Shown here: one piece after another, positions 1 through 64,000 of the stretch
How positions within the stretch are numbered: position 1 is the stretch's first letter
Layout of the letters: each line of letters starts with the position of its first letter
DNA from: Candidatus Cloacimonadota bacterium
GTDB taxonomy: Bacteria; Cloacimonadota; Cloacimonadia; Cloacimonadales; TCS61
DNA length: 64,000 bases
Assembly (NCBI GenBank): GCA_021734835.1
Contig: JAIPIH010000005.1
Location: 82,002-146,001 of the forward strand
Direction: 5' to 3'
Made by a program: the position numbers and the translations under genes
Notes under the pieces: model-generated
What the model saw: the letters and a program-made list of their open reading frames with translations, nothing else
The model's database searches: none
Told to the model about the DNA's origin: nothing

Positions 1-1642
1 TCATTCTAGTTTGATAAATTTTTCTTAACTCACTTTCCGAAATTGTTTCTTCAAGCTCTTCTAATGCCCTCTTAACAAAAAAAATTGCACCCCCGATCTG
101 TAAACTATCAGGTGTTCTAAAATCACTTTCGTGTGCTTCAAAATAATTTTTTAGTTCCAAACTGTCTTCGTGAGTAAACGTTACCAATTGTGGTAATTGG
201 TGATTAATTCGGTCAAAGCTTGGAATGAACTCGGGAAAGTATAAGATAATTTTATAAAAGATTAATTTGTCTTCAAAATATAGAAAACCCCAGTTCTCAT
301 CTCTGTTCAACCTCAGTGCTATCATTTCGTTCACTAAGTCTGAGTTTTCAAATTTCTTTAAGTAAATATATTCATTCTTCTCCTTTAAATTGTTTTCTCT
401 CAAGATCTTACTATAATCACGTTCTTCATAAGCACTTCTCTCTAAAAGAAATTTGATCTTTTGCTGATATTCATCCCGACTTATTGATGAAAATAGAGGC
501 GGATTCGAGATTTCGATTTTAGAAACTACTGCAACAGGTACAATGAAATCTTCAAAATTATTTTCGAAATATTTTCTTAATTTCTCTCCGTCAGTGCTTT
601 TTTTCTGATCAGAAAGAAAATCTTTCCACATCTCATTGGCAATTTCGGTAGTGTTTTCTCTGGCATCCTTCTTTTTATCCACTACTGAAAATATTAAATA
701 ACCTGACTCAAGTTCGATAGGTTCTGAATATTGTCCTTCTTCCATTTTAAATGCACTTTGTAAAATGATATCTGGTAATTTGCCCAGCTTGTCATTACTA
801 CTGAGATAAGATGTTTCGATAGCTTTCTGTGTAACATTAGCATTGGCTTCTAGCAGCTCCTTTAACTGAAGTATTTTTTGTTTAGCAAGTTTGGAAGATT
901 CCTCCTTAGTTATCTCTTCGCGCAATTTTATTGTATTCTCGGCGTTTAGGGTGCTGTCAGCTAAGATCAGTGCTGTAACTCTCCTGCTGACTATCTGTTT
1001 TACGGAGTCATTGAATTCATCATCCAGCACAATAAATAATTTTAGCTTAACTTTAATTTGTTTAGTATATTTATGTTTATTATGTCTGTAATACCAAACA
1101 AAATCATTTTGATAGTCTTCTATATCAGAATCAACATCTTGTTTGTCAATTATGGCGTAACCAAGATCAATCTTCGTATTTTCAACGAAATATTGTTTTA
1201 ACAGTTTATCTTCTGTTATATTGAAAGATTTTTCCAGAATCTCCTTGGTTTTAGAAATTAATATTTCCTCTCTCATTTGTCTGAGGATATCTTGGCCGCT
1301 ATTTGTATTTTTGAAGGCAATAAATTTTGTACGATCAAAAGTTCCGTTTGTTTGAAAACGCGGATGATCTCCTAGTTGATGAATAAAAAAAGCTTCTAAT
1401 TCTGTATTATCTACACTGATCTTTTTTTCCAGCGCATAATTTTTTATTAAGTACTTTTCTGTCAGGTTGTTAAAAGCAATTTGTCGAATTGTATTATATG
1501 AATATTGATAGCTGTCTTCATATTTTTCCATCTCATCCTGTAGTTCTTCACTTGTTATATTATATGCTCCAATTTCGGCAATTACTCTAGATGATGATAA
1601 AGATGAGAACATCAACAACAATACTACAAGAAAATATTTCAT
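1..1642 (-). CDS. PpiD/SurA-like periplasmic folding chaperone (3' end outside window)
   Basis: This minus-strand reading frame starts at an ATG at 1642, preceded by an AAGGATTG-like ribosome site, and stays open to the left edge, so the C-terminus is missing. About 547 residues are visible. The first ~22 residues form a signal peptide. Residues ~22-150 look like the SurA_N_3/PpiD chaperone domain: a short strand, an ITSEEL helix start, and the characteristic 'HPRFQTNGTFDRTKF' stretch. Residues ~195-325 look like a divergent parvulin domain that ends in 'GKLPDIILQSAF...GQYSEPIELESGYLIFSVVD', which matches the end of PPIC-type rotamase domains. The family helps outer-membrane and secreted proteins fold in the periplasm, which suits a window rich in exported proteins. 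Isomerase activity is not assured because the domain is divergent. It is transcribed divergently from the gene at 1795. Confidence 0.75.
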   Translation of the reverse strand, partial: MKYFLVVLLLMFSSLSSSRVIAEIGAYNITSEELQDEMEKYEDSYQYSYNTIRQIAFNNLTEKYLIKNYALEKKISVDNTELEAFFIHQLGDHPRFQTNGTFDRTKFIAFKNTNSGQDILRQMREEILISKTKEILEKSFNITEDKLLKQYFVENTKIDLGYAIIDKQDVDSDIEDYQNDFVWYYRHNKHKYTKQIKVKLKLFIVLDDEFNDSVKQIVSRRVTALILADSTLNAENTIKLREEITKEESSKLAKQKILQLKELLEANANVTQKAIETSYLSSNDKLGKLPDIILQSAFKMEEGQYSEPIELESGYLIFSVVDKKKDARENTTEIANEMWKDFLSDQKKSTDGEKLRKYFENNFEDFIVPVAVVSKIEISNPPLFSSISRDEYQQKIKFLLERSAYEERDYSKILRENNLKEKNEYIYLKKFENSDLVNEMIALRLNRDENWGFLYFEDKLIFYKIILYFPEFIPSFDRINHQLPQLVTFTHEDSLELKNYFEAHESDFRTPDSLQIGGAIFFVKRALEELEETISESELRKIYQTRM

Positions 1643-1732
1643 TTATTCAATCCTTATTAACTTAATTAAAGTACATAAATTAAATTAACAATAAATAATC
1701 AAGAAGAATTTATAATAGGTGAGCTTTTTAAT

Positions 1733-1759
1733 TTGACTTCTTAGGGAATAATTTATATG
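1733..1759 (+). promoter_or_regulatory. candidate promoter for the 1795 gene
   Basis: TTGACT at 1733-1738 is followed after 15 bases by TATATG at 1754-1759, upstream of the ATG at 1795. The spacing is shorter than the usual 16-18. The rest of the 152-base divergent gap (1643-1794) is AT-rich with no other clear signal. Confidence 0.3.
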
Positions 1760-1794
1760 CAGAATTTAATTAAAATTTAATTTTGAGGTAGGAT

Positions 1795-4623
1795 ATGTCC
1801 AAATTTAGAAACTTATTTTTATCGTTCTTGTTATATGCTTTCCCTGTCCTGGTATCTGCACAGGTATTAGACTCGCTCAGTACAGCCGTTTTGGATTCTT
1901 GTCTGAACTATTTACATTTGGATCTGGATGAGCTTGGTTTTGAAAAAGCTTTAGTTGAAGATGATACTTTTAAACTACAAATTGTTGAGCAAATACTTGA
2001 TGAACCTTTAAAATTGTCGGATTACTTACTTTCAACGGCAGATAATGTTCAAAATTTAGATAATCTTAATTTAGCAGATTTTATTGCTGCACAGCTTGAT
2101 ACAAAAATTGAAAAAATAGAGACGTTGGAAATATCTGGGTCATTGCCGTTAGAAACAATTATCGAAGAAGAATTGGACAAGGCTTTTCCATATATAATGA
2201 AATTCTATGCTGAATTGGATTCGTTAGAATTACATGATCTGATAATGTCAGCACCGGCTATGTGGTGCGGTGATAATGAAGAAGAAAATAAATCGTTGCG
2301 AGGTGTCTGGCAGAGAGAATTTCATACTTTTGTTGATACGTCACGTTCTGTTGACCAAAACCGCTTGTTGAACATTATGAAAAAAATCGATAGAACAGCA
2401 TTATATAATGCAGGATTAATAAATGTCAGATTGATTGAAGCATTTAAACAAATTGATTTCGGTAAATACAATGATCTTGATTTTGCTGTAGATGGTGTCA
2501 GCGGCAATATATTATATTATGCTAATACAAAATATGGTGAAATAATCATTGGAAGTTCGGATGATAACATTTATTCCCGCGATTTTGCTTTTATGATTGA
2601 TGTTGGTGGGAATGATACTTATCGTTGCAGAGCGGGTGGAGCTTTAGGAGTATTAAGCAATCCATTCTCCTTTGTACTTGATCTTGAGGGCGATGATTTT
2701 TACTTCAATGAAGACAGATCAATCAGCTTTGGTTCAGGTTTTCTGGGAATTGGAATTTTATACGATCTTAATGGAAATGATGTCTATCGCGGAGCGAACT
2801 ATACGCAAGGTAGTGGAATCTGTGGCATTGGAATTTTAAATGATAGTGACGGAACTGATGATTACCGAGGTGGATGTTTTACCCAAGGAGCTGGCCATTA
2901 CGGATTTGGTTTATTACGGGATTTTGGAGAAGGAGATGATAGATATTCTGCCAAACTTTGCGCTCAGGGTTTCGGTTCCACCTTTGGATATGGACTTTTA
3001 CATGATACTGGAGGAGATGAAATTTATAAAACAGGTGGAGAATACCTGCATGCACCCTTATTACCGAACGATTATCAATCTTTCAGTCATGGATTTGGTA
3101 TGGGCTGGAGACCGCGTGCCGGTGGTGGCATCGGAGTTCTGCTTGATGAAAAAGGAAATGATTTTTATGATGGTGAAGTTTTTTGTGAAGGTTCATCTTA
3201 TTGGTATTCCCTGGGATTATTGATTGATGGAGGCGGTAATGATTCTTACAGTGCAGCTCAATATGCGCAGGGAGCTGGTGTACATCTGGCAATTGGTGCA
3301 CTGTGGGAGCAGGATGGTGACGATCAATATCACTCTCGCTTAGGAGTAGTGGGAGGAACTGCTCACGATTATTCGGTAGGGATGCTGGTTGATGAAAAAG
3401 GAGATGATAATTATATTGTTTCCGGCGGCTACGGAGTTTCCCTTACAAATTCATTTGCACTCTTTATTGATAAATTGGGTGATGATATGTATTCTACCTG
3501 GGAGGAGTATAGTTTAGGTGCGGTTAGATGGGGTAGAGGTTTCGCCGGTTGCGGGGTATTCATGGATCTGGAAGGGAAAGATACTTATCCTAGAAATAAA
3601 GCAGCGAAAGATAATGGACTTTGGCTTAATAACGACTGGGGCATAGGAATTGATCTTGATCGGAATATTGTCACAAAACCTGAACTAGAATCTGTTGAAG
3701 AAATCATTCTCACAGCGGAAGATACACTAAAGTCCGTTGAAGAATTGTTTGCAGAAGCATCTTTATGGGGAGTTGGATCTAATCAGAAAAAAGTTGCACG
3801 GGCAAAGAAAGCCTTTTTACGAAGCAGTAAAGAAGGAATAGACTACATCTGTGCAAACAAGTTGGGAACTGATAGCAGTTTAGAACTCAGATTAATCGAA
3901 ACTATGACTAATGAATACCCAGATCTTATGGGGTCATTATTGCTGGATAATTTAAAAAATGAGAATTTAAAGATCCAGAAAAATTCAATTCGATTATTAG
4001 GGATTGCCAAATATCAAGCAGCATATGAACCTTTGATTAAGATGTTAAAGAGCAATAACTATGATAAGATAAAACGTACTATTATTGTAGCACTTGGTAA
4101 TATTGGTAATAAAAGCGCCAGTTTAGTCATATCCGATCATATCAAGGATAAAGAAGAAATTTGTCGGATAAGTGTAATTTCAGCTCTGAGGAAATTAGAG
4201 GATAAAACTGCAAATTACGTTCTTGTCAAAGCTCTCGAAGATGATATGTTCACTGTACGTTCAGCAGCTTATTCTGCTTTAATCGAATTAGCAGACTTGC
4301 AGACATCTAGAGAACTCTATTCAAAAATAATAAATGAAGAACTTGTTTATCCGGAGCTTGCTTTAAGAACTTTAGCAAAGATCCAAGCGGGTTTTGCTGA
4401 TAGTACATCAGTAAATTATAAAGAACAAAGAAAGCTAGCAAATAAATTGTTTGTAAAACTGCTAAAAAATGAAGATTCTCGGGTTAGAGCAGAAGCTGTT
4501 CGATCCATATTGATGAATTTTACTGAAAAAAAACGAGTCTGGCTTACTGAATTCATTAATAAAGAACCAGATCCTTATGTCGTAGCAGTATATGAGGAGA
4601 CAAAAAAATATATTGAGAGGTAA
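1795..4623 (+). CDS. secreted protein with a GxDxY beta-solenoid repeat array and HEAT repeats
   Basis: The 942-residue protein has a signal peptide (residues 1-22, ending VSAQ). It then has an all-helical region (~25-225), about twelve tandem repeats (~265-622), and a helical C-terminal part (~690-942) with HEAT-like pairs such as 'RSAAYSALIELAD' and 'VRAEAVRSILM'. Each repeat is roughly 26-30 residues and centres on D-x-x-G-(N/D)-D-x-Y, followed by a glycine-rich 'GxGxxGxG' strand. That pattern suggests a stacked beta-solenoid, perhaps binding metal with the Asp residues. I do not recognise a named family and assign no enzyme activity. The next gene starts 3 bases after the stop, so the two are co-transcribed with the tricorn-like protease. 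The ATG start is preceded by GAGGTAGG. Confidence 0.8.
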   Translation: MSKFRNLFLSFLLYAFPVLVSAQVLDSLSTAVLDSCLNYLHLDLDELGFEKALVEDDTFKLQIVEQILDEPLKLSDYLLSTADNVQNLDNLNLADFIAAQLDTKIEKIETLEISGSLPLETIIEEELDKAFPYIMKFYAELDSLELHDLIMSAPAMWCGDNEEENKSLRGVWQREFHTFVDTSRSVDQNRLLNIMKKIDRTALYNAGLINVRLIEAFKQIDFGKYNDLDFAVDGVSGNILYYANTKYGEIIIGSSDDNIYSRDFAFMIDVGGNDTYRCRAGGALGVLSNPFSFVLDLEGDDFYFNEDRSISFGSGFLGIGILYDLNGNDVYRGANYTQGSGICGIGILNDSDGTDDYRGGCFTQGAGHYGFGLLRDFGEGDDRYSAKLCAQGFGSTFGYGLLHDTGGDEIYKTGGEYLHAPLLPNDYQSFSHGFGMGWRPRAGGGIGVLLDEKGNDFYDGEVFCEGSSYWYSLGLLIDGGGNDSYSAAQYAQGAGVHLAIGALWEQDGDDQYHSRLGVVGGTAHDYSVGMLVDEKGDDNYIVSGGYGVSLTNSFALFIDKLGDDMYSTWEEYSLGAVRWGRGFAGCGVFMDLEGKDTYPRNKAAKDNGLWLNNDWGIGIDLDRNIVTKPELESVEEIILTAEDTLKSVEELFAEASLWGVGSNQKKVARAKKAFLRSSKEGIDYICANKLGTDSSLELRLIETMTNEYPDLMGSLLLDNLKNENLKIQKNSIRLLGIAKYQAAYEPLIKMLKSNNYDKIKRTIIVALGNIGNKSASLVISDHIKDKEEICRISVISALRKLEDKTANYVLVKALEDDMFTVRSAAYSALIELADLQTSRELYSKIINEELVYPELALRTLAKIQAGFADSTSVNYKEQRKLANKLFVKLLKNEDSRVRAEAVRSILMNFTEKKRVWLTEFINKEPDPYVVAVYEETKKYIER
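2590..3660 (+). repeat. twelve-fold protein-level repeat (D..G(N/D)DxY units)
   Basis: Inside the 1795-4623 gene, units start at 'DVGGNDTY', 'DLEGDDFY', 'DLNGNDVY', 'DSDGTDDY', 'FGEGDDRY', 'DTGGDEIY', 'DEKGNDFY', 'DGGGNDSY', 'EQDGDDQY', 'DEKGDDNY', 'DKLGDDMY' and 'DLEGKDTY'. One unit carries an extra ~20-residue loop with 'LPNDYQSFSHGFG'. The DNA is diverged between units, so the array is old and not a recent tandem duplication. Confidence 0.8.
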
Positions 4624-4625
4624 AA

Positions 4626-7600
4626 ATGAAAAAGACATATTTTATACTGTTATTATTTTCAATAACATTACTAATTGCTGTTGAACCGCATTTTATGACA
4701 TCTCCCGCTATTTCTCCTGATGGAGAAAAAATATGCTTTGTTTATAAGAACGATCTCTTCCTAGTACCTTTTAGTGGTGGAGAAGTAAAACGTATAACCG
4801 CAACATCAGCAAGTGAGTGGTCACCAAAATTCTCTCCGGACGGGAAAAAAATTGCCTTCAATTCTAATCGGAACGGCTGGTCAGGTTTATACATTTATGA
4901 TTTTGAAAATGCAATGATCAAGACAATTAATCAAGAAGAAATGAATATTTTGGATTGGTTTCCTGATAATAAAAGGATACTCGCCCGAGGCTATCAACCA
5001 GGTAAAGGCAACATTTTCTATATTGTTAATTTAGATGGTTCTTTCAAATTACTTACGGCCTTTGCAGGTAGGAATGCTTCAGTTTCCGGAGATGGGAACA
5101 AGATAATTTTTGACAGGCGTGGTGAAGTTTATCGCGAATCTTATACGGGCAGCTACAATGGTGAACTCTGGCAATATGATTTGATTGAACATAAATTCAC
5201 AAGATTTACAAATACTGATTTTACAGAGCAATATCCTGTTTATTCATCAATATCTGATGAAGTATATTTTGCTTGTTCGGACGGAAATGTATTCCAGCTC
5301 AATAAAGTGGAAAATAACAATTTTGAAAGACCAATACAGTTATCAAAATTCAAAACATGGTCTGCCAGAGAACTTTCCATTGCAAAATCAAATAACCGTT
5401 TAGTATTTGAGTTGTTTGATAAATTATGGAGATTCGATCCAAAGACTGAAAAAGTATCTGAAATTAAAATAGAATTTGATCAGGATTGCTATGTAAATCC
5501 TGTTAAAAGAGAAAATGTGAAAAACTCAGCCTCCAACTTTACAGTTTCAGATGATGGTCAGTTAGTAGTTTTCGCCTATAAATTCGATCTCTTTGCAGTA
5601 CCTGAAAAAGGTGGAGATGTAGTACAGATAACTAAAGATCAGAGAGGTATTGATAAGGTTGAGATCCTAGCTGATAATCAAACTGTTATCTTTACTAAAA
5701 GAGTTGAAGGTGAATTGCGATTATATAAATTCAATATCAAGGATATCGCTAAAATTGAAGAGATTAAATGGAGTGAAAGCAAATATGTAAATTGGTTGAA
5801 GCGACAAAAAAATACGATCGTCATTGGCTATTCTGATAATGAAAAAAAACACAAAGTAGCTCTGGCAGACAGCATGTGTAATAACATCCAAACAATCATT
5901 AATGACCAGTATGTGTTTGGGAATGTTAAAATCAGCCCCGATGAAAAATATTTGTTATACGAGGCGACTCGACCTGAAATGTGGACGAATCACGTTTATT
6001 TATACAATATTGAATTAGCAACAAAGGAACTTTTATATAATCATGAGGGTTGGTTGGATAATATCTTTTGGGGTAAAGATCATAAATCAGTTTTCTTTAC
6101 TGAGGACGGTAACATCAGGAGAGTTGATTTACAAGCCAGGGAAGATTTCTACAAAGAAAAGAACCATTGGAAAGAAATTTTAGATCCAACTTTGCCGAAA
6201 CAAGAGAAAACCAAATCACAAGAGGTAGATAAAACACCTATTATAATCGACTCTGAAGGATTTTCTAAAAGGATATCTACGATAATTTCAAAACCCGGAA
6301 ATAATTGGGTAGTACAGGTAGAAGATGATTCAACACTTTACTATTTAAACAACTTTGAAAAAAAATATAGTCTTCGAAAAAGTGATTATTCGGGTGAGAA
6401 TGATAAACTTATAACCTTGTACAAAAATAGACCGGAGAATTTGCAATTCAACGAGGAAAACAAAGTATTTTACTACATTCTAGAAAAGAAATTGTATAAG
6501 CAGGCTGCAAAGAAAAGTAAGAAAGCGGAGATTATAAACATGGATTATAAATATACTTATGATAATCATAAATTAAACAGTGATATTTTCCATCAAGTTT
6601 GGGTAGAATTCGGAAATGGTTTTTATGATCCTGATATGCATGGCATAAACTGGAGGAAGTCTAGGGACAAATTTTCAAAATATCTGCAATTTGCTGATGA
6701 TACTGCTATCTTGAAAAAGATCGTTGATGAAATGATCGGAGAAGTAAACGCATCTCATACCGGATTTTATCCGAGAGACGAGTCTGATTTTGTAACTTAT
6801 CATACAGCCTACTGCGGAATTGAACTCGACTGGGAATACTTCCCCAAGCATGGACTTACCATAACAAAAGTTTATATGAAATCCAAACTTAATAAACCGC
6901 ATAATATAAAAATCGGCGATATTTTATTAACTGTAGACGGTAATGAAGTTGGTAAAGGAATGGATTTTGTACCACTATTTAAAGATAAAATTGGGGAGAA
7001 AGTTAAACTGGGGATTCGAAGCGGTAAAGAAATGAAAGTTGTTACCGTGAAAGGTTTAACATTTCGCGAAAATATTAATCTCTATTATGATAATTGGGTT
7101 GAAGAAAGGCGATTGCAGGTCGATGATTTATCTAATGGTAAAATCGGCTATTTGCATATCCGCAGTATGAATCACACAAGTTATAGAAGATTTATTCAGG
7201 ACTTGTTTGCTGAAAATGCTGATAAAGAAGCTTTGATCATTGATGTCAGGAATAATGGAGGAGGATATATACATGATATGCTGGTGGAGATATTAACTAA
7301 AAAGCCTTATGCTCTTAGTACTTACAGATCATTTGACGGTAATATGAAGTACGCCAATCCGGGGAATACAGTTGATGTGCCAATGGTATTACTGATCAAT
7401 GAAAATTCTTTTTCAGATGCAGAGATTTTCCCAACTTTGTTTAAACAATTTAAACTGGGAAAAGTTATAGGTATGCCGACCAGCGGTTCTGTTATCGGTA
7501 CCGGGCATCATACTTTTATGGATGGTTCCAGTATGCGTATGCCTTCGACCGGATGGTTTACTCCAAATGGAGAAAATATGGAAGGGAACGGTGTTCAGCC

Positions 7601-7694
7601 GGATATTTATATAGATCCCACACCGGAACAAATAATAAATGACGATGATGTGCAGCTGAAAAAAGCTATTGAAGAATTGTTGAAAGATATTTGA
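4626..7694 (+). CDS. tricorn-like S41 protease with beta-propeller and PDZ
   Basis: The 1022-residue protein has a signal peptide (1-17). WD40-like PD40 blades fill most of residues 20-500, for example 'SPDGEKICFVYKND' and 'SPKFSPDGKKIAFNSNRNG'. A tricorn core helical segment lies near 645-715, a PDZ domain near 730-815, and the S41 catalytic domain near 820-1020. By comparison with archaeal tricorn, the likely active-site residues are His711 (in 'NASHTGF'), Ser930-Asp931 (in 'NENSFSDAE') and Glu986 (in 'NMEGNGVQPD'). Archaeal tricorn is a large peptide-degrading complex. This copy is exported, so it probably trims peptides or misfolded proteins in the periplasm. It is the second gene of a two-gene unit with the beta-solenoid/HEAT protein, 3 bases downstream, with a GAGAGG ribosome site inside the end of that gene. 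Confidence 0.9.
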   Translation: MKKTYFILLLFSITLLIAVEPHFMTSPAISPDGEKICFVYKNDLFLVPFSGGEVKRITATSASEWSPKFSPDGKKIAFNSNRNGWSGLYIYDFENAMIKTINQEEMNILDWFPDNKRILARGYQPGKGNIFYIVNLDGSFKLLTAFAGRNASVSGDGNKIIFDRRGEVYRESYTGSYNGELWQYDLIEHKFTRFTNTDFTEQYPVYSSISDEVYFACSDGNVFQLNKVENNNFERPIQLSKFKTWSARELSIAKSNNRLVFELFDKLWRFDPKTEKVSEIKIEFDQDCYVNPVKRENVKNSASNFTVSDDGQLVVFAYKFDLFAVPEKGGDVVQITKDQRGIDKVEILADNQTVIFTKRVEGELRLYKFNIKDIAKIEEIKWSESKYVNWLKRQKNTIVIGYSDNEKKHKVALADSMCNNIQTIINDQYVFGNVKISPDEKYLLYEATRPEMWTNHVYLYNIELATKELLYNHEGWLDNIFWGKDHKSVFFTEDGNIRRVDLQAREDFYKEKNHWKEILDPTLPKQEKTKSQEVDKTPIIIDSEGFSKRISTIISKPGNNWVVQVEDDSTLYYLNNFEKKYSLRKSDYSGENDKLITLYKNRPENLQFNEENKVFYYILEKKLYKQAAKKSKKAEIINMDYKYTYDNHKLNSDIFHQVWVEFGNGFYDPDMHGINWRKSRDKFSKYLQFADDTAILKKIVDEMIGEVNASHTGFYPRDESDFVTYHTAYCGIELDWEYFPKHGLTITKVYMKSKLNKPHNIKIGDILLTVDGNEVGKGMDFVPLFKDKIGEKVKLGIRSGKEMKVVTVKGLTFRENINLYYDNWVEERRLQVDDLSNGKIGYLHIRSMNHTSYRRFIQDLFAENADKEALIIDVRNNGGGYIHDMLVEILTKKPYALSTYRSFDGNMKYANPGNTVDVPMVLLINENSFSDAEIFPTLFKQFKLGKVIGMPTSGSVIGTGHHTFMDGSSMRMPSTGWFTPNGENMEGNGVQPDIYIDPTPEQIINDDDVQLKKAIEELLKDI

Positions 7695-7728
7695 TGATAC
7701 CTCTAGGATCAAATTTTTTTTTAATAAA

Positions 7729-9165
7729 TTATTGTACTGGTGCTAGAAGTCTAGCTATTTTTACAGCAAGTTTATACCAGAAAGGTTTTTTTGTATAGTC
7801 GTCATTAGTAATTCTGAAGCTGTTTGAAAAATCTTCCAACATCATGGCTTCAACTTTAGTAGCAAATTCTTTATTGCTGAACAACATGTTGATCTCGAAG
7901 TTGATGCGGAATGATCTGTTATCCAGATTCGCTGTACCAACCATAGATCTTTCATCATCTATAAGCATAGTTTTTTGATGCAACAAACCTTTGGAATAGC
8001 GATAGACTTTAACTCCCGCTTTAGTGATATCATCCAAATAGGATAAGGCTGAAAGATTTGTTATCAGGAGATCAGATTTTTCTGGGATCATTAATCTTAC
8101 ATCAACTCCACGTAAGCCGGCTAATTGTAAAGCACAAAGAACTTGCTGATCCGGAACAAAATACGGGCTTGTTATCCATAATCGCTTTTTGGCAGAATTA
8201 ATAGAGTGGACAAAAAAGATACCGCAAGTTTCTAATTCATCTGCTGGACCGCTTGGTAAAACGAGAACAATATTTTTCCATTTTTTGTTGTACTTCGGTT
8301 CCCAGTTAAGCTCAGGAACATTATTTGTCGCCCAATACCAATCTGAAATAAAAGGTAATTGAGTACTTAAAACAGAAGGTCCTTCCACTTTAACATGAGT
8401 ATCGCGCCAAAAACCGTATTTTTTTTGTGTACCCATATATTTATCAGTTACATTAAGTCCACCAACATAGGCGATTTCACCATCTACAACAACTATTTTT
8501 CTGTGATTCCGGAAATTAAGTCTTAACCTGTATGCCCAACCTTTCCGGTTCTTGAAATTACTCACCAGGATTCCATTTTTTCTCATTTTGTTAAAATATG
8601 ATTGTGGTAAACCAGTACAGCCTATATCATCATATAATAAATAAATCTTAACACCTTCTCTAGCTTTATGGATCAATTTGGACTGCAGTTTTTTACCAAG
8701 ATTATCATCATGGATCTTATAAAATTGTACTAAAATGTAACACTTGGCATGATCGATTCCAGAAAAAATTGCTTTGAATGTGTTCTCACCATTAATAAGT
8801 AATTCTGCTTTATTATAAGAGGTGGATGGCATATCTGCTAATCTCTCAACCACGCTGATATCGGGTTGCTCATCATGAGAAATCAGATTATCCTTTTGAA
8901 ATTTAAGCCTTAAGTTCTGAGCAAGTGCATTGATTTTCAAGTCACCTGATCTCCGAGCGTTGATATATCCATAGAATTTTCTGTCTCCGAACAGCCAGTA
9001 AAGAGGAACAGCTAAATATGGGAATAATATCAGTGTAACTGCCCAGGCAACTGAACCTTGAGATGTCCTTCCCTTCCAGATCGCATCAAGTGCAGCTATA
9101 AAGCCAAGTATGTGGAATCCGATCAATGCTAACCACAAGAAAAATTTTATTCCATCAATGAACAT
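7729..9165 (-). CDS. cls: cardiolipin synthase (phospholipase D superfamily)
   Basis: The 478-residue inner-membrane enzyme joins two phosphatidylglycerols, or a related phospholipid pair, to make cardiolipin. Two N-terminal transmembrane helices (~7-27 and ~38-60, the latter ending 'LYWLFGDRKFYG') precede two PLD domains. Both HKD motifs are intact: His221-Lys223-Asp228 in 'HRKIVVVDG' and His396-Lys398-Asp403 in 'HQKTMLIDD'. Length and order fit bacterial ClsA-type enzymes. It is the last gene of a five-gene minus-strand operon. Its ATG overlaps the TAA of the TPR gene (TAATG) and is preceded by GAGGAG. It converges with the protease at 7694 across only 34 bases, where I see a T-rich run but no good hairpin. 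Confidence 0.95.
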   Translation of the reverse strand: MFIDGIKFFLWLALIGFHILGFIAALDAIWKGRTSQGSVAWAVTLILFPYLAVPLYWLFGDRKFYGYINARRSGDLKINALAQNLRLKFQKDNLISHDEQPDISVVERLADMPSTSYNKAELLINGENTFKAIFSGIDHAKCYILVQFYKIHDDNLGKKLQSKLIHKAREGVKIYLLYDDIGCTGLPQSYFNKMRKNGILVSNFKNRKGWAYRLRLNFRNHRKIVVVDGEIAYVGGLNVTDKYMGTQKKYGFWRDTHVKVEGPSVLSTQLPFISDWYWATNNVPELNWEPKYNKKWKNIVLVLPSGPADELETCGIFFVHSINSAKKRLWITSPYFVPDQQVLCALQLAGLRGVDVRLMIPEKSDLLITNLSALSYLDDITKAGVKVYRYSKGLLHQKTMLIDDERSMVGTANLDNRSFRINFEINMLFSNKEFATKVEAMMLEDFSNSFRITNDDYTKKPFWYKLAVKIARLLAPVQ

Positions 9166-10052
9166 TAGCTCCTCACAATATTTTTACCAAGTATTTTCAA
9201 CAATTTGTCACGCAAAAGCGATATCACTACGTTATAACCGAGATTTTTCTGAGCAAGTTCTGTTATTGAAAATGCTTCCTCATATCTCTCATTATCCATA
9301 TAAAGATGAGTAAGTTGAACGTAGGCTTTACTGTTAGAGGGGTAGTATTTAATAGTTTGCAGCATCAATTCTATAGCTTTTTCGATTTTCCCAACTTGCA
9401 AACAAGTGTATGCGTACATTAAGTAGGAGTTTGTCATGTCAACTTTTAGTTTTTCCGCAGATTCAAATGCCAAAAAAGCTTTTAGATAATTTTTTTGGTC
9501 AAAGTAAGCTAAACCTTTTAACAAAGTTATTGATCCAAGTTTTCCGAATTTTTTTTGTGCTTTCTCTAAAGTCTGTATACCTTTTTCAAGTTTTCCAGTT
9601 AATAAATACATTTCTGATAAGAAAATAACAGGTAGTGATGTAGTTATTTTTTGAGAAGGTATGTTCTCCAAGATATCGATACTTTTTTCTTTCTGTCCTA
9701 ATCTGGAATAAGCAAAAGCTTTATTATAGTCTAGTTCCGGAAAAGTAGCTTGAATCATGTTATAATAATCGACAGCCAATTTGTATTCTTTCAAGCCCAG
9801 GAATGAATTTGCTAACTGGAAGATAGCAGTTACATTGGCAGGATCATCTTTCAATACTTGATGATATATGCCTACAGCCTTACGAAAGATTTTTTTGCTG
9901 AAATATATTCCTGCCAAAAATAGCTTTAAATCCTCACTCTTGGGGAATTGAACTAAGCCTCGCTGTAGTATTCGTGTAGATTCAAGCCAATTAGAGTCTA
10001 ATTGCATCTTGGCTTGCCAAATAATATTTTGCATTTTTTTTGATTCTGACAT
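9165..10052 (-). CDS. TPR-repeat protein
   Basis: The 295-residue protein is built almost entirely of tetratricopeptide repeats, seven or eight pairs, for example 'AVGIYHQVLKDDPANVTAIFQLANSFLGL' split across neighbouring helices near residues 55-90 and 'AIELMLQTIKYYPSNSKAY' near 225-245. There is no signal peptide or transmembrane helix, so it is probably a cytoplasmic scaffold. It lies between dusB (3 bases upstream) and the cardiolipin synthase (overlapping TAATG). The partner is unknown. It may be only an operon passenger. Confidence 0.8.
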   Translation of the reverse strand: MSESKKMQNIIWQAKMQLDSNWLESTRILQRGLVQFPKSEDLKLFLAGIYFSKKIFRKAVGIYHQVLKDDPANVTAIFQLANSFLGLKEYKLAVDYYNMIQATFPELDYNKAFAYSRLGQKEKSIDILENIPSQKITTSLPVIFLSEMYLLTGKLEKGIQTLEKAQKKFGKLGSITLLKGLAYFDQKNYLKAFLAFESAEKLKVDMTNSYLMYAYTCLQVGKIEKAIELMLQTIKYYPSNSKAYVQLTHLYMDNERYEEAFSITELAQKNLGYNVVISLLRDKLLKILGKNIVRS

Positions 10053-10055
10053 TTA

Positions 10056-11039
10056 TTATCCTATGGACAATTTGTTACGATAAAGTTCTTTGATCAATGT
10101 TACTATTTCGTTTACATCTTCACTTTTATTAATGCTGGCTCTGACCTTAGCTCCACCTTGGAATCCTTTCGTGTAATGAGAAAAATGAGTTCGCATTTCT
10201 AAAAGGGCTTGTTGCTTACCTTTATCATTGATCGTTAAGTTCAAATGTTTTTGAATTATCTTCAATTTTTCTTCAGTTGTTGGTTCACTCTCATCATTAT
10301 TGGTCATGAAATTTTTGATTTTTGTAAAAAACCAGGGTTTACCGATAACTCCCCGACCTATCATAATGGAATCGCATCGAGTCTCATCATACATCTGTAA
10401 TACGTCTTGAATTGTTTTTACATCTCCATTTCCTACCACCGGTACACTAACTTTCTGTTTCAATTCTTTTAACAGAGTCCAATTGCTTTTCCCGGAATAC
10501 ATCTGACTTCTGGTACGAGGATGCAGACATAAAACATCAGCACCGGCATTTTGCATTTTAATACCAAATTCAATAGCATTAACACTACTATTATCCCAAC
10601 CTGCCCGGAATTTAACAGAAAGTGGAACCTCTTTTGGTTGAAGTTTATTTTTGACTTTACTAACAATTTCTGCTGCTATATCAGGTGTGGTCATCATTGA
10701 TGATCCAGCTCCACGTTTAACAACTTTTTTTACAGGACAACCCATATTAATATCTATAAAGTCTGGTTCTATACTAAGTGCAACATCCAGGGCTTTTAGG
10801 AATATCTCTGGATTAGAACCAAAGAGCTGCAAACCGAAAGGACGCTGCGATTGATCGAATCTGGCATATTCCAAACTACGTTCCTTGTTATAGAGCAGTC
10901 CGTCAACACTTACCATTTCACTTACCACAACATCCGCACCGCATTCTTTACATATACTGCGAAATGATCTATCTGTGATCCCGGCGAGCGGAGCAAGCCA
11001 GATTTTATGATCGGTAAGTTTTTCAATTATACTCTGCAT
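10056..11039 (-). CDS. dusB: tRNA-dihydrouridine synthase, DusB type
   Basis: The 327-residue flavoenzyme reduces specific uridines in tRNA to dihydrouridine with NADPH. The N-terminal 'LAPLAGITDRSFR' motif and the catalytic region 'DINMGCPVKKVVKRGAG', with Cys101, are intact. The FMN-binding 'VVGNGDV' and 'IMIGRGVIGKPWFF' motifs follow, then a helical C-terminal RNA-binding domain. Its ATG overlaps the stop codon of the upstream RNA methyltransferase gene (TAATG), so two RNA-modification enzymes are made from adjacent, probably coupled reading frames. Length is normal for the family. Confidence 0.95.
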   Translation of the reverse strand: MQSIIEKLTDHKIWLAPLAGITDRSFRSICKECGADVVVSEMVSVDGLLYNKERSLEYARFDQSQRPFGLQLFGSNPEIFLKALDVALSIEPDFIDINMGCPVKKVVKRGAGSSMMTTPDIAAEIVSKVKNKLQPKEVPLSVKFRAGWDNSSVNAIEFGIKMQNAGADVLCLHPRTRSQMYSGKSNWTLLKELKQKVSVPVVGNGDVKTIQDVLQMYDETRCDSIMIGRGVIGKPWFFTKIKNFMTNNDESEPTTEEKLKIIQKHLNLTINDKGKQQALLEMRTHFSHYTKGFQGGAKVRASINKSEDVNEIVTLIKELYRNKLSIG

Positions 11040-11770
11040 TATTCATTAATGAAATGATAAATCGCAATACCGGCTGCAACTGCGGCATTTATAGATTCAA
11101 TCTCACCCAAAATTGGTATTTTCACTTTATAATCAGAAATTTTCAGAATATCCTCACGAATGCCATTTGCTTCTGAACCTATAACGAGCATTAGGTTGGC
11201 TGGCTTCTTAACTTCAAAAATATTCTGTGAATCTTGCAAGGTTGTTGAAACAATAGTATTATTTATACTTTTAAGCCAGCTATGCTCATGAGTTTCCGAA
11301 GGTAATTTGAAAACTGTTCCCAAAGAAGCTCTAATAGCTTTCGGATTGTAAATATCACAGCAGTCAGGAGAAAGAATTATTCCGGAAACTCCTGCCGCAG
11401 TTGCCGTTCGAAATATTGTGCCCAAATTACCAGGATCTTTGATCCCATCCAAATAAATTAAAAAAAGTGAATCTCTAATAGGAATATTTCCGATTGATAT
11501 CACTGCTGCGATTTCCTGGTTTGTTTTTGTTTCAGTCAATTTTTTCATTTGATTTTCATTAGCAGTTAAGATCCTTTTTGCAGAGTACTTATTGATGTCA
11601 AGTTTGCTATCCTGTGAGAAAATAAGTTCCTCAAAAGTGACTTTATAATCAGTTAATTGATCAATTAATCGTACACCCTCAACTACTGTTTTCTTTTCTA
11701 CCTGACGATATTTCTTCTGATTGAGCTTAGTTAATTCTTTAACTTTATTATTTGATATCTTGGGATACAT
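11039..11770 (-). CDS. SpoU/TrmH-family RNA 2'-O-methyltransferase
   Basis: The 243-residue protein has an N-terminal substrate-binding domain (~1-95, starting 'KVKELTKLNQKKYRQVEKK') and a C-terminal SPOUT knot domain. The three SpoU motifs are clear: 'LDGIKDPGNLGTIFRTA' (motif 1), 'VIGSEANGIRED' (motif 2) and 'IPILGEIESINAAVAAGIA' (motif 3, where ESLNV is more usual). The family methylates the 2'-OH of tRNA or 23S rRNA nucleotides using S-adenosylmethionine. The N-terminal domain looks most like the RlmB/TsnR-type rRNA enzymes, but the exact target cannot be named. It overlaps both neighbours by single-base TAATG junctions. Confidence 0.9.
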   Translation of the reverse strand: MYPKISNNKVKELTKLNQKKYRQVEKKTVVEGVRLIDQLTDYKVTFEELIFSQDSKLDINKYSAKRILTANENQMKKLTETKTNQEIAAVISIGNIPIRDSLFLIYLDGIKDPGNLGTIFRTATAAGVSGIILSPDCCDIYNPKAIRASLGTVFKLPSETHEHSWLKSINNTIVSTTLQDSQNIFEVKKPANLMLVIGSEANGIREDILKISDYKVKIPILGEIESINAAVAAGIAIYHFINE

Positions 11771-13353
11771 TATTTCTTTAACATAGCTTTAATTGCGGCA
11801 ATATTTACATCATCAATCTGCTTTGGTTTCAGGAATAGCTTAGCATATTTAAAATATAATTTCGACTCTAGCAGCAGCAGGAAGAGATCTTTATCAATTT
11901 CTCCATCTTTAACCATAAAAGCCATTATTTTCAGGGTTTCTGTTAGGGGTTTACCATCTTTGTAAGGTCTATCAGAAGCAGTTAAAGCTTCATAGAGATC
12001 TGCAATAGCAATGATCCGTGCCTGCAACGGTAAATCTTTTGCTGTTTTCTGGAAGGGATAGCCTTTACCATTTAATTTTTCATGATGTGATGCCGCATAC
12101 AATGACACGTTTTTTAGTTTTTTGGGATAAGTTAACTCTGTTAACATCTCATAAGAAACTAAGGCATGTTCCTGCATCTTTTTAAGTTCCGAGGCTAATA
12201 ATGTTCCTTTTCTAATGGAAAGATTTTCTTTTTCGTTTGCCGAGATCAAATTATACTTTTGGCCACCTGAGCTGTATCTGAAATTATAAATTTCATTAAT
12301 TCTAGAGAGATATTCATCTTTCATAAACTCTTCGCCGGTATTTATTTTGGTAATAAAAACTTTATCATCTTCAAGTTTTTTGTATAGCAGTCTGAGTTTC
12401 TCTTTCTTTTTGTCGTCGTTTGTGTATTCTAAATCTTTTTTGATCAGTGCAAAAATTAATTCAAATCTAACTTTAATCATTTCAATTCTATCCAAAATGG
12501 TTTCCAATTTTTTAGCTTTATCCCTGATATAAATTGGAGTTGTTATTTTTCCAATATCGTGCATCCATCCTGCCATACTTATCTCTTGAAGCTCATCAGC
12601 ACTATAGTTAACATCTTTAAAAAATTGTGTATCCGAATTAACTTCCTTAGAGAGCATTTCGGAAAGTGAAGCAACTCGTTTAATATGATCTCCGGTGTAT
12701 TTGGATTTACGGTCAATCGCAGCAGCAATGCTTTTGATAAATTGATAGAGTAATTGTTCTAAGCTTTCAATCAGCTTTTTATTCGAATATGCAATTGCTG
12801 ATTGTGAGGCGAGAGAGGACAGCATTGTAACGTGCTCTTCTGTAAAATCTGTAATATTGCCTTTATCATCATAGGCGTTAATAAGCTGAATTACACCTAG
12901 AAGCTGATCTTCGTGATCTTTCATCGGAATCGCAGCCATAGATTTGGAATGGTATTCATTATTCTTATCATAATTTTTTGTACCGCTGTTATCAAAAATA
13001 TTTTGATGATAGGCATCTTTTACCGTGTTTGCCTTGCCGGAATGTGCAACATAAGACGCAAAGTTTTTGTATGTTTTACGCCCATCGTTAGCATAAAGCG
13101 GTACACTAGGCCACTTTGCTGTATCGGCTATTCCTAAATTCAATTTTTTGGATTTTGTACAAATGATCTTAAAATCGAGATGCTGTTTATCCTCTGATAA
13201 AGTATAAATGGTTCCTCCATCGGCATTTGTAAATCTCATAGCTTCGTCCAGAACCAATTTGAAAAAATTGTTGATATCTTTTTCACCGGATATAGCAATT
13301 CCGATGTTTGTTAAAGCCTTAATTTGCCTTATGAGTTCCTCAGTACCTAACAT
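11770..13353 (-). CDS. GAF-HD-GYP cyclic-di-GMP phosphodiesterase
   Basis: The 527-residue cytoplasmic protein has a GAF sensor domain (~15-195) and an HD-GYP domain (~205-520). The metal-binding 'HDIGK' is at 265-269 and 'HHEKLNGKGYP' at 423-433, followed by 'DLYEALTASDRPYKDGKP'. HD-GYP enzymes hydrolyse the second messenger cyclic di-GMP. Unusually, about 150 residues separate the HD and HHE-GYP elements where roughly 60 are typical. A charged helical insertion occupies about 280-385, so the family call is firm but activity is not proven. It is the first gene of the operon that continues to the cardiolipin synthase. A good minus-strand promoter candidate lies at 13410-13439. Confidence 0.9.
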   Translation of the reverse strand: MLGTEELIRQIKALTNIGIAISGEKDINNFFKLVLDEAMRFTNADGGTIYTLSEDKQHLDFKIICTKSKKLNLGIADTAKWPSVPLYANDGRKTYKNFASYVAHSGKANTVKDAYHQNIFDNSGTKNYDKNNEYHSKSMAAIPMKDHEDQLLGVIQLINAYDDKGNITDFTEEHVTMLSSLASQSAIAYSNKKLIESLEQLLYQFIKSIAAAIDRKSKYTGDHIKRVASLSEMLSKEVNSDTQFFKDVNYSADELQEISMAGWMHDIGKITTPIYIRDKAKKLETILDRIEMIKVRFELIFALIKKDLEYTNDDKKKEKLRLLYKKLEDDKVFITKINTGEEFMKDEYLSRINEIYNFRYSSGGQKYNLISANEKENLSIRKGTLLASELKKMQEHALVSYEMLTELTYPKKLKNVSLYAASHHEKLNGKGYPFQKTAKDLPLQARIIAIADLYEALTASDRPYKDGKPLTETLKIMAFMVKDGEIDKDLFLLLLESKLYFKYAKLFLKPKQIDDVNIAAIKAMLKK

Positions 13354-13377
13354 AATTTACCTTCATCACCTAATTAT

Positions 13378-13406
13378 TTGACACGATCAAGCGATCCTTA
13401 ATTATT
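13378..13406 (+). promoter_or_regulatory. candidate promoter for the mocA/xdhC-like pair
   Basis: TTGACA at 13378-13383, a 17-base gap, then ATTATT at 13401-13406. The -35 is perfect and the -10 is weak. It would give a leader of about 50 bases before the ATG at 13463. Confidence 0.35.
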
Positions 13407-13409
13407 GGA

Positions 13410-13439
13410 ATGTTAAATGAAATAGATTTAATATGTCAA
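13410..13439 (-). promoter_or_regulatory. candidate promoter for the HD-GYP operon
   Basis: Read on the minus strand, TTGACA (13439-13434) is followed after 18 bases by TAACAT (13415-13410), upstream of the ATG at 13353. It sits back to back with the plus-strand candidate in the same 109-base divergent gap. Confidence 0.4.
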
Positions 13440-13462
13440 ATATTTTATCTTAGAAGGTGCTT

Positions 13463-14062
13463 ATGTTCAACTCGATTATATTAGCAGCAGGAAGATCTAG
13501 CAGAATGGGAAGTGATAAAGCACTTCTTGAAATTAACGGTAAACCTGCGATTATACACATTCTAAGAAAATTGGAGAAGTTCACTGATAATATCTACATC
13601 GTTCTTGGTGATAATCTGGATGCTGTTAAACAAGAAGTACTCAAAGATTTTGATCCTATAAACATTTCCTTTATTTTTAATGAACTGCATAAAAAGGGTA
13701 TGTTTTCTTCTGTTCAAAAGGGATTTTCCAGCTTAAAAAATTCTGATGCAGTGATATTTCAATTGATCGACCAACCTTTTATTCCTCTAGTAGCTTATAA
13801 AAAATTGATTGAAAATTACGATCCTGAAATTCTGATCACCCAACTTTCTTATACTAAAAATAGTATTAAACATGGAGGACATCCACTGCTATTTGCTCCT
13901 GACTTTAAAGAGATCGTACTTTCATATCCGCTGGAATCTCAACTCAATGAAGTGATCAATGATAATAATGATAACCGAAAATTCATTGAAATTAATCATG
14001 AAGCAATTTTAGATAATTTAAATACTAAAAAGGAATTTTTAAAAAGAATAAGGAATAAATAA
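13463..14062 (+). CDS. MocA/MobA-like molybdenum-cofactor nucleotidyltransferase
   Basis: The protein, about 199 residues, is a nucleotidyltransferase. Its start 'SIILAAGRSSRMGSDKALL' carries the sugar-nucleotide-transferase signature loop, and 'QLIDQPFIP' supplies the acidic motif. MocA and MobA attach CMP or GMP to molybdopterin. The partnership with the following XdhC-like gene (TAATG overlap) favours the MocA/xanthine-dehydrogenase branch. I chose the ATG at 13463 over the in-frame GTG at 13457 because AGAAGG lies 6 bases before the ATG and overlaps the GTG. No molybdenum hydroxylase is encoded in the window, so the client enzyme must be elsewhere. Confidence 0.85.
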   Translation: MFNSIILAAGRSSRMGSDKALLEINGKPAIIHILRKLEKFTDNIYIVLGDNLDAVKQEVLKDFDPINISFIFNELHKKGMFSSVQKGFSSLKNSDAVIFQLIDQPFIPLVAYKKLIENYDPEILITQLSYTKNSIKHGGHPLLFAPDFKEIVLSYPLESQLNEVINDNNDNRKFIEINHEAILDNLNTKKEFLKRIRNK

Positions 14063-14877
14063 TGGAAACAGCAGTATTCAATATTTTACAAAAAGCCGTA
14101 GATAATCAAAAACAAGGCATTCCTTTTGTGATGGCAACTGTAGTGGAAGGTGTAGAAAAAACACCTGGCAGATCAGGTTTCAAGCTAATTGCTTATGAGG
14201 ATAAAACATCGGAAGGTACAGTAGGCGGAGGCAAATTAGAAAGGATGGTCCTTGATAAATGTGAGCAAATTCACAAAACTAAAAAAAATGCTCTCTTAGA
14301 ATTTTTACTTACAGAAACTTCGGAAGGGATCGGCATGATGTGCGGAGGAACTGCCAAAGTATATCTTGAATACTATCCTCCAACCAGGAAAATGTATATT
14401 TTCGGAGCAGGGCATCTTTGTCGAAGCATCGTTCCAATATTTAATTCGATTGGATTTTATTGCGTTGTACTCGATAACAGAGAAGAGTATGGTAACAAGG
14501 AAAGAATACCACTTGCTAAGGAAGTATATGCCGTAGACTATTTTAAATTCTTGGAGACATTCAAACCGGGAGAGAATGATTCAATTGTTATTTTCACACA
14601 TGGACATAAATATGATTTTGATATTTTAGATAAAATATGTGAAAAGAATTTCCAAGTAAAATACATTGGCATGATCGGTTCAAAAATTAAAGCACAAGAT
14701 GCAATTTCACGGATCAGCAAAAAACAATACTTAGGTGATCTGATTACTTCAGTGCATGCCCCTATCGGCTTGAATATAGGAAAAACCACTACTCAGGAGA
14801 TCGCTATTGCTATTACAGCGGAAATATTAGCTGTGTATAATGAAATATTCGATATTTACTCTCTAAGTAAAAAATAG
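14062..14877 (+). CDS. XdhC/CoxI-family molybdenum hydroxylase maturation factor
   Basis: The 271-residue protein has an N-terminal XdhC_CoxI domain with 'TVVEGVEKTPGRSGFK', 'EGTVGGGKLE' and 'MMCGGTAKVYLEY'. A C-terminal Rossmann domain starts 'MYIFGAGHLCRSI' and ends 'HAPIGLNIGKTTTQEIAIAI' (in two parts). XdhC binds molybdenum cofactor, promotes its sulfuration and delivers it to xanthine-dehydrogenase-type enzymes. The ATG overlaps the stop of the MocA-like gene. After the stop there are 75 bases to the Ig-repeat gene, where a separate promoter is likely. Confidence 0.9.
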   Translation: METAVFNILQKAVDNQKQGIPFVMATVVEGVEKTPGRSGFKLIAYEDKTSEGTVGGGKLERMVLDKCEQIHKTKKNALLEFLLTETSEGIGMMCGGTAKVYLEYYPPTRKMYIFGAGHLCRSIVPIFNSIGFYCVVLDNREEYGNKERIPLAKEVYAVDYFKFLETFKPGENDSIVIFTHGHKYDFDILDKICEKNFQVKYIGMIGSKIKAQDAISRISKKQYLGDLITSVHAPIGLNIGKTTTQEIAIAITAEILAVYNEIFDIYSLSKK

Positions 14878-14897
14878 ATATTCATTGTTTTTATATA

Positions 14898-14932
14898 TTG
14901 ACATAAATACCTAATCTTCTCACTTTTATCAT
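14898..14932 (+). promoter_or_regulatory. candidate promoter of the rotor/stator operon
   Basis: TTGACA at 14898-14903 lies in a TATTGACATAAA context, with a weaker TATCAT at 14927-14932 (23-base spacing). The same TATTGACATAAA string recurs before the gene at 30207. The -35 element is convincing and the -10 is not. Confidence 0.3.
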
Positions 14933-14952
14933 AATCAAGATCTGGAGCTAAA

Positions 14953-17826
14953 ATGAAATATATTCTATCAATATTATTATTAGTATTTATCTCCATTTTA
15001 TTCGCTGATGCGATCCCTCCTTACGTAGTACCATTATACCCAACTGGCGGATCAAGTGGTATTCCGGTAGATTCAGATATTACATTCCACATTTTTGATG
15101 ATGCAGATGGTGTTGATATTAATTCAGTTGAAGTTAATATTGAGGGAATCGTTTATTCAAATGGAGATGAGTCTTTCTTTTACAGTGGAACACCTTTTGA
15201 TTATATTATTACGGTAAATCCTCCCATGAATTTTGCCTTTGATGATCAGATAGATATCCAAATTGATGCTTCCGATCTGGAAATCCCAGCTAATACAATG
15301 ACAACTTACTCTTACTTTTTCCAAACTATCGAAGATCTGCAACCGCCATACATAGGCGGATTAGATCCTCGGGCTGGAGAAGTGAATGTACCGCAGGATA
15401 CTGATATAAGTTTTGTTATTTATGATAGCGGGATAGGTGTAAATCTAACTTCTGTTGTAGTTGAAATACAGGGTGTTACTTATACACATAACAATGGTAA
15501 TTTCTTTTATTCCGGGAACGCTAATGCTTATCAGATCACTATTGATGTGCCGGTAAATTTTGATTTAGCGGAAGTAATTGAAGTAGCAATTGATGCTTCT
15601 GATCTAAATGGAATAGTCATGTCGACCTTTGAATATTCATTTGAGATAATAGATGATATTCAACCGCCTTTTACAGGGGAGTGGCTGCCTTCCCCGGGTG
15701 CAGTTGGAATACCCGTAGATACAAACATCAGCTTTAATATTTATGATAATATTGAAGGTGTAGATATTACCTCAATTATTGTCGATGTACAGGGAGTTCA
15801 ATATAATTATCTTAATACAACTTTTTCTTATCTTGTAATACCAAATGGATATTCTATTACAATCGATCCAAATAGTAATTTCGGTTATGGAGAAATGGTC
15901 AATGTTGAAATTGACGCAGCTGATCTCTCTCAGCCTGCAAATGTAATGAGCACTTTTTCTTACAGCTTCCAATGCATCATCGATATTGCTCCACCTTATA
16001 CCGGGGAATATGACCCTGAACCAGGTGTGCAGGAAGTTCCAATAGATTCTAATATTTCTTTTCATGTCTATGATGACGCGCTCGGAGTTGATATAAACAC
16101 ACTGCTAGTAGATATTGAAGGTGTACAATATTCAGTTGCTAATGGTAATCTTTCATATTCAGGTATGTCTGCTAACTACCTTGTTTCTATAAACCCCACA
16201 GAAAATTTTGATTTTGCACAGATCATAGATATCCAAATTGATGTTGCTGATCTGGCTTCTCCGGCAAATTATCTTTCAGGTTTTGCTTATTCTTTTCAAT
16301 GTGTGAATGACCAGGCAACGCCATATTTAACTGACTTCGAACCCCAACCTTACTCTATAAATAATCCCTTAAATACCACTATCTCGTTTCATGTTCACGA
16401 TGATGGGTTTGGAGTCGATATAAACAATGTAACTGTGAATGTTCAGGGAATTAATTACTCATTAACTAATGGGAACTTGTTTTATAGTGGAGAAATAGAT
16501 AACTATCTTATAATTGTTGATCCAGTGGAAAATTTTTCTTCCGGTGATACAGTCTATGTTGCGATCAATGCAACAGATCTAGCTACTCCGGCTAATGTAA
16601 TGGGAACCTACAGCTACTCATTTGAATGTGCAATAATCGACACTCAACCACCTTTTATCTGGCAGCCTTTTCCTGCTAACGGTGCTGTGAATGTCTCCAT
16701 TAATACACTAATAAGCTGTTATATTCTTGATAGTGGGAGCAGCGTAGATTCTACAACGATCGAGGTGAATGTGAATAGTCAGCAAATTGAAGATTTCACA
16801 TTAGAAAATGTAACTTTTATGGGTAGCTCAGGATTTATCATTACGTATCAACCTTATGTTCCGTTCCAATATAATGAATATGTAACTGTTGAAATAACAG
16901 CTGCAGATCTGGAAGTTATTCCCAATGTTCTTAGTGATGCCTCTTTCTTTTTTGTTTGTGAGGAGAATCAACCTCCCACAATTGATCTACCCGATAGTTT
17001 AGTATGTTTTGAAGATGAAATTATCATCGAAAATTTCAGTTTATATATCACTGATCCTGAAAATGATGAACCATTTTTAGATTCTACAGTCAGCAATAAT
17101 CTGGATATCAGTATAAATGGATATATGGTTACAATACAACCGCATCTAAACTGGAACGGTTCTGAGAATATTGGTTTCATCATCAGAGATGATCAGGGCT
17201 TCATGCTGGCAAGTGATTATACTATTGTAAAAGTAATAGGAGTAAATGATCCGCCTTCTTTCGATCTGGATATTTTCCCTGAGTCGATTATTTTTACAGA
17301 GAATACTACCAAAATTGTAGATTTTGAAACGGCAGTGCTCGATCCGGAACAAACATCTTCAGAATTGGCATTGTCAATTAGCGGGAATACTGTGATAAAT
17401 GTCGATATATCTGAATTTATCGTTACTTTTTCTGCTCCTAATAACTGGACTGGCTCTGAGATTTTAACTGTTATCCTGGATGACAATGTATCTCGTATTA
17501 CTTGCTCAGAACAAATCACAGTATCTGTAATACCGGAAATTCCGGATGAAAAAATTACAGTTGAACCTCACACTGTTGATTGGAATGACCAATTTTGTGA
17601 AATCACTATTTATAGTCAGGTAGCTTTGGATAAAATTTCAGGAAAGATTTTCGATAGAAAGGGCAAATTAATTAATAAATTAAACATACAACAATATGGA
17701 GACAATAAACAAGCCAGATGGTATAAAAATGATTTAGATCAAAATTTAGTAGATGGTGGATTTTACATTTATCAAATAAAGATCAATAACAGAATTTTCC
17801 AAGGTAGTATAATTATAGCAAGGTAA
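14953..17826 (+). CDS. large secreted protein with tandem Ig-like repeats, probable surface adhesin
   Basis: The 957-residue protein has a signal peptide (1-19, 'ILFADA'). It carries six Ig-like (SbsA/Big_5-like) repeats spaced about 109 residues apart, starting near residues 21, 130, 237, 346, 455 and 565. Each opens with PPxxxxxxP, has 'DxxISFxxxDxxxGVD' and closes with 'DLxxPANxMxTxSYSFxC'. Two further cadherin-like units follow (~673 and ~766). The final ~85 residues look like a divergent sorting domain ('GKIFDRKGKLINK...DGGFYIYQIKIN...GSIIIAR'). Nothing indicates an enzyme. Its position as first gene of an operon with a PorV-like barrel and a flagellar-type motor suggests a surface fibre or adhesin that is exported or moved by that machine; this is inference. 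Confidence 0.8.
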   Translation: MKYILSILLLVFISILFADAIPPYVVPLYPTGGSSGIPVDSDITFHIFDDADGVDINSVEVNIEGIVYSNGDESFFYSGTPFDYIITVNPPMNFAFDDQIDIQIDASDLEIPANTMTTYSYFFQTIEDLQPPYIGGLDPRAGEVNVPQDTDISFVIYDSGIGVNLTSVVVEIQGVTYTHNNGNFFYSGNANAYQITIDVPVNFDLAEVIEVAIDASDLNGIVMSTFEYSFEIIDDIQPPFTGEWLPSPGAVGIPVDTNISFNIYDNIEGVDITSIIVDVQGVQYNYLNTTFSYLVIPNGYSITIDPNSNFGYGEMVNVEIDAADLSQPANVMSTFSYSFQCIIDIAPPYTGEYDPEPGVQEVPIDSNISFHVYDDALGVDINTLLVDIEGVQYSVANGNLSYSGMSANYLVSINPTENFDFAQIIDIQIDVADLASPANYLSGFAYSFQCVNDQATPYLTDFEPQPYSINNPLNTTISFHVHDDGFGVDINNVTVNVQGINYSLTNGNLFYSGEIDNYLIIVDPVENFSSGDTVYVAINATDLATPANVMGTYSYSFECAIIDTQPPFIWQPFPANGAVNVSINTLISCYILDSGSSVDSTTIEVNVNSQQIEDFTLENVTFMGSSGFIITYQPYVPFQYNEYVTVEITAADLEVIPNVLSDASFFFVCEENQPPTIDLPDSLVCFEDEIIIENFSLYITDPENDEPFLDSTVSNNLDISINGYMVTIQPHLNWNGSENIGFIIRDDQGFMLASDYTIVKVIGVNDPPSFDLDIFPESIIFTENTTKIVDFETAVLDPEQTSSELALSISGNTVINVDISEFIVTFSAPNNWTGSEILTVILDDNVSRITCSEQITVSVIPEIPDEKITVEPHTVDWNDQFCEITIYSQVALDKISGKIFDRKGKLINKLNIQQYGDNKQARWYKNDLDQNLVDGGFYIYQIKINNRIFQGSIIIAR
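15013..16980 (+). repeat. six tandem ~109-residue Ig-like repeats
   Basis: Within the surface-protein gene the units begin near 15013, 15341, 15661, 15989, 16315 and 16645. They share PPY/PPF at the start and a DASDL/DAADL/DVADL strand with 'PAN' near the end. They are about 327 bases long and clearly diverged at the DNA level. Confidence 0.75.
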
Positions 17827-17830
17827 GATA

Positions 17831-19276
17831 ATGAAAATTAAAATTCTCGTTTTTATTCTAATAATATTTCGGATGATTTGTTATGGCTACGATTTCGAAA
17901 ATGGAGGAGTTAGGAATTCAGCTCTGGGAGGAACTGGCATTGCCTCATCCGGTGATATTTCTTCAGCAGTTTGGAATCCTTCCGGTTTAGCACGATTTAA
18001 TTATTTTCAATTGGTTACAGATTCCAGACCCTATTTGATACAGATGGATAATGATAATATTTCGCAAAATTTTGCATATTTATCTATACCGATGAACACG
18101 ATTTCTGGAACATTTGCTTTCACGGGTAGTTCTTTTAATTCAAATGATTATACTGAAGGAAGATTTGGAGTTCATTATGGAACCGATCTGTTCCCTCAAA
18201 AATCTCCGGGAAAATTATTTGCAGGATTGGGTGTATTAGATCATTATATATCTTTTTCTGAGATCAATCAGAGGAAAAACGCTGTTGATCTGGATATCGG
18301 ATTATCCTATACATTGAATAAAAAAATAAAATTCGGCTGTATCCTGGGAAACATATTACGCGCAGATATGGCTTTGGATGAAAACAATGAAGATAAGCTT
18401 CCCATACGTTTAGGATTAGGTGTCGGTATCGGTATTGACAGATTAAATTTTTCCGCAGATCTATTGTTGAAAAAATATCAAAATAGTAATGATCTTGGTT
18501 TCGGGCTTGGATTTGAGTATATTCTGGCAAAGAATCTTCAGCTTCGAATAGGAATGAACAATCATGATATTACTGGCGGATTTGGAGTCCAGGTTTATTC
18601 CAAAAACTGGCAAGGTAATTACTCCGGATCAAAAAGCGAAACAGTAGATTTCAGCTTTCTTCAACTTAGTATAGACTATGCATTTCAATATCCTTTAGGA
18701 GAATCTCATGATAATGGCATCATCCCAATGGGGAATAGTATAGAATCTGATTATGGTGAACATTTCTTTGGTCTTAAAATAGATTTCATTCGATCGCATA
18801 ATACCAGAAAAGAACTTGAAGTATTGTATCCGGATCAATTTGGAGTAAATACCGCAGCTGATACTGTATATATAGAAAAAGTCAGAGTTGATACAGTGTA
18901 TCATACAAGAACAGTTTATGATACCCTAAGAATAGTAGAACAAGTTGTAAATGAACATGAGATAGATGAAAAAGTTCAGGAAAAAACCAAAAAGATCAGA
19001 AAATCGGATCTTGAGAAGATCAATAAAGCAAGTGTTCATTTGATCGCCGCACTGGAATATTATTACTCAGAAGATTATTATAAGGCTATAGATGAATGTA
19101 ATCAAGCTATCAATTTGGCTCCAGATCTATCTTTATCATATATTCGCCTTGCTTCCATCTATTATAGGTTAGGTGATATCGAAGAAGCAATGTATCAATT
19201 ACACAGAGCTGAAAAGATAGATCCGGAAAATGTAGAGATAAAGAAAATGATGAGATTACTTACTGATCAAGAATAA
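17831..19276 (+). CDS. PorV-like outer-membrane beta-barrel with C-terminal TPR tail
   Basis: The 481-residue protein has a signal peptide (1-19). The N-terminus 'GGVRNSALGGTGIASSGD...SAVWNPSGLA' is typical of PorV/PorQ/UPF0164-type barrels related to FadL. Alternating hydrophobic strands run to about residue 320. A linker with repeated 'DTVY' follows (~335-375), then a charged helix and two TPR units (~395-480, 'AIDECNQAINLAPDLS' and 'AMYQLHRAEKIDPENV'). PorV-type proteins escort type IX secretion substrates in Bacteroidota. Here the periplasmic TPR tail could dock to the MotB/FliF-G proteins encoded immediately downstream. It is 4 bases after the Ig-repeat gene and 10 bases before the rotor gene, so it belongs to the same operon. 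Confidence 0.8.
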   Translation: MKIKILVFILIIFRMICYGYDFENGGVRNSALGGTGIASSGDISSAVWNPSGLARFNYFQLVTDSRPYLIQMDNDNISQNFAYLSIPMNTISGTFAFTGSSFNSNDYTEGRFGVHYGTDLFPQKSPGKLFAGLGVLDHYISFSEINQRKNAVDLDIGLSYTLNKKIKFGCILGNILRADMALDENNEDKLPIRLGLGVGIGIDRLNFSADLLLKKYQNSNDLGFGLGFEYILAKNLQLRIGMNNHDITGGFGVQVYSKNWQGNYSGSKSETVDFSFLQLSIDYAFQYPLGESHDNGIIPMGNSIESDYGEHFFGLKIDFIRSHNTRKELEVLYPDQFGVNTAADTVYIEKVRVDTVYHTRTVYDTLRIVEQVVNEHEIDEKVQEKTKKIRKSDLEKINKASVHLIAALEYYYSEDYYKAIDECNQAINLAPDLSLSYIRLASIYYRLGDIEEAMYQLHRAEKIDPENVEIKKMMRLLTDQE

Positions 19277-19286
19277 AGGATATGTT

Positions 19287-20693
19287 ATGAAAAAATTGTC
19301 GTTAACTCTATTACTCTTTTTGATTATTCAACTCTATGCTCAGGATTTTGTTATTGAGACCGTAAAAGAGATCCAGGCTGAAAGGGAACTTGCCGAGTGG
19401 ATTGAAGCAATGCTTTTCCCAATTGTCGGTGAAACTATTGTAATTGCTAATCTTACACTGGATTATCCTGCCAGCAGACTACAGGTCTATGGCTCAACAT
19501 TGGATAGAGAAAAGAGCTTGCCTGGATTACCTATTGCTAAATCAAAATCTGTTATGCCTACGATGATCGATGATCAAGAGACTTATCCTACAATTGTAGC
19601 CAGAAAAGAAATTACTATCTATCTCAAAAAAGATGTTACAGCGGAGATATTACAATTTATTGAACAAAATGTGGCTCTTTGGATGAATATTAATCCTGAG
19701 AAAGGTGATGTTCTGCAAATAAAAAACATTATGGATTTCAAAACCGGTGTAGCAGAAGAAAATACGGAAAAAAAAGTAAATAACTTTCTGTATTTATATT
19801 TAGGATTTGCTTTACTATTGATAATATTCATATCTGTGTTAATTTTAAGATCAGGATTTACTAAGATTAGTAATTCCATGCAGAATATTAATGTAAAAGA
19901 TTTTGAAAAAGCCCTGCAAATTCAAGGTAATATGATCACAGCCGGTAAAGAAACTAGAAATGCAGACTGGGATTTGATAACCTCGAAAAAGCAACCTATT
20001 CCGATACGATTAGTTGATGACAAGAAAGAGATAGATCCTTATGATTTCAGCTTTTTGGAAGAGCTCTCTATACCGAGTTTTACAAAACTTATTGAAAATT
20101 TGAAAACAAGTGATCTTGCACTTATCTTAGCGAACTTGAATTCCAAATTTATAAGTAAATTTTTGAATTCATATCTGGGTGAAACAAATAAGATCATCGA
20201 TGCGATGATGCAGGGTGTAAGTAAAACAAAGAAAGAGATCATCGAACTTAAAAAAATATTACTGTTAAAATTTAACCAGCTGATTGAAGATAATAAATTA
20301 AAAGTAAATAGTCGGCAGGTCCTCATCAACGTACTCAATCAGCTGGATGTGGAAAAAACAAAGAAATATCTGGATCAGATCAATCAAATGGACAGCGGAT
20401 CAGGAACAGAAATGCGACAGTATGTCTTCCTATATTCCGATATAATCAAATTAAAAGAGTATGATATTGAGCAAATTGTTTTATCAACAGACCATGACTT
20501 TCTGGTGAAATTCCTAAAATCTGCTGATAGAGATGTGCAAGATAAATTCTTTAGTAATTTAACCTCACGTGCTTCCTCCATTATTAAAGAGGATATGAAT
20601 TTTTTAGAGCCTCTAGATTTGAATGAACAGGAAAATATTAAGTTTCAAATGCTTATCAAGATCAGAAATATATTAAAATATATTAAGGAATAA
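19287..20693 (+). CDS. membrane-anchored FliF-RBM3/FliG fusion protein (non-flagellar rotor candidate)
   Basis: The 468-residue protein has a signal peptide or first helix (1-18) and a periplasmic domain (~30-152) like the last ring-building motif of FliF. 'LFPIVGETIVIANLTLDY' matches FliF PIVG-type segments and 'NPEKGDVLQIKNIMDF' matches the FliF end 'ERGDxVxVxxMxF'. A transmembrane helix (~167-188) follows, then a cytoplasmic part (~250-468) like FliG middle and C-terminal domains. The FliG_C torque region aligns without gaps: Lys411, Arg428, Glu435 and Asp436 fall at E. coli FliG Lys264, Arg281, Asp288 and Asp289, while Asp444 replaces Arg297. The FliM-binding EHPQ motif is absent. The gene is followed 2 bases later by motA. 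I read it as a one-piece MS-ring plus rotor protein. The alignment was done by eye; the fold call is strong, the function is inferred. Confidence 0.85.
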   Translation: MKKLSLTLLLFLIIQLYAQDFVIETVKEIQAERELAEWIEAMLFPIVGETIVIANLTLDYPASRLQVYGSTLDREKSLPGLPIAKSKSVMPTMIDDQETYPTIVARKEITIYLKKDVTAEILQFIEQNVALWMNINPEKGDVLQIKNIMDFKTGVAEENTEKKVNNFLYLYLGFALLLIIFISVLILRSGFTKISNSMQNINVKDFEKALQIQGNMITAGKETRNADWDLITSKKQPIPIRLVDDKKEIDPYDFSFLEELSIPSFTKLIENLKTSDLALILANLNSKFISKFLNSYLGETNKIIDAMMQGVSKTKKEIIELKKILLLKFNQLIEDNKLKVNSRQVLINVLNQLDVEKTKKYLDQINQMDSGSGTEMRQYVFLYSDIIKLKEYDIEQIVLSTDHDFLVKFLKSADRDVQDKFFSNLTSRASSIIKEDMNFLEPLDLNEQENIKFQMLIKIRNILKYIKE

Positions 20694-20695
20694 AT

Positions 20696-21433
20696 ATGAA
20701 ATTATCTGTTATTATAGGTTTTTTATTAGGATTTGGCATTATTATATCAGTCATTTTTATCAAACAGGAACCATCTTTATATCTTAACTGGTCAGCTGTG
20801 GTTATCACTTTGGGAGGGACTATTTCTGCTGTTGTCATTTATTTTTCTCCCCAGGCTTTAAAGAATGCCTGGTTTGCGATAATCAACATTTTCAAAGAGA
20901 AACAATATGCTGAAATGTATTTGATAGAGCTATTGGTGGATATTAGCAAACAATCCAAAAAAACCAGCTTTAAAAGTATTATCGAAAAAGGATCAGTTAA
21001 AATTATTCCTTTTCTGCTTAAAGGGATTACCCTCGTTACAGATGGAGAAGATATAGAGCATATTGATGAAGTTATGTCACGTGACAGCAGATCAATCACA
21101 GAAAAGAATATCATTGCTGAAAGAGTTTTTCGTATAGCCGGTAGTTTTGCTCCTTTGTTCGGAATGATGGGAACAGTAATTGGCTTGATCGCAATGTTGA
21201 ACAAGGTTAAGGATCCGGCTGCTATACCCGCAGCAATGGGTTTGGCACTTGTTACAACACTGTACGGTCTAATCCTGGCTGCCTTAGTTTTTAAACCTCT
21301 ATCCGGTAAAATCAGAGATAAAAATAATACAGATACAAGAGCAAGAGAGATTATCATTGCCGGAGTGATATTAATTAAGAAAAATGAAAACTCACATAAA
21401 ATTAAAGAAAAATTGCTGGGATATTTAAATTGA
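20696..21433 (+). CDS. motA: MotA-family stator protein
   Basis: The 245-residue protein has four membrane segments (~3-21, ~31-50, ~147-168, ~178-200) and a large cytoplasmic loop (~55-140) between the second and third. Both conserved prolines are present: Pro153 in 'FAPLFGMMGT' and Pro201 in 'LVFKPLSGK'. 'DPAAIPAAMGLALVTTLYG' is typical of MotA/PomA and not of ExbB/TolQ. MotA surrounds MotB, conducts ions and pushes on FliG. Here the only FliG-like partner is the fusion protein encoded 2 bases upstream, and motB overlaps its 3' end by 4 bases (TTGA). Thr160 and Thr187/188 resemble PomA sodium-site threonines, so the coupling ion is open. Confidence 0.93.
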   Translation: MKLSVIIGFLLGFGIIISVIFIKQEPSLYLNWSAVVITLGGTISAVVIYFSPQALKNAWFAIINIFKEKQYAEMYLIELLVDISKQSKKTSFKSIIEKGSVKIIPFLLKGITLVTDGEDIEHIDEVMSRDSRSITEKNIIAERVFRIAGSFAPLFGMMGTVIGLIAMLNKVKDPAAIPAAMGLALVTTLYGLILAALVFKPLSGKIRDKNNTDTRAREIIIAGVILIKKNENSHKIKEKLLGYLN

Positions 21434-22089
21434 TAACAGAAGATAAATTGGCCAGCAGCCTACCTGCTAAACAGAGCAGGATACAAGACCTCAGTGACGA
21501 GGTTAATGAAAATCAGAATCTCCTGGATGTAATGATCCCTTATGCAGATCTGATGACTCTTCTACTGGTTTTCTTTGTATTTTTCTATATTACAATGGAT
21601 TATGAAAAAAATCGTTTGATAATCGATCAGAATAAACAAATCGTAGAGCAAAACGAACGATTGATGGAGCTTGCCAGGCTAGATACACTTTTAGAAATGA
21701 ATGAGCAGTGTGTAACGATACCAGGTGAAGTGTTATTCAATGCAGGTGAAGCTCTTTTAAAATGGGAGTCATTAAGAACATTGGCCCAAGTTGCTAGAAA
21801 TATTCATGTTAAGATCAAAGGTGAACCGGGCTGGCAGGTCAGAGTAGAAGGACACACAGATAATTTACCGATCTTAAGCAGTACTTATGCTTCCAATTGG
21901 GAGCTCTCTACAGCCAGAGCTCTTAATGTTGTAAAATTTTTTATCGATAATAATTTTTTTCCGCCTGAACAAATGCAGGCTATGGGTTATGGTGAATTCA
22001 AACCGTTGGTTCCTAATGAAACATTCTCTAACCGGAAAAAGAATAATAGAGTAGAGATCAGATTGATAAATAGTTACAGGAGAGATTGA
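21430..22089 (+). CDS. motB: MotB-family stator protein with OmpA peptidoglycan-binding domain
   Basis: The 219-residue protein starts at a TTG that overlaps the motA stop, with GGGA upstream. A cytoplasmic N-terminus (~1-33) is followed by one transmembrane helix 'PYADLMTLLLVFFVFFY' with the essential ion-binding Asp40. A charged linker (~58-90) comes next, then an OmpA_C domain (~115-215) with 'VEGHTDNLPI', 'NWELSTARA' and 'RKKNNRVEIRL'. It anchors the stator to the cell wall. The Asp in the helix and the PYAD context match true MotB and not TolR/ExbD. The start of the next gene overlaps its stop (TGATG), so it is translationally coupled on both sides. Confidence 0.93.
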   Translation: MITEDKLASSLPAKQSRIQDLSDEVNENQNLLDVMIPYADLMTLLLVFFVFFYITMDYEKNRLIIDQNKQIVEQNERLMELARLDTLLEMNEQCVTIPGEVLFNAGEALLKWESLRTLAQVARNIHVKIKGEPGWQVRVEGHTDNLPILSSTYASNWELSTARALNVVKFFIDNNFFPPEQMQAMGYGEFKPLVPNETFSNRKKNNRVEIRLINSYRRD

Positions 22090-22988
22090 TGGAAGCAACC
22101 CTAACCTTAGTAAAAGAGCTGATAGATTCACTTTACAATTCTCCTGTTGCCTTCAAGATCGTTCATACTTTAATCTGGCTACTTATACTCTGGTTGATTA
22201 ATTTAATTACTGTTAAACTGATCAACAAAAAAATATCAGGTTTAAAAACTCAATACCATTGGCGAAAATTAATAAATGTTATAACGATTATGATTGCAAT
22301 TGTCATTTTAATCAGGATTTGGTTCCAGGGAACTCAATCCCTGATAACTTATTTAGGACTGCTTTCTGCAGGAATAGCAATTGCTTTAAAAGATGTTTTG
22401 GCAAATCTGGTAGGCTGGCTTTATATAATTACCAGAAGACCTTTCAAAGTTGGAGATAGAATTCAAATCGGAGAGCACTCAGGTGATGTGATAGATCAAA
22501 GTTTCTTTGAATTTACATTATTAGAAATCAATAATTGGGTTCAGGCCGATCAAAGTACAGGCAGATTGATTCATATTCCAAATGGTAAAGTATTTTATCA
22601 GGAATTAGCAAATTATGATGAAGGTTTTAAATATCTGTGGAATGAAATCTCTGTGGTTATTACATTTGAAAGTGATTGGCAGAAAGCAAAAAAAATATTA
22701 TTGGAAGTTGTTAACGATAAGGGTGAGCATTTATCTAAAACAGTGGAAAATCAAGTAAAAAGAGCTGCTAGAAAATATATGATCTATTATAAAAATCTAA
22801 CTCCTATAGTTTATACTAGTGTTGTTGAAAATGGAGTAAAATTAACAATTCGTCATTTGTGTGAAACCAGAAAAAGGAGAGGATATACCGAAGCCATTTG
22901 GGAAGATGTTTTAGTACGTTTCTCCAAGCAGAAGGACATTACACTTGCTTATCCAACAACCAGATTTTATAAGAATTCAGCAGAATAA
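22089..22988 (+). CDS. MscS-family mechanosensitive channel
   Basis: The protein, 299 residues, has three N-terminal membrane helices (~20-42, ~62-82, ~85-118). The pore helix and hinge 'LLSAGIAIALKDVLANLVGW' is typical of MscS TM3 and is followed by 'RRPFKVGDRIQIGEHSGDV'. A beta domain and an alpha/beta C-terminal domain follow. The family releases small solutes when membrane tension rises. I use the ATG at 22089, which overlaps the motB stop and has AGGAGA upstream; an in-frame TTG one codon earlier is less likely. Being the last gene of the rotor/stator operon is unusual and may mean it serves that machine, or it may be a passenger. It converges with pyrG across 15 bases. Confidence 0.92.
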   Translation: MEATLTLVKELIDSLYNSPVAFKIVHTLIWLLILWLINLITVKLINKKISGLKTQYHWRKLINVITIMIAIVILIRIWFQGTQSLITYLGLLSAGIAIALKDVLANLVGWLYIITRRPFKVGDRIQIGEHSGDVIDQSFFEFTLLEINNWVQADQSTGRLIHIPNGKVFYQELANYDEGFKYLWNEISVVITFESDWQKAKKILLEVVNDKGEHLSKTVENQVKRAARKYMIYYKNLTPIVYTSVVENGVKLTIRHLCETRKRRGYTEAIWEDVLVRFSKQKDITLAYPTTRFYKNSAE

Positions 22989-23003
22989 TTTATGACAATT
23001 AAG

Positions 23004-24614
23004 TTAGGTTTTATATTTCTTTCTATTCTTTCTGGCTGTTTTTACAAACTCAAAGAATATTGGATGTGGATCATCAGGTCTTGATTTAAATTCAGGATGA
23101 TATTGAACAGCAATAAAAAATGGATGATCCTGAATTTCTACAACTTCTACAAGTAGATCATCTGGAGACGTTCCGGAGATTTGCATACCGTGTTCTTTAA
23201 TAATATCTCGATATTTATTGTTAAATTCGTATCTGTGGCGATGTCTTTCCGAAATATCAGTTTTCTGATAAATCTTTCTGGCTAAACTTCCTTTTTGTAA
23301 TCTGCAGGGTTGAGCTCCTAAACGCATTGTTCCACCCATTCTATCAAGATACTTCTGATCATCCATCAAATGAATAACCGGATGTTCACAATTTTCAATA
23401 AATTCGCTGCTGTAAGCTCCTTCCAAATCGCAAACATTTTTACAAAATTCTATAACTGCAATTTGCATTCCCAAGCAAATCCCGAAAAAAGGAATTTTAT
23501 TTTCGCGAGCAAATTTTGCAATATTGATCTTGCCGTCAATACCACGAATTCCAAATCCGCCCGGAACTAGTATACCATCAACATTTGAAAGTTGCTTCTT
23601 TATATCTTTATAAGAATAATTCTTTTCAGAATCGACCCATTTAATGCTCAGTTTTAATCTATTAGCAGCAGCAGCATGAATTAAAGCAGCTCCAACACTT
23701 TTGTAGGCATCCTGATGTTCTATGTATTTTCCGCAAATGGCAATCTCTACTTCCAATGTGGAGTGTTTAATATTATCAATAATTTTAGACCAATCGGAAA
23801 AATCTATGTTTTTTTGTCTTAGATGAAGATGTTCGCAAATTCTTTCGTGGATTTTAGCCTGCATTAGAATTTTGGGTACTTCATAAATTGTGGAAACGTC
23901 ATAAGCATTAATGACACGGCTTTTCTGAACATTAGTGAATAGGGCAATTTTAGATTCGATCTCTTCATTCAGTGGCATTTCGGAACGGCAAAGCAAAAGG
24001 TCCGGTTGGATACCGATTTCCCGAAGCTTTGTTGTAGCATGCTGGGTTGGTTTAGTCTTGAGCTCTCCGGCTGCTTTGATAAAAGGTACGTACGTAAGGA
24101 AAATGAATAGTGAATTTTCTAATCCTACATCCATTCTGAATTGTCTGATCGCTTCCAGAAATGGCAGACTTTCAATATCACCTACTGTACCTCCGATCTC
24201 TGTGATAACAATATCACTATCCTTTTCCACAGAAATAATTGTGCTTTTGATCTCATCAGTAATATGTGGAATAACCTGAACGGTTTTACCAAGATAATCA
24301 CCGCGCCGCTCTTTTTTTAGCACAGTTTCATAAATTTGGCCTGAAGTAGAGTTCGAATTTTTATTGAGAGGATTTCCGATAAATCTCTCATAGTGACCGA
24401 GGTCGAGATCAGTCTCTGCACCATCATCTGTAACAAAAACTTCACCATGCTGAAAAGGGCTCATTGTACCGGGATCAACATTTAAATAAGGATCAAATTT
24501 TTGCATAACTACTTTATATCCCATCTTTTTCAGAAGCAGTCCGATGGAAGAAGAAGCGATACCTTTTCCCAATGAAGAAAGAACTCCACCAATTACAAAA
24601 ATATGCTTAGCCAC
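23004..24614 (-). CDS. pyrG: CTP synthase
   Basis: The 536-residue enzyme makes CTP from UTP, ATP and glutamine. The N-terminal synthetase domain begins 'KHIFVIGGVLSSLGKGIAS' with its P-loop. The C-terminal class I glutamine amidotransferase domain has 'PGGFGIRG', the nucleophile Cys in 'FGICLGMQ' and the catalytic His-Glu in 'QYHPEF'. Length is normal. The start is a GTG at 24614 with AAAAGGAGA 6-7 bases upstream. It lies 20 bases after the M29-like gene in the order murI, M29-like, pyrG, probably one operon. Confidence 0.98.
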   Translation of the reverse strand: MAKHIFVIGGVLSSLGKGIASSSIGLLLKKMGYKVVMQKFDPYLNVDPGTMSPFQHGEVFVTDDGAETDLDLGHYERFIGNPLNKNSNSTSGQIYETVLKKERRGDYLGKTVQVIPHITDEIKSTIISVEKDSDIVITEIGGTVGDIESLPFLEAIRQFRMDVGLENSLFIFLTYVPFIKAAGELKTKPTQHATTKLREIGIQPDLLLCRSEMPLNEEIESKIALFTNVQKSRVINAYDVSTIYEVPKILMQAKIHERICEHLHLRQKNIDFSDWSKIIDNIKHSTLEVEIAICGKYIEHQDAYKSVGAALIHAAAANRLKLSIKWVDSEKNYSYKDIKKQLSNVDGILVPGGFGIRGIDGKINIAKFARENKIPFFGICLGMQIAVIEFCKNVCDLEGAYSSEFIENCEHPVIHLMDDQKYLDRMGGTMRLGAQPCRLQKGSLARKIYQKTDISERHRHRYEFNNKYRDIIKEHGMQISGTSPDDLLVEVVEIQDHPFFIAVQYHPEFKSRPDDPHPIFFEFVKTARKNRKKYKT

Positions 24615-24634
24615 AAAGAATCTCCTTTTCCTGG

Positions 24635-25675
24635 TTATTTTTCTTTATCAATTTTGCTATTCAGGTTCGATAAAAATATCGGTTTGGAATCTTTATCGAG
24701 AAATTTCATGGAAATATTTCCGTCTATACAGCGATCATAAGAGAAGTAGTTTGTATATTCCTTAATGTCTTTATTAAAACCGAGAGTTAAGAAACACTCT
24801 TTATTACTGTTTATAAGTTCATTCTGCAAGTGAAAGTTTCCCTTCTTATCCTCTTTAAATGCAACATATCTGATCGAGCCGTTTTCAAATTTTATCTTTA
24901 CATTATTATAATTTCGTTTTTTATAATATATTTTTTCAGCAAAATAAATGCCATTCATACTTTCACGGACAATAGGAAATTCTATTATTCCCGTAGGAAG
25001 AACAATAATCGGATGTTCTGTCGTATCACCTGTAAAGAGTTCCGGCTTTGCTTTATCTATTTTTAAGGCGAGCGAGTTATTATGAGTAGTAATTCTATAA
25101 TTAGAGAAAGCAAAAAAACGATCCCTGTATTCTTCCCCATTTATTTTTAGAAGATTATAATTGCAATTAACTCCGTTCATATAGGTCGTTAATAGCTTTT
25201 GATGATCGATATCAATATATTCTGCAAGTTCATGAGTTGGAAAATTCAAAAATATTATCTTTTTCTTCTGTTGGAATAGATGCATCATTATCGAATTCGT
25301 AGAGTTTTTGAATTGTTTCATCTGACGGTCTGAGCGATTGTGAAAGTCGCTTGAATAACTTTCCCAACTGATCTCTATGAACATGTCGATTGCATTTATC
25401 CAATTCTTATAATAATTAGGTGGAACAGAAAAGACTTCATCCGGCATTTCGGCAAAAAAGCGTTTTTTAAGTTTTTCGGTTGACATTTCCAACACTGGGA
25501 AGGCTTTTCTTTTTCTGATCGCTACAGCGAGTTCCTCAATTAGTGGAATTTCAGCTAACGGCTCATTAGCGTTTGAATCGTTATGGATCTCACCCGAAAT
25601 TGAGATCACATCATTCTGTTTTATTTGTAAAAGATTATTGATAATGTTAAAAGCTAATTCAGAAAAATTCTCCAT
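24635..25675 (-). CDS. M29 aminopeptidase-like protein with degenerate metal site
   Basis: The 346-residue cytoplasmic protein resembles peptidase family M29 (AmpS/PepS) along its length. The N-terminus is 'LAFNIINNLLQIKQNDVISI', and the later segment 'HPIIVLPTGIIEFPIVRESMNG' (in two parts) corresponds to the M29 motif LPAGEVxxAPxExSxNG. The Glu that binds metal in that motif is Ile here, the later LGE glutamate region reads 'FLTLGFNKD', and the DExxxGTxHxALG region reads 'DRCIDGNISMKF', without the His. It therefore looks like an M29 fold that lost its zinc or cobalt ligands. It is also shorter than the usual ~410 residues. Its ATG overlaps the murI stop (TGATG). Whether it has kept any activity cannot be said. 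Confidence 0.6.
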   Translation of the reverse strand: MENFSELAFNIINNLLQIKQNDVISISGEIHNDSNANEPLAEIPLIEELAVAIRKRKAFPVLEMSTEKLKKRFFAEMPDEVFSVPPNYYKNWINAIDMFIEISWESYSSDFHNRSDRQMKQFKNSTNSIMMHLFQQKKKIIFLNFPTHELAEYIDIDHQKLLTTYMNGVNCNYNLLKINGEEYRDRFFAFSNYRITTHNNSLALKIDKAKPELFTGDTTEHPIIVLPTGIIEFPIVRESMNGIYFAEKIYYKKRNYNNVKIKFENGSIRYVAFKEDKKGNFHLQNELINSNKECFLTLGFNKDIKEYTNYFSYDRCIDGNISMKFLDKDSKPIFLSNLNSKIDKEK

Positions 25676-26481
25676 CAGTTCAAAAACCAGCCTTCTCCCA
25701 ATTTCACCTTTATTAAAGTTGTTATCTCTATATTAAGGATTTTCGAAGCTATCTTATTGAACTTATTTTCATTATCACTAACATAAAACCGATTTTGTCC
25801 AATACCACTTTTTGCTTTATTAGGAAGGATCTCCACAAGTTTATCTGTTACTGCATGTGCACTATCCACTAGTTTGATCTTATCGCCTGTAAATTGTTTG
25901 ATTGGAACCTTTAAAATGGGATAATGAGTACAACCGAGTACTAAAGTATCTATATTATTTTGTACAAGTGGAGCCAGATATTCCGCAATTGTCAGCTGAG
26001 TAACATCATGCTCCTCCCATCCTTCTTCTGCCAATGGAACAAATAAAGGACAAGCTTTACTGAATACAAGGGAGGTTCTATCAAGAGTTTTGATCGCTTT
26101 TCTATAAGCCTGACTGCGGATAGTACCTTCTGTACCAATAACTCCGATCCTTTTACTTTTCGAAGCTTTAAGAGCAGCCTTTGCACCTGGTTCAATCACG
26201 CCTAATACCGGTACCGGAAGTAATTTTTGCAGTGTGGGTAACGCTGAAGCTGAAGAAGTATTACAAGCGATAACAATTATTTTAGCATCCTGTTGCATTA
26301 GAAATCTAGCATTCTGAATGGAATATTCAATGACGGTATTAAGTGATTTAGGACCATAAGGAACGCGGGCGGTATCACCAAAATAAACTATATTTTCATT
26401 AGGGAAGCGGTTCCTTATCTCTTTGAAAACAGTTAATCCGCCAACGCCTGAATCAAATATACCGATTGGTTTTTTAGCCAC
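25675..26481 (-). CDS. murI: glutamate racemase
   Basis: The protein, about 268 residues, converts L- to D-glutamate for peptidoglycan. The N-terminus 'GIFDSGVGGLTVFKEI' and both catalytic cysteine motifs, 'ACNTSSAS' and 'LGCTHYPIL', are intact, together with 'YFGDTARVPYG'. I prefer the GTG at 26481 over the TTG at 26487: AAGGAG sits 8 bases before the GTG but only 2 before the TTG. It is the first gene of the murI, M29-like, pyrG unit and is divergent from the patatin gene. Confidence 0.97.
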   Translation of the reverse strand: MAKKPIGIFDSGVGGLTVFKEIRNRFPNENIVYFGDTARVPYGPKSLNTVIEYSIQNARFLMQQDAKIIVIACNTSSASALPTLQKLLPVPVLGVIEPGAKAALKASKSKRIGVIGTEGTIRSQAYRKAIKTLDRTSLVFSKACPLFVPLAEEGWEEHDVTQLTIAEYLAPLVQNNIDTLVLGCTHYPILKVPIKQFTGDKIKLVDSAHAVTDKLVEILPNKAKSGIGQNRFYVSDNENKFNKIASKILNIEITTLIKVKLGEGWFLN

Positions 26482-26593
26482 GACCAACTCTCCTTATAAA
26501 ATTTCTTATATCCAAAATTGATTTTAGAAATTTGTTGTCAAGTTGGCTGTTTATAATTATTTTGGAAACAGTAATAATTTGTGATAGGAAAGT

Positions 26594-27496
26594 ATGAAAA
26601 AGAAAAAAATTGGTTTAGCTTTAGGTGGTGGTGGCGCAAGAGGGATTTGTCAAATAGAGTTTCTTAAAGTGTTAGACGAATTGGTGATCAAGCCTGATGT
26701 GATCTCCGGAACAAGTATTGGAGCTATTATAGGAGCTTTTTACGCCGCGGGATCATCCGGTCAAGAGATCAATGATATTCTTGATAAAATTGATATCAGT
26801 AAGAAGAAAGATCATAAAGATCTGCTTAACAGTAATAAAGAAGGAAACAAATTAGAAAAATTTCTTGATGAAAAAATTGCTGAACTAAAGGATTATTACC
26901 AAAAATTTGAAAATATCCATAAAATGGTAGATTTTTCCTTTTTTAACAATACAAGTATTTTAAAGGGAAAAGGAGTTGTAAAATTTTTCGAAGAAAATCT
27001 GCCGGTAAAAACATTTGAAGAACTTAATATTCCCTTGAAAATCGTAGCTACAGATTTTTGGAATCAGAAGCAGGTAGTTTTTGAAAAGGGTGATCTAATT
27101 CCTGCTATTCGTGCCAGTATTTCCATTCCGGGAGTGTTGGAACCGGTGATCATCGACAAAATGGTTTTAGTTGATGGCGGTATAACCAACAATTTACCAT
27201 ATGATCTTATTCAAGATGAATGCGAACTGACAATAGCGATTGATGTTTCAGGAACGCGCAGCATTCCAAAAAAAATCAAAGCTCCTAATGTTTTTGACAG
27301 TATTATGCAAAGTTTTGAAATCCTGCAGGATTCGATAATAAGATACCAAATGAAGATAAATGAACCTGATATTTTAATAAAACCACGACTGCAGGACATC
27401 GATATTTTAGAATTTCACAAAGCTAATGATATTATTGAAAGCGTTGTTGAAGATGTAGAAAAATTTAGAACTGAAATGATTACCTACAAATCTTAA
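26594..27496 (+). CDS. patatin-like phospholipase
   Basis: The 300-residue protein has the oxyanion loop 'GGGGARG' (residues 11-17), the nucleophile Ser41 in 'GTSIG' and the catalytic Asp194 in 'VDGGI', a complete Ser-Asp dyad. There is no signal peptide or barrel, so this is a cytoplasmic RssA/YchK-type enzyme and not a secreted autotransporter. Such proteins cleave acyl esters of membrane lipids. It has an AGGAAA ribosome site and its own divergent promoter region with murI. The next small membrane-protein gene starts 67 bases downstream. Confidence 0.92.
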   Translation: MKKKKIGLALGGGGARGICQIEFLKVLDELVIKPDVISGTSIGAIIGAFYAAGSSGQEINDILDKIDISKKKDHKDLLNSNKEGNKLEKFLDEKIAELKDYYQKFENIHKMVDFSFFNNTSILKGKGVVKFFEENLPVKTFEELNIPLKIVATDFWNQKQVVFEKGDLIPAIRASISIPGVLEPVIIDKMVLVDGGITNNLPYDLIQDECELTIAIDVSGTRSIPKKIKAPNVFDSIMQSFEILQDSIIRYQMKINEPDILIKPRLQDIDILEFHKANDIIESVVEDVEKFRTEMITYKS

Positions 27497-27562
27497 CAAA
27501 AACCAAAAGGTATCAGCTCTAAACATAAAAACAGATCAAAAAAAAGAGTATAAGGAGATTTT

Positions 27563-27928
27563 ATGAAACTAAAAAGATTGATCATTACTACAATATTGGG
27601 TGTTGTATTCGGCTTTGTATGTTATGGCTTTGCCTCCAACGGACAGGCAGAATTTTCAACAATTCTGGCCTTGAACATTATTTTAGGGAGAACGATGATA
27701 GGGGTGGCTATTGGCATAAGCCGTTTTACTTGTAAACATTGGTCTATTCATGGCATTGTTTTAGGATTTGTCTTTAGTTTACCGGCTGCCTTTGGAGCAA
27801 TGATGGGAGCAGATAATCCAGATTTTACACCCAAGATGTTATTCATTTCAACTTTAATTATGGGTATGATCTACGGTTTCTTAATTGAATTGATCACATC
27901 CGGTTTGTTTAAAGCGAAACAAAAGTAA
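27563..27928 (+). CDS. small multi-pass membrane protein of unknown function
   Basis: The 121-residue protein has four hydrophobic segments (~7-24, ~32-52, ~62-80, ~88-112) with glycine-rich helices such as 'MIGVAIGIS' and ends in a positively charged tail 'FKAKQK'. AAGGAG stands 6-7 bases before the ATG, and codon use matches the neighbours, so it is a real gene. I recognise no family. The dangling position after the patatin, with a hairpin downstream, suggests a short own transcript. Confidence 0.75.
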   Translation: MKLKRLIITTILGVVFGFVCYGFASNGQAEFSTILALNIILGRTMIGVAIGISRFTCKHWSIHGIVLGFVFSLPAAFGAMMGADNPDFTPKMLFISTLIMGMIYGFLIELITSGLFKAKQK

Positions 27929-28010
27929 ATTTTCCATAATTTCAAGTTTTCTAAAAAAAAAAGGAGTTAAAGAAAAAACAGCTTTTGAGTGTTTATGAGT
28001 CATTATTTTT

Positions 28011-28046
28011 GATGCAAACTTAATCGTTTAAGATTGAGTTTGCATC
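28011..28046. terminator. 15-bp inverted repeat, possible terminator
   Basis: GATGCAAACTTAATC (28011-28025) pairs with GATTGAGTTTGCATC (28032-28046), with one G-T wobble and a 6-base loop. It lies between the convergent small membrane gene and the ABC-F gene. The trailing sequence on the plus strand is only moderately T-rich (ACTTATATTTT), so it may be a weak terminator or another structured element. Confidence 0.45.
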
Positions 28047-28072
28047 ACTTATATTTTCAGGAAAAACTCCAT

Positions 28073-29953
28073 TCAATTACTTTTCTCGTCCAGTTCGAGC
28101 CAGCGAAGCTCTAAATTATCAAGTTTATTTTGCAAAGTTTGTACTTGTAATGTAATTTCAGCAAAATCTGCTGAAGAAAGCGATGATGCTTCCTGCTCAA
28201 TTTTATTATTTAGGATAAGTATTTGTTTTTCCAGTTCAGGAATGTCCTTTTCAATCATTTCAAGCTCACGTTTTTCATGGTAAGAGAATTTTACTTTTTG
28301 CTGCTTGACTTTGTATACACCACTTTTCTGTTTAATTTCTCTTTTTGTCTCTTCTCGATATTTTTTAACCAAAAGAAAGTCAGAATAATTACCAGGGAAT
28401 TTTACAACTCTATTTTGATCAAACACAAAAAGATGATCAGTTACCCTATCGAGAAAATATCTATCATGAGAAACAACAATAATGCAGCCTTTGAAAGCAT
28501 CCAGATAATCCTCCAAAATTTCCAGTGTCCGGATATCAAGGTCATTAGTTGGTTCATCCAGGATAATGAAATTATTACCGAACATCAAAGAACGCAATAA
28601 ATAGAGCCGCTTCTTTTCACCACCTGATAAATTTCCGAGTTTATTTTGCTGCATTTTTCCATCAAACAAAAATCGTTGCAGCATCTCGGAAGCTGAATGT
28701 AACTTTCCATCAGCAGTACGGATATTGGGTGCAAAATTATGTATGTAAGAAAGAACTGTTTGGTCATTATCAAATTCTGTTATATTCTGTTGAAAATAAG
28801 AAAATGAAGTATTCACTCCGATTTTAACTGATCCTTCATCCGGTTTTATTTCTTCCATGATGCATTTCAATAAAGTAGTTTTTCCACAACCGTTTGCTCC
28901 AATAATACCTATCCTCTCTAATTTCTGAAAATTATGCTGAAAATTATGGAAAAGTGATTTATCACCATACTGCTTGGAAATCCCCTTGATCTCCAAAATT
29001 GTTTTTCCCAACCTTTTAGTCTTAAAGGATATATCCAGATCCTTGTTATCAGTAAGGTAGGATTTGTCGATCAGCTCTTTCACGCGGTCTAAGTGGTCTT
29101 TTGGTTTTGAAGTTCGGGCTTTTGCACCGCGCTTCAGCCATTTTAGCTCTTTTCTTAACTGGGCTTTGCGACGGGTTTGTTTACGCTGAAGATCTATCTC
29201 TTCCAGTTCTTTTTTGCGTAAGTAATAAGAATAATTTCCTTGATAGAACTTGAACTTTCCATCTTCCATCTCTAGTATCTTATCCGAGACAGCATCCAGA
29301 AAATAACGATCGTGAGTAACAAACAGAATAGTGCCAGAATAATTTGTTAAATAATCCTGAAACCACTCAAGAGTATCTATATCAAGGTGATTTGTAGGTT
29401 CATCCAGCAATAATAGATCAGGATCATCCATCAGCACTCTTGCTAGATCGATACGTCTTTTCTCACCTCCGGACAGTGTAGATGTTTTGCGATTAAGATC
29501 AAAAAAGCCAAATTTATCTAGAATGCTCTTGGCTTTAACTTCAATTTTCCAGGCGTCCTGAGTTTCTATCTTCTTAGTTAGTTTATCGTGTTCTTCCCGG
29601 ATAAGTTCATTAGGAGCGATCTCCAGCTTTTTAAGATTACTGTAATATTTTCGTAATAATGTAAATTTAGGGTGACTACTATAATAAATTTGTTCATAAA
29701 TAGTTTTATCAGGATCAAGATTTGGAGTTTGCTGTAAGTAATCTATCCGCAAGTCATTGCGGAACGTGATCTTGCCAGAATCGGCAGGCTCGATTCCCAC
29801 TAATAGTTTGAGAAATGTAGATTTACCGCAGCCGTTGATCCCAAGGATACCAATCTTTTCATTTTCAAAGATACCGAAGGAACTCTTCCTGCAGATAATT
29901 TTATCAACAAAAGATTTTTCTAAATTCTCAATTGAAACCAGGTTTTTCTTCAA
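28073..29953 (-). CDS. ABC-F family ATPase (Uup-like)
   Basis: The protein, about 626 residues, has two soluble ABC domains and no membrane helix. Each has a Walker A ('GINGCGKST', 'GANGCGKTT'), a signature ('LSGGEKRRIDLARVL', 'LSGGEKKRLYLLRSL') and a Walker B ('LLLDEPTNHLD', 'IILDEPTNDLD'). A linker rich in Arg and Lys (~245-290) and a C-terminal coiled coil (~545-625) point to the Uup branch. ABC-F proteins bind ribosomes or nucleic acid and relieve translation problems. An in-frame GTG at 29959 overlaps the GAGG ribosome site, so the TTG at 29953, five bases after it, is the likelier start. Confidence 0.93.
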   Translation of the reverse strand: MKKNLVSIENLEKSFVDKIICRKSSFGIFENEKIGILGINGCGKSTFLKLLVGIEPADSGKITFRNDLRIDYLQQTPNLDPDKTIYEQIYYSSHPKFTLLRKYYSNLKKLEIAPNELIREEHDKLTKKIETQDAWKIEVKAKSILDKFGFFDLNRKTSTLSGGEKRRIDLARVLMDDPDLLLLDEPTNHLDIDTLEWFQDYLTNYSGTILFVTHDRYFLDAVSDKILEMEDGKFKFYQGNYSYYLRKKELEEIDLQRKQTRRKAQLRKELKWLKRGAKARTSKPKDHLDRVKELIDKSYLTDNKDLDISFKTKRLGKTILEIKGISKQYGDKSLFHNFQHNFQKLERIGIIGANGCGKTTLLKCIMEEIKPDEGSVKIGVNTSFSYFQQNITEFDNDQTVLSYIHNFAPNIRTADGKLHSASEMLQRFLFDGKMQQNKLGNLSGGEKKRLYLLRSLMFGNNFIILDEPTNDLDIRTLEILEDYLDAFKGCIIVVSHDRYFLDRVTDHLFVFDQNRVVKFPGNYSDFLLVKKYREETKREIKQKSGVYKVKQQKVKFSYHEKRELEMIEKDIPELEKQILILNNKIEQEASSLSSADFAEITLQVQTLQNKLDNLELRWLELDEKSN

Positions 29954-30143
29954 AATCACCTCACTGAAAACAGGTTTTAATATTCTACTATTTTGTCAAA
30001 TACTGATTGATTTACAATAAATTGCCCTACTGGAAATTATTTTTGCTAAATTAACAATAAATAATTAGTTTCAGGCAAAACTTTATTAATAAAGGTGAAT
30101 TAAGGTCGTTCCCTTGAATTTATTTGATAGTGTAAAATATTTA

Positions 30144-30172
30144 TTGACATAAACCGCTAATAATGGTTTGGA
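30144..30172 (+). promoter_or_regulatory. candidate -35 region before the acyl-CoA/ACP synthetase gene
   Basis: The 253-base divergent gap 29954-30206 is AT-rich. Its clearest signal is TATTGACATAAA, with TTGACA at 30144-30149. I see no good -10 at 17 bases; TAATAAT at 30158-30164 is too close. I see no further genes or RNA structures in the gap. Confidence 0.25.
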
Positions 30173-30206
30173 AGGTAGCGTATTAATTGAGAAAAAAGGA
30201 GTTTAT

Positions 30207-31733
30207 ATGCAATTACAACAAAAATTTGTAGAAGTTGCAAAAAAATACTCAAACAAAATAGCAGTTTATGATCAAGCTACCGGCAAAGATCTAACGTATG
30301 ATCGAATGCTTATCGCGGCCTTAATATTGGCAGCCAGGTTTAAAAAAATAAAAAGCTCATACTTAGGAATAATGGTACCAACTTCTGCTGGATGTATGCT
30401 TTCTATCTTAGGCTCGTTGATGGCAGGTAAGATACCAGTGATGATAAATTATTCCACAGGTGCTGATGAAAATTCCATTTATGCTCAGGAAAAATGCAGC
30501 TTTAAAACAATTATAACCAGTAAAAAGTTATTGGAAAAACTCAACATAGAACCAGTTGACGGGATGATTTATTTAGAAGATATCATGGCTTCTTTAACTG
30601 CACCCGAAAAATTAAAAGCTGCTATTAAATCTAAATTACCCACAGGAGCTTTAAAATCAAGAGTTCAGCACGGTGATGATGATGCAACTTCTGTGATACT
30701 TTTTACTAGTGGTAGTGAAAAAGAACCTAAGGCAGTTCAGCTGTCACATAAGAATATTTTTCATAATTTAGATACTATTCCTCAGATCATTGATGTTACC
30801 GAAGATGACGTTTTCGCAGGAACATTACCACTGTTTCATGTCTTTGGTGTAACAACTAATTTCTGGCTTCCATTTTCTCTCGGTGCATCGGTTGTGACTC
30901 ATGCCAATCCGCTGGATTACAGTACAATTGTAAAATCGATAACAGATTATAAAATTTCAATTCTGATCGGAACTCCTACTTTCTTTCTGGGGTATCAACG
31001 TAGATCAAAGCCCGGAGATTTAGCTTCAGTGCGATATGCTATAGCGGGTGCAGATAAACTGACAGAAAAATTGCGTCTTTCTTTCCAAAGAGATCATGAT
31101 ATCGAAATATTAGAAGGATATGGAGCAACAGAAACCAGTCCGGTTGTATCGGTTAATGTACCGGGCGCTAATAAGCCGGGAAGTATCGGAAAACCATTAC
31201 CAGGAGTTCAGGTAAAAATATTGGATAGGGAAACTGATGAAGTGTTACCTCCGGGAAAAGAGGGTAAGATCTTAGTAAAAGGTGATCTGATCATGAAAGG
31301 CTATCTTGGTGATGTTGAAGAGACTTCTATGCATATGCATGGAGGCTGGTATGATACCGGGGATATGGGTATTATAGATGATGATGGTTTCTTATGGCAT
31401 CGGGGAAGGTTGAAGCGGTTTGTCAAAGTAGGCGGTGAGATGGTCTCATTGGTAAAAGTTGAAGAAATTCTTACCAAACTGTTGCCAGACGGAGTTACAT
31501 GCTGTGTTGTTGATGTTCCTAATCCTAAAAAAGGAGCCGATGTTGTTGCTGCGGTTGCAACCGGTGAATTTGAAAAGAAGAAGATCTTGAAGCAAATGGC
31601 AAAAGAACTTCCTTCTATTGCCGTACCTAAAGAGTTTTATGTTATCGAAGATATCCCTTTAATGGGAAGTGGAAAAGTAGATTTCCGAGATGTTGAGAGA
31701 ATTTGTCGGGAGAGACAAGATAACGGTAAATAA
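30207..31733 (+). CDS. AMP-binding acyl-CoA/acyl-ACP synthetase
   Basis: The protein, about 508 residues, is an adenylate-forming enzyme. It has the ATP-binding 'LFTSGSEKEPKAVQLSHKN', 'EGYGATETSPVV', 'YDTGDMGIIDDDGFLWHRGR' and the C-terminal catalytic lysine region 'PLMGSGKVDFRD'. It most resembles the acyl-ACP synthetase half of Aas-type proteins, which activates fatty acids for phospholipid repair, but it lacks the acyltransferase half. The ATG at 30207 has AAAGGAG 5 bases upstream; a longer in-frame reading from a TTG at 30168 has none. A rho-independent terminator follows at 31751. Confidence 0.9.
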   Translation: MQLQQKFVEVAKKYSNKIAVYDQATGKDLTYDRMLIAALILAARFKKIKSSYLGIMVPTSAGCMLSILGSLMAGKIPVMINYSTGADENSIYAQEKCSFKTIITSKKLLEKLNIEPVDGMIYLEDIMASLTAPEKLKAAIKSKLPTGALKSRVQHGDDDATSVILFTSGSEKEPKAVQLSHKNIFHNLDTIPQIIDVTEDDVFAGTLPLFHVFGVTTNFWLPFSLGASVVTHANPLDYSTIVKSITDYKISILIGTPTFFLGYQRRSKPGDLASVRYAIAGADKLTEKLRLSFQRDHDIEILEGYGATETSPVVSVNVPGANKPGSIGKPLPGVQVKILDRETDEVLPPGKEGKILVKGDLIMKGYLGDVEETSMHMHGGWYDTGDMGIIDDDGFLWHRGRLKRFVKVGGEMVSLVKVEEILTKLLPDGVTCCVVDVPNPKKGADVVAAVATGEFEKKKILKQMAKELPSIAVPKEFYVIEDIPLMGSGKVDFRDVERICRERQDNGK

Positions 31734-31750
31734 GATAGTTAGTATTCTGT

Positions 31751-31783
31751 AAGTCATCCTATTGATCTGGGATGACTTTTTTT
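31751..31783 (+). terminator. rho-independent terminator of the synthetase gene
   Basis: AAGTCATCC (31751-31759) pairs perfectly with GGATGACTT (31770-31778), followed by a run of seven T. It ends the plus-strand transcript 18 bases after the stop. Confidence 0.85.
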
Positions 31784-31784
31784 A

Positions 31785-32546
31785 TTAAAACCTATATTCT
31801 AATTTTATTGAATTAAAATCCGCCCCAATAGTTAATTTGTTATTATTGTGATATTTACTGATGCCAAAACTTATACAGCTACCCATCAACGCGCCTATAA
31901 CAACATCGGAAGGGAAATGTTGAGCTGAAGCTACACGCAAAATCGCTGTGGCACTGGCTGTACTAAAAAGTAATGAAGCTAAAAAGTAATTGTGGCCATA
32001 TTTCTGATAATAGCGATAATAACTACATGTTGCTGCTGCAAAAACTGTAGAGCTATGATGTGAATAAAAAGAGTGTTGGCTGTTACGCTGTTGTTTTTTG
32101 ATGATATCCACATCTGGATCATAAACAAAAGGCCGAAAGCGCTTTGTTAAGGTCTTTGTCCATTTACCAATAGCACTTTGAGCAGTCATGATCTCAGCAT
32201 AAACAATGAGGTTATCCAATAGGGTAGAAGTGTCATTATCGTACAAACAATAAATAGCTGTGCCGATCGTTAGGTAAGCCGTATAGTCACTGAGATCTTT
32301 TAGTTTGTTTGAGTAGGGTTGGAATGCTATCTTGTCAAAAAATGGAACATCATTTTGATTGAGATTACTCAGTTCAAGTTCTGTGGGTTTGCTTATTATC
32401 TGGCGGTCGAAGTAATTGTTACTAAGATCAAGTGCTAAGAACGCTGAGATAACTAGGAATGATTCAGTTTTATTAACTTCAAACACATAAGAGTTCAAAA
32501 GTAGAGGAATAAAGATCAGTAAAAAAAGAAGTTTAAATTTCTTCAT
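31785..32546 (-). CDS. PAP2-superfamily membrane phosphatase
   Basis: The 253-residue protein has a signal peptide or first helix (1-20) and the three PAP2 motifs in order: 'KTLTKRFRPF' (motif 1), 'SFYSHHSS' (motif 2, where PSGH is usual) and 'RVASAQHFPSDVVIGA' (motif 3 with His and Asp). The family removes phosphate from phosphatidate, undecaprenyl diphosphate or lipid A. The substrate here is unknown. The start codon lies only 10 bases after the argF terminator hairpin and has no clear ribosome site, so expression may depend on read-through or a promoter inside argF. Confidence 0.85.
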   Translation of the reverse strand: MKKFKLLFLLIFIPLLLNSYVFEVNKTESFLVISAFLALDLSNNYFDRQIISKPTELELSNLNQNDVPFFDKIAFQPYSNKLKDLSDYTAYLTIGTAIYCLYDNDTSTLLDNLIVYAEIMTAQSAIGKWTKTLTKRFRPFVYDPDVDIIKKQQRNSQHSFYSHHSSTVFAAATCSYYRYYQKYGHNYFLASLLFSTASATAILRVASAQHFPSDVVIGALMGSCISFGISKYHNNNKLTIGADFNSIKLEYRF

Positions 32547-32550
32547 AAAA

Positions 32551-32582
32551 TAAAAAACCTGCTGTATTTTATTACAGCAGGT
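32551..32582 (-). terminator. rho-independent terminator of argF, just before the PAP2 start
   Basis: On the minus strand ACCTGCTGTA (32582-32573) pairs with TACAGCAGGT (32566-32557), a perfect 10-bp stem with a 6-base loop, followed by TTTTTTATTTT that runs into the PAP2 ATG at 32546. Confidence 0.9.
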
Positions 32583-32588
32583 ATTAAA

Positions 32589-33590
32589 TTAACTTCCCAG
32601 TGTGGCTACCATTACAGCCTTGATCGTATGCAATCTGTTTTCAGCTTCATCGAAAACAACTGATGCTTCACTTTCAAAAACTTCATCTGTTACTTCCATT
32701 TCAGAAAGACCGAATTTTTCTGCGACGTCTTTTCCGACTAATGTTTCTGTATTGTGAAAGGAAGGAAGACAGTGCATAAAAATTGTTTTTGGATTACCTG
32801 TTTTCTGAAGTATTTCTGTATTAATCTGATACGGCTTGAGAAGATGAAAACGCTTTTCCCATACTTCTGCCGGCTCACCCATAGAAACCCAGACATCTGT
32901 GTAGATAACATCTGCATCTTTCACACCGGATGTAATATTATCTGTTATTGTGATCTTGGCACCGGTCGATTTTGCAATATCTTTGCATAAATCTATCAAT
33001 TCACGTGCGGGTTGAACTTGTTTTGGCGCTACAATTCGGAAATCCATTCCCAGCTTAGCTCCTCCCACCATAAGGCTATTACCCATATTGTTATGACCAT
33101 CACCAACATAAGAGAAAACCATCTTATTAAATGGTTTTTTGAGATGTTCTTTAGCTGTGAGAAAATCAGCCAGGATCTGTGTGGGATGAAATTCAGTTGT
33201 AAGTCCATTCCATACCGGTACTCCGGCATATTTACCTAATTCTTCCACTACATCTTGTCCATAACCACGGTATTCAATACCATCGTACATTCTGCCTAAA
33301 ACCCGGGCTGTGTCCTTCATTGTTTCCTTAGTGCCAATTTGACTTCCGCTTGGACCAAGATAAGTAACATGCGCTCCTTGATCAAGAGCTGCAACTTCAA
33401 ACGCACATCTTGTTCTCGTGGAGGCTTTTTCAAAGATCAGAGCAATGTTTTTACCTATTAGTTTTGGTTGCTCAGTACCGGCATATTTAGCTTTTTTAAG
33501 ATCTAAAGCAAGATCAATCAATGTTTCGATCTCTCTGGGTGTGAAATCAAGCAATTTCAGAAAATTACGATTCCGTAAATTATAAGCCAT
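32589..33590 (-). CDS. argF: ornithine carbamoyltransferase
   Basis: The protein, about 333 residues, transfers the carbamoyl group to ornithine to make citrulline for arginine synthesis, or works in reverse in arginine fermentation. The carbamoyl-phosphate site 'STRTRCAFE' and the ornithine-site motifs 'HPTQILADF', 'DVWVSMGE' and 'HCLPSFHN' are intact. I chose the ATG at 33590, with AAGGAG 8 bases upstream, over the GTG at 33599 that overlaps the ribosome site. It stands alone with its own terminator. With no other arginine gene here, direction of use cannot be told. Confidence 0.96.
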
Positions 33591-33700
33591 TATTATCACT
33601 CCTTAATATTCTTTTATAAGAGCAAAAAATAATTGATAGGCAGAAATGACAAGAAATTAATAATCAAAAGTGTTTACTAAAATTTTCTCCAAAATGTTTT

Positions 33701-33731
33701 TAAAAAAAAACAGCCCGGATTACCGGGCTGT
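33701..33731 (-). terminator. rho-independent terminator of the secreted-peptidase operon
   Basis: ACAGCCCGG and CCGGGCTGT (33710-33718 and 33723-33731) form a perfect 9-bp GC-rich stem with a 4-base loop. On the minus strand it is followed by nine T. It lies 8 bases after the stop of the subtilase gene. Confidence 0.95.
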
Positions 33732-33739
33732 ATGAGAAT

Positions 33740-36568
33740 TTATTTTAGAAGGAGCATTTTTTTGGTTGCTTCTGTTTTGCCGTTTAACTTCAAAGTGTAG
33801 AAATAAACACCAGAACTTACTGGATCATCAGATCTATCTCGTGCGTTCCAGATAACAGAATGTAAACCCGGTTCAAGATTATCATTATTCAAAGTGATGA
33901 TCTTTTGACCTTTAATACTGTAAATGGAAATTTCTACTATACCAGATTCTACAGTTGTAAAAGATATCATAGTTGTCGGATTAAACGGATTAGGGTGATT
34001 TCCGAGTAACTGATTAACCTGAACGATCTCAGTATCAGTTCCTACCATATTCACTGTAAGAGTTACCGGAATAATAGTAGTATTTCTATTATCAGAAATG
34101 TTGATATTTCCAGAGTATTCACCATTCTCTAATCCATCAGGATCGATTATTACACTAATAGTATCTATTTCGCCCTGTTCTACTTCTCCACTGAAAATAT
34201 CCAGATCCATCCAATCATCTGTATAATCCAGTTCAATAGAATAGATCCCCGTGCTTTCTCCGATATTTTCAATTGTAATTTCACTGGTTATAGTTTCATT
34301 AATAAAAGCTTCAAAAATTAATTCTTGCGGCTCTATTACTAATTCAGGTGGTTGAGGTGCTTCTGCCGGGAATGTGATGTAGTCTATCCAGGCACAATCC
34401 GATCCGCTGCTTACACTGCCGTCTTTCAGATATTTCCATTTGAAGATATGATTTCCACTGGAAACGTTATAACTATGATAACCCCAGTTAACTTCACCAT
34501 CCCAGCGTTCCTGCTCGATGTTATCTATATAGAACGCTAAATAATCCCAATTATCATTCTGATCTTCTTCACAAGAAATTTTCGCATAAAATGAGATCTG
34601 ATCATCTTCCTCAACATCAAACGTCAATAACAGTTCCGAGGTTTGACTATGAGTGATACTACCGGATTTTGCAGAATAACTACCTTCATATACTTCGTTT
34701 GACTGTACTGTCCAGTCAAGATTACCAGCAAAATCCCATGGAAATAGCGAGAAATCACCTGTTTCAAAATCTTCGTCAGCCGGAGCAGCAGTTGTGAAAC
34801 TCCAAATAGGACCCACAACACTTCCAAAATCATTGATAGCATTAATGCACCAATAATACTCAGTTTCGAAATCCAGTGCTTCAGCAATTTCGAAATAAGA
34901 TTCATCAACTGCGTCACCATTTACAAGATTTGAGGGTGGGTTATTAGTTCCGAAAAATACTTGATAAGATGTAGCTCCACCTCCATTCATCCAGCTCAAA
35001 TTAGTAGTAATAGAAACATTTTCCTGTTCATTTCCCGGAGTAGGATTAACAGGTTCATTAGGAGGTGTATTTGGCTCTGTAATCGCATTTATAGAATTAA
35101 GTGCATCAATCCTACCCGATCCGTAATTATTGTTTTTAGGATTTTGGGCAACTTCTACATTCTCTTCAATTATTTGATCGATCTGGGTTGGTGTAAGACT
35201 ATAATCTTTAGAAAGCATGAGTGCGATAATACCGGCAACAGCAGGTGTTGCCATAGAAGTTCCGCTCCAACCATCTTCATAGCCTGTGTTACTGTAATAA
35301 GCTAAAGATTTAATATTATCTCCAGGAGCTGAAATATCGGGACGGATCAAGCCCATCTCAGGACTATAGGTATAATCATTGTAAGGTGCGATAGCTTCCC
35401 AGGTTACCGGTCCGCGACTGGAAAAACCTGCTAAGTTGTCATTATAATCAGTAGCTCCGATACAAACGACTGAGGAAAATCCACCGGAAAGTGTTTGATC
35501 AGGATGAAGCCAGGGAGGAGGGCAGTCTCCGGGAGTTCTAACATTATCAGGGATCGGGTAGGAAAATTGCTGAGCACCTTCATTACCGGCAGCTACAGAA
35601 GCAAAAACTTCAGCAGCATAAACGTAATCCATGGCGTTTCTCCAAGATGCTCTGTCAGTACCCCAACTATGCTGCCAACCAAAAGACATACTTAACACAT
35701 CAGCTCCGTTGTCAACAGCAAATTCTACTCCACTCCAACATGCAGATTCCAAGCCTCCGCCAGACGAATCTAATAATTTTACACACATAACTGAAGCTTC
35801 AGGTGCCATTCCAGTTTGAGATCCGGCAGTTCCGTCTCCTGCTACTGTTCCGGCACAATGTGTACCATGACCATGATCATCCATAGGATTATCATCGTTA
35901 TTAACAAAATCGTACCCATGATTCGGATAATCCGGGTGCGACCATAGGTGATCATTCAAATCGACGTGATTATAGTTAACTCCTGTATCCAATACTGCAA
36001 CAATAACTCCGCTGCCGTCATAACCTTGAGACCAAACATCATCGGCATTGACTTTGAGTACATTCCAAGTGATTTCCCGACAATCTCTTTGTTCGTGCAG
36101 ATATTTCGATACATTTTTATTAACGGTCGGTGTTAAAAGAATATTTCTTTTTTCATCATAATCAATTGACCTGATATCTTCCCTTGTTGTCAAAATTTCG
36201 ATCGCATTTTTGGTCATTTCACAATTCACAACATTAACTATCCACAACTGCTTGATGTTCTTAACCTCTGAAGCTGTCTTCATTTCATTGAGAAAGCAAA
36301 TAAGATCAGATTGAGATGTTACACTGAATTCTTTTAAAGTAGAAGTTACATATTGTCTTTTATCCAGCTTTGCCAAACCTGAAGACTCAGATATCAATTT
36401 TTGCGGAGGATAAGTTTCTTCTAGAAAAATATTAACTTTAATAAATTCATTATCAGAAGAATCATTCATCTTCTCTGTTAACTGAGGAGTAATCATATTT
36501 GCAAACAGAATTGAACTAAGTAATCCGTAAACAAACACTAAAATAAACAAAACTACAATTTTTTTCAT
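33740..36568 (-). CDS. secreted subtilisin-like serine protease with C-terminal sorting domain
   Basis: The 942-residue protein has a signal peptide (1-23), an inhibitor-I9-like propeptide (~40-140) and a peptidase S8 domain (~165-490). The catalytic residues are Asp194 ('VLDTGV'), His234 ('HGHGTHCAG') and Ser438 ('SGTSMATP'), with oxyanion Asn329. A fibronectin-like module (~500-600), a jelly-roll-like module (~600-735) and an Ig-like module follow. The final ~85 residues form the sorting domain ('GNHPNPFNPTTMISF...SSGVYFYTL...KKMLLLK'). It is the last gene of a three-gene operon with two gingipain-like genes (14 bases from its neighbour) and ends in a strong terminator. It should act outside the cell or on its surface. 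Confidence 0.95.
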   Translation of the reverse strand: MKKIVVLFILVFVYGLLSSILFANMITPQLTEKMNDSSDNEFIKVNIFLEETYPPQKLISESSGLAKLDKRQYVTSTLKEFSVTSQSDLICFLNEMKTASEVKNIKQLWIVNVVNCEMTKNAIEILTTREDIRSIDYDEKRNILLTPTVNKNVSKYLHEQRDCREITWNVLKVNADDVWSQGYDGSGVIVAVLDTGVNYNHVDLNDHLWSHPDYPNHGYDFVNNDDNPMDDHGHGTHCAGTVAGDGTAGSQTGMAPEASVMCVKLLDSSGGGLESACWSGVEFAVDNGADVLSMSFGWQHSWGTDRASWRNAMDYVYAAEVFASVAAGNEGAQQFSYPIPDNVRTPGDCPPPWLHPDQTLSGGFSSVVCIGATDYNDNLAGFSSRGPVTWEAIAPYNDYTYSPEMGLIRPDISAPGDNIKSLAYYSNTGYEDGWSGTSMATPAVAGIIALMLSKDYSLTPTQIDQIIEENVEVAQNPKNNNYGSGRIDALNSINAITEPNTPPNEPVNPTPGNEQENVSITTNLSWMNGGGATSYQVFFGTNNPPSNLVNGDAVDESYFEIAEALDFETEYYWCINAINDFGSVVGPIWSFTTAAPADEDFETGDFSLFPWDFAGNLDWTVQSNEVYEGSYSAKSGSITHSQTSELLLTFDVEEDDQISFYAKISCEEDQNDNWDYLAFYIDNIEQERWDGEVNWGYHSYNVSSGNHIFKWKYLKDGSVSSGSDCAWIDYITFPAEAPQPPELVIEPQELIFEAFINETITSEITIENIGESTGIYSIELDYTDDWMDLDIFSGEVEQGEIDTISVIIDPDGLENGEYSGNINISDNRNTTIIPVTLTVNMVGTDTEIVQVNQLLGNHPNPFNPTTMISFTTVESGIVEISIYSIKGQKIITLNNDNLEPGLHSVIWNARDRSDDPVSSGVYFYTLKLNGKTEATKKMLLLK

Positions 36569-36582
36569 TAGGTTCTCCTTTT

Positions 36583-39500
36583 TTATTTGATCAAAATCAT
36601 TTTCTTTGCTTTTGCCGATTTATTAGAATTTAACTGATAAAAATAAACACCTGAACTTACTTTGCGATTCCTTTCATCCGTTCCATCCCAATAAGTGTAA
36701 TATTCACCTGTTTGTTTGAAATCATTTACAAGTGTTTTAACATACTGTCCGCTAGCATTATAAATTTTTATCGAGATCTTTCCGGCCTGAGGAACTTTGT
36801 AATCTATTTTAGTAAATGGGTTAAATGGGTTCGGATAATTTTGGCTAAGAGAGAGTTTTTCCACTGGCGGAATGTTAGCATAGACCTCCATAGTTATCGG
36901 AATATTAAGGATTTGACCAATATCGGTAGTTATTTTGATAACTGCTACGTAGATATCTGGAGTTAAATCATCACTGCAGAAAGTTATTGTATTATAAACA
37001 ATTCCGCCTGATGGGATAATGCCGGATGGATTTTCAAGTGAAAGCCAGTTAACTGGGGAATCAACTATTGTAAAAAGTTGCGAAGTATTTTTCACGCTGC
37101 CATCAATTTCACTAATTCTCAAGATACAATATTCTGAAGGTGGTCCTGGCACATTATATACATAGGAGCCAGTATTAGAGGCATTTTCCTCCAACAAATT
37201 CCAGGAGAATCCATTATTTGTAGAAATTTCAATTTTCACATTATCATAAATTCCGGTCTCTTGCCAGCGTATTGTATCTATTGTTCCATAGGATAATATA
37301 GTGTTCTGATTTGGATGTGTGATATTAAAAGCAGAAATACAAAAAACACTGTCAGAGACATCATAAACGCTATTATCGAGAGTTGATACCTTAATTATAC
37401 AATCATCCGAAAGCGGTCCGTCAAAAATATAAGGGAATGCTCCGTTGTTATCTGCTGATGCGGCAATAGTTTCCAAATCTTGTCCACCTTGTCTTGATAA
37501 AAGGAGTTTTACAAATTCCGCATTTCCATATTTATCCCATTTTATCGTATCTTGAAGAGATGGAACTACTGTCTCTCCACCATTTGGATAAGTTATCCAG
37601 AAATAATTATCAGTTGTAGGATTTACTACGAAAGAGCCGCTAACCTGGTGGGGAGCCTCTCCGGACCCATCACCTTGAATAGCCCAAGCAATGTTCACAG
37701 GTGATACTTGTTCTTCATCTATTGTAACATTAACTATAATCGCAACAGCAAATGTTGGAGCAATACTAACTCCGGGTTGATATCCCCAACTGACTTCCGC
37801 ACCATCTCCGGTCTCGTTATTCCAGCTTAAATCTGAAACATCTGAAGCGCTGTTAACATGGAATCCGGGTGGAAAATCTATTGTAATACCGTTTACTGCT
37901 TCTCCATCAATATCGTTGTGGATAAGATAGAAAAGAAAATTCATCGGTTCGATCGGGATGTATGTATTAGTCATATTAAAGATCATAGTATTCGCGATAC
38001 TTCTGGAAAATTCTTCATTAAACTCAAGTTGTGCTCCTGTCGGTATTTTAGCAAAATGAGAAATCTCCGCAGAATACGAAATCTCAGAAGATCCTAACGA
38101 ATTGGAGATCATCATATCTGCCGAGAAAGTGGAATCCGAAGGAACAGAAAAAATAAAATTATCAGGTAGAATACTGATGAAAGGCAGATCGTATTGTCCA
38201 TTTTGATAGAATATTATAGCTGTTTCACTCTGTAGCTGATGAACTGTAGTGGGATATACGTCAGCAAAAGTGATCAATAAACCTTCATTTTGTTGGAAGT
38301 TTTCCAAACCTACAGTAGCAAAATTGTCTTCCTGGTCGGTATTGTGTATTTCTTTATATTGGAATTTGATAAGTTTTTTTTTAGTTGGTGTAAAATAGTA
38401 TTCCGGATCATAAAGTATAACCTGGAAAATCTCAGCGTCGCCATTATGAAGATTTACAAAATCCGACCATTCAATGATCATATAATTATTGTCTTCATCA
38501 TATTTCACATATATTCTACCATCCTCTAAGTTATCCCAAAAAGGTGCTATCATTCCTGACGGCCCCACACCTGAAGGGATATTGCGATTCCGATGAAAAA
38601 CCAGCGGTGTGGTCGCCACGGAGATATATCCTTCGGAACAAATGGAAATTTGGTCATAAAAAGTACCAAAGTAGTTAAATTGGAAAGGTAGCGGAATAAC
38701 TTTAGTAAAGCCGTCTGGGATGGTATGATCGGAATCAAGTTGTAGACCGTCACCACCATAATTCGGATCTATCTCAATCCAGTTATATTCTGGTATCTCA
38801 AAATCACCATTATCGGATGATTCAACTGCATAGTAACCATTTAAGGAATATGTTATGCTAGTGGAATCAATTATTCCAATTGGAATTTCGAAATTAAGTT
38901 GTTGTAAAGTTTCGCCATCATCTGTGATATCCAGGTTGAATTGACCTATTTCTCCGGAATTAACATTTCCCGGAAAAACTGTAAAAAATCCCAACGCAGA
39001 TTCTTGTTGCTGGATATCAGTAAAATTGCAGGCAGAATTTATGACCTCCACATTATCATTTGTGCAGGTTAGAAGCGCTTCAAAATCTCCACTTGGAAAG
39101 TTGCCGATATTTGTCAGCTGAATTGCCATATCTGTTTCTTGATTTTGGATAAGACAATTAGATTCATTTTGTATAATAATATCTGATACTGATAACTTGG
39201 GGGATATGATTTCAGACTGAATCAGAAATTCATGTTCATTTTCGTTCGAGACAACTTCCAAGAAAAGGTTGATCTCAGTACCATCCGACCAAGATGGCGA
39301 TAGCTGTAAATTGATCTGATCTGATAAACTTTGTCCGGTTTCCAGTAAGTCAACATTGATAGTGCTGTTTGAAATGTTAATATGATCATCAGAACAAACG
39401 AAAGTTAAAATTAAATTTTCATAAGTTGCTTGGCTGATATTTGTGATAGTAAAATATAAATTTACTATGCTTCCTGAAATTAATTGCTCGGAAAAATAAT

Positions 39501-41460
39501 AGTCTTCTAAGATAATATCTGTCTCAGATGAAATCATCAGATTACCAGATTCAGGTATATAGCCGTAATTTGAGGCTGTAATTTCATAAGATCCTTCCGG
39601 AAGATCTATCGGGATCACAGCTAAACCTTCTGTATCGGTTATTCCGGTGGTTATCAGGCTGTCCTCTGATGTTAAAGCAATAGTAAATCCAGAAGGATCA
39701 TCGGCAGATGTTTCCACTCTAATTTCAATAAAATTTTCTGAGCTTGTGATCTGAGTATTATAAACGACATCTATTTCTTTGGGAATATCAGTAAAAATTT
39801 GAAGTCCCGGATCACCCAGGAGATTATAAACATAAAAATAAAATTGATCCGAATTCAGAGAATTTCCCCAGCTATGAGAATTTGGGTAATTATTATATAG
39901 TTCCATTTTACCACGTAACAACATTTCTCCACAGCGGAATAGTCCTTCCTGTGTAATTCCCTGATAAACACCAATAGCATAAGCATTATTAAACCAGGTT
40001 TTTGTATCATGTTCACTCGGGCCAATAAATCCGATGGCTCCCCGAGGAACTGCAGGACTACCGCTTAAAACCCATTTTTCACCAAAACTAGAAGCTGCTT
40101 GCTCGGTAGCAAAATCACCGCCGCCACAAGTTATACTGGTTATCATAGGAAGCATGAAGCCATTATCCAATAGATCAATATCCTCGAGAGTGAACATTGA
40201 GCCGTTCGAACCTCCCCAGTTAGTAGGTGAACCGGTTCCGCGGTAACAAACAAAAGATTCCCCAGCACTAATACTGCTTGCCAGCTGAGTTTGTCCCTGC
40301 TGCCAGGGAGCGATAAATGTATCTACCACAGAATATTCAAAGTTTAACAGTTTATTGCGTATTTCCATCAGAGTCTCGCGTTGAGAATAACCATTCCAAT
40401 CTTGTACAAAACCAACCATTAAGGCACGATTCTGCCACTGGATCTCTGTGAAGGGATTTTGTTCATAGTTGATAATTTTTGAAATTATGGTTTGAAGTTC
40501 AGACTGACTTTGCACAGAAATCCTACCCAACAAAATATCAGGAAAATAGTCATCTCCTGCAAGTAAAGTGTAATTATGATCTGTGACATTCCAGGGCGAT
40601 AAATAACCTTCAACATAAAAAGCCGGGCATTGATAATTCCCGGAGACATCACCAACCAGAACTACAAATTCAGGTGGAATATCCCAGGAGTCGTAAGCAT
40701 CCTGTAAATAGGCTTTAATTTCATCTGCAGTTGATCCAGTTTCGCTGAGTAAAGCAAGTTTGGTATTGAAACCTAATTTCTCTTTCCAGCGGAGTAAAGG
40801 CTGTAAAACTGCAGCCGCATTATCAGGTGCAATAAACAGATAACTCCCTCCCTGAAAAGTTCTGTTTGCGGAAGTACCAAATATTTTTTCCGAAGTTAAT
40901 TTTGTAAAAATTGAATTTACCGGCTGCACGATCAGAGGATTTCTGGTATCGGAATTCTCGATTGTAAACTCAAATTCGATATCTTTTATCAAGCGGATTT
41001 CATTTCTGGCCGGATTATATTGAATAGGGGAGATAGTGATTTGAGAAAATCTAATTTCCCGCATTATTGCAGGTTTGCCAATATTTATAATGTTCTTCGG
41101 AAACCACTCATCTCTAGTATAAACATCTTCCTGCTCAGTATTAAAACTTAGTGCAAGTTTATTCGGAATCGTAAAACTATCGTAGCTGAAATCGGTTTTT
41201 ACACACTTGTAATTACCGATTGACGGTAGCGAAACCAGTTTTGTGTAAACAGGCAATGTGAAAAATTCAGATAACGGATTATTAAGGCAGTCATCAATGA
41301 AGACCTGATCGTAAGGCTCATTATTAATATCTTTGGTTACTAATTCTTTTACATTAAAATCCCCTGAGATAAAAAGGGAATTATTAACTTTAGCCAATTC
41401 TAAGCCATTGAGTAATACAAAAAATCCGCTTAAGAAGAAAATGGCAATGAACTTCCTCAT
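36583..41460 (-). CDS. gingipain-like (C25) secreted protein, long paralog, catalytic His replaced
   Basis: The 1625-residue protein has a signal peptide (1-19), a C25-type propeptide (~20-195) and a gingipain-like domain (~205-560). CARDB/Ig-like modules follow (~570-870), then a module shared with the paralog (~880-1110, 'PFQFNYFGTFYDQISICSEGYIS' in part) and an insertion. The insertion contains two Kre9/KNH-like repeats (~1290-1500, 'ITYPNGGETV' and 'ITHPNQNTIL'). The end is the sorting domain 'SGVYFYQLNSNKSAKAKKMILIK' (read as two parts). The nucleophile Cys445 in 'ITCGGGDF' is kept, but the site of gingipain His211, in a 'YxGHGS' motif, reads 'YRGTGS' with Thr409. It may be a pseudo-peptidase or use another base. 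It is the middle gene of the operon, 10 bases after the paralog. Confidence 0.88.
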   Translation of the reverse strand: MRKFIAIFFLSGFFVLLNGLELAKVNNSLFISGDFNVKELVTKDINNEPYDQVFIDDCLNNPLSEFFTLPVYTKLVSLPSIGNYKCVKTDFSYDSFTIPNKLALSFNTEQEDVYTRDEWFPKNIINIGKPAIMREIRFSQITISPIQYNPARNEIRLIKDIEFEFTIENSDTRNPLIVQPVNSIFTKLTSEKIFGTSANRTFQGGSYLFIAPDNAAAVLQPLLRWKEKLGFNTKLALLSETGSTADEIKAYLQDAYDSWDIPPEFVVLVGDVSGNYQCPAFYVEGYLSPWNVTDHNYTLLAGDDYFPDILLGRISVQSQSELQTIISKIINYEQNPFTEIQWQNRALMVGFVQDWNGYSQRETLMEIRNKLLNFEYSVVDTFIAPWQQGQTQLASSISAGESFVCYRGTGSPTNWGGSNGSMFTLEDIDLLDNGFMLPMITSITCGGGDFATEQAASSFGEKWVLSGSPAVPRGAIGFIGPSEHDTKTWFNNAYAIGVYQGITQEGLFRCGEMLLRGKMELYNNYPNSHSWGNSLNSDQFYFYVYNLLGDPGLQIFTDIPKEIDVVYNTQITSSENFIEIRVETSADDPSGFTIALTSEDSLITTGITDTEGLAVIPIDLPEGSYEITASNYGYIPESGNLMISSETDIILEDYYFSEQLISGSIVNLYFTITNISQATYENLILTFVCSDDHINISNSTINVDLLETGQSLSDQINLQLSPSWSDGTEINLFLEVVSNENEHEFLIQSEIISPKLSVSDIIIQNESNCLIQNQETDMAIQLTNIGNFPSGDFEALLTCTNDNVEVINSACNFTDIQQQESALGFFTVFPGNVNSGEIGQFNLDITDDGETLQQLNFEIPIGIIDSTSITYSLNGYYAVESSDNGDFEIPEYNWIEIDPNYGGDGLQLDSDHTIPDGFTKVIPLPFQFNYFGTFYDQISICSEGYISVATTPLVFHRNRNIPSGVGPSGMIAPFWDNLEDGRIYVKYDEDNNYMIIEWSDFVNLHNGDAEIFQVILYDPEYYFTPTKKKLIKFQYKEIHNTDQEDNFATVGLENFQQNEGLLITFADVYPTTVHQLQSETAIIFYQNGQYDLPFISILPDNFIFSVPSDSTFSADMMISNSLGSSEISYSAEISHFAKIPTGAQLEFNEEFSRSIANTMIFNMTNTYIPIEPMNFLFYLIHNDIDGEAVNGITIDFPPGFHVNSASDVSDLSWNNETGDGAEVSWGYQPGVSIAPTFAVAIIVNVTIDEEQVSPVNIAWAIQGDGSGEAPHQVSGSFVVNPTTDNYFWITYPNGGETVVPSLQDTIKWDKYGNAEFVKLLLSRQGGQDLETIAASADNNGAFPYIFDGPLSDDCIIKVSTLDNSVYDVSDSVFCISAFNITHPNQNTILSYGTIDTIRWQETGIYDNVKIEISTNNGFSWNLLEENASNTGSYVYNVPGPPSEYCILRISEIDGSVKNTSQLFTIVDSPVNWLSLENPSGIIPSGGIVYNTITFCSDDLTPDIYVAVIKITTDIGQILNIPITMEVYANIPPVEKLSLSQNYPNPFNPFTKIDYKVPQAGKISIKIYNASGQYVKTLVNDFKQTGEYYTYWDGTDERNRKVSSGVYFYQLNSNKSAKAKKMILIK

Positions 41461-41470
41461 TAATATTTAC

Positions 41471-44400
41471 CTATTTGATCAATATGCATTTTCGTGTATC
41501 AAAAGTTTTATTGTCTATCACAAGTTGATAAAAATAAACTCCGGATGATACTTGATCACCAGTTTTATCATCTCCGTTCCAAACTACACTTTCTGTAAAT
41601 CCACCGCTAGTTTTAAGATCAAATTCTCTGACTTTCTGCCCTTTGATATTATAAATTATCAATTCAGCATTATCAATATCGGTTGAATTCAATTCAAAGG
41701 AAATTGTGGTAGTGGGATTGAAAGGATTGGGATAATTTTGCAGTAATTTGGGAGCATTGCTTAGAGTAATATCATCTGAGGAAACCTGAGAACTGCTATT
41801 AGTTGTGAATAAAATAGATGTTTCTGAACTTATCTCATGAGCAGTTACAGGATAGATATCAGCAAAAGTAATTAGCAGTCCCGATGTTTGAGTTTCATTT
41901 TCAATTCCGATCGTAGCATAATTATCAGCCTGATCATTATTATAAATTTGTTTATATTGGAATAAAATATCTCCGTCTCCGGTAATTGTAGGATATTGCA
42001 CAGGATCATAAAAGATCACTTGAAAAGTTTCATAGGAGTAACTTTGATAATTTCTGCAATTAGACCACTCTACTATAAAAACATCCTCACTGTCGTCAAA
42101 ATGTGAATAAATGTTTCCATTGATGAGATTATCCCAAAATGGTGCTATCATGGCTGCCGGTCCTACCCCAGAAGGGATATTTTTATTTCTAAAAAATACT
42201 TGATCATAATCTCCCATTGCGATCCAACCATTCGAGCAAATGGATATTTCATTATAAGTTAAGCCGAAATATTGGAATTCAAAAGGAAGCTCAATTGTCT
42301 TTGTAAAGCCGTCATTACCTGTTACATGTCCGCCGGAAACAAGATTTCCATCTCCACCATAGGTTGGATCTATTTCATACCAATTGTAATCGGGTGCTGT
42401 GAAATTACCTGTATCCGAGGATTCGATGGCAATATACCCATAATCGCTGAAAGTAGGACTTTCTTCGCTAATTATTCCAATTGGATAAGAATACAAGATT
42501 TCCTGGTAAATGTCAGATCCGTTTGAAACCAAGAGTTTGAATTTTGCTAGTTCACCGGAGATCACATCAGCAACTTCAATTTCAAAAGGATTACTTATCC
42601 AGCCATTTTGTCCTGCATTAAGAGATAAGCATTGAACTTCACCTGTGATCACTTCAAAGTTTGGAGACAATGATAACAATTGTATTGTCGTTTCGTCTGC
42701 AGTCAACGATCCGGTATTCAAAAATTCAAAATCCAGGCTGGAGATCGTATTTTGCAGAAGGTAACCATTTGGTTCGATTACCATTATCTCAGAAACTGTA
42801 AAAAGTGGTGAGAGCAATCCAATTGGCATAAAGAAAGAGCTTATACCCAGATCAGATGTAAGATTCAAAAAGATATCTCCCCTTAATCCATCAATCCATG
42901 AATTATCCAGCTCAATTTCAAAATCACAGGTAAAAGTTTCACCTGCCGGCAATGATGAGAGGAAATTATCACCGCTGATGATGGTTATCAAATCGTTCTC
43001 AGAAATTAATTCAAGTTGTAATTCATTAACTTGTTCCGAAGCCAGGTTGCGGACTGTAGCTGTGATCGTAACAATTTGTCCTGGAGCTGTATCCGAATAA
43101 TTATAATCTTCCAACGTTACAATAGCTGAATCAACGACATTCATTTCATAAGTAACAGGTACGAACATATATTTTGAAGCAGTTATTTCATAAATACCTG
43201 CTTCTAAGTTAATAGGAATAATAGCGTTACCGGAAGCAGTTGTAGTGCCGATAGTGATCAAGCTGTCAGAATTAGTTACCGCAACAGTATAGCTTGATTT
43301 ATCCAATTCGGAAGATTCGATCTGAATACTCAGGTGATTCGAGTTTGCTGGGATTTCATCCGGAAAAGTCATGTCAAAGACATCTGGCACATCTGTGAGA
43401 ACCTGCAAACCGGGATCGCCTAAAAGATTATAAACATAAAAGTAAAATTGATCAGAATTTAAAGAATTACCCCAACCGTGGCATTCCGGGAAATTGTTAT
43501 AAAGTTCCATTTTCCCACGTAGCATCATTTCACCGCATCTGGTAATTCCCTCTTGCGTTATGCCTTGATAGATACCCATATCATTCGTATTGTTAAACCA
43601 GGTTTTAGTATCTATTTCACTGGGACCGATAAAGCCTATTGCGCCTTTCGGATCGGATGGGGAACCGGCTGTAAGCCATTTTTCTCCAAAACATGTAGGA
43701 TAACTATTATCAGCAAAATTTCCCCCTCCGCAAGTGATACTGGTAACCATTGGTAATTTAAAACCGTTTGTTAAGGTTCCGATGGAATAAACATCAAAAA
43801 GCGGTCCATAATTTCCCCACCAATATCCGGGACCACCGGCACCGCGGTAGTTCAAAAATGTGTAACCGCTGCTGATCATATTTGCTAAAATATTTGTACC
43901 ACTTTGGTAAGGAGAAATGAAAGTATCTACAACAGCAAATTCAAAATTCAATAATTTATCTCGAACTTCCATAACAGTTTCTCGGGCAGAATAATACTCC
44001 ATCCATTCATCTACATAACTCATCATCAGAGCTTTATTTTGCCAATTTCCTGAGATCAAGGGATTCCTTTCGTAATTGATTATTTTACTGATAATGGTAT
44101 TTAATTCTAAAGTGGAACGAGCAGATAATCGACCGACAAAAACATCGGGAAAATAGTCATCACCCTCTAATAGTGAGTAATTATGGTCACTGACATCCCA
44201 AGGTGTGTAATAGCCTTCTACGTAAAAAGATGGTATGGTGATCGCTCCATCCACGTCTCCAATTAAAATCACATATTGTGGAGGAACTTCCCAATTATGA
44301 TAAGCATCAAAAATAAAATCTTTTATATTATCAGCGGTAGGGCCGGTCTCCGATAACGTAGCTACAACTGTTTTATAACCCAATTTCTCTTTCCAACGAA

Positions 44401-45076
44401 GCAGTGGATCCAGCAAGGATGCAGTTTCATCCAGCACAATAAATAGATATTTCCCATTCTGCTCTGTTTCGCCAGTCCTGTTGATAAGCAGGGAAGCATT
44501 GGCTAGGTCAGAAAAAGTGTTGGCATTATGCCGTTTGGTTTTTGTATTTTTTGTAATACTTTCATCAAAGATCAATTCAATATCAATATTTTTTAATATT
44601 TTAATTTGATCTTTTGCCGAATTATATTGCACCGGACGAATTGCTATTTGTGAAAATCTATAAGCACCCATGATATTCGGATCATTTATCTTAATGATTT
44701 CAGAAGGAAACCACTCATCTTTTTGTTCCCAATACTCCGATTCTTTCATCTCAGATTGACCAACAGCAATCAAAGGTTTATCAAGATCAATAATATTAAA
44801 GTCGTATGAAACGTTCTTCACTCGATAATTTCCAGTATCAGGAAGCTGCAGCAATTTTGAGTAAACAGGCAGTTCAGGAGCACCATACATTCCCGAATTT
44901 TTACATTCGCTGCTTTGCAATGTTATAAAAGTTTCTTCGTTCACTGTTTTATCGCTAATATTCAGCTCAGCAAAATTTCCTGATATCTTTACTGTATTAC
45001 CGATGATATCGATATTCACAGCAAATGAAATTGTAAGAAAAGTTATAAAAACGAAAATTAAAATTGTTCTATTCAT
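41471..45076 (-). CDS. gingipain-like (C25) secreted protein, short paralog, catalytic His replaced
   Basis: The 1201-residue protein is a clear tandem paralog of the product at 36583, with the same order: signal peptide, propeptide, C25-like domain (~210-560), Ig-like modules, the shared 'PFEFQYFGLTYNEISICSNG' module (~960-1110) and the C-terminal sorting domain ('NYPNPFNPTTTISF...SSGVYFYQL'). It lacks the ~420-residue insertion with Kre9/KNH-like repeats. Cys449 in 'ITCGGGNF' is kept, but the canonical His position reads 'YRGAGG' with Ala413. Spacing between that site and the Cys is 36 residues in both paralogs. It starts the three-gene operon. The 98-base gap upstream (45077-45174) is AT-rich and shows no clear promoter. 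Confidence 0.88.
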   Translation of the reverse strand: MNRTILIFVFITFLTISFAVNIDIIGNTVKISGNFAELNISDKTVNEETFITLQSSECKNSGMYGAPELPVYSKLLQLPDTGNYRVKNVSYDFNIIDLDKPLIAVGQSEMKESEYWEQKDEWFPSEIIKINDPNIMGAYRFSQIAIRPVQYNSAKDQIKILKNIDIELIFDESITKNTKTKRHNANTFSDLANASLLINRTGETEQNGKYLFIVLDETASLLDPLLRWKEKLGYKTVVATLSETGPTADNIKDFIFDAYHNWEVPPQYVILIGDVDGAITIPSFYVEGYYTPWDVSDHNYSLLEGDDYFPDVFVGRLSARSTLELNTIISKIINYERNPLISGNWQNKALMMSYVDEWMEYYSARETVMEVRDKLLNFEFAVVDTFISPYQSGTNILANMISSGYTFLNYRGAGGPGYWWGNYGPLFDVYSIGTLTNGFKLPMVTSITCGGGNFADNSYPTCFGEKWLTAGSPSDPKGAIGFIGPSEIDTKTWFNNTNDMGIYQGITQEGITRCGEMMLRGKMELYNNFPECHGWGNSLNSDQFYFYVYNLLGDPGLQVLTDVPDVFDMTFPDEIPANSNHLSIQIESSELDKSSYTVAVTNSDSLITIGTTTASGNAIIPINLEAGIYEITASKYMFVPVTYEMNVVDSAIVTLEDYNYSDTAPGQIVTITATVRNLASEQVNELQLELISENDLITIISGDNFLSSLPAGETFTCDFEIELDNSWIDGLRGDIFLNLTSDLGISSFFMPIGLLSPLFTVSEIMVIEPNGYLLQNTISSLDFEFLNTGSLTADETTIQLLSLSPNFEVITGEVQCLSLNAGQNGWISNPFEIEVADVISGELAKFKLLVSNGSDIYQEILYSYPIGIISEESPTFSDYGYIAIESSDTGNFTAPDYNWYEIDPTYGGDGNLVSGGHVTGNDGFTKTIELPFEFQYFGLTYNEISICSNGWIAMGDYDQVFFRNKNIPSGVGPAAMIAPFWDNLINGNIYSHFDDSEDVFIVEWSNCRNYQSYSYETFQVIFYDPVQYPTITGDGDILFQYKQIYNNDQADNYATIGIENETQTSGLLITFADIYPVTAHEISSETSILFTTNSSSQVSSDDITLSNAPKLLQNYPNPFNPTTTISFELNSTDIDNAELIIYNIKGQKVREFDLKTSGGFTESVVWNGDDKTGDQVSSGVYFYQLVIDNKTFDTRKCILIK

Positions 45077-45174
45077 TGTTAATTCCCTTAATATTTTTCC
45101 AATTTTACATGCAATAATTGAACCATTTTATAGTATAAAAATGCAAAATTAAAATTATAAATGATTGCAGGGGA

Positions 45175-48100
45175 CTATTTTAATAGTAAACACTTTTTGG
45201 TATCAACATATTTTCCATTCCTTTCCATTCGGTAGAAATACACTCCGGAAGATACTTTTTTCCCAGAATCATTAGTTCCATCCCAGATTATTTCATGTTG
45301 ACCGGCAGTGAAAACTTCATCAATCAGCTTTTTAACTTTCTGACCTTTAACATTATAGATGGAAATGTCAATTGTGGCTTCGTTCTCTGCAAGAGAGAAT
45401 TGGATGGTAGTTTCAGGATTAAAAGGATTAGGATAGTTTACTTTTAATTCAGCTTTAATACAACTTGGAGTATAGTTTTCCTCTGCAATAACGGGATTTT
45501 CTTCATAGCCTGTGTGTGTGAATTGTACTTCGGTTGGAATAATAGGCATTTCATCAGTTCTAATTTGTAAATAATGGTAATCGTTAGGATTGATCACAGA
45601 ATCGGAATTTTGAGTTTTTTCCTGCCAGTCTTCCCATTCGATAAGACCGATATTATCGAACCAGGCGTAAGAATCTCCAGAGGTGGGAGGATCATTATTA
45701 GCTACAATATCAAAATAATTCGTATTTTCATCTACATTTATCTCAGCCCAATAATAAGTCCAGTCTGTATCACCACTAACTAATTCGAAGCTATCAATTG
45801 CTAATGGAGCACCTCCAGTTCTATTATAGTAGTATCTGGCTTGTACTGTAGCACCCTGGCAATTTTCTGTTTTAAGATAACCATGTACAGAATATTTCCC
45901 GGTTGATGATCTTTTCATACGGTTTTCAAAATTAGTGATAATATTATATCCGTTTCCGGCATTCTGATGAATACATAATGATCTTTGACCGGCGTAAAAT
46001 TCACTTTCATCGTACCATTCATCATTACTATTCACATTCCAAATACTAGCGCCTTCATCTTCGTAGTTTCCAAACCAGACAAGTTCACGTCCCACTCTGA
46101 ATTCAAAATTATTACCTGGATTAATGATGTCTATACTTGATACATCACCCCACAGTGGCAGGGTAATTATTTGCGAATGGTATTCACTTCCCTCCTGTGT
46201 GAAGTTCAATCCTTCATTATATTGCTCATTGTCGATCAGCATATTTAATGTATCGATAATAATATTTGCTTCAATTTCATCCTGATCAATACTAAGATAA
46301 GTATTTAACTCCCTTGATCTCATTTTAATATAGTCTAAAATGTGAAGCCCTAACTCACCAATAGCAATTTGGGGTATGTAATCGTCAATAAAAACTGGTT
46401 TAATACTATATGAATCAAATCCGTTTTCATCAATTTCTGCATTGAGGATCATGGAAGGAAAAGTTTCAAAATAACTTAGATCAAATATGAAATTTCCTAA
46501 TGAATGAGCTATCAATTTTCCGTTATAAATTTCTAATCCCTGAATAATGTGGGGATGATGACAAATGACTATATCAGCGCCTGAATCTACCATATGATGA
46601 CGGATTTCAATATCCCACATATGCGGAACATCAATCCGAGGAGTATAATCTTCATCTTCAGCAAAGTCTTTCTCATCCCAGCCGGCAAAAATGTCCATCG
46701 AATCATAGTTTGCTCCGGGAGCAGTTGAATACTCACTTCCGGAATGAGTCTCCACTATGATCAGATCAGAATTGTCTTCAACCGCTGCGATCTGTTCCAT
46801 GATGTAATAGGGTGTCATATAGGCAAATCCGAATTTATTGAATCCGGCTTGTAGATAAGGCTGATAATTGTTATATTGCCCTGTTCTGTCACTCGATCTT
46901 AAAAATGCCAGATTAACACCTTTTTTGGAAATATATTGCGGTTTGTAGGCTTCGTAGGAATTTTCTCCTGCTCCTGAATATGATATTCCATATTGATCAA
47001 GTGTGTTCATAGTTTCCTGCATTCCTTCCAGCATATAATCACTAACATGATTATTAGCCATACTCACAAGATCTATACCGGCAAAGGCTAGTCCCGCAGC
47101 ATTTTCCGGAGAACCTTTGAAATATATAGTTTTTGTAGGATGATGAATATTATGATTTGTGAGGGGACATTCCAGGTTGGCAACTGTAATATCAGCATTA
47201 TCTCCCAGGATTGACAAAGTAGGTTCGAAAATTGCCTCTACTCCTTGAGTAGGTATTATACCGCCAGTTCCTTCATAACCTCTTGCCAGCATTATATCGC
47301 CCACAAAATTAATTTTTAGCGGGAAAGTACTATCTCCTTCCTCTACATCAATCTGACATTGCGAATAACCGCAGTAATTAGTAGCGTCCGTTACCTGCAG
47401 ATGAACAGTATAAGTATGGTCATCTTCTACTAAGAAGGAATGAGTTGGATTTTGTATTGTAGCTGTAGAATCATCACCAAACAACCAGAGAAACTCATGC
47501 TCTTCACTGTCCGGATCGGTTACTTCACTGTAAAATTGTACATCAACACTACGCAGATTTTCGGAATTTCTAAAGATGTTACCGATGTCGTAACTGATCT
47601 CTACATGCGGTGCTATCGGCAGGTCTTCTGTAATATCTACAAGATTATCAAAATACATAAGACCGGAGCCGCCATCGTTATCATTGATAAAAATTAATTG
47701 ATTGATCTCAGGTAAGTATTCATACCAGGCCATCCAATCATCGGCAATTGGAAGTTGAAAGATATTCCAAACGTCTTCCGCAAAAGCACCTTGATAAACA
47801 GGGATCCATTCCTCAATATTAAGAACTTCATATCCATCCAAAGAATAAAACAGCTCATTTTCGCCATCTCCAAATCCGATACCCTGTATCTCACCTTTAT
47901 CCTGAATGAAACAAGCTATTTGCCAGACTGTTTCCGATTCCAGCAAAACAGGCTCGATATTCTCAACTTTCCAGGTATTGCCAAAGATCATTAAAGCAAA
48001 TTCAGAAGAATCATCATAAGTATTCTCGGTAGTAATTTCCCAGGAATCAGGCTGAATATCCTGTCCCGGATAAGAAGAAAAAATTATCTCACCCGATTCA

Positions 48101-48189
48101 AAATCCTCAATTGGAATTTCACGTGTTTGAGCAAATCCAAGTGTGATAATAAGCGAAACATAAAGAACCAAAATAAATCTATTAATCAT
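45175..48189 (-). CDS. secreted CapA-like (PGA_cap) metallophosphoesterase-fold protein with PKD and sorting domains
   Basis: The 1004-residue protein has a signal peptide (1-20), an N-terminal sugar-binding-like jelly roll (~25-190) and a PKD domain (~195-285, 'WLFGDDSTATIQNPTHSF'). A CapA domain follows (~290-610, 'INFVGDIMLAR', 'VANLECPLT', 'SMANNHVSDY', 'ICHHPHIIQGLEIY', 'SLGNFIFD'), then a second carbohydrate-binding-like module (~680-850). The sorting domain ends 'SGVYFYRMERNGKYVDTKKC' plus a few residues. CapA proteins take part in poly-gamma-glutamate capsule synthesis and are usually about 350-400 residues and membrane-bound. This very large exported version is unusual. Substrate unknown. 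Its start has TAGGAG upstream, and it is divergent from the LolE-like gene. Confidence 0.9.
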   Translation of the reverse strand: MINRFILVLYVSLIITLGFAQTREIPIEDFESGEIIFSSYPGQDIQPDSWEITTENTYDDSSEFALMIFGNTWKVENIEPVLLESETVWQIACFIQDKGEIQGIGFGDGENELFYSLDGYEVLNIEEWIPVYQGAFAEDVWNIFQLPIADDWMAWYEYLPEINQLIFINDNDGGSGLMYFDNLVDITEDLPIAPHVEISYDIGNIFRNSENLRSVDVQFYSEVTDPDSEEHEFLWLFGDDSTATIQNPTHSFLVEDDHTYTVHLQVTDATNYCGYSQCQIDVEEGDSTFPLKINFVGDIMLARGYEGTGGIIPTQGVEAIFEPTLSILGDNADITVANLECPLTNHNIHHPTKTIYFKGSPENAAGLAFAGIDLVSMANNHVSDYMLEGMQETMNTLDQYGISYSGAGENSYEAYKPQYISKKGVNLAFLRSSDRTGQYNNYQPYLQAGFNKFGFAYMTPYYIMEQIAAVEDNSDLIIVETHSGSEYSTAPGANYDSMDIFAGWDEKDFAEDEDYTPRIDVPHMWDIEIRHHMVDSGADIVICHHPHIIQGLEIYNGKLIAHSLGNFIFDLSYFETFPSMILNAEIDENGFDSYSIKPVFIDDYIPQIAIGELGLHILDYIKMRSRELNTYLSIDQDEIEANIIIDTLNMLIDNEQYNEGLNFTQEGSEYHSQIITLPLWGDVSSIDIINPGNNFEFRVGRELVWFGNYEDEGASIWNVNSNDEWYDESEFYAGQRSLCIHQNAGNGYNIITNFENRMKRSSTGKYSVHGYLKTENCQGATVQARYYYNRTGGAPLAIDSFELVSGDTDWTYYWAEINVDENTNYFDIVANNDPPTSGDSYAWFDNIGLIEWEDWQEKTQNSDSVINPNDYHYLQIRTDEMPIIPTEVQFTHTGYEENPVIAEENYTPSCIKAELKVNYPNPFNPETTIQFSLAENEATIDISIYNVKGQKVKKLIDEVFTAGQHEIIWDGTNDSGKKVSSGVYFYRMERNGKYVDTKKCLLLK

Positions 48190-48278
48190 AAATTACTCCT
48201 ATTCCATAATCTATAACAATTAATTAATGCTGTTTTTTTTTGACAAGCATTAAACCTGAAACAACAATCATACAAATA

Positions 48279-48309
48279 TTGACAGAATACTTGATTAATA
48301 AAATATACA
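48279..48309 (+). promoter_or_regulatory. candidate promoter of the lol-like operon
   Basis: TTGACA (48279-48284), a 19-base gap, then TATACA (48304-48309). Transcription would begin at about the ATG at 48315, which has no ribosome site, so the mRNA may be leaderless. Confidence 0.35.
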
Positions 48310-48314
48310 CACTT

Positions 48315-49544
48315 ATGATTAAAATAATATTATTTTTTTTGAAAAAATATATAAATTCACCCAAAAAGGAATGGCTCAGATTTGATTCTGTTTTCATGAT
48401 CCTGGGTATAATTATTTCTGTGGCAACACTAACCATAGCCTTATCGATTTTTGAAGGATATGAAACTGTTCTTAAAGATACGATTCTCAGCGTCAATTCC
48501 CACGTTTATTTTTATAATTCTGAGGTAGGGAATTTACAGAATGAAGATGTAGAACTTATTCAGGAAAAACTGCAAAATAAAAGTGAAGTTGTTTCTAGTT
48601 CCGCACTTATAATTTCCCAGGTTATAGCAGCAAAAGGAAATAGAATTAAGGGCTCTATTGTTCGTGGAATAAATTGGGAACAAGATGATCTGCCGAATAA
48701 ATATCGGGAATCAATATGGGAAGGAAGCTGGAAACTTGATAAAGAAAATTCTGCGGTTATAGGTTTCAGACTTGCAAAAGAACTGAACATTACAATAGGA
48801 GATGAATTTAAACTCATCAGTACTATGAATTCCAAAATGACTCCAATGGGTTTAAAGCCAAAAGAATCCACCTTCACAGTTGTTGGTCTCTACAAATCAG
48901 GGATGTATGAATATGACACAAAATTCATTTATATTGACATCCGGGATATGGCTGAGTTTAATTCAATGCAGAACGAATTTACCATGGTTGAAGTAAAATT
49001 AAAACCGGAAATGATCGAAAAAGCGGATTACCTGGCATATTTATGGCAACATGAATTTGATTATAAATACCAGATCACATCTTGGATAGATTTCAATAGT
49101 AACCTGTTTACCTTATTGAAGATGGAGAAATGGGTGATTTTTATAATATTAAGCTTTCTTATCCTGATAGCTTCTTTTAATGTGGTAAGTTCGATATCAA
49201 CCTCGATTTTGGAGAAACGTATGGAACTGGGTATTCTGAAAGCATACGGAGCAACAGATAAACTGCTCCAAAATATTTTCGTGAGCAAAACTTTGATCCT
49301 GGCTCTGCTGGCTGTCTCAATTGGACAGGTCTTAGGCGTCCTAATTGCTAAATTTTTAAGTTGGCAAAGATTTTTTGTGTTAAAAGGTGATGTTTATTTT
49401 CTTGATAAGATAAATGTTCAATTTGGCATAACCAGTTGGTTGATAATTCTGGGTGTATCGATCGTTATTGTATTTTTTGCATCTTTGATCCCAATAAAAA
49501 ATATTTCGCGTTTGAATATTACAAATATAATCAGGAAAGCGTAA
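48315..49544 (+). CDS. LolE/FtsX-like ABC transporter permease
   Basis: The protein, 409 residues, has an N-terminal membrane helix (~24-46), a large periplasmic domain (~50-270, MacB_PCD type) and three C-terminal helices (~283-310, ~330-360, ~375-397) in the FtsX arrangement, with 'EKRMELGILKAYGAT' in the first C-terminal loop. With the ATPase 20 bases downstream it should form a Lol-type complex that extracts lipoproteins from the inner membrane. Only one permease gene is present, so it may act as a homodimer. An in-frame upstream extension to a TTG at 48240 has no ribosome site; the ATG at 48315 starts a typical 'MIKIILFFLKKY' N-terminus. Confidence 0.85.
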   Translation: MIKIILFFLKKYINSPKKEWLRFDSVFMILGIIISVATLTIALSIFEGYETVLKDTILSVNSHVYFYNSEVGNLQNEDVELIQEKLQNKSEVVSSSALIISQVIAAKGNRIKGSIVRGINWEQDDLPNKYRESIWEGSWKLDKENSAVIGFRLAKELNITIGDEFKLISTMNSKMTPMGLKPKESTFTVVGLYKSGMYEYDTKFIYIDIRDMAEFNSMQNEFTMVEVKLKPEMIEKADYLAYLWQHEFDYKYQITSWIDFNSNLFTLLKMEKWVIFIILSFLILIASFNVVSSISTSILEKRMELGILKAYGATDKLLQNIFVSKTLILALLAVSIGQVLGVLIAKFLSWQRFFVLKGDVYFLDKINVQFGITSWLIILGVSIVIVFFASLIPIKNISRLNITNIIRKA

Positions 49545-49564
49545 AAGAAGATCAGGAGTAAATT

Positions 49565-50242
49565 TTGAGTTTAATAAAAATTGAAAAATTAACTAAAAGT
49601 TATCTGGAAGCCTCAGGGAAATTGGAAGTATTACAAGGAGTTGATCTGGAAGTTTTCACTGGTGATACGATAGCGATAACAGGCGAATCAGGAAGCGGGA
49701 AAAGCACTTTGCTACATATGATGGGTATGCTAGATGACTATGATTCCGGAAAAATCTATTATTCCGATAAACTGATAGACCTTAATTATAATAAATTAAA
49801 TGAATTTAGAAATAAAAGCATTGGTTTTGTCTTTCAATCCCATTATTTATTGGAAGATTTTACAGCCGAAGAAAATGTAGCAATGCCAATGTTCATCAAC
49901 ACAAAAGATTTCAAAAAAAGTTTAATAAAAGCCAGAGAACTTTTAAAAGCGCTTGATCTAGATAACAGAAAAGATCATTATCCCAATGAACTAAGCGGTG
50001 GTGAACAGCAGAGAGTAGCTGTTGCACGTGCATTGATAAATTCACCCCAAATAATTTTAGCGGATGAACCGACGGGAAATCTGGATGTAAAACATAGTGA
50101 AGAACTTATTAATATGCTGATCGAACTTAATAAAACAAAGAAACATACTTTTGTAATTGCTACTCACAACCTGGAAATCGCTGCTAAAATGCAAAAGTGC
50201 TTTGAATTAGCTAATGGAGTTCTCAAAGAAGTAACAAAATAG
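49565..50242 (+). CDS. LolD/MacB-like ABC transporter ATPase
   Basis: The 225-residue protein has a complete ATPase set: Walker A 'GESGSGKST', Q-loop '[17 protein letters not shown]', signature '[15 protein letters not shown]', Walker B '[12 protein letters not shown]' and the switch His in 'IATHN'. Sequence and size fit LolD. It starts with TTG at 49565, preceded by AGGAG at 6 bases. The order LolE-like, LolD-like, TamB-like, with gaps of 20 and 10 bases, indicates one envelope-biogenesis operon. Confidence 0.93.
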
Positions 50243-50252
50243 AATTATTAAG

Positions 50253-53200
50253 ATGAAAAAAAAAACCTGGCTGCTGACAATTGTGGTGATCGTATTGGTC
50301 TTAAATATTACATTCTTTATCGCTGTAAGATTAGCCAAAGTAGATAAACTGGCTCAAACCAAAATTACAGATCAATTATCGACAATGCTGAAAGCAGATA
50401 TTAAGGTAGAAGAATTTACCTTTAATGATAAACAGGCTAACATAAAGGGAATAACAATATCAAAACCTGGTGTATATGAATTGAAGATCAATCAAGTATA
50501 TATAGAATATAACCTTGTAAAATTTGTCTTCTCCAAGTTCAGAAACTTTAAATCTATTGAGCATATAAAGATCTATGATCCGGAGTTCGTTCTGATAATA
50601 AAACCGGGAAATGGGATGGGAGAGAAGAGGGAGTTTAAAATTCCCGATTTAACAGAGTTTTTTAAAATTCTGGATATTTTTAATGGTACATTCAATTTAC
50701 AATACATAAGTGAAAATATCGAGTTTTCTCACAAATGGTCAAATATAGAGCTTTCGATCATAAATTCGGATAAATCTAATGTTAAGCTGAGCGCTAAGTC
50801 CTATGAAGCTTCCAACCTGCTGGCATCCGCTAAGTTAGATAAAGGCACAATTGAAAGTGTTAAATTTAAGGTCGAGCAATTTAGACCGGATAAAATTGAA
50901 GTAAAACATTTGCAGGCTTTGGGATTTTATTTTGATGCAGAAGTAAATTTTAGTGAGAATAAACTTAACTATTCTACTAAATTAAGTAATTTGAAAACTC
51001 AGTTATCCGGCAGAGAAGCTTCAGTTGATTCTCTGAACATTTTCGGAGATTTAGAAAAAACTTATGCTAAATTTCATGGAGCTATTTTTGATAAGAACAA
51101 GATCAAGGGTAAAGCCGAGATAAACAGACTTTTCTCTGATTCCCCAACTATCAATTCAGAAATCGAAATAGCCAATGTGTTCTTACAAAATTACCTGGAA
51201 CAGCTAAATGGTTCAGCAAATACTAAAATAAATATTTCCGGAAAGCTGATGGATCCACAGATCAATGCGCTGATCACTTCAGATAAACTCATTACATTTG
51301 ATCAGGAACTTACCGATATCAAATTACTGGCAAAAATGAAAAGCAATAAGATTGATCTGCAGTTAGAAAAGGCAGATTGGCAGGGTAATCTGATAAAGGG
51401 AGAAGGATATTACATAATTCTGGATGAATTTCAGTTTAGATTATTCTCTGATGATCTCAGCTGGCAAAACGGTGATCTACTTGTATCAGGCGATCTGAAT
51501 TCTACTATTACTTATCGTGATAAACCGGATATTTCAATTGAGTTGAGTAATTTGCAGGTTAAAACCAGCTCTTTTTCCCTTGCAGAATTAAATTTTATCG
51601 CTACTCTTTCCGGTGATGACTTTGCTGCTGATCTCACTCATCCGGCAAACACGATCGGTCTTGCCTGTTATGGGAACCTAAGAACAAAAGAGTTAAAAGG
51701 CAAACTGAATTTTCGAAGCTTGGATCTTAACTCAATCTTTGCCGGAACGGTTCTGCCAATTGTAAATGGCGTTGTGAATATTGATGCAAATGAATATATT
51801 ATGGCATTAGACTCTAATATCATAGTCTACGACAGAAATTATGGGAAACTTGGTGGCGGCCTAAAAACAAATATCGTGTTTGATCTTTCCAATAAACATT
51901 CACTGGTGAATTTACGGACCTATAATGCCAGATACAATTATGAACCTTTTAATGTGAATCTTCTGGCTGAAGGTTCTTTGGACAGTCTGCAGATTAAACA
52001 ATTTAACATAAACAAAATGCTGAACGTGGATGGATGGATAAAGCGATCGCCTGAAATTGAGTATGATCTGGCCTTAAACGGCAATAACATCAAGATCAGA
52101 GATATTTCTGAGTATTTTGTAGATTATTATACATCTCAACAGTTAGAAGGAAACCTTAGTTTCACCGGCAATGTAAGCAACTCGGAAGACGGCAATGTCG
52201 AAGCATCCATCCAAATAGAGAAATTTAGAATGGGTGAAATGACTGCGCTTGATGTAGCCCTTGAACTGAGCGGTAATAATTCCATGATCAAGATCAGAGA
52301 AGGCAGCGTGAATATAGATGAGCTAAAACTAATTGATCTTGAGGGAGCTCTTATCAGAAAGCCTAATCAATTGATCACTCTTAGCGGCAAGATCGATTCA
52401 ATTCAGGTTGCGGATATTCTCCCATCCTTAAATCTAAAAGGGTTGGTCGATGGCGGTTTAGAGTTTTCCAGGAGCGAAAACAACAATGAAGTTCAACTTG
52501 ATATAGGAATAATTAATTTTGAGATTAACAAATTTAAAGCTGATAGATTGAAATTTGATATTCTGCAAAAAGACAGTCTGTTGTATGTAAATGAAATCAG
52601 AGCTTATAAAAAAGGAAGTTTTGATTTATCAGCTAATGGAGCTATTGGGTATAACATTTTGAATTCAAATGCATTTGCCGATTCACACAGCGTTAAATTC
52701 AATTTCGAAGGTGATCTGCTGAGTTTAATCTCATCACAAGTAAAGAGTATTTCAGGAGCTTCCTCCGAAACGGATTTTGTGTTTAAAGTCGGGACTAGAG
52801 AAAATCAAATTTTCATTGAAAATGGTTTATTTGAATTATCAAACGGCTTTATTAAACTTGCCGGTCAGCCGGAAAATATAGATAAAATAATTGTAAAATT
52901 TAGCATCAGTGACAATGTCCTCACTATTGATCGCTTCAAATTTCGTATGGGGGAGGGAACTTGTACGATCTCTAATGCTATTACTAACCAAGAGGATCAA
53001 TTTTTGTTAGGAACAATGAATCTGGGTAAGTTTCTGGTTAAAACAAACCTCAGCGGGATCAGTTTGAATATACCGGGTTACATTGCCAAGAATGATATTG
53101 CCAAAGTGGTTATTCAGGGTAGAAATAATGATCTTTTTGAAATAACCGGTCCTTTTGATAATATCAATCTTGTGGGTGATCTTATTGTCTCCAAAACCGG

Positions 53201-54197
53201 AGTGATCTTTCCGCCCAACACAGAAAATATTCTCAAACTGTTTAATAAAGTACGAGAGAAAAAGGAGAGTGAAAGCGCACCTTTACCTTTAAGTTTTGAT
53301 ATTATGCTGCGGATTGGAGATAATGTTAAATATGTAACATATCCGGTCGATATCAAAGTAAATCCTGATGGATATATTAATCTGATCTACAGTGAGGAAC
53401 AATTTAAAGTTCAGGATGCTCTATTCATAGCAGAAATTGGAACAGTCGATATCTTTGGAACAAAGATGAGATTAGATTATATGCAGATCCAGCTGAGTAG
53501 GTTTACTGAAACTGCAAATATCTCAGGAACATTTTATAAAAAGACAGCCGATGGTTCTCTTATCACTCTTAACATTTATAATGAGATCTCGGAGAATGAT
53601 GAATTAGGAACGCTAAAATTTTCCTTGAACAGTGATAATCCCAATGACCGTATAACGGATATCTTAGCTAAATTACGATATAATCGGTCAATGGATGAAA
53701 TTTCTCCAGATCAAAGAAAAACTCTGCTGCAGGATGAAGTTATACAAATCGCCGGAATGGGTTTGGAAAGCGCAGTTATGGATCCGTTGTTATCTCCGGT
53801 GGAAAATTGGATCCGCAGAGTTACGAGACTTGATTACTTTCATCTTCAGACAGGCTTTGTCCAAAATTTATTTTACAGTTATTCTTCCTATAATAATGCT
53901 GAGTATGAAATTCCCGAAGATGCCACCGAATATGATAGATTCTCCTCAACATTATTATTGAATAATCTTTCAGTAAGTATGGGAAGATATTTAACTCGCG
54001 ACCTCTTCTTAGATTACGAAACCAGGATTGAAAGATCTCAGGAAATGGCGTTTAAAAGTGAAATGGGAATATTTCATGATATTTCACTGCGCTATCAACT
54101 ACCTTATAAATTCAGGATATCATATAAATATAGTATTTTACCATTTGCAGTGACGAATACTCATGAAATTATGCTGGAACGGTCGTTTAAATTTTGA
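50253..54197 (+). CDS. TamB/AsmA-like envelope protein
   Basis: The 1314-residue protein has one N-terminal membrane anchor (~5-27) followed by a very long beta-rich periplasmic region and a typical TamB C-terminal (DUF490) domain (~1000-1314) with 'DEISPDQRKTLLQDEVIQIA' and a final stretch of aromatic-ended strands that reaches 'MLERSFKF'. TamB-type proteins form a lipid-conducting bridge between inner and outer membranes and help insert outer-membrane proteins. No Omp85 (TamA/BamA) gene is next to it. It is encoded 10 bases after the LolD-like gene and converges with the kinase at 54210 across 12 bases. Confidence 0.88.
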   Translation: MKKKTWLLTIVVIVLVLNITFFIAVRLAKVDKLAQTKITDQLSTMLKADIKVEEFTFNDKQANIKGITISKPGVYELKINQVYIEYNLVKFVFSKFRNFKSIEHIKIYDPEFVLIIKPGNGMGEKREFKIPDLTEFFKILDIFNGTFNLQYISENIEFSHKWSNIELSIINSDKSNVKLSAKSYEASNLLASAKLDKGTIESVKFKVEQFRPDKIEVKHLQALGFYFDAEVNFSENKLNYSTKLSNLKTQLSGREASVDSLNIFGDLEKTYAKFHGAIFDKNKIKGKAEINRLFSDSPTINSEIEIANVFLQNYLEQLNGSANTKINISGKLMDPQINALITSDKLITFDQELTDIKLLAKMKSNKIDLQLEKADWQGNLIKGEGYYIILDEFQFRLFSDDLSWQNGDLLVSGDLNSTITYRDKPDISIELSNLQVKTSSFSLAELNFIATLSGDDFAADLTHPANTIGLACYGNLRTKELKGKLNFRSLDLNSIFAGTVLPIVNGVVNIDANEYIMALDSNIIVYDRNYGKLGGGLKTNIVFDLSNKHSLVNLRTYNARYNYEPFNVNLLAEGSLDSLQIKQFNINKMLNVDGWIKRSPEIEYDLALNGNNIKIRDISEYFVDYYTSQQLEGNLSFTGNVSNSEDGNVEASIQIEKFRMGEMTALDVALELSGNNSMIKIREGSVNIDELKLIDLEGALIRKPNQLITLSGKIDSIQVADILPSLNLKGLVDGGLEFSRSENNNEVQLDIGIINFEINKFKADRLKFDILQKDSLLYVNEIRAYKKGSFDLSANGAIGYNILNSNAFADSHSVKFNFEGDLLSLISSQVKSISGASSETDFVFKVGTRENQIFIENGLFELSNGFIKLAGQPENIDKIIVKFSISDNVLTIDRFKFRMGEGTCTISNAITNQEDQFLLGTMNLGKFLVKTNLSGISLNIPGYIAKNDIAKVVIQGRNNDLFEITGPFDNINLVGDLIVSKTGVIFPPNTENILKLFNKVREKKESESAPLPLSFDIMLRIGDNVKYVTYPVDIKVNPDGYINLIYSEEQFKVQDALFIAEIGTVDIFGTKMRLDYMQIQLSRFTETANISGTFYKKTADGSLITLNIYNEISENDELGTLKFSLNSDNPNDRITDILAKLRYNRSMDEISPDQRKTLLQDEVIQIAGMGLESAVMDPLLSPVENWIRRVTRLDYFHLQTGFVQNLFYSYSSYNNAEYEIPEDATEYDRFSSTLLLNNLSVSMGRYLTRDLFLDYETRIERSQEMAFKSEMGIFHDISLRYQLPYKFRISYKYSILPFAVTNTHEIMLERSFKF

Positions 54198-54209
54198 AAT
54201 AATAATAGC

Positions 54210-57200
54210 TTAAATTATAACTTCAACTCTTCTCAATTTAACTACAAAAGTAACACCACCAGTTTCATTATCTTCTACAGAAACTTCTCCACCATAATCC
54301 ACTACAGTTTGCTTCACAATGTATAACCCAATACCAGTGTGACCTGCTTTGCCATAATAGTAGCCTTTCTCAAATATTTTATCTTTGATCTTATCTGATA
54401 TCCCTTGTCCGTTATCAATAAATTTGATCTCGCAGTTATGTTCATTTGAACTTATCTCAATATCAATTTTAGTAGCGTTTCCATGTTTAACCGCATTATT
54501 AATGATATTATCACAAACAGAATAAATTGCGCTATCTGCATAAACCTTACTTGAACCGGTAATAGCAAATTCAAGATTTGGATAATTTGTAATAACTGAA
54601 TCAATAACAGCTGCAATTTCATATTCTTCCAGAGATGTATGTTCCTCGATGAAGCTTTCATATGTTTTATGCCTTTTTATCATATCAAGGCCTTTTGTAA
54701 TTCTCTTGTTAACTTCATCCAATAATTCTTTCTTACCCTGGTTTTGATAAAGTCTAATGCCGCTTTTGATAACCGCCAAATCATTTGTGATATCATGTCG
54801 TAGTATAGAAGTAGCTGTCTCCAAATGTTTTTTGATCAGCTTAAGATCTTCCTGAGCATTCTTTTTCACGATCAGAGTGCTTATCTGATTTGCAACAAAT
54901 TCTAACATCTCCACATCTGCTTCACTATAGGCATTTTTATCTTGGTAACTTTGTACAACCATCGCGCCAACAACTTTATCTTCAACTTTCAAGGGAACAC
55001 CCAGCCAAATTTCGGAAGAACTTCCGATCTGTTCAATTATACCTGCTTTTTGCAGCCTCTCCTGTTCTTCTGCCGTAACCAGAAGTGGACGTTTTTGCTT
55101 TATAAGGTAAGCGGTCAGTGTTTTACCTGCCGGGAAAGTTTCAAAACTGTCTATTTGGTCTACATTGTAAGGTAATGTAATTGAATCGTTAGATTCATTA
55201 TAGAGGGCAATATAGAAGTTTGTCGTATCGATTATCAAACCCAAAGAATCTCTGATCATTTCATAGAATTCCATCATATCATCAATTGTGTTGACAGCAT
55301 TGGAAATATTATATAGTGCTTGTTGAATTTTATGATTTTTTAAATTTTCAGTGATATCAGTAATAACACCAATAGAACCTTTGAATTTACCTTTCTCGTC
55401 AAAAATGGGATTTACATTAACTTCCACAGTTGCAAAATTACCGTCTTTCCTGATTATCTGTAAATTGTAATTACCGGATTTTCCGGCTTTTCTGTCTCTC
55501 TGCTTTTCGAGGATCTTTTGGTAGTTTTCTTTATCTGTAAGATTATTTAAACCCATGCCGATCAATTTGTTTTTTTTGTAACCAAAAATATCTGCAGTTG
55601 CTTGATTTACAAAAGTGAAGCATTCATTCTCATCTGTTATAGCAATTCCTTCATTCAATTGCTCAACTAGAGACCTATATTTTTTTTCGCTTTTTTCCAA
55701 CTTTTTACTTGCTATTTCAGCTTCTGTTACATCCATCAAAGAGGTGATAACCCTCGAATAGTCCTTTTCATAGCCGGGTAACACTACCCACTGCAGTGAT
55801 ACAGTTAAATTCCTTCCATCAAAAGTTCTATTAATACACGTACCCTTGAAAAAAGTTTTGTTTGCTGCTATTGCTACCACCTGATCTTTGAATTTATTCA
55901 AGGAATCCTTAGTAAAAATCGTATCTAAATTTGTTATCAACTGGTCCTTTGATTTTGCTTTGAACATCGTTAAAGTTGTGTTATTTACATCAAGTATCTT
56001 TACCTTTTCAGAACAAATTTTAACTTCCCTTGGATCCTTTTCTAAAAATGCATTTATTTCTGTGATCCCTTTTTTCTTTAAGGTTTGAATATATCGATAT
56101 ACTTCTGAAAAATCCTCTTCCCAGATAGATATAGGAGATGAATTGAGAAGGTTTCTAAAACGATTTTCACTCTCTTGTAGCTTCTTTTGCGCATTGACCC
56201 TTTCTGTTACATTGCGTACAGCCACAATAGTCAGCTTCTTATCACCTTTATGAACAATTTTCCCTTCCAATTCCGCTAAAAATGTACTTCCATCTTGACG
56301 CCTTGCAGTTATGGTATAAGGTTTTAATTTCTGATTCTTCATATTCATTATGACTTTAGCTCTATCAAGTGGATCTGGTATATAATCAAACACACTTTTG
56401 CCCACAGCCTCTTCTTTAGTAAAGCCGGTCATCTTCAAAAAAGCTTCATTTGAATCAAGAACTACTCCATTATCGTGAACTAAAACTCCTTCGATCGTGC
56501 TGTCAGTAAGAAATTTAAATTGTTCAATACTATCTTTGAGAGCCGCTTCTGTTTTCTTAAGCTTACTTATCTCAGTTATAAAGCCTTCTAAATGAATTAA
56601 CTCTCCATTGTTATCATAAACTCCGCGACCTCGTTCCCAAACCCATTTTATTTCTCCGGAAGCAGTCTTGATCTGGTATTCCACTTCCACAGGTTGTTTA
56701 GTTTTGAGTCTCTTTTGCCATTCTTTCCATAAATACTCTTGGAATTTCGGTAATATCAGATCATTAAAGCTTATTTTTTTACTATTTATCAAATCTTCGG
56801 GTTTGTAACCTGTAAGTTGATAGCAACCGGCACTTATGAATTTCATTGTCCAATTCTTATCATTGGAGCAGCGGTACAAAAAACCATTAAGATTGTTCAA
56901 CATTGAAGTAAATTCTTCCGTTAGTTTTTTCTGTATTTCTTCTTTTCCCTTACTTTCACTAACATCGTGAGCAGTAAACAAGGCACTATTTTTAGAAAGG
57001 GGATTCACTGTCACCTTAAACCAATATCCCTTTTTATTTATCTCAAGAAAATACTCAAATTTATTTGTTTTCTTATTGTCTATACTATCTTGAATATAAT
57101 TTAAAAAATTATCTGCCATTTGTTTAGAAAAGACTTCGTGAAGTTTTTTACCGATCAATTCTTTTGGAGGTTTAATTACAAGATCGGGTGATGTTGGAGC

Positions 57201-57383
57201 TACGCTGATATATTTTCCCTGATAATCAATTTCAAAAATAATATCGGTAAGGTTTTTGAAGAGAGTACTAAAATAAGTTTCTGAAGCCGATAACTTCTTT
57301 TTTGCTTTTTCGAGCTCTTTTAACCTTTTTTTTAGGTTTAAGATCTCATTTTGTAATTGCCCTTTGCTTTTATTTTCCATCAT
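54210..57383 (-). CDS. multi-PAS/GAF soluble sensor histidine kinase
   Basis: The 1057-residue protein has a coiled coil (~5-40), five PAS domains (~40-150, 155-275, 285-400, 405-550, 555-680), a GAF domain (~690-830), a phosphoacceptor helix with His863 in 'LRHDITNDLAVI', and an ATPase domain (~930-1050) with 'CDNIINNAVKHG', 'DNGQGI' and 'GHTGIGLYIVKQTV'. There is no membrane segment, so it senses cytoplasmic cues. It lies downstream of a single-domain response regulator (39 bases) and belongs to a five-gene two-component cluster. Two ATG codons stand in tandem at the start, with no strong ribosome site. Confidence 0.93.
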   Translation of the reverse strand: MMENKSKGQLQNEILNLKKRLKELEKAKKKLSASETYFSTLFKNLTDIIFEIDYQGKYISVAPTSPDLVIKPPKELIGKKLHEVFSKQMADNFLNYIQDSIDNKKTNKFEYFLEINKKGYWFKVTVNPLSKNSALFTAHDVSESKGKEEIQKKLTEEFTSMLNNLNGFLYRCSNDKNWTMKFISAGCYQLTGYKPEDLINSKKISFNDLILPKFQEYLWKEWQKRLKTKQPVEVEYQIKTASGEIKWVWERGRGVYDNNGELIHLEGFITEISKLKKTEAALKDSIEQFKFLTDSTIEGVLVHDNGVVLDSNEAFLKMTGFTKEEAVGKSVFDYIPDPLDRAKVIMNMKNQKLKPYTITARRQDGSTFLAELEGKIVHKGDKKLTIVAVRNVTERVNAQKKLQESENRFRNLLNSSPISIWEEDFSEVYRYIQTLKKKGITEINAFLEKDPREVKICSEKVKILDVNNTTLTMFKAKSKDQLITNLDTIFTKDSLNKFKDQVVAIAANKTFFKGTCINRTFDGRNLTVSLQWVVLPGYEKDYSRVITSLMDVTEAEIASKKLEKSEKKYRSLVEQLNEGIAITDENECFTFVNQATADIFGYKKNKLIGMGLNNLTDKENYQKILEKQRDRKAGKSGNYNLQIIRKDGNFATVEVNVNPIFDEKGKFKGSIGVITDITENLKNHKIQQALYNISNAVNTIDDMMEFYEMIRDSLGLIIDTTNFYIALYNESNDSITLPYNVDQIDSFETFPAGKTLTAYLIKQKRPLLVTAEEQERLQKAGIIEQIGSSSEIWLGVPLKVEDKVVGAMVVQSYQDKNAYSEADVEMLEFVANQISTLIVKKNAQEDLKLIKKHLETATSILRHDITNDLAVIKSGIRLYQNQGKKELLDEVNKRITKGLDMIKRHKTYESFIEEHTSLEEYEIAAVIDSVITNYPNLEFAITGSSKVYADSAIYSVCDNIINNAVKHGNATKIDIEISSNEHNCEIKFIDNGQGISDKIKDKIFEKGYYYGKAGHTGIGLYIVKQTVVDYGGEVSVEDNETGGVTFVVKLRRVEVII

Positions 57384-57422
57384 AGTTAAAAAATATTATT
57401 AGCATTTTAATATTTTTCACCT

Positions 57423-57794
57423 CTAAATACCGTTAAATGAGTTCGATATTACAGATTTCAGATTGGCTATTTCAACAGGTTTTTGTAGAAAAGCGATTGG
57501 ATTGATCTTCGTTATTCTTTCTAAATATTCCTTTTTATCAAATCCAGTCATAAAGATTATAGGAATATATTGATGAGAAATTATCGCCTCTGCAGCACTT
57601 ACCCCATCAATATGGTTTGATAACTGTATATCCATCAGAATAAGATCGGGTTTCATCTTTGGAACAGCCATGATTGCTTCAGCTCCACCATCAACAATCC
57701 CGCAAATTTTAAAACCGTATTTCTCCAGATCCATCTTCAGAGCTTGTGCTATTAAATATTCGTCTTCCACTATCAGAATTTTTATTTTTTTCAT
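57423..57794 (-). CDS. single-domain response regulator
   Basis: The protein, 123 residues, is one receiver domain: acidic pair 'VEDE' (residues 9-12), phospho-acceptor Asp55 in 'LMDIQL', Thr in 'FMTGF' and Lys in 'LQKPVE'. There is no output domain, so it must relay phosphate or act by protein contact. I use the ATG at 57794, which has AAAGGA 7 bases upstream and starts 'MKKIKILIVEDE'. A longer in-frame start at 57824 lacks support. Confidence 0.92.
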   Translation of the reverse strand: MKKIKILIVEDEYLIAQALKMDLEKYGFKICGIVDGGAEAIMAVPKMKPDLILMDIQLSNHIDGVSAAEAIISHQYIPIIFMTGFDKKEYLERITKINPIAFLQKPVEIANLKSVISNSFNGI

Positions 57795-57857
57795 TAATAT
57801 TCCTTTATATTCTATCAATAACAATACTGCACAATAATATAATTACTAATTGAATCT

Positions 57858-60800
57858 TTACACTCTTTTTTTGTACAAATTATCTTTAAAACTTATGTTC
57901 CAGGTTAAGCCTTCTTTATTTGCAAAATCGATATTACCTTTTAACTGACTTGTAACCAGTGAATAAGCTGTGTGAAGCCCCATTGTTTCAACTTCTTCCA
58001 AAATTAAACCATCAGAAAGACCTTTTCCATTATCGTACAACTGAATGAGAATATTATCATTTTTATCTTTGTGTAAACTTATTTTCATTTCGTTGTTTTT
58101 ATTTCCCTCAAATGCATGGTGAAAAATATTTGAGATCAATTCATTCAAGACAATGCTTAAAGGTATGGCAGAATCAATCTGGAGCTCAACAGAATCCATA
58201 TCATAACTTATCGATAGTGCTTCTTTAGTAATTTTGAAACTGGCAGAAAGTGATTTGACTAGATCTAAGATCAGCCCTTTGAGGTCAATACGGGACAGAT
58301 CTTTAGCATGATACAGTTTTGAATGTACCAGTGCCATAGCCTTAATCCTGTTATTTACTTCTTGAAAGATGCTCTTTACTGACTCATCTTTGTGTTTTTG
58401 GGTTTGCATCTTCAGCAGAGAAGCGATGAGCTGCATGTTGTTTCTGGTGCGATGATACAATTCTTTTAGTAAAAGTTGCTTTTCATCCAAATCTTGTTCA
58501 ATCTGCTTTATGGCTTGCTTATGTTTAATTGCTTGAGAAATTTCGTTAGCGATAAAACTCAGAATTTGCATATCTTTTTCTTCATACAGATCAGGATTAT
58601 CGAAACTTTGAACCGCAATCACACCAAAGGTCTTTTTCTTGTCTTTCAGCGGAACGCCTATCCATTGTTTTGCTCGTGCTCCTGCTTTAGTACCATCAAT
58701 TACACCTTTCTCTGCCAATTGTTCAATTTGTTCAGCAGAACCAAAATATGGTTTACCGGTATGTATCACATAACCGGTCAAAGATTTCCCAGCCGGGAAA
58801 ATCTGCCTTACTATCTCTTTATCGTTGTGATAATTCAGGGTGAATACGTCTTTAAGTTCATCATAAATAGCAATATAAAAAGATGTTGTGTCAATAACAG
58901 CATCAAGGGTATCCCGTATTTGGCTATAGATTACAGGCAGTTTATCAGTTCTATTAATCACATTTGAAATTTTAAAAATTGTTTCCTGAATCTTTTCTGA
59001 TTCTTTACGTTTGGTATTGGTTAAAATTTGAGCGGCAATCGCTGCAACAGTGTTGGCAAAGGATACTTCTGAAAGTGACCATTTACGCTTGTCACTTCTA
59101 TGTTCGAAGCACACTAAACCAACTAATTCCCCCTCATTTTTTATCCCTACATCAAGCATAGATTGAATTTCTAAAGGGATCAGGTACCCCTTAGTAAATT
59201 CTCTGGTTCGGGGATCTGTTCTCGCCTCATAAACATCCACAACAGCATTATTTTGAATAGCTTTGAAGTATTCTGAATAATCAGAGCTCTTTAAAACGAT
59301 TCCGCTTTTGTTATTAGAATCCTTTCTATCAAAAATAGCTGAACATTTCAATACACTTTTATTCTTAGTAAACAACCATAAACTTACTCTTCCTACTTTC
59401 AATGTTTTAGCAGCTTCAGTGACAAGTTTCTCGAAAGCAGCAGATTCCGAGCCGAAAGAAATTACTTTATCTAGTGAAATCCTTACTATGGCATCACGTT
59501 GCCGAATTGCATCTTCTTTATTCTTTTGTGTTTTTTTATCCGCTTGCCTTTCTTTAGTAACATCTCTTAGAATACCAAAAGAACCCTGATAGTTTTCATC
59601 ATTATCAAATAAGGGTGAAGAGGTTAATAAAATGTTGCACAATGTTTTGTCCTTGCGTAAGATTTGAAGTTCATACTTACTCGAAATCCCTTTTTTGCGT
59701 TGAACAGTTTGGGTAAGTACTTTCTCAAAGTCTCCAGAAGTTACAATATCTGCTATATTCATCTTAAGTAATTCTTCATCCGAATAACCCAATATCTTAC
59801 AAACAGCAGCGTTAGTATAAGTTATATTTTCTTTTACATCCGCAACGATTATACCCTCATTCATATTCTCTACAAGTGTTCGATATTTTTTCTCACTAGC
59901 CATTAATTTCCTACTAGATTCTTTGCTTTTTGTAATATTTTTTACACTGTGCGAAAAAGCATAGACTTTACCATTATCATCAAAGATTGGCCAAGCAGTA
60001 AGGAGATAATGCTGTCCGTTTTCTTCGTATTCAGACACTTCTGTCTTTCCTGTTTCTAGGGAATAACTGCAAGGGCACTCTGCTAAGGGAATAGTGGTAT
60101 TATGAACCAACTCATAACATTTTTTCCCGATTATTTCTTCTCTTTTTTTCTGTAGAGCATTACAACCAGTCTGGTTAATTTCCAGAATTTCATGCTCTTT
60201 TGAAATGACAGCAATAATATCATTTATCGCATTGAAGGTGGAATTCCAATGTTTTGCAGAAACCTTAAGTTTCTGTTCAGCTTCAATCCGTTCAGTAATG
60301 TCCAGTATAGAAACAACACTTTGGGAAGTGCCGGAGATCATTCCTATATCGAGTATGGCAAATCTGGTTTGCCCGGCTTTATTTATCAGTTTTACTACGT
60401 ATTTTTTGGGAGCTTTACTGTGATCTTCCCGGCGTAATTTATGATATTTCTGCATTTTACTCAGACTTTCTTTTTCAACAAAATCAGTCCATTTTCTGCC
60501 TTTCAGTTCATCACGATCATAACCTGTAACATTCAAAACTTCACTATTTGCCATCTCGATAGTAGTATCGGCATTCACGATCATTGTTGCCGTTCCGGTC
60601 GATTCAAAAATCGAGCGGTATTTTTCCTCACTTTCTTTAAGTAGTTTATCAGTTTCTTTCTTTTGCATCCGGATCTGCTTAATTTCCAAGATATTATTGA
60701 TCGTTCTAGGCAGCCTGATAATTTGCTCAGAAGATTTTATTATATAATCTGATACACCTTTTTTCATCATTTTTACAGCTATCTGCTCATTACCTGTACC

Positions 60801-61058
60801 AGTTACAACAATTACTGGTATCTCGGGAAATTTTTCTTGGATTATGTTTATCACTTGCAAGCCATCAAATCCAAGTATATTGAAATCAGTTAATATTACA
60901 TCATAGCTGCCAGAATTTAATAATTTCTCAAATTCATTTTCGGTGCTTGCTTCAATTAAAATAAAACCGCCGTGTTCTTTTTCTAAAGAATCACGCACTA
61001 AGGCACGGTCCATGGGATTGTCATCAATATATAAAACTCTGATCTTTTCTTTTTTCAT
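57858..61058 (-). CDS. REC-PAS-GAF hybrid histidine kinase with HisKA_2 domain
   Basis: The 1066-residue protein begins with a receiver domain (~5-125, Asp58 in 'VILTDFNI'). Three PAS domains (~140-265, 270-390, 395-520) and two GAF domains (~530-690, 700-845) follow. A HisKA_2 domain has His869 in 'KELYHRTRNNMQLIASLL', and an ATPase domain (~950-1060) has 'LNELISNIFHHAF' and 'DNGKGLSDG'. HisKA_2 kinases often pass phosphate to small receivers, and two are encoded on either side. The input receiver means it probably works mid-relay. Its ATG overlaps the stop of the upstream receiver gene (TAATG). Confidence 0.93.
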   Translation of the reverse strand: MKKEKIRVLYIDDNPMDRALVRDSLEKEHGGFILIEASTENEFEKLLNSGSYDVILTDFNILGFDGLQVINIIQEKFPEIPVIVVTGTGNEQIAVKMMKKGVSDYIIKSSEQIIRLPRTINNILEIKQIRMQKKETDKLLKESEEKYRSIFESTGTATMIVNADTTIEMANSEVLNVTGYDRDELKGRKWTDFVEKESLSKMQKYHKLRREDHSKAPKKYVVKLINKAGQTRFAILDIGMISGTSQSVVSILDITERIEAEQKLKVSAKHWNSTFNAINDIIAVISKEHEILEINQTGCNALQKKREEIIGKKCYELVHNTTIPLAECPCSYSLETGKTEVSEYEENGQHYLLTAWPIFDDNGKVYAFSHSVKNITKSKESSRKLMASEKKYRTLVENMNEGIIVADVKENITYTNAAVCKILGYSDEELLKMNIADIVTSGDFEKVLTQTVQRKKGISSKYELQILRKDKTLCNILLTSSPLFDNDENYQGSFGILRDVTKERQADKKTQKNKEDAIRQRDAIVRISLDKVISFGSESAAFEKLVTEAAKTLKVGRVSLWLFTKNKSVLKCSAIFDRKDSNNKSGIVLKSSDYSEYFKAIQNNAVVDVYEARTDPRTREFTKGYLIPLEIQSMLDVGIKNEGELVGLVCFEHRSDKRKWSLSEVSFANTVAAIAAQILTNTKRKESEKIQETIFKISNVINRTDKLPVIYSQIRDTLDAVIDTTSFYIAIYDELKDVFTLNYHNDKEIVRQIFPAGKSLTGYVIHTGKPYFGSAEQIEQLAEKGVIDGTKAGARAKQWIGVPLKDKKKTFGVIAVQSFDNPDLYEEKDMQILSFIANEISQAIKHKQAIKQIEQDLDEKQLLLKELYHRTRNNMQLIASLLKMQTQKHKDESVKSIFQEVNNRIKAMALVHSKLYHAKDLSRIDLKGLILDLVKSLSASFKITKEALSISYDMDSVELQIDSAIPLSIVLNELISNIFHHAFEGNKNNEMKISLHKDKNDNILIQLYDNGKGLSDGLILEEVETMGLHTAYSLVTSQLKGNIDFANKEGLTWNISFKDNLYKKRV

Positions 61059-61513
61059 TACTTCTTTCCTCTCAGAGGAGCATTCATGTTAAGGGTTATC
61101 CAATAATCAGATATTTTGTTAACTATTTTGATAAAGCCTTCAAAAGTAACTGGTTTAACCAGGTAGCTGTTAATACCAAGATCATAGGTTTTTATTCTAT
61201 TACTTTCATCATTGGAAGAAGTTAGTATGATAGTCGGTATCCGCTTTATTACGGGGGTTGTTTTTATGAACTTCAAAACTTCTATCCCACTAACTTTGGG
61301 TAATTTCAGATCAAGGAGAATTAATCCCGGAAGCGGGTATTCATCGCGATCAGTGTATTTCCCTGCACCTGTTAAGTAATCAATTGTTTCCTCACCGTTA
61401 CGAACTACTCTAACAAGATTAGACAATCTTATCACTTTGAATGCATCAAGTGTTAAGGCAATGTCCATTTTGTTGTCTTCAACTAGCAAAATGTTTACAT
61501 TCTTATCATTCAT
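61058..61513 (-). CDS. Rcp1-like single-domain response regulator
   Basis: The protein, about 151 residues, is one receiver domain of the Rcp1 (phytochrome-partner) type: 'LLVEDNKMD', Asp68 in 'LILLDLKLP', 'IILTSSND' and Lys in 'YLVKPVT', with the longer loop 'LTGAGKYTDRDEYPLPG' typical of that group. It couples membrane kinases to other proteins. I prefer the ATG at 61513; an in-frame GTG at 61528 overlaps the upstream stop (GTGA) and is possible. It sits between the Cache kinase and the hybrid kinase. Confidence 0.92.
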   Translation of the reverse strand: MNDKNVNILLVEDNKMDIALTLDAFKVIRLSNLVRVVRNGEETIDYLTGAGKYTDRDEYPLPGLILLDLKLPKVSGIEVLKFIKTTPVIKRIPTIILTSSNDESNRIKTYDLGINSYLVKPVTFEGFIKIVNKISDYWITLNMNAPLRGKK

Positions 61514-61524
61514 ATTATTCACTC

Positions 61525-64000
61525 TCACTTTGGCAATGCCACTATAAAGGTAGTTCCCTCACCTAATTTAGAATTAAGTCTGATAGATCCACCTAATTTC
61601 TTTACAGCTTTTTTAACTAATGCAAGACCTATTCCAGAACCTGGGAAATCTTCCTGAGTATGAAGTCGCTGGAAAATATCAAATATCTTTTCCTGATATT
61701 TTTCGTCTATTCCTATTCCGTTATCCTGGATCATAAAGATAAAATTATCCTCTTCTGCCTTTACTGATATTTCTACAATAGGTTTACTTCCTTTATTTTG
61801 ATAGGTAATACCATTCAAGATCAAGTTTGAAAAGATTTGATTTATCAAACCTACGTTGCTTCTTAATATCGGTAATTTTTTTGGTAAGATGACTTTTGCA
61901 TCTTTTGCAGAAATATCTCCCTTCAACTTATTGATCACTTTGCGTAGTTCATTTGTCATATTTACAGAATTATTAGGTTTCTTAGAAATACGCGAGTATT
62001 TTAAAAGATCATCTATCAAATTTGCCAAGTGATTACCGGCTTCCACAACATAATTTAAATATTTTTTCCCCTCTTCATTCAAGTTAGCGGCATGCCTTTT
62101 TAGGACTATCTCAGAAAATCCAATGATAGAACGCAAGGGAGCTCGCAGGTCATGAGAGATTGAATAAGCAAAACTTTCCAGATCTTTGTTTACTTCAGAA
62201 ATTTGATTGTTTGAAATTTTCAGAGCTTCTTGAGTTTCATTCACATCTTCCAGCATGTAGATCAATGCTGTTTGGGATTCTTCCAATTCATGAGTACGTT
62301 CTTTGATCGCTTTTTCTAAATTTTGATAATAGTCTTTTAATTTTAATTCAGCAAGTTTGCGGTCAGTGACGTCTTTCGCAAAACAAAGAATTCTTATCTC
62401 CGAAAGTTTTACTGAAGAAACACTCCAATGTTTTGTTTCTCCGCTTTTAGTTTGATAGAGCAATTCGGTAGTTGCTTTACTATTTTTAATAACTAAATCA
62501 AGATGTTGTTTTCCCTCACGCTTAGAATCCTCGGCCAGGAGGTCATTAACTGTCATTTGTAATAGCTCAGTTTTTTTATAACCTGTAATTACAAAAGCAG
62601 TTTGATTGGCAAATTTGAACTCTCCGATTTCATTTATAATAAATATCCCATCGGGCGCATTATTAACGTAGCTTTGATATCGTTCCTCACTATCCTGAAT
62701 ATCTTTCTCGGCTTCTCTTAACTCTGCAAACTTCATGATCAATGAAAGCTGCATTTCAGAAAAACCTTTTTCTAAAACACCAATTTCGTCATTATACTTT
62801 TGCTCTATCTTTGCATCCATATCTCCGGAAGATATCTTGGAAATAGCAGTATTTAAGTTGGTGATCCTTTTTAACAAAAATCGTTTAATATACAAGCGGA
62901 TAATTAATATAACGATTATACTTAAACCAATTGCAAAAGATAAGATTTTTATGATATAGATATTGAGTTCTTTCAAAAGAGTCGATTTAGCAGCATAAAT
63001 ACATAAATACCAGTCTATAGAAGGGATATTATTGACATAGTAATAATAGTTGTTAATCATATTGTCGGTTGTATTGATCATTCCGAAATTAAATTTTGCT
63101 GAGATTATCTCGGGTATAAGTTTGTTCAGGATCGGATCATTCAAATCACTCATGTTCAATAATGTATTCATTTTTCCGGATTGGTAAAGTATGCTATTTC
63201 TGGATTCGGGGTGGACCAGAATATTACCGTCTGCATCAAAGATCACAGCTTTATATTCAGAGGTTTCTGCATACAGAATTGATACTTTTTCGAATAATGT
63301 ATCCAAAAATATATCCGATCCGGTTATCCCGATAAATTCTTCACCATCGTAAATCGGTATGATCAAGCTAGTCATCCATTTTTTCCAGATCTCGTCGTAA
63401 TAAACGGGAGTCCAGCGGGGTTGTCTTTCAGGATTATGTTCCGGATCAGCAATTTGATAAAAAACATCTTTATTGAAGCTGTGATCAGCTTCTATTTCTA
63501 ACGCCCAATCCTTGGGAACGATTCTGATGAAGTTTTGTTTTGAGATGAAATAAAGATTAAACCAGTGGGTTTTAGCAACATCGCTTATGATTTCAAATGT
63601 TTTTTGAGTATTAATAATATCTTTCAAAAGATCAGCATCAAGACTAGTATCTTTGGCAACAAAAGCTCCTGATACACCATCATCTATTCTTATAGCTCCA
63701 TCTTCTGATCTAACTATAGTCTCAGCTTTCTGCTCAAAATCAGGTATTTGATCTGAAGAGAGGATTTGTTGCTTGAGACTTTTATTTAAAGCCAAACCGA
63801 CATCAGTGACATCCTGGAAAAAAGTTGTGTAATCTTTATAAATTGCTTTTGAAACTATTAATAACTGCTTTTGTTCACGCGAGATAAGATTTTTTTCTCC
63901 ACCTACTATTATCAAAATTGCAACTATTATGGCAGCAAAGAGGATAAATGAGGCAATATAGAAAATTATTTTTTTTTCTAAATTATGTTTATTTAACTTT
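61525..64000 (-). CDS. membrane Cache-HAMP-PAS sensor histidine kinase (5' end outside window)
   Basis: The frame remains open to the right edge, so the true start lies outside; about 825 residues are visible. An N-terminal membrane helix (first ~35 visible residues, 'IIFYIASFILFAAIIVAI') precedes a double-Cache extracellular sensor of roughly 300 residues. A second helix ('IIKILSFAIGLSIIVILI'), a HAMP domain, a PAS domain and a HisKA domain ('SISHDLRAPLRSIIGFSEIV') follow, then an ATPase domain with 'NLILNGITYQNKGSK', 'DNGIGIDEKYQEKIF' and 'GSGIGLALVKKAV'. It is the membrane input of the cluster, and its stop overlaps the next gene region by 4 bases if the GTG start there is used. Cache domains usually bind small metabolites such as amino or organic acids. 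Confidence 0.93.
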   Translation of the reverse strand, partial: KLNKHNLEKKIIFYIASFILFAAIIVAILIIVGGEKNLISREQKQLLIVSKAIYKDYTTFFQDVTDVGLALNKSLKQQILSSDQIPDFEQKAETIVRSEDGAIRIDDGVSGAFVAKDTSLDADLLKDIINTQKTFEIISDVAKTHWFNLYFISKQNFIRIVPKDWALEIEADHSFNKDVFYQIADPEHNPERQPRWTPVYYDEIWKKWMTSLIIPIYDGEEFIGITGSDIFLDTLFEKVSILYAETSEYKAVIFDADGNILVHPESRNSILYQSGKMNTLLNMSDLNDPILNKLIPEIISAKFNFGMINTTDNMINNYYYYVNNIPSIDWYLCIYAAKSTLLKELNIYIIKILSFAIGLSIIVILIIRLYIKRFLLKRITNLNTAISKISSGDMDAKIEQKYNDEIGVLEKGFSEMQLSLIMKFAELREAEKDIQDSEERYQSYVNNAPDGIFIINEIGEFKFANQTAFVITGYKKTELLQMTVNDLLAEDSKREGKQHLDLVIKNSKATTELLYQTKSGETKHWSVSSVKLSEIRILCFAKDVTDRKLAELKLKDYYQNLEKAIKERTHELEESQTALIYMLEDVNETQEALKISNNQISEVNKDLESFAYSISHDLRAPLRSIIGFSEIVLKRHAANLNEEGKKYLNYVVEAGNHLANLIDDLLKYSRISKKPNNSVNMTNELRKVINKLKGDISAKDAKVILPKKLPILRSNVGLINQIFSNLILNGITYQNKGSKPIVEISVKAEEDNFIFMIQDNGIGIDEKYQEKIFDIFQRLHTQEDFPGSGIGLALVKKAVKKLGGSIRLNSKLGEGTTFIVALPK

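Follow-up and report, generated by a model that had tools for sequence, protein, structure and literature searches.

Can the rotor and stator of a flagellar motor serve a bacterium that has no flagellum to turn? The question is raised by a locus in the window, by which we mean the whole stretch of 64,000 nucleotides of Cloacimonadota DNA analyzed here. The initial annotation described a FliF/FliG fusion, MotA and MotB, in this order, as a rotor-stator pair pared down to three genes. This gene order was confirmed, and the reduction holds for the motor but not for the system, to which an outer-membrane barrel with a TPR domain and a secreted Ig-repeat protein also belong. The module comprises five adjacent genes (Ig-repeat protein, PorV/FadL-like barrel-TPR, FliF-RBM3/FliG fusion, MotA and MotB), given here with their parts and the gene that follows:

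14953..17826, + strand: secreted Ig-repeat (Big_5) protein, 957 aa (Pfam Big_5 9e-16)
17530..17823, + strand: C-terminal domain like CHU_C and T9SS sorting domains (models of types A and B both matched)
17831..19276, + strand: PorV/PorQ-like (FadL) outer-membrane barrel of 481 aa that ends in a TPR region (profile and model)
19287..20693, + strand: FliF-RBM3/FliG fusion, 468 aa, proposed rotor subunit (profile matches and predicted fold)
19350..19739, + strand: segment of the fusion gene 5' of the predicted transmembrane helix
19782..19856, + strand: lone transmembrane helix, predicted at approximately residues 166-190 (model helix 166-199; hydrophobic run)
19887..20030, + strand: linker at residues 201-248, predicted to be disordered (pLDDT <50), occupying the position of the FliF tail and FliG_N
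20040..20678, + strand: FliG middle and C domains, residues 252-464
20568..20594, + strand: torque helix with R428, E435 and D436 (E. coli R281, D288 and D289)
20696..21433, + strand: MotA, 245 aa, proposed stator (NCBIfam MotP 1.2e-45, PomA 4.1e-42)
21430..22089, + strand: MotB, 219 aa, with Asp40 and an OmpA domain (Pfam)
22086..22988, + strand: MscS-type channel, overlapping MotB (MS_channel_2nd 2.1e-13)

Gene order and distribution of the module

Profile searches of genomes, in which at most 13 candidates per genome were scored for the fusion and for the barrel, placed the fusion in 24 of 124 Cloacimonadota genomes. The fusion profile matched 36 genomes, of which eleven matching at about residues 248-462 only (flagellar FliG) and one with a weak match confined to 340-423 (G081) were dropped. 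MotA lay immediately 3' of the fusion in all 22 loci with that gene visible and MotB came next in all 20, being short or broken in two (L044 and L046). Wherever this neighbor of the barrel gene could be seen (19 loci, counting the window), it was the Ig gene. The barrel gene was absent directly upstream of the fusion in 8 of 26 loci with the upstream gene visible; in G106 it is present on another contig than the trio.

A barrel-TPR profile built from module members matched 24 of the 124 genomes, 21 of which were common to the 24 with the fusion, and among the 70 genomes of high quality (completeness of 90% or more, contamination of 5% or less) both genes occurred in one identical set of 13, kinship being ignored in both comparisons. 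A 98% complete genome of the same genus (G093) has neither. Promoters and terminators around the operon showed no excess over shuffled sequences. The MscS gene was seen in the window and at L001, L003, L004, L005 and L040, representing the window's genus and one other, and was rejected as a core part of the module on the ground of this two-genus distribution. At two further loci (L052 and L054) the trio adjoins Poly_export and LytR genes, with a Wzz/AAA gene also present at L054.

Rotor candidate

The reading of the fusion as a FliF ring-building motif joined to the middle and C domains of FliG was upheld by significant matches to both families and by the predicted fold (single chain, pTM 0.33), in which an RBM3 fold precedes the equivalent of the second FliF transmembrane segment and FliG folds are present. 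Its approximately 130 periplasmic residues amount to one RBM; by domain reading and model, RBM1, RBM2 and the two transmembrane helices of FliF are not in the fusion. The N-terminal helix (residues 2-17) is probably a signal peptide. Alignment of the Cloacimonadota fusions to FliF with hhalign gave a weak match (47%, E 1.9e-4, columns 122-194), and residues 24-143 contain most of the columns that are invariant in 15 rows.

The FliG part includes the middle domain and a C domain (Pfam FliG_C 5.9e-16). The profile match begins at FliG column 138, leaving no FliG N domain, the part that binds the FliF tail. The EHPQ motif is missing as first annotated, with H in 0 and Q in 2 of 32 Cloacimonadota fusion rows. 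The torque-helix arginine and each of the two acids are kept in 32 of 32 rows, some of which are close relatives. Two other FliG residues are K264 and R297 in E. coli numbering.

Proteins labeled Elusimicrobiota contain this fusion as well, extended by a TPR, and the similarity across the two phyla extends over residues 28-462 (E 2e-33). Of 192 Elusimicrobiota-type matches, 14 were aligned, taken from the 120 matches listed; against FliF these rows match over the entire RBM3 (E 1.4e-6), and one protein (P0084) exceeds the Pfam cut-off for YscJ_FliF_C. The rows, known from protein sequences alone, have lost R281 in 14 of 14 and keep an acidic residue at D289 in only 7 of 14. Because the protein searches scored only the approximately 8000 candidates sharing most words, the spread seen beyond Cloacimonadota is a minimum. 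The Elusimicrobiota alignment, run against viral contigs, brought up no relative.

Stator candidate

MotA fits flagellar MotA/PomA over its full length, its MotP and PomA matches both falling below the equivalog cut-offs, and the two conserved prolines pointed out in the initial annotation are kept in 17 of 17 module MotAs. The published stator-rotor residue pairs of E. coli are R90/D288-D289 and E98/R281. Among the 17 module MotAs, only the first of the basic pair is kept, position 88 being K or R in 14 and H in 3. Column 96, the flagellar glutamate beside the rotor contact, is acidic in none, which may mean the loss of one of the charge pairs known to link stator and rotor; the neighboring column 97 is acidic in seven.

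MotB has the OmpA domain and ion-binding Asp40 originally assigned to it, the aspartate recurring in 17 of 18 module MotBs (Asn in G055). The distance from this residue to the EGHT motif is 76-107 residues in the 18 module MotBs, the short or broken copies at L044 and L046 being excluded from both counts, versus 130-133 in 9 of 12 flagellar MotBs, one or other motif not being found in the remaining three.

Flagellar genes elsewhere in the genome and phylum

The initial annotation proposed a check for a flagellar gene set elsewhere in the genome; run for FlhA (PF00771), FliM (PF02154) and flagellin (Flagellin_N, PF00669), it matched none of them in the window's own genome (86.9% complete) and so did not refute the motor reading. 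In the phylum these families were matched in 12, 12 and 11 of 124 genomes, respectively, with 4 of 14 controls positive for each. FliF_C (PF08345) and FliG_M (PF14841) likewise had no match in this 86.9% complete genome, in which the sole FliG_C match is the fusion. FlhA, FliM and flagellin were unmatched in 23 of the 24 fusion-bearing genomes.

Among the 12 other genomes of the phylum with FlhA and FliM, only G055 also has the fusion. G055 has a separate motA-motB pair directly before fliM (L066) and five flagellin matches, indicating that the module is not its flagellar stator. All of fliF, fliG and fliI are missing from G055, and since these genes lie near each other in relatives their joint loss is likely an assembly gap.

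Barrel and Ig-repeat protein

The barrel model has 14 strands followed by helices at 375-480 (pLDDT 73, pTM 0.59), and its top Foldseek match is chain F of 8gl6, a T9SS complex with bound RemA-CTD (2.4e-9); we take this chain to be PorV. With this topology the C-terminus would lie on the periplasmic side. The match to NF033709 (PorV_fam) is below cut-off (8.3e-12), and no PorP family is among the barrel's 14 NCBIfam matches at E<=1; judged by sequence, the barrel is closer to PorV/PorQ than to PorP/SprF. No OmpA-type peptidoglycan-binding domain was matched by Pfam on the barrel-TPR. We propose that this protein carries a fiber and makes a periplasmic contact.

The proposed fiber, or adhesin, is the Ig-repeat protein. 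The shortest of its relatives has 772 aa and the longest, which runs off the end of its stretch of sequence, at least 2815 aa. C-terminal domains from 12 loci, out of the 19 in which Ig and barrel genes adjoin, were compared with CHU_C, and each of the 12 gave a match at E<=1, the strongest being 2.2e-9. The domain from the window is below cut-off (0.0041) and that of L054 above it (27.4 versus 27). TIGR04131 (type B) and TIGR04183 (type A) were each matched by 8 of 12.

A proposed rotary motor of the cell envelope

The interpretation as a non-flagellar rotary motor is supported by these findings, from which we infer a ring, its rotation and an output. Our main reading, to which we give a probability of about 0.47, is that the five genes encode a rotary envelope motor moving an outer-membrane barrel and the fiber that it is predicted to carry. 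RBM3 would build a small periplasmic ring as in the MS ring, each subunit spanning the inner membrane once with its FliG M and C arm hanging in the cytoplasm, where MotA, anchored to peptidoglycan via MotB, would push the torque helix. The fusion would dispense with the FliF tail, FliG_N, FliM and FliN, giving a motor without a switch. In the least certain step, the TPR arm that the barrel is proposed to extend into the periplasm may touch the RBM3 ring or its insert, and rotation of the ring would then drag the barrel through the outer membrane together with the Ig fiber held via its C-terminal domain.

By analogy with SprB/SprF gliding, we expect the output to be movement at the surface or a force exerted on an adhesin, the role of GldLM being taken by a motor of the flagellar type. 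In published work, the barrel SprF is encoded next to SprB and is its binding partner, PorP being that of PG1035 (PMC9143113), and SprF is linked to a moving track (PMC12635249). SprB export is also described as independent of PorV (PMC9143113), which counts against the proposed machine. A fuller version, to which we give a slightly lower probability, is that a three-protein flagellar rotor and stator (RBM3-FliG, MotA and MotB) drives a barrel and a type IX-secreted fiber in Cloacimonadota, with a sister form carrying a cytoplasmic TPR in Elusimicrobiota, and lacks C-ring, export gate, rod and filament. The parts are all from known families; limited searches of literature other than preprints returned no counterpart of the machine they would compose.

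If the motor does rotate and do work, it would be a MotAB/FliG rotary motor without the surrounding flagellum and would show the minimum size of a natural rotor-stator pair, making torque without FliM and FliN directly testable with three proteins. It would bear on whether the flagellar motor could have worked earlier than, or independently of, the export gate and filament, would give surface fibers secreted by the type IX route a second type of motor, and would point to a way for these mostly uncultured bacteria to move or exert force.

Alternative explanations

It is conceivable, but unlikely, that the motor powers export or placement of its own Ig fiber, and perhaps other type IX cargo, replacing GldLM/PorLM for dedicated cargo. 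Cargo and barrel genes do lie inside the operon, and barrels with TPR-bearing partners such as PorE have been postulated to hold non-mobile proteins (part of PMC9143113). The T9SS translocon is widespread, SprA_N being found in the window's own genome and across the phylum (107 of 124); as the module occurs in only 24, we rejected a role as general T9SS energizer. GldM was matched in 0 of 124 genomes, but the control genomes were also all silent.

Somewhat more doubtful is a device that does not rotate, in which MotAB and the fusion act as a force transmitter or tether resembling TolQRA or ExbBD-TonB, with single stalks and no ring. The short MotB linker and the unconserved rotor-contact glutamate of MotA would suit such a device, and the MotA superfamily includes non-flagellar members (PMC12505986, in part). 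However, the domains that have been kept are those for ring building (RBM3) and stator contact (the torque helix), and MotA matches its flagellar counterparts along the whole chain.

We consider it improbable that the motor drives or senses capsule or slime export or surface contact. The polysaccharide-type neighbors of the trio at L052 and L054 and the MscS gene that follows the module in the window's genus point this way, but the former concern two loci, whose genomes (G106 and G051) also have the barrel-TPR, and the latter two genera. Although FliF, FliG, MotA and MotB are flagellar families and flagellar genes turn up in 12 Cloacimonadota genomes, we rejected as very improbable a chance-kept vestige of a lost flagellum, or an accessory of one encoded elsewhere, given that FlhA, FliM, FliF_C and flagellin were unmatched in the 86.9% complete genome, the conservation of residues 24-143, the fusion in a second phylum and a within-phylum tree setting module MotA apart from the phylum's flagellar MotA (branch of 2.37 changes per column, support 99/100).

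Comparison with known systems

With the flagellar motor core, the proposed rotary motor shares domain folds, FliG torque-helix residues, a full-length MotA and a MotB with Asp and OmpA domain. It differs in having RBM3 and FliG in one chain with a single RBM, no FliG_N or EHPQ, a shorter MotB linker and no rotor-contact glutamate in MotA, and in a genome without matches to FliM, FlhA, flagellin or a separate FliF.

SprB/SprF gliding in Bacteroidota likewise pairs a large repetitive surface protein, with a T9SS CTD that the domain of the Ig protein resembles, with a neighboring FadL-family barrel, and in both cases a motor would pull the surface protein (PMC9143113, PMC12635249). There the motor is GldLM, whereas the module has MotAB and FliG and a PorV/PorQ-like barrel with its own TPR. 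The PorE-PorP-PG1035 complex of Porphyromonas is comparable in that its barrel binds type B cargo and a TPR-bearing partner, and is thought to anchor rather than move its cargo (PMC9143113, in part); in the module, barrel and TPR form one chain with no OmpA-type peptidoglycan-binding domain matched.

A natural FliF-FliG fusion has been described in Chlamydiaceae, bacteria not thought to be flagellated. By the partial description available, it joins an RBM2-like part and a second predicted RBM-like stretch, without a SpoIIIAG-like domain, to FliG M, and the flagellar genes named are FliF, FliL and FlhA only (PMC4768692). Compared on that description, it too links a FliF part to a FliG part, whereas the module has RBM3 with FliG M and C, accompanied by MotA and MotB. 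Artificial FliF-FliG fusions, which differ in being engineered from flagellar proteins, assemble rings (PMC6079021, PMC11481574, each in part) and so support ring formation by a fusion.

Organization and Co-occurrence of the Module

The genome carrying the window (71 contigs, 2.67 Mb, 86.9% complete, 3.9% contaminated; window at G000:C65:82002-146001) encodes the 468-residue RBM3-FliG fusion in the following gene order:

14953-17826, Ig-repeat protein, 5' of the fusion and ahead of the barrel-TPR gene
17831-19276, barrel-TPR protein, directly 5' of the fusion
19287-20693, fusion
20696-21433, MotA
21430-22089, MotB
22086-22988, MscS, its start overlapping MotB

The fusion, MotA and MotB genes are close-packed. 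The gaps ahead of them are 4 bases between the Ig and barrel-TPR genes and 10 bases between barrel-TPR and fusion. At this locus seven named Cloacimonadota MAGs, including two of Candidatus Tenebribacter, are 67-71% identical, and up to the ends of their contigs the genes run in the same order from Ig to MscS.

Across the 124 genomes of the phylum, the fusion profile matched 36, and the fusion was counted as present in 24, leaving out eleven genomes matching in the FliG part only (flagellar FliG) and one weak match; some copies are cut by contig ends. Wherever the 3' side of the fusion can be seen (22 loci), the next gene is MotA, and MotB comes after MotA in 20/20; L044 and L046 have a short or broken MotB. 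Of the 26 loci whose 5' side can be seen, 18 have the barrel-TPR gene immediately before the fusion and eight do not (L047, L050-L054, L056, and L057); in L054 it is close by on the opposite strand. It lies downstream in L055, and in genome G106 on a different contig from the fusion; G093, 98% complete and of the same genus, is without both fusion and barrel-TPR, which is a joint loss. A barrel-TPR profile built from 13 module members (E<=1e-30) matched 24/124 genomes, 21 of them with the fusion, and all mismatched genomes (G052, G053, G063, G074, G077, and G090) are 61-86% complete. Among the 70 high-quality genomes (>=90% complete, <=5% contaminated), the two genes occur in the same 13 genomes, from eight genera (hypergeometric odds <1e-13, uncorrected for phylogeny). 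The module is five genes.

Flagellar families are found in few members of the phylum (FlhA 12/124, FliM 12/124, FliF_C 10/124, and Flagellin_N 11/124), and G055 is the only genome with both the fusion and flagellar genes. It has flagellins and its own motA-motB ahead of fliM (L066); fliF, fliG, and fliI are all missing from this 81% complete genome, a joint absence best explained by an assembly gap. A flagellin-type match was also seen in G052 (C20:323-739; 83% complete), which has a partial barrel-TPR match and no match to FlhA, FliM, or the fusion.

A Related Family in Elusimicrobiota

A protein search met the fusion architecture outside Cloacimonadota as well, in P0048 and its relatives (at least 192 matches). 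Among the 120 listed, those named to a taxon were Elusimicrobia/Elusimicrobiota, Elusimicrobiales, Endomicrobia/Endomicrobiia, and one Omnitrophica, and nearly all had TPR matches beside the FliG domains. We inspected nine sequences of this family and aligned 14. The Cloacimonadota and Elusimicrobiota families are alignable over positions 28-462 (99.9%, E 2e-33), and the FliF match of the Elusimicrobiota rows spans the whole RBM3 (90%, E 1.4e-6); the family member P0084 also matches Pfam YscJ_FliF_C above the cut-off (9.2e-6). An LP[GS]xP motif in the RBM3 insert is present in 29/32 Cloacimonadota and 13/14 Elusimicrobiota rows and absent from the eight FliF rows compared.

Rotor and Stator Residues

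In the 32 Cloacimonadota fusion rows, some of them close kin, the position of E. coli R281 is always R and those of D288 and D289 are always acidic, while the K264 position is K in 16/32 and the R297 position is R in none. The H of EHPQ occurs in 0/32. The 14 Elusimicrobiota rows have R at the R281 position in none, and an acidic residue at D288 in 14 and at D289 in seven.

Module MotA matches flagellar MotA/PomA across its full length, and both prolines are present in 17/17 module MotAs. Alignment column 88 is K/R in 14/17 and H in three. At column 96, next to the rotor contact, where the flagellar MotA of G055 has Glu, 0/17 are acidic, and at column 97 7/17. The top NCBIfam score is to MotP and the second to PomA, a ranking that may hint at Na+ use. 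A branch of 2.37 changes per column (support 99/100) separates the flagellar sequences from all others in a tree with 17 module, 10 flagellar, and two other MotAs; the tree does not demonstrate a single clade of module MotAs. Two further MotA/ExbB-family genes of the window's genome (C41, C57) are distant in this tree.

The MotB Asp is retained in 17/18 module MotBs, and its spacing to EGHT is 76-107 residues versus 130-133 in flagellar MotBs (measurable in 9/12). The exception, L049:216-797 of G055, has Asn in place of the ion-binding Asp, and the module stator of that genome may therefore be inactive or altered.

Outer-Membrane Components

The Ig protein carries Big_5 repeats, and its relatives range from 772 to at least 2815 residues; of three scanned, one has FG-GAP and one Big_9/Cadherin-like repeats. 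All 12 members examined have a C-terminus matching CHU_C, the best at 2.2e-9; the copy in the window scores 0.0041, below the cut-off. Type B (TIGR04131) and type A (TIGR04183) models each matched 8/12, so the domain may be of either type. The type IX translocon domain SprA_N was found in the window's genome, in 107/124 genomes, in all 70 high-quality genomes, and in 0/14 control genomes; GldM matched 0 of 124, its control being silent too. The barrel-TPR model has 14 strands followed by helices at 375-480 (pLDDT 73, pTM 0.59), and its top fold match is 8gl6_F, from a type IX complex with bound RemA-CTD, with FadL second. Two large secreted proteins elsewhere in the window (36583-41460 and 45175-48189, both minus strand) have YPNPFNP motifs in tails unlike that of the Ig protein.

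Proposed Function

These parts are most simply explained as a minimal motor, in which MotAB would be the stator and a ring of RBM3-FliG the rotor, with output reaching an outer-membrane carrier and its fibre across the periplasm. With the fusion, neither the FliF-tail/FliG_N joint nor the FliM site would remain, and a switch would therefore not be expected. The ring-to-barrel step is the weakest, based on the operon, the co-occurrence, and the TPR: outer-membrane barrels usually have a periplasmic C-terminus, which would place this TPR in the periplasm.

PMC9143113 reports binding of SprB to SprF, the product of the adjacent gene, and of PG1035 to PorP, both partners being FadL-family barrels; SprF is reported to travel on the moving track in gliding (PMC12635249). 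According to the former paper, SprB is exported independently of PorV, and barrels associated with the TPR protein PorE are postulated to hold cargo that does not move; this argues against the fibre-moving reading. The nearest precedent is a FliF-FliG fusion in Chlamydiaceae, described as without a SpoIIIAG-like domain (PMC4768692). Among the papers listed by the literature searches (Cloacimonadota/Elusimicrobiota FliG, FliF-FliG fusion, non-flagellar FliF/FliG, motility, and type IX), none was seen to describe the module; bioRxiv and most subscription papers lie outside this scope. By term counts, the main text of a 2025 MotAB phylogeny mentions neither Cloacimonadota nor Elusimicrobia. In the publication of the Tenebribacter MAGs, "motility" and "flagell" words each occur once and refer to Omnitrophota. 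A phylum-wide paper mentions that digester genomes are enriched in flagellar and pilus genes.

Divergent Copies and Other Neighbors

A divergent fusion copy occurs in L050 (G077), L051 (G100), L053 (G075), and L057 (G073), as a second copy in the last three genomes, and adjoins pyrG in all of these loci except L051. The L050 and L051 copies have motA, motB, and then the gene of a 376-residue protein (TPR/YfiO-like in L051) downstream, and neither the Ig protein nor the barrel is encoded beside them. In L052 (G106) and L054 (G051) the trio has Poly_export/SLBB polysaccharide export genes and LytR genes as neighbors, and in L054 also a Wzz/AAA gene. MobA-like and XdhC genes lie upstream of the module in the window (13457-14877) and beside it in two genera, the window's and one other (L041, L048); they are probably a separate neighboring unit.
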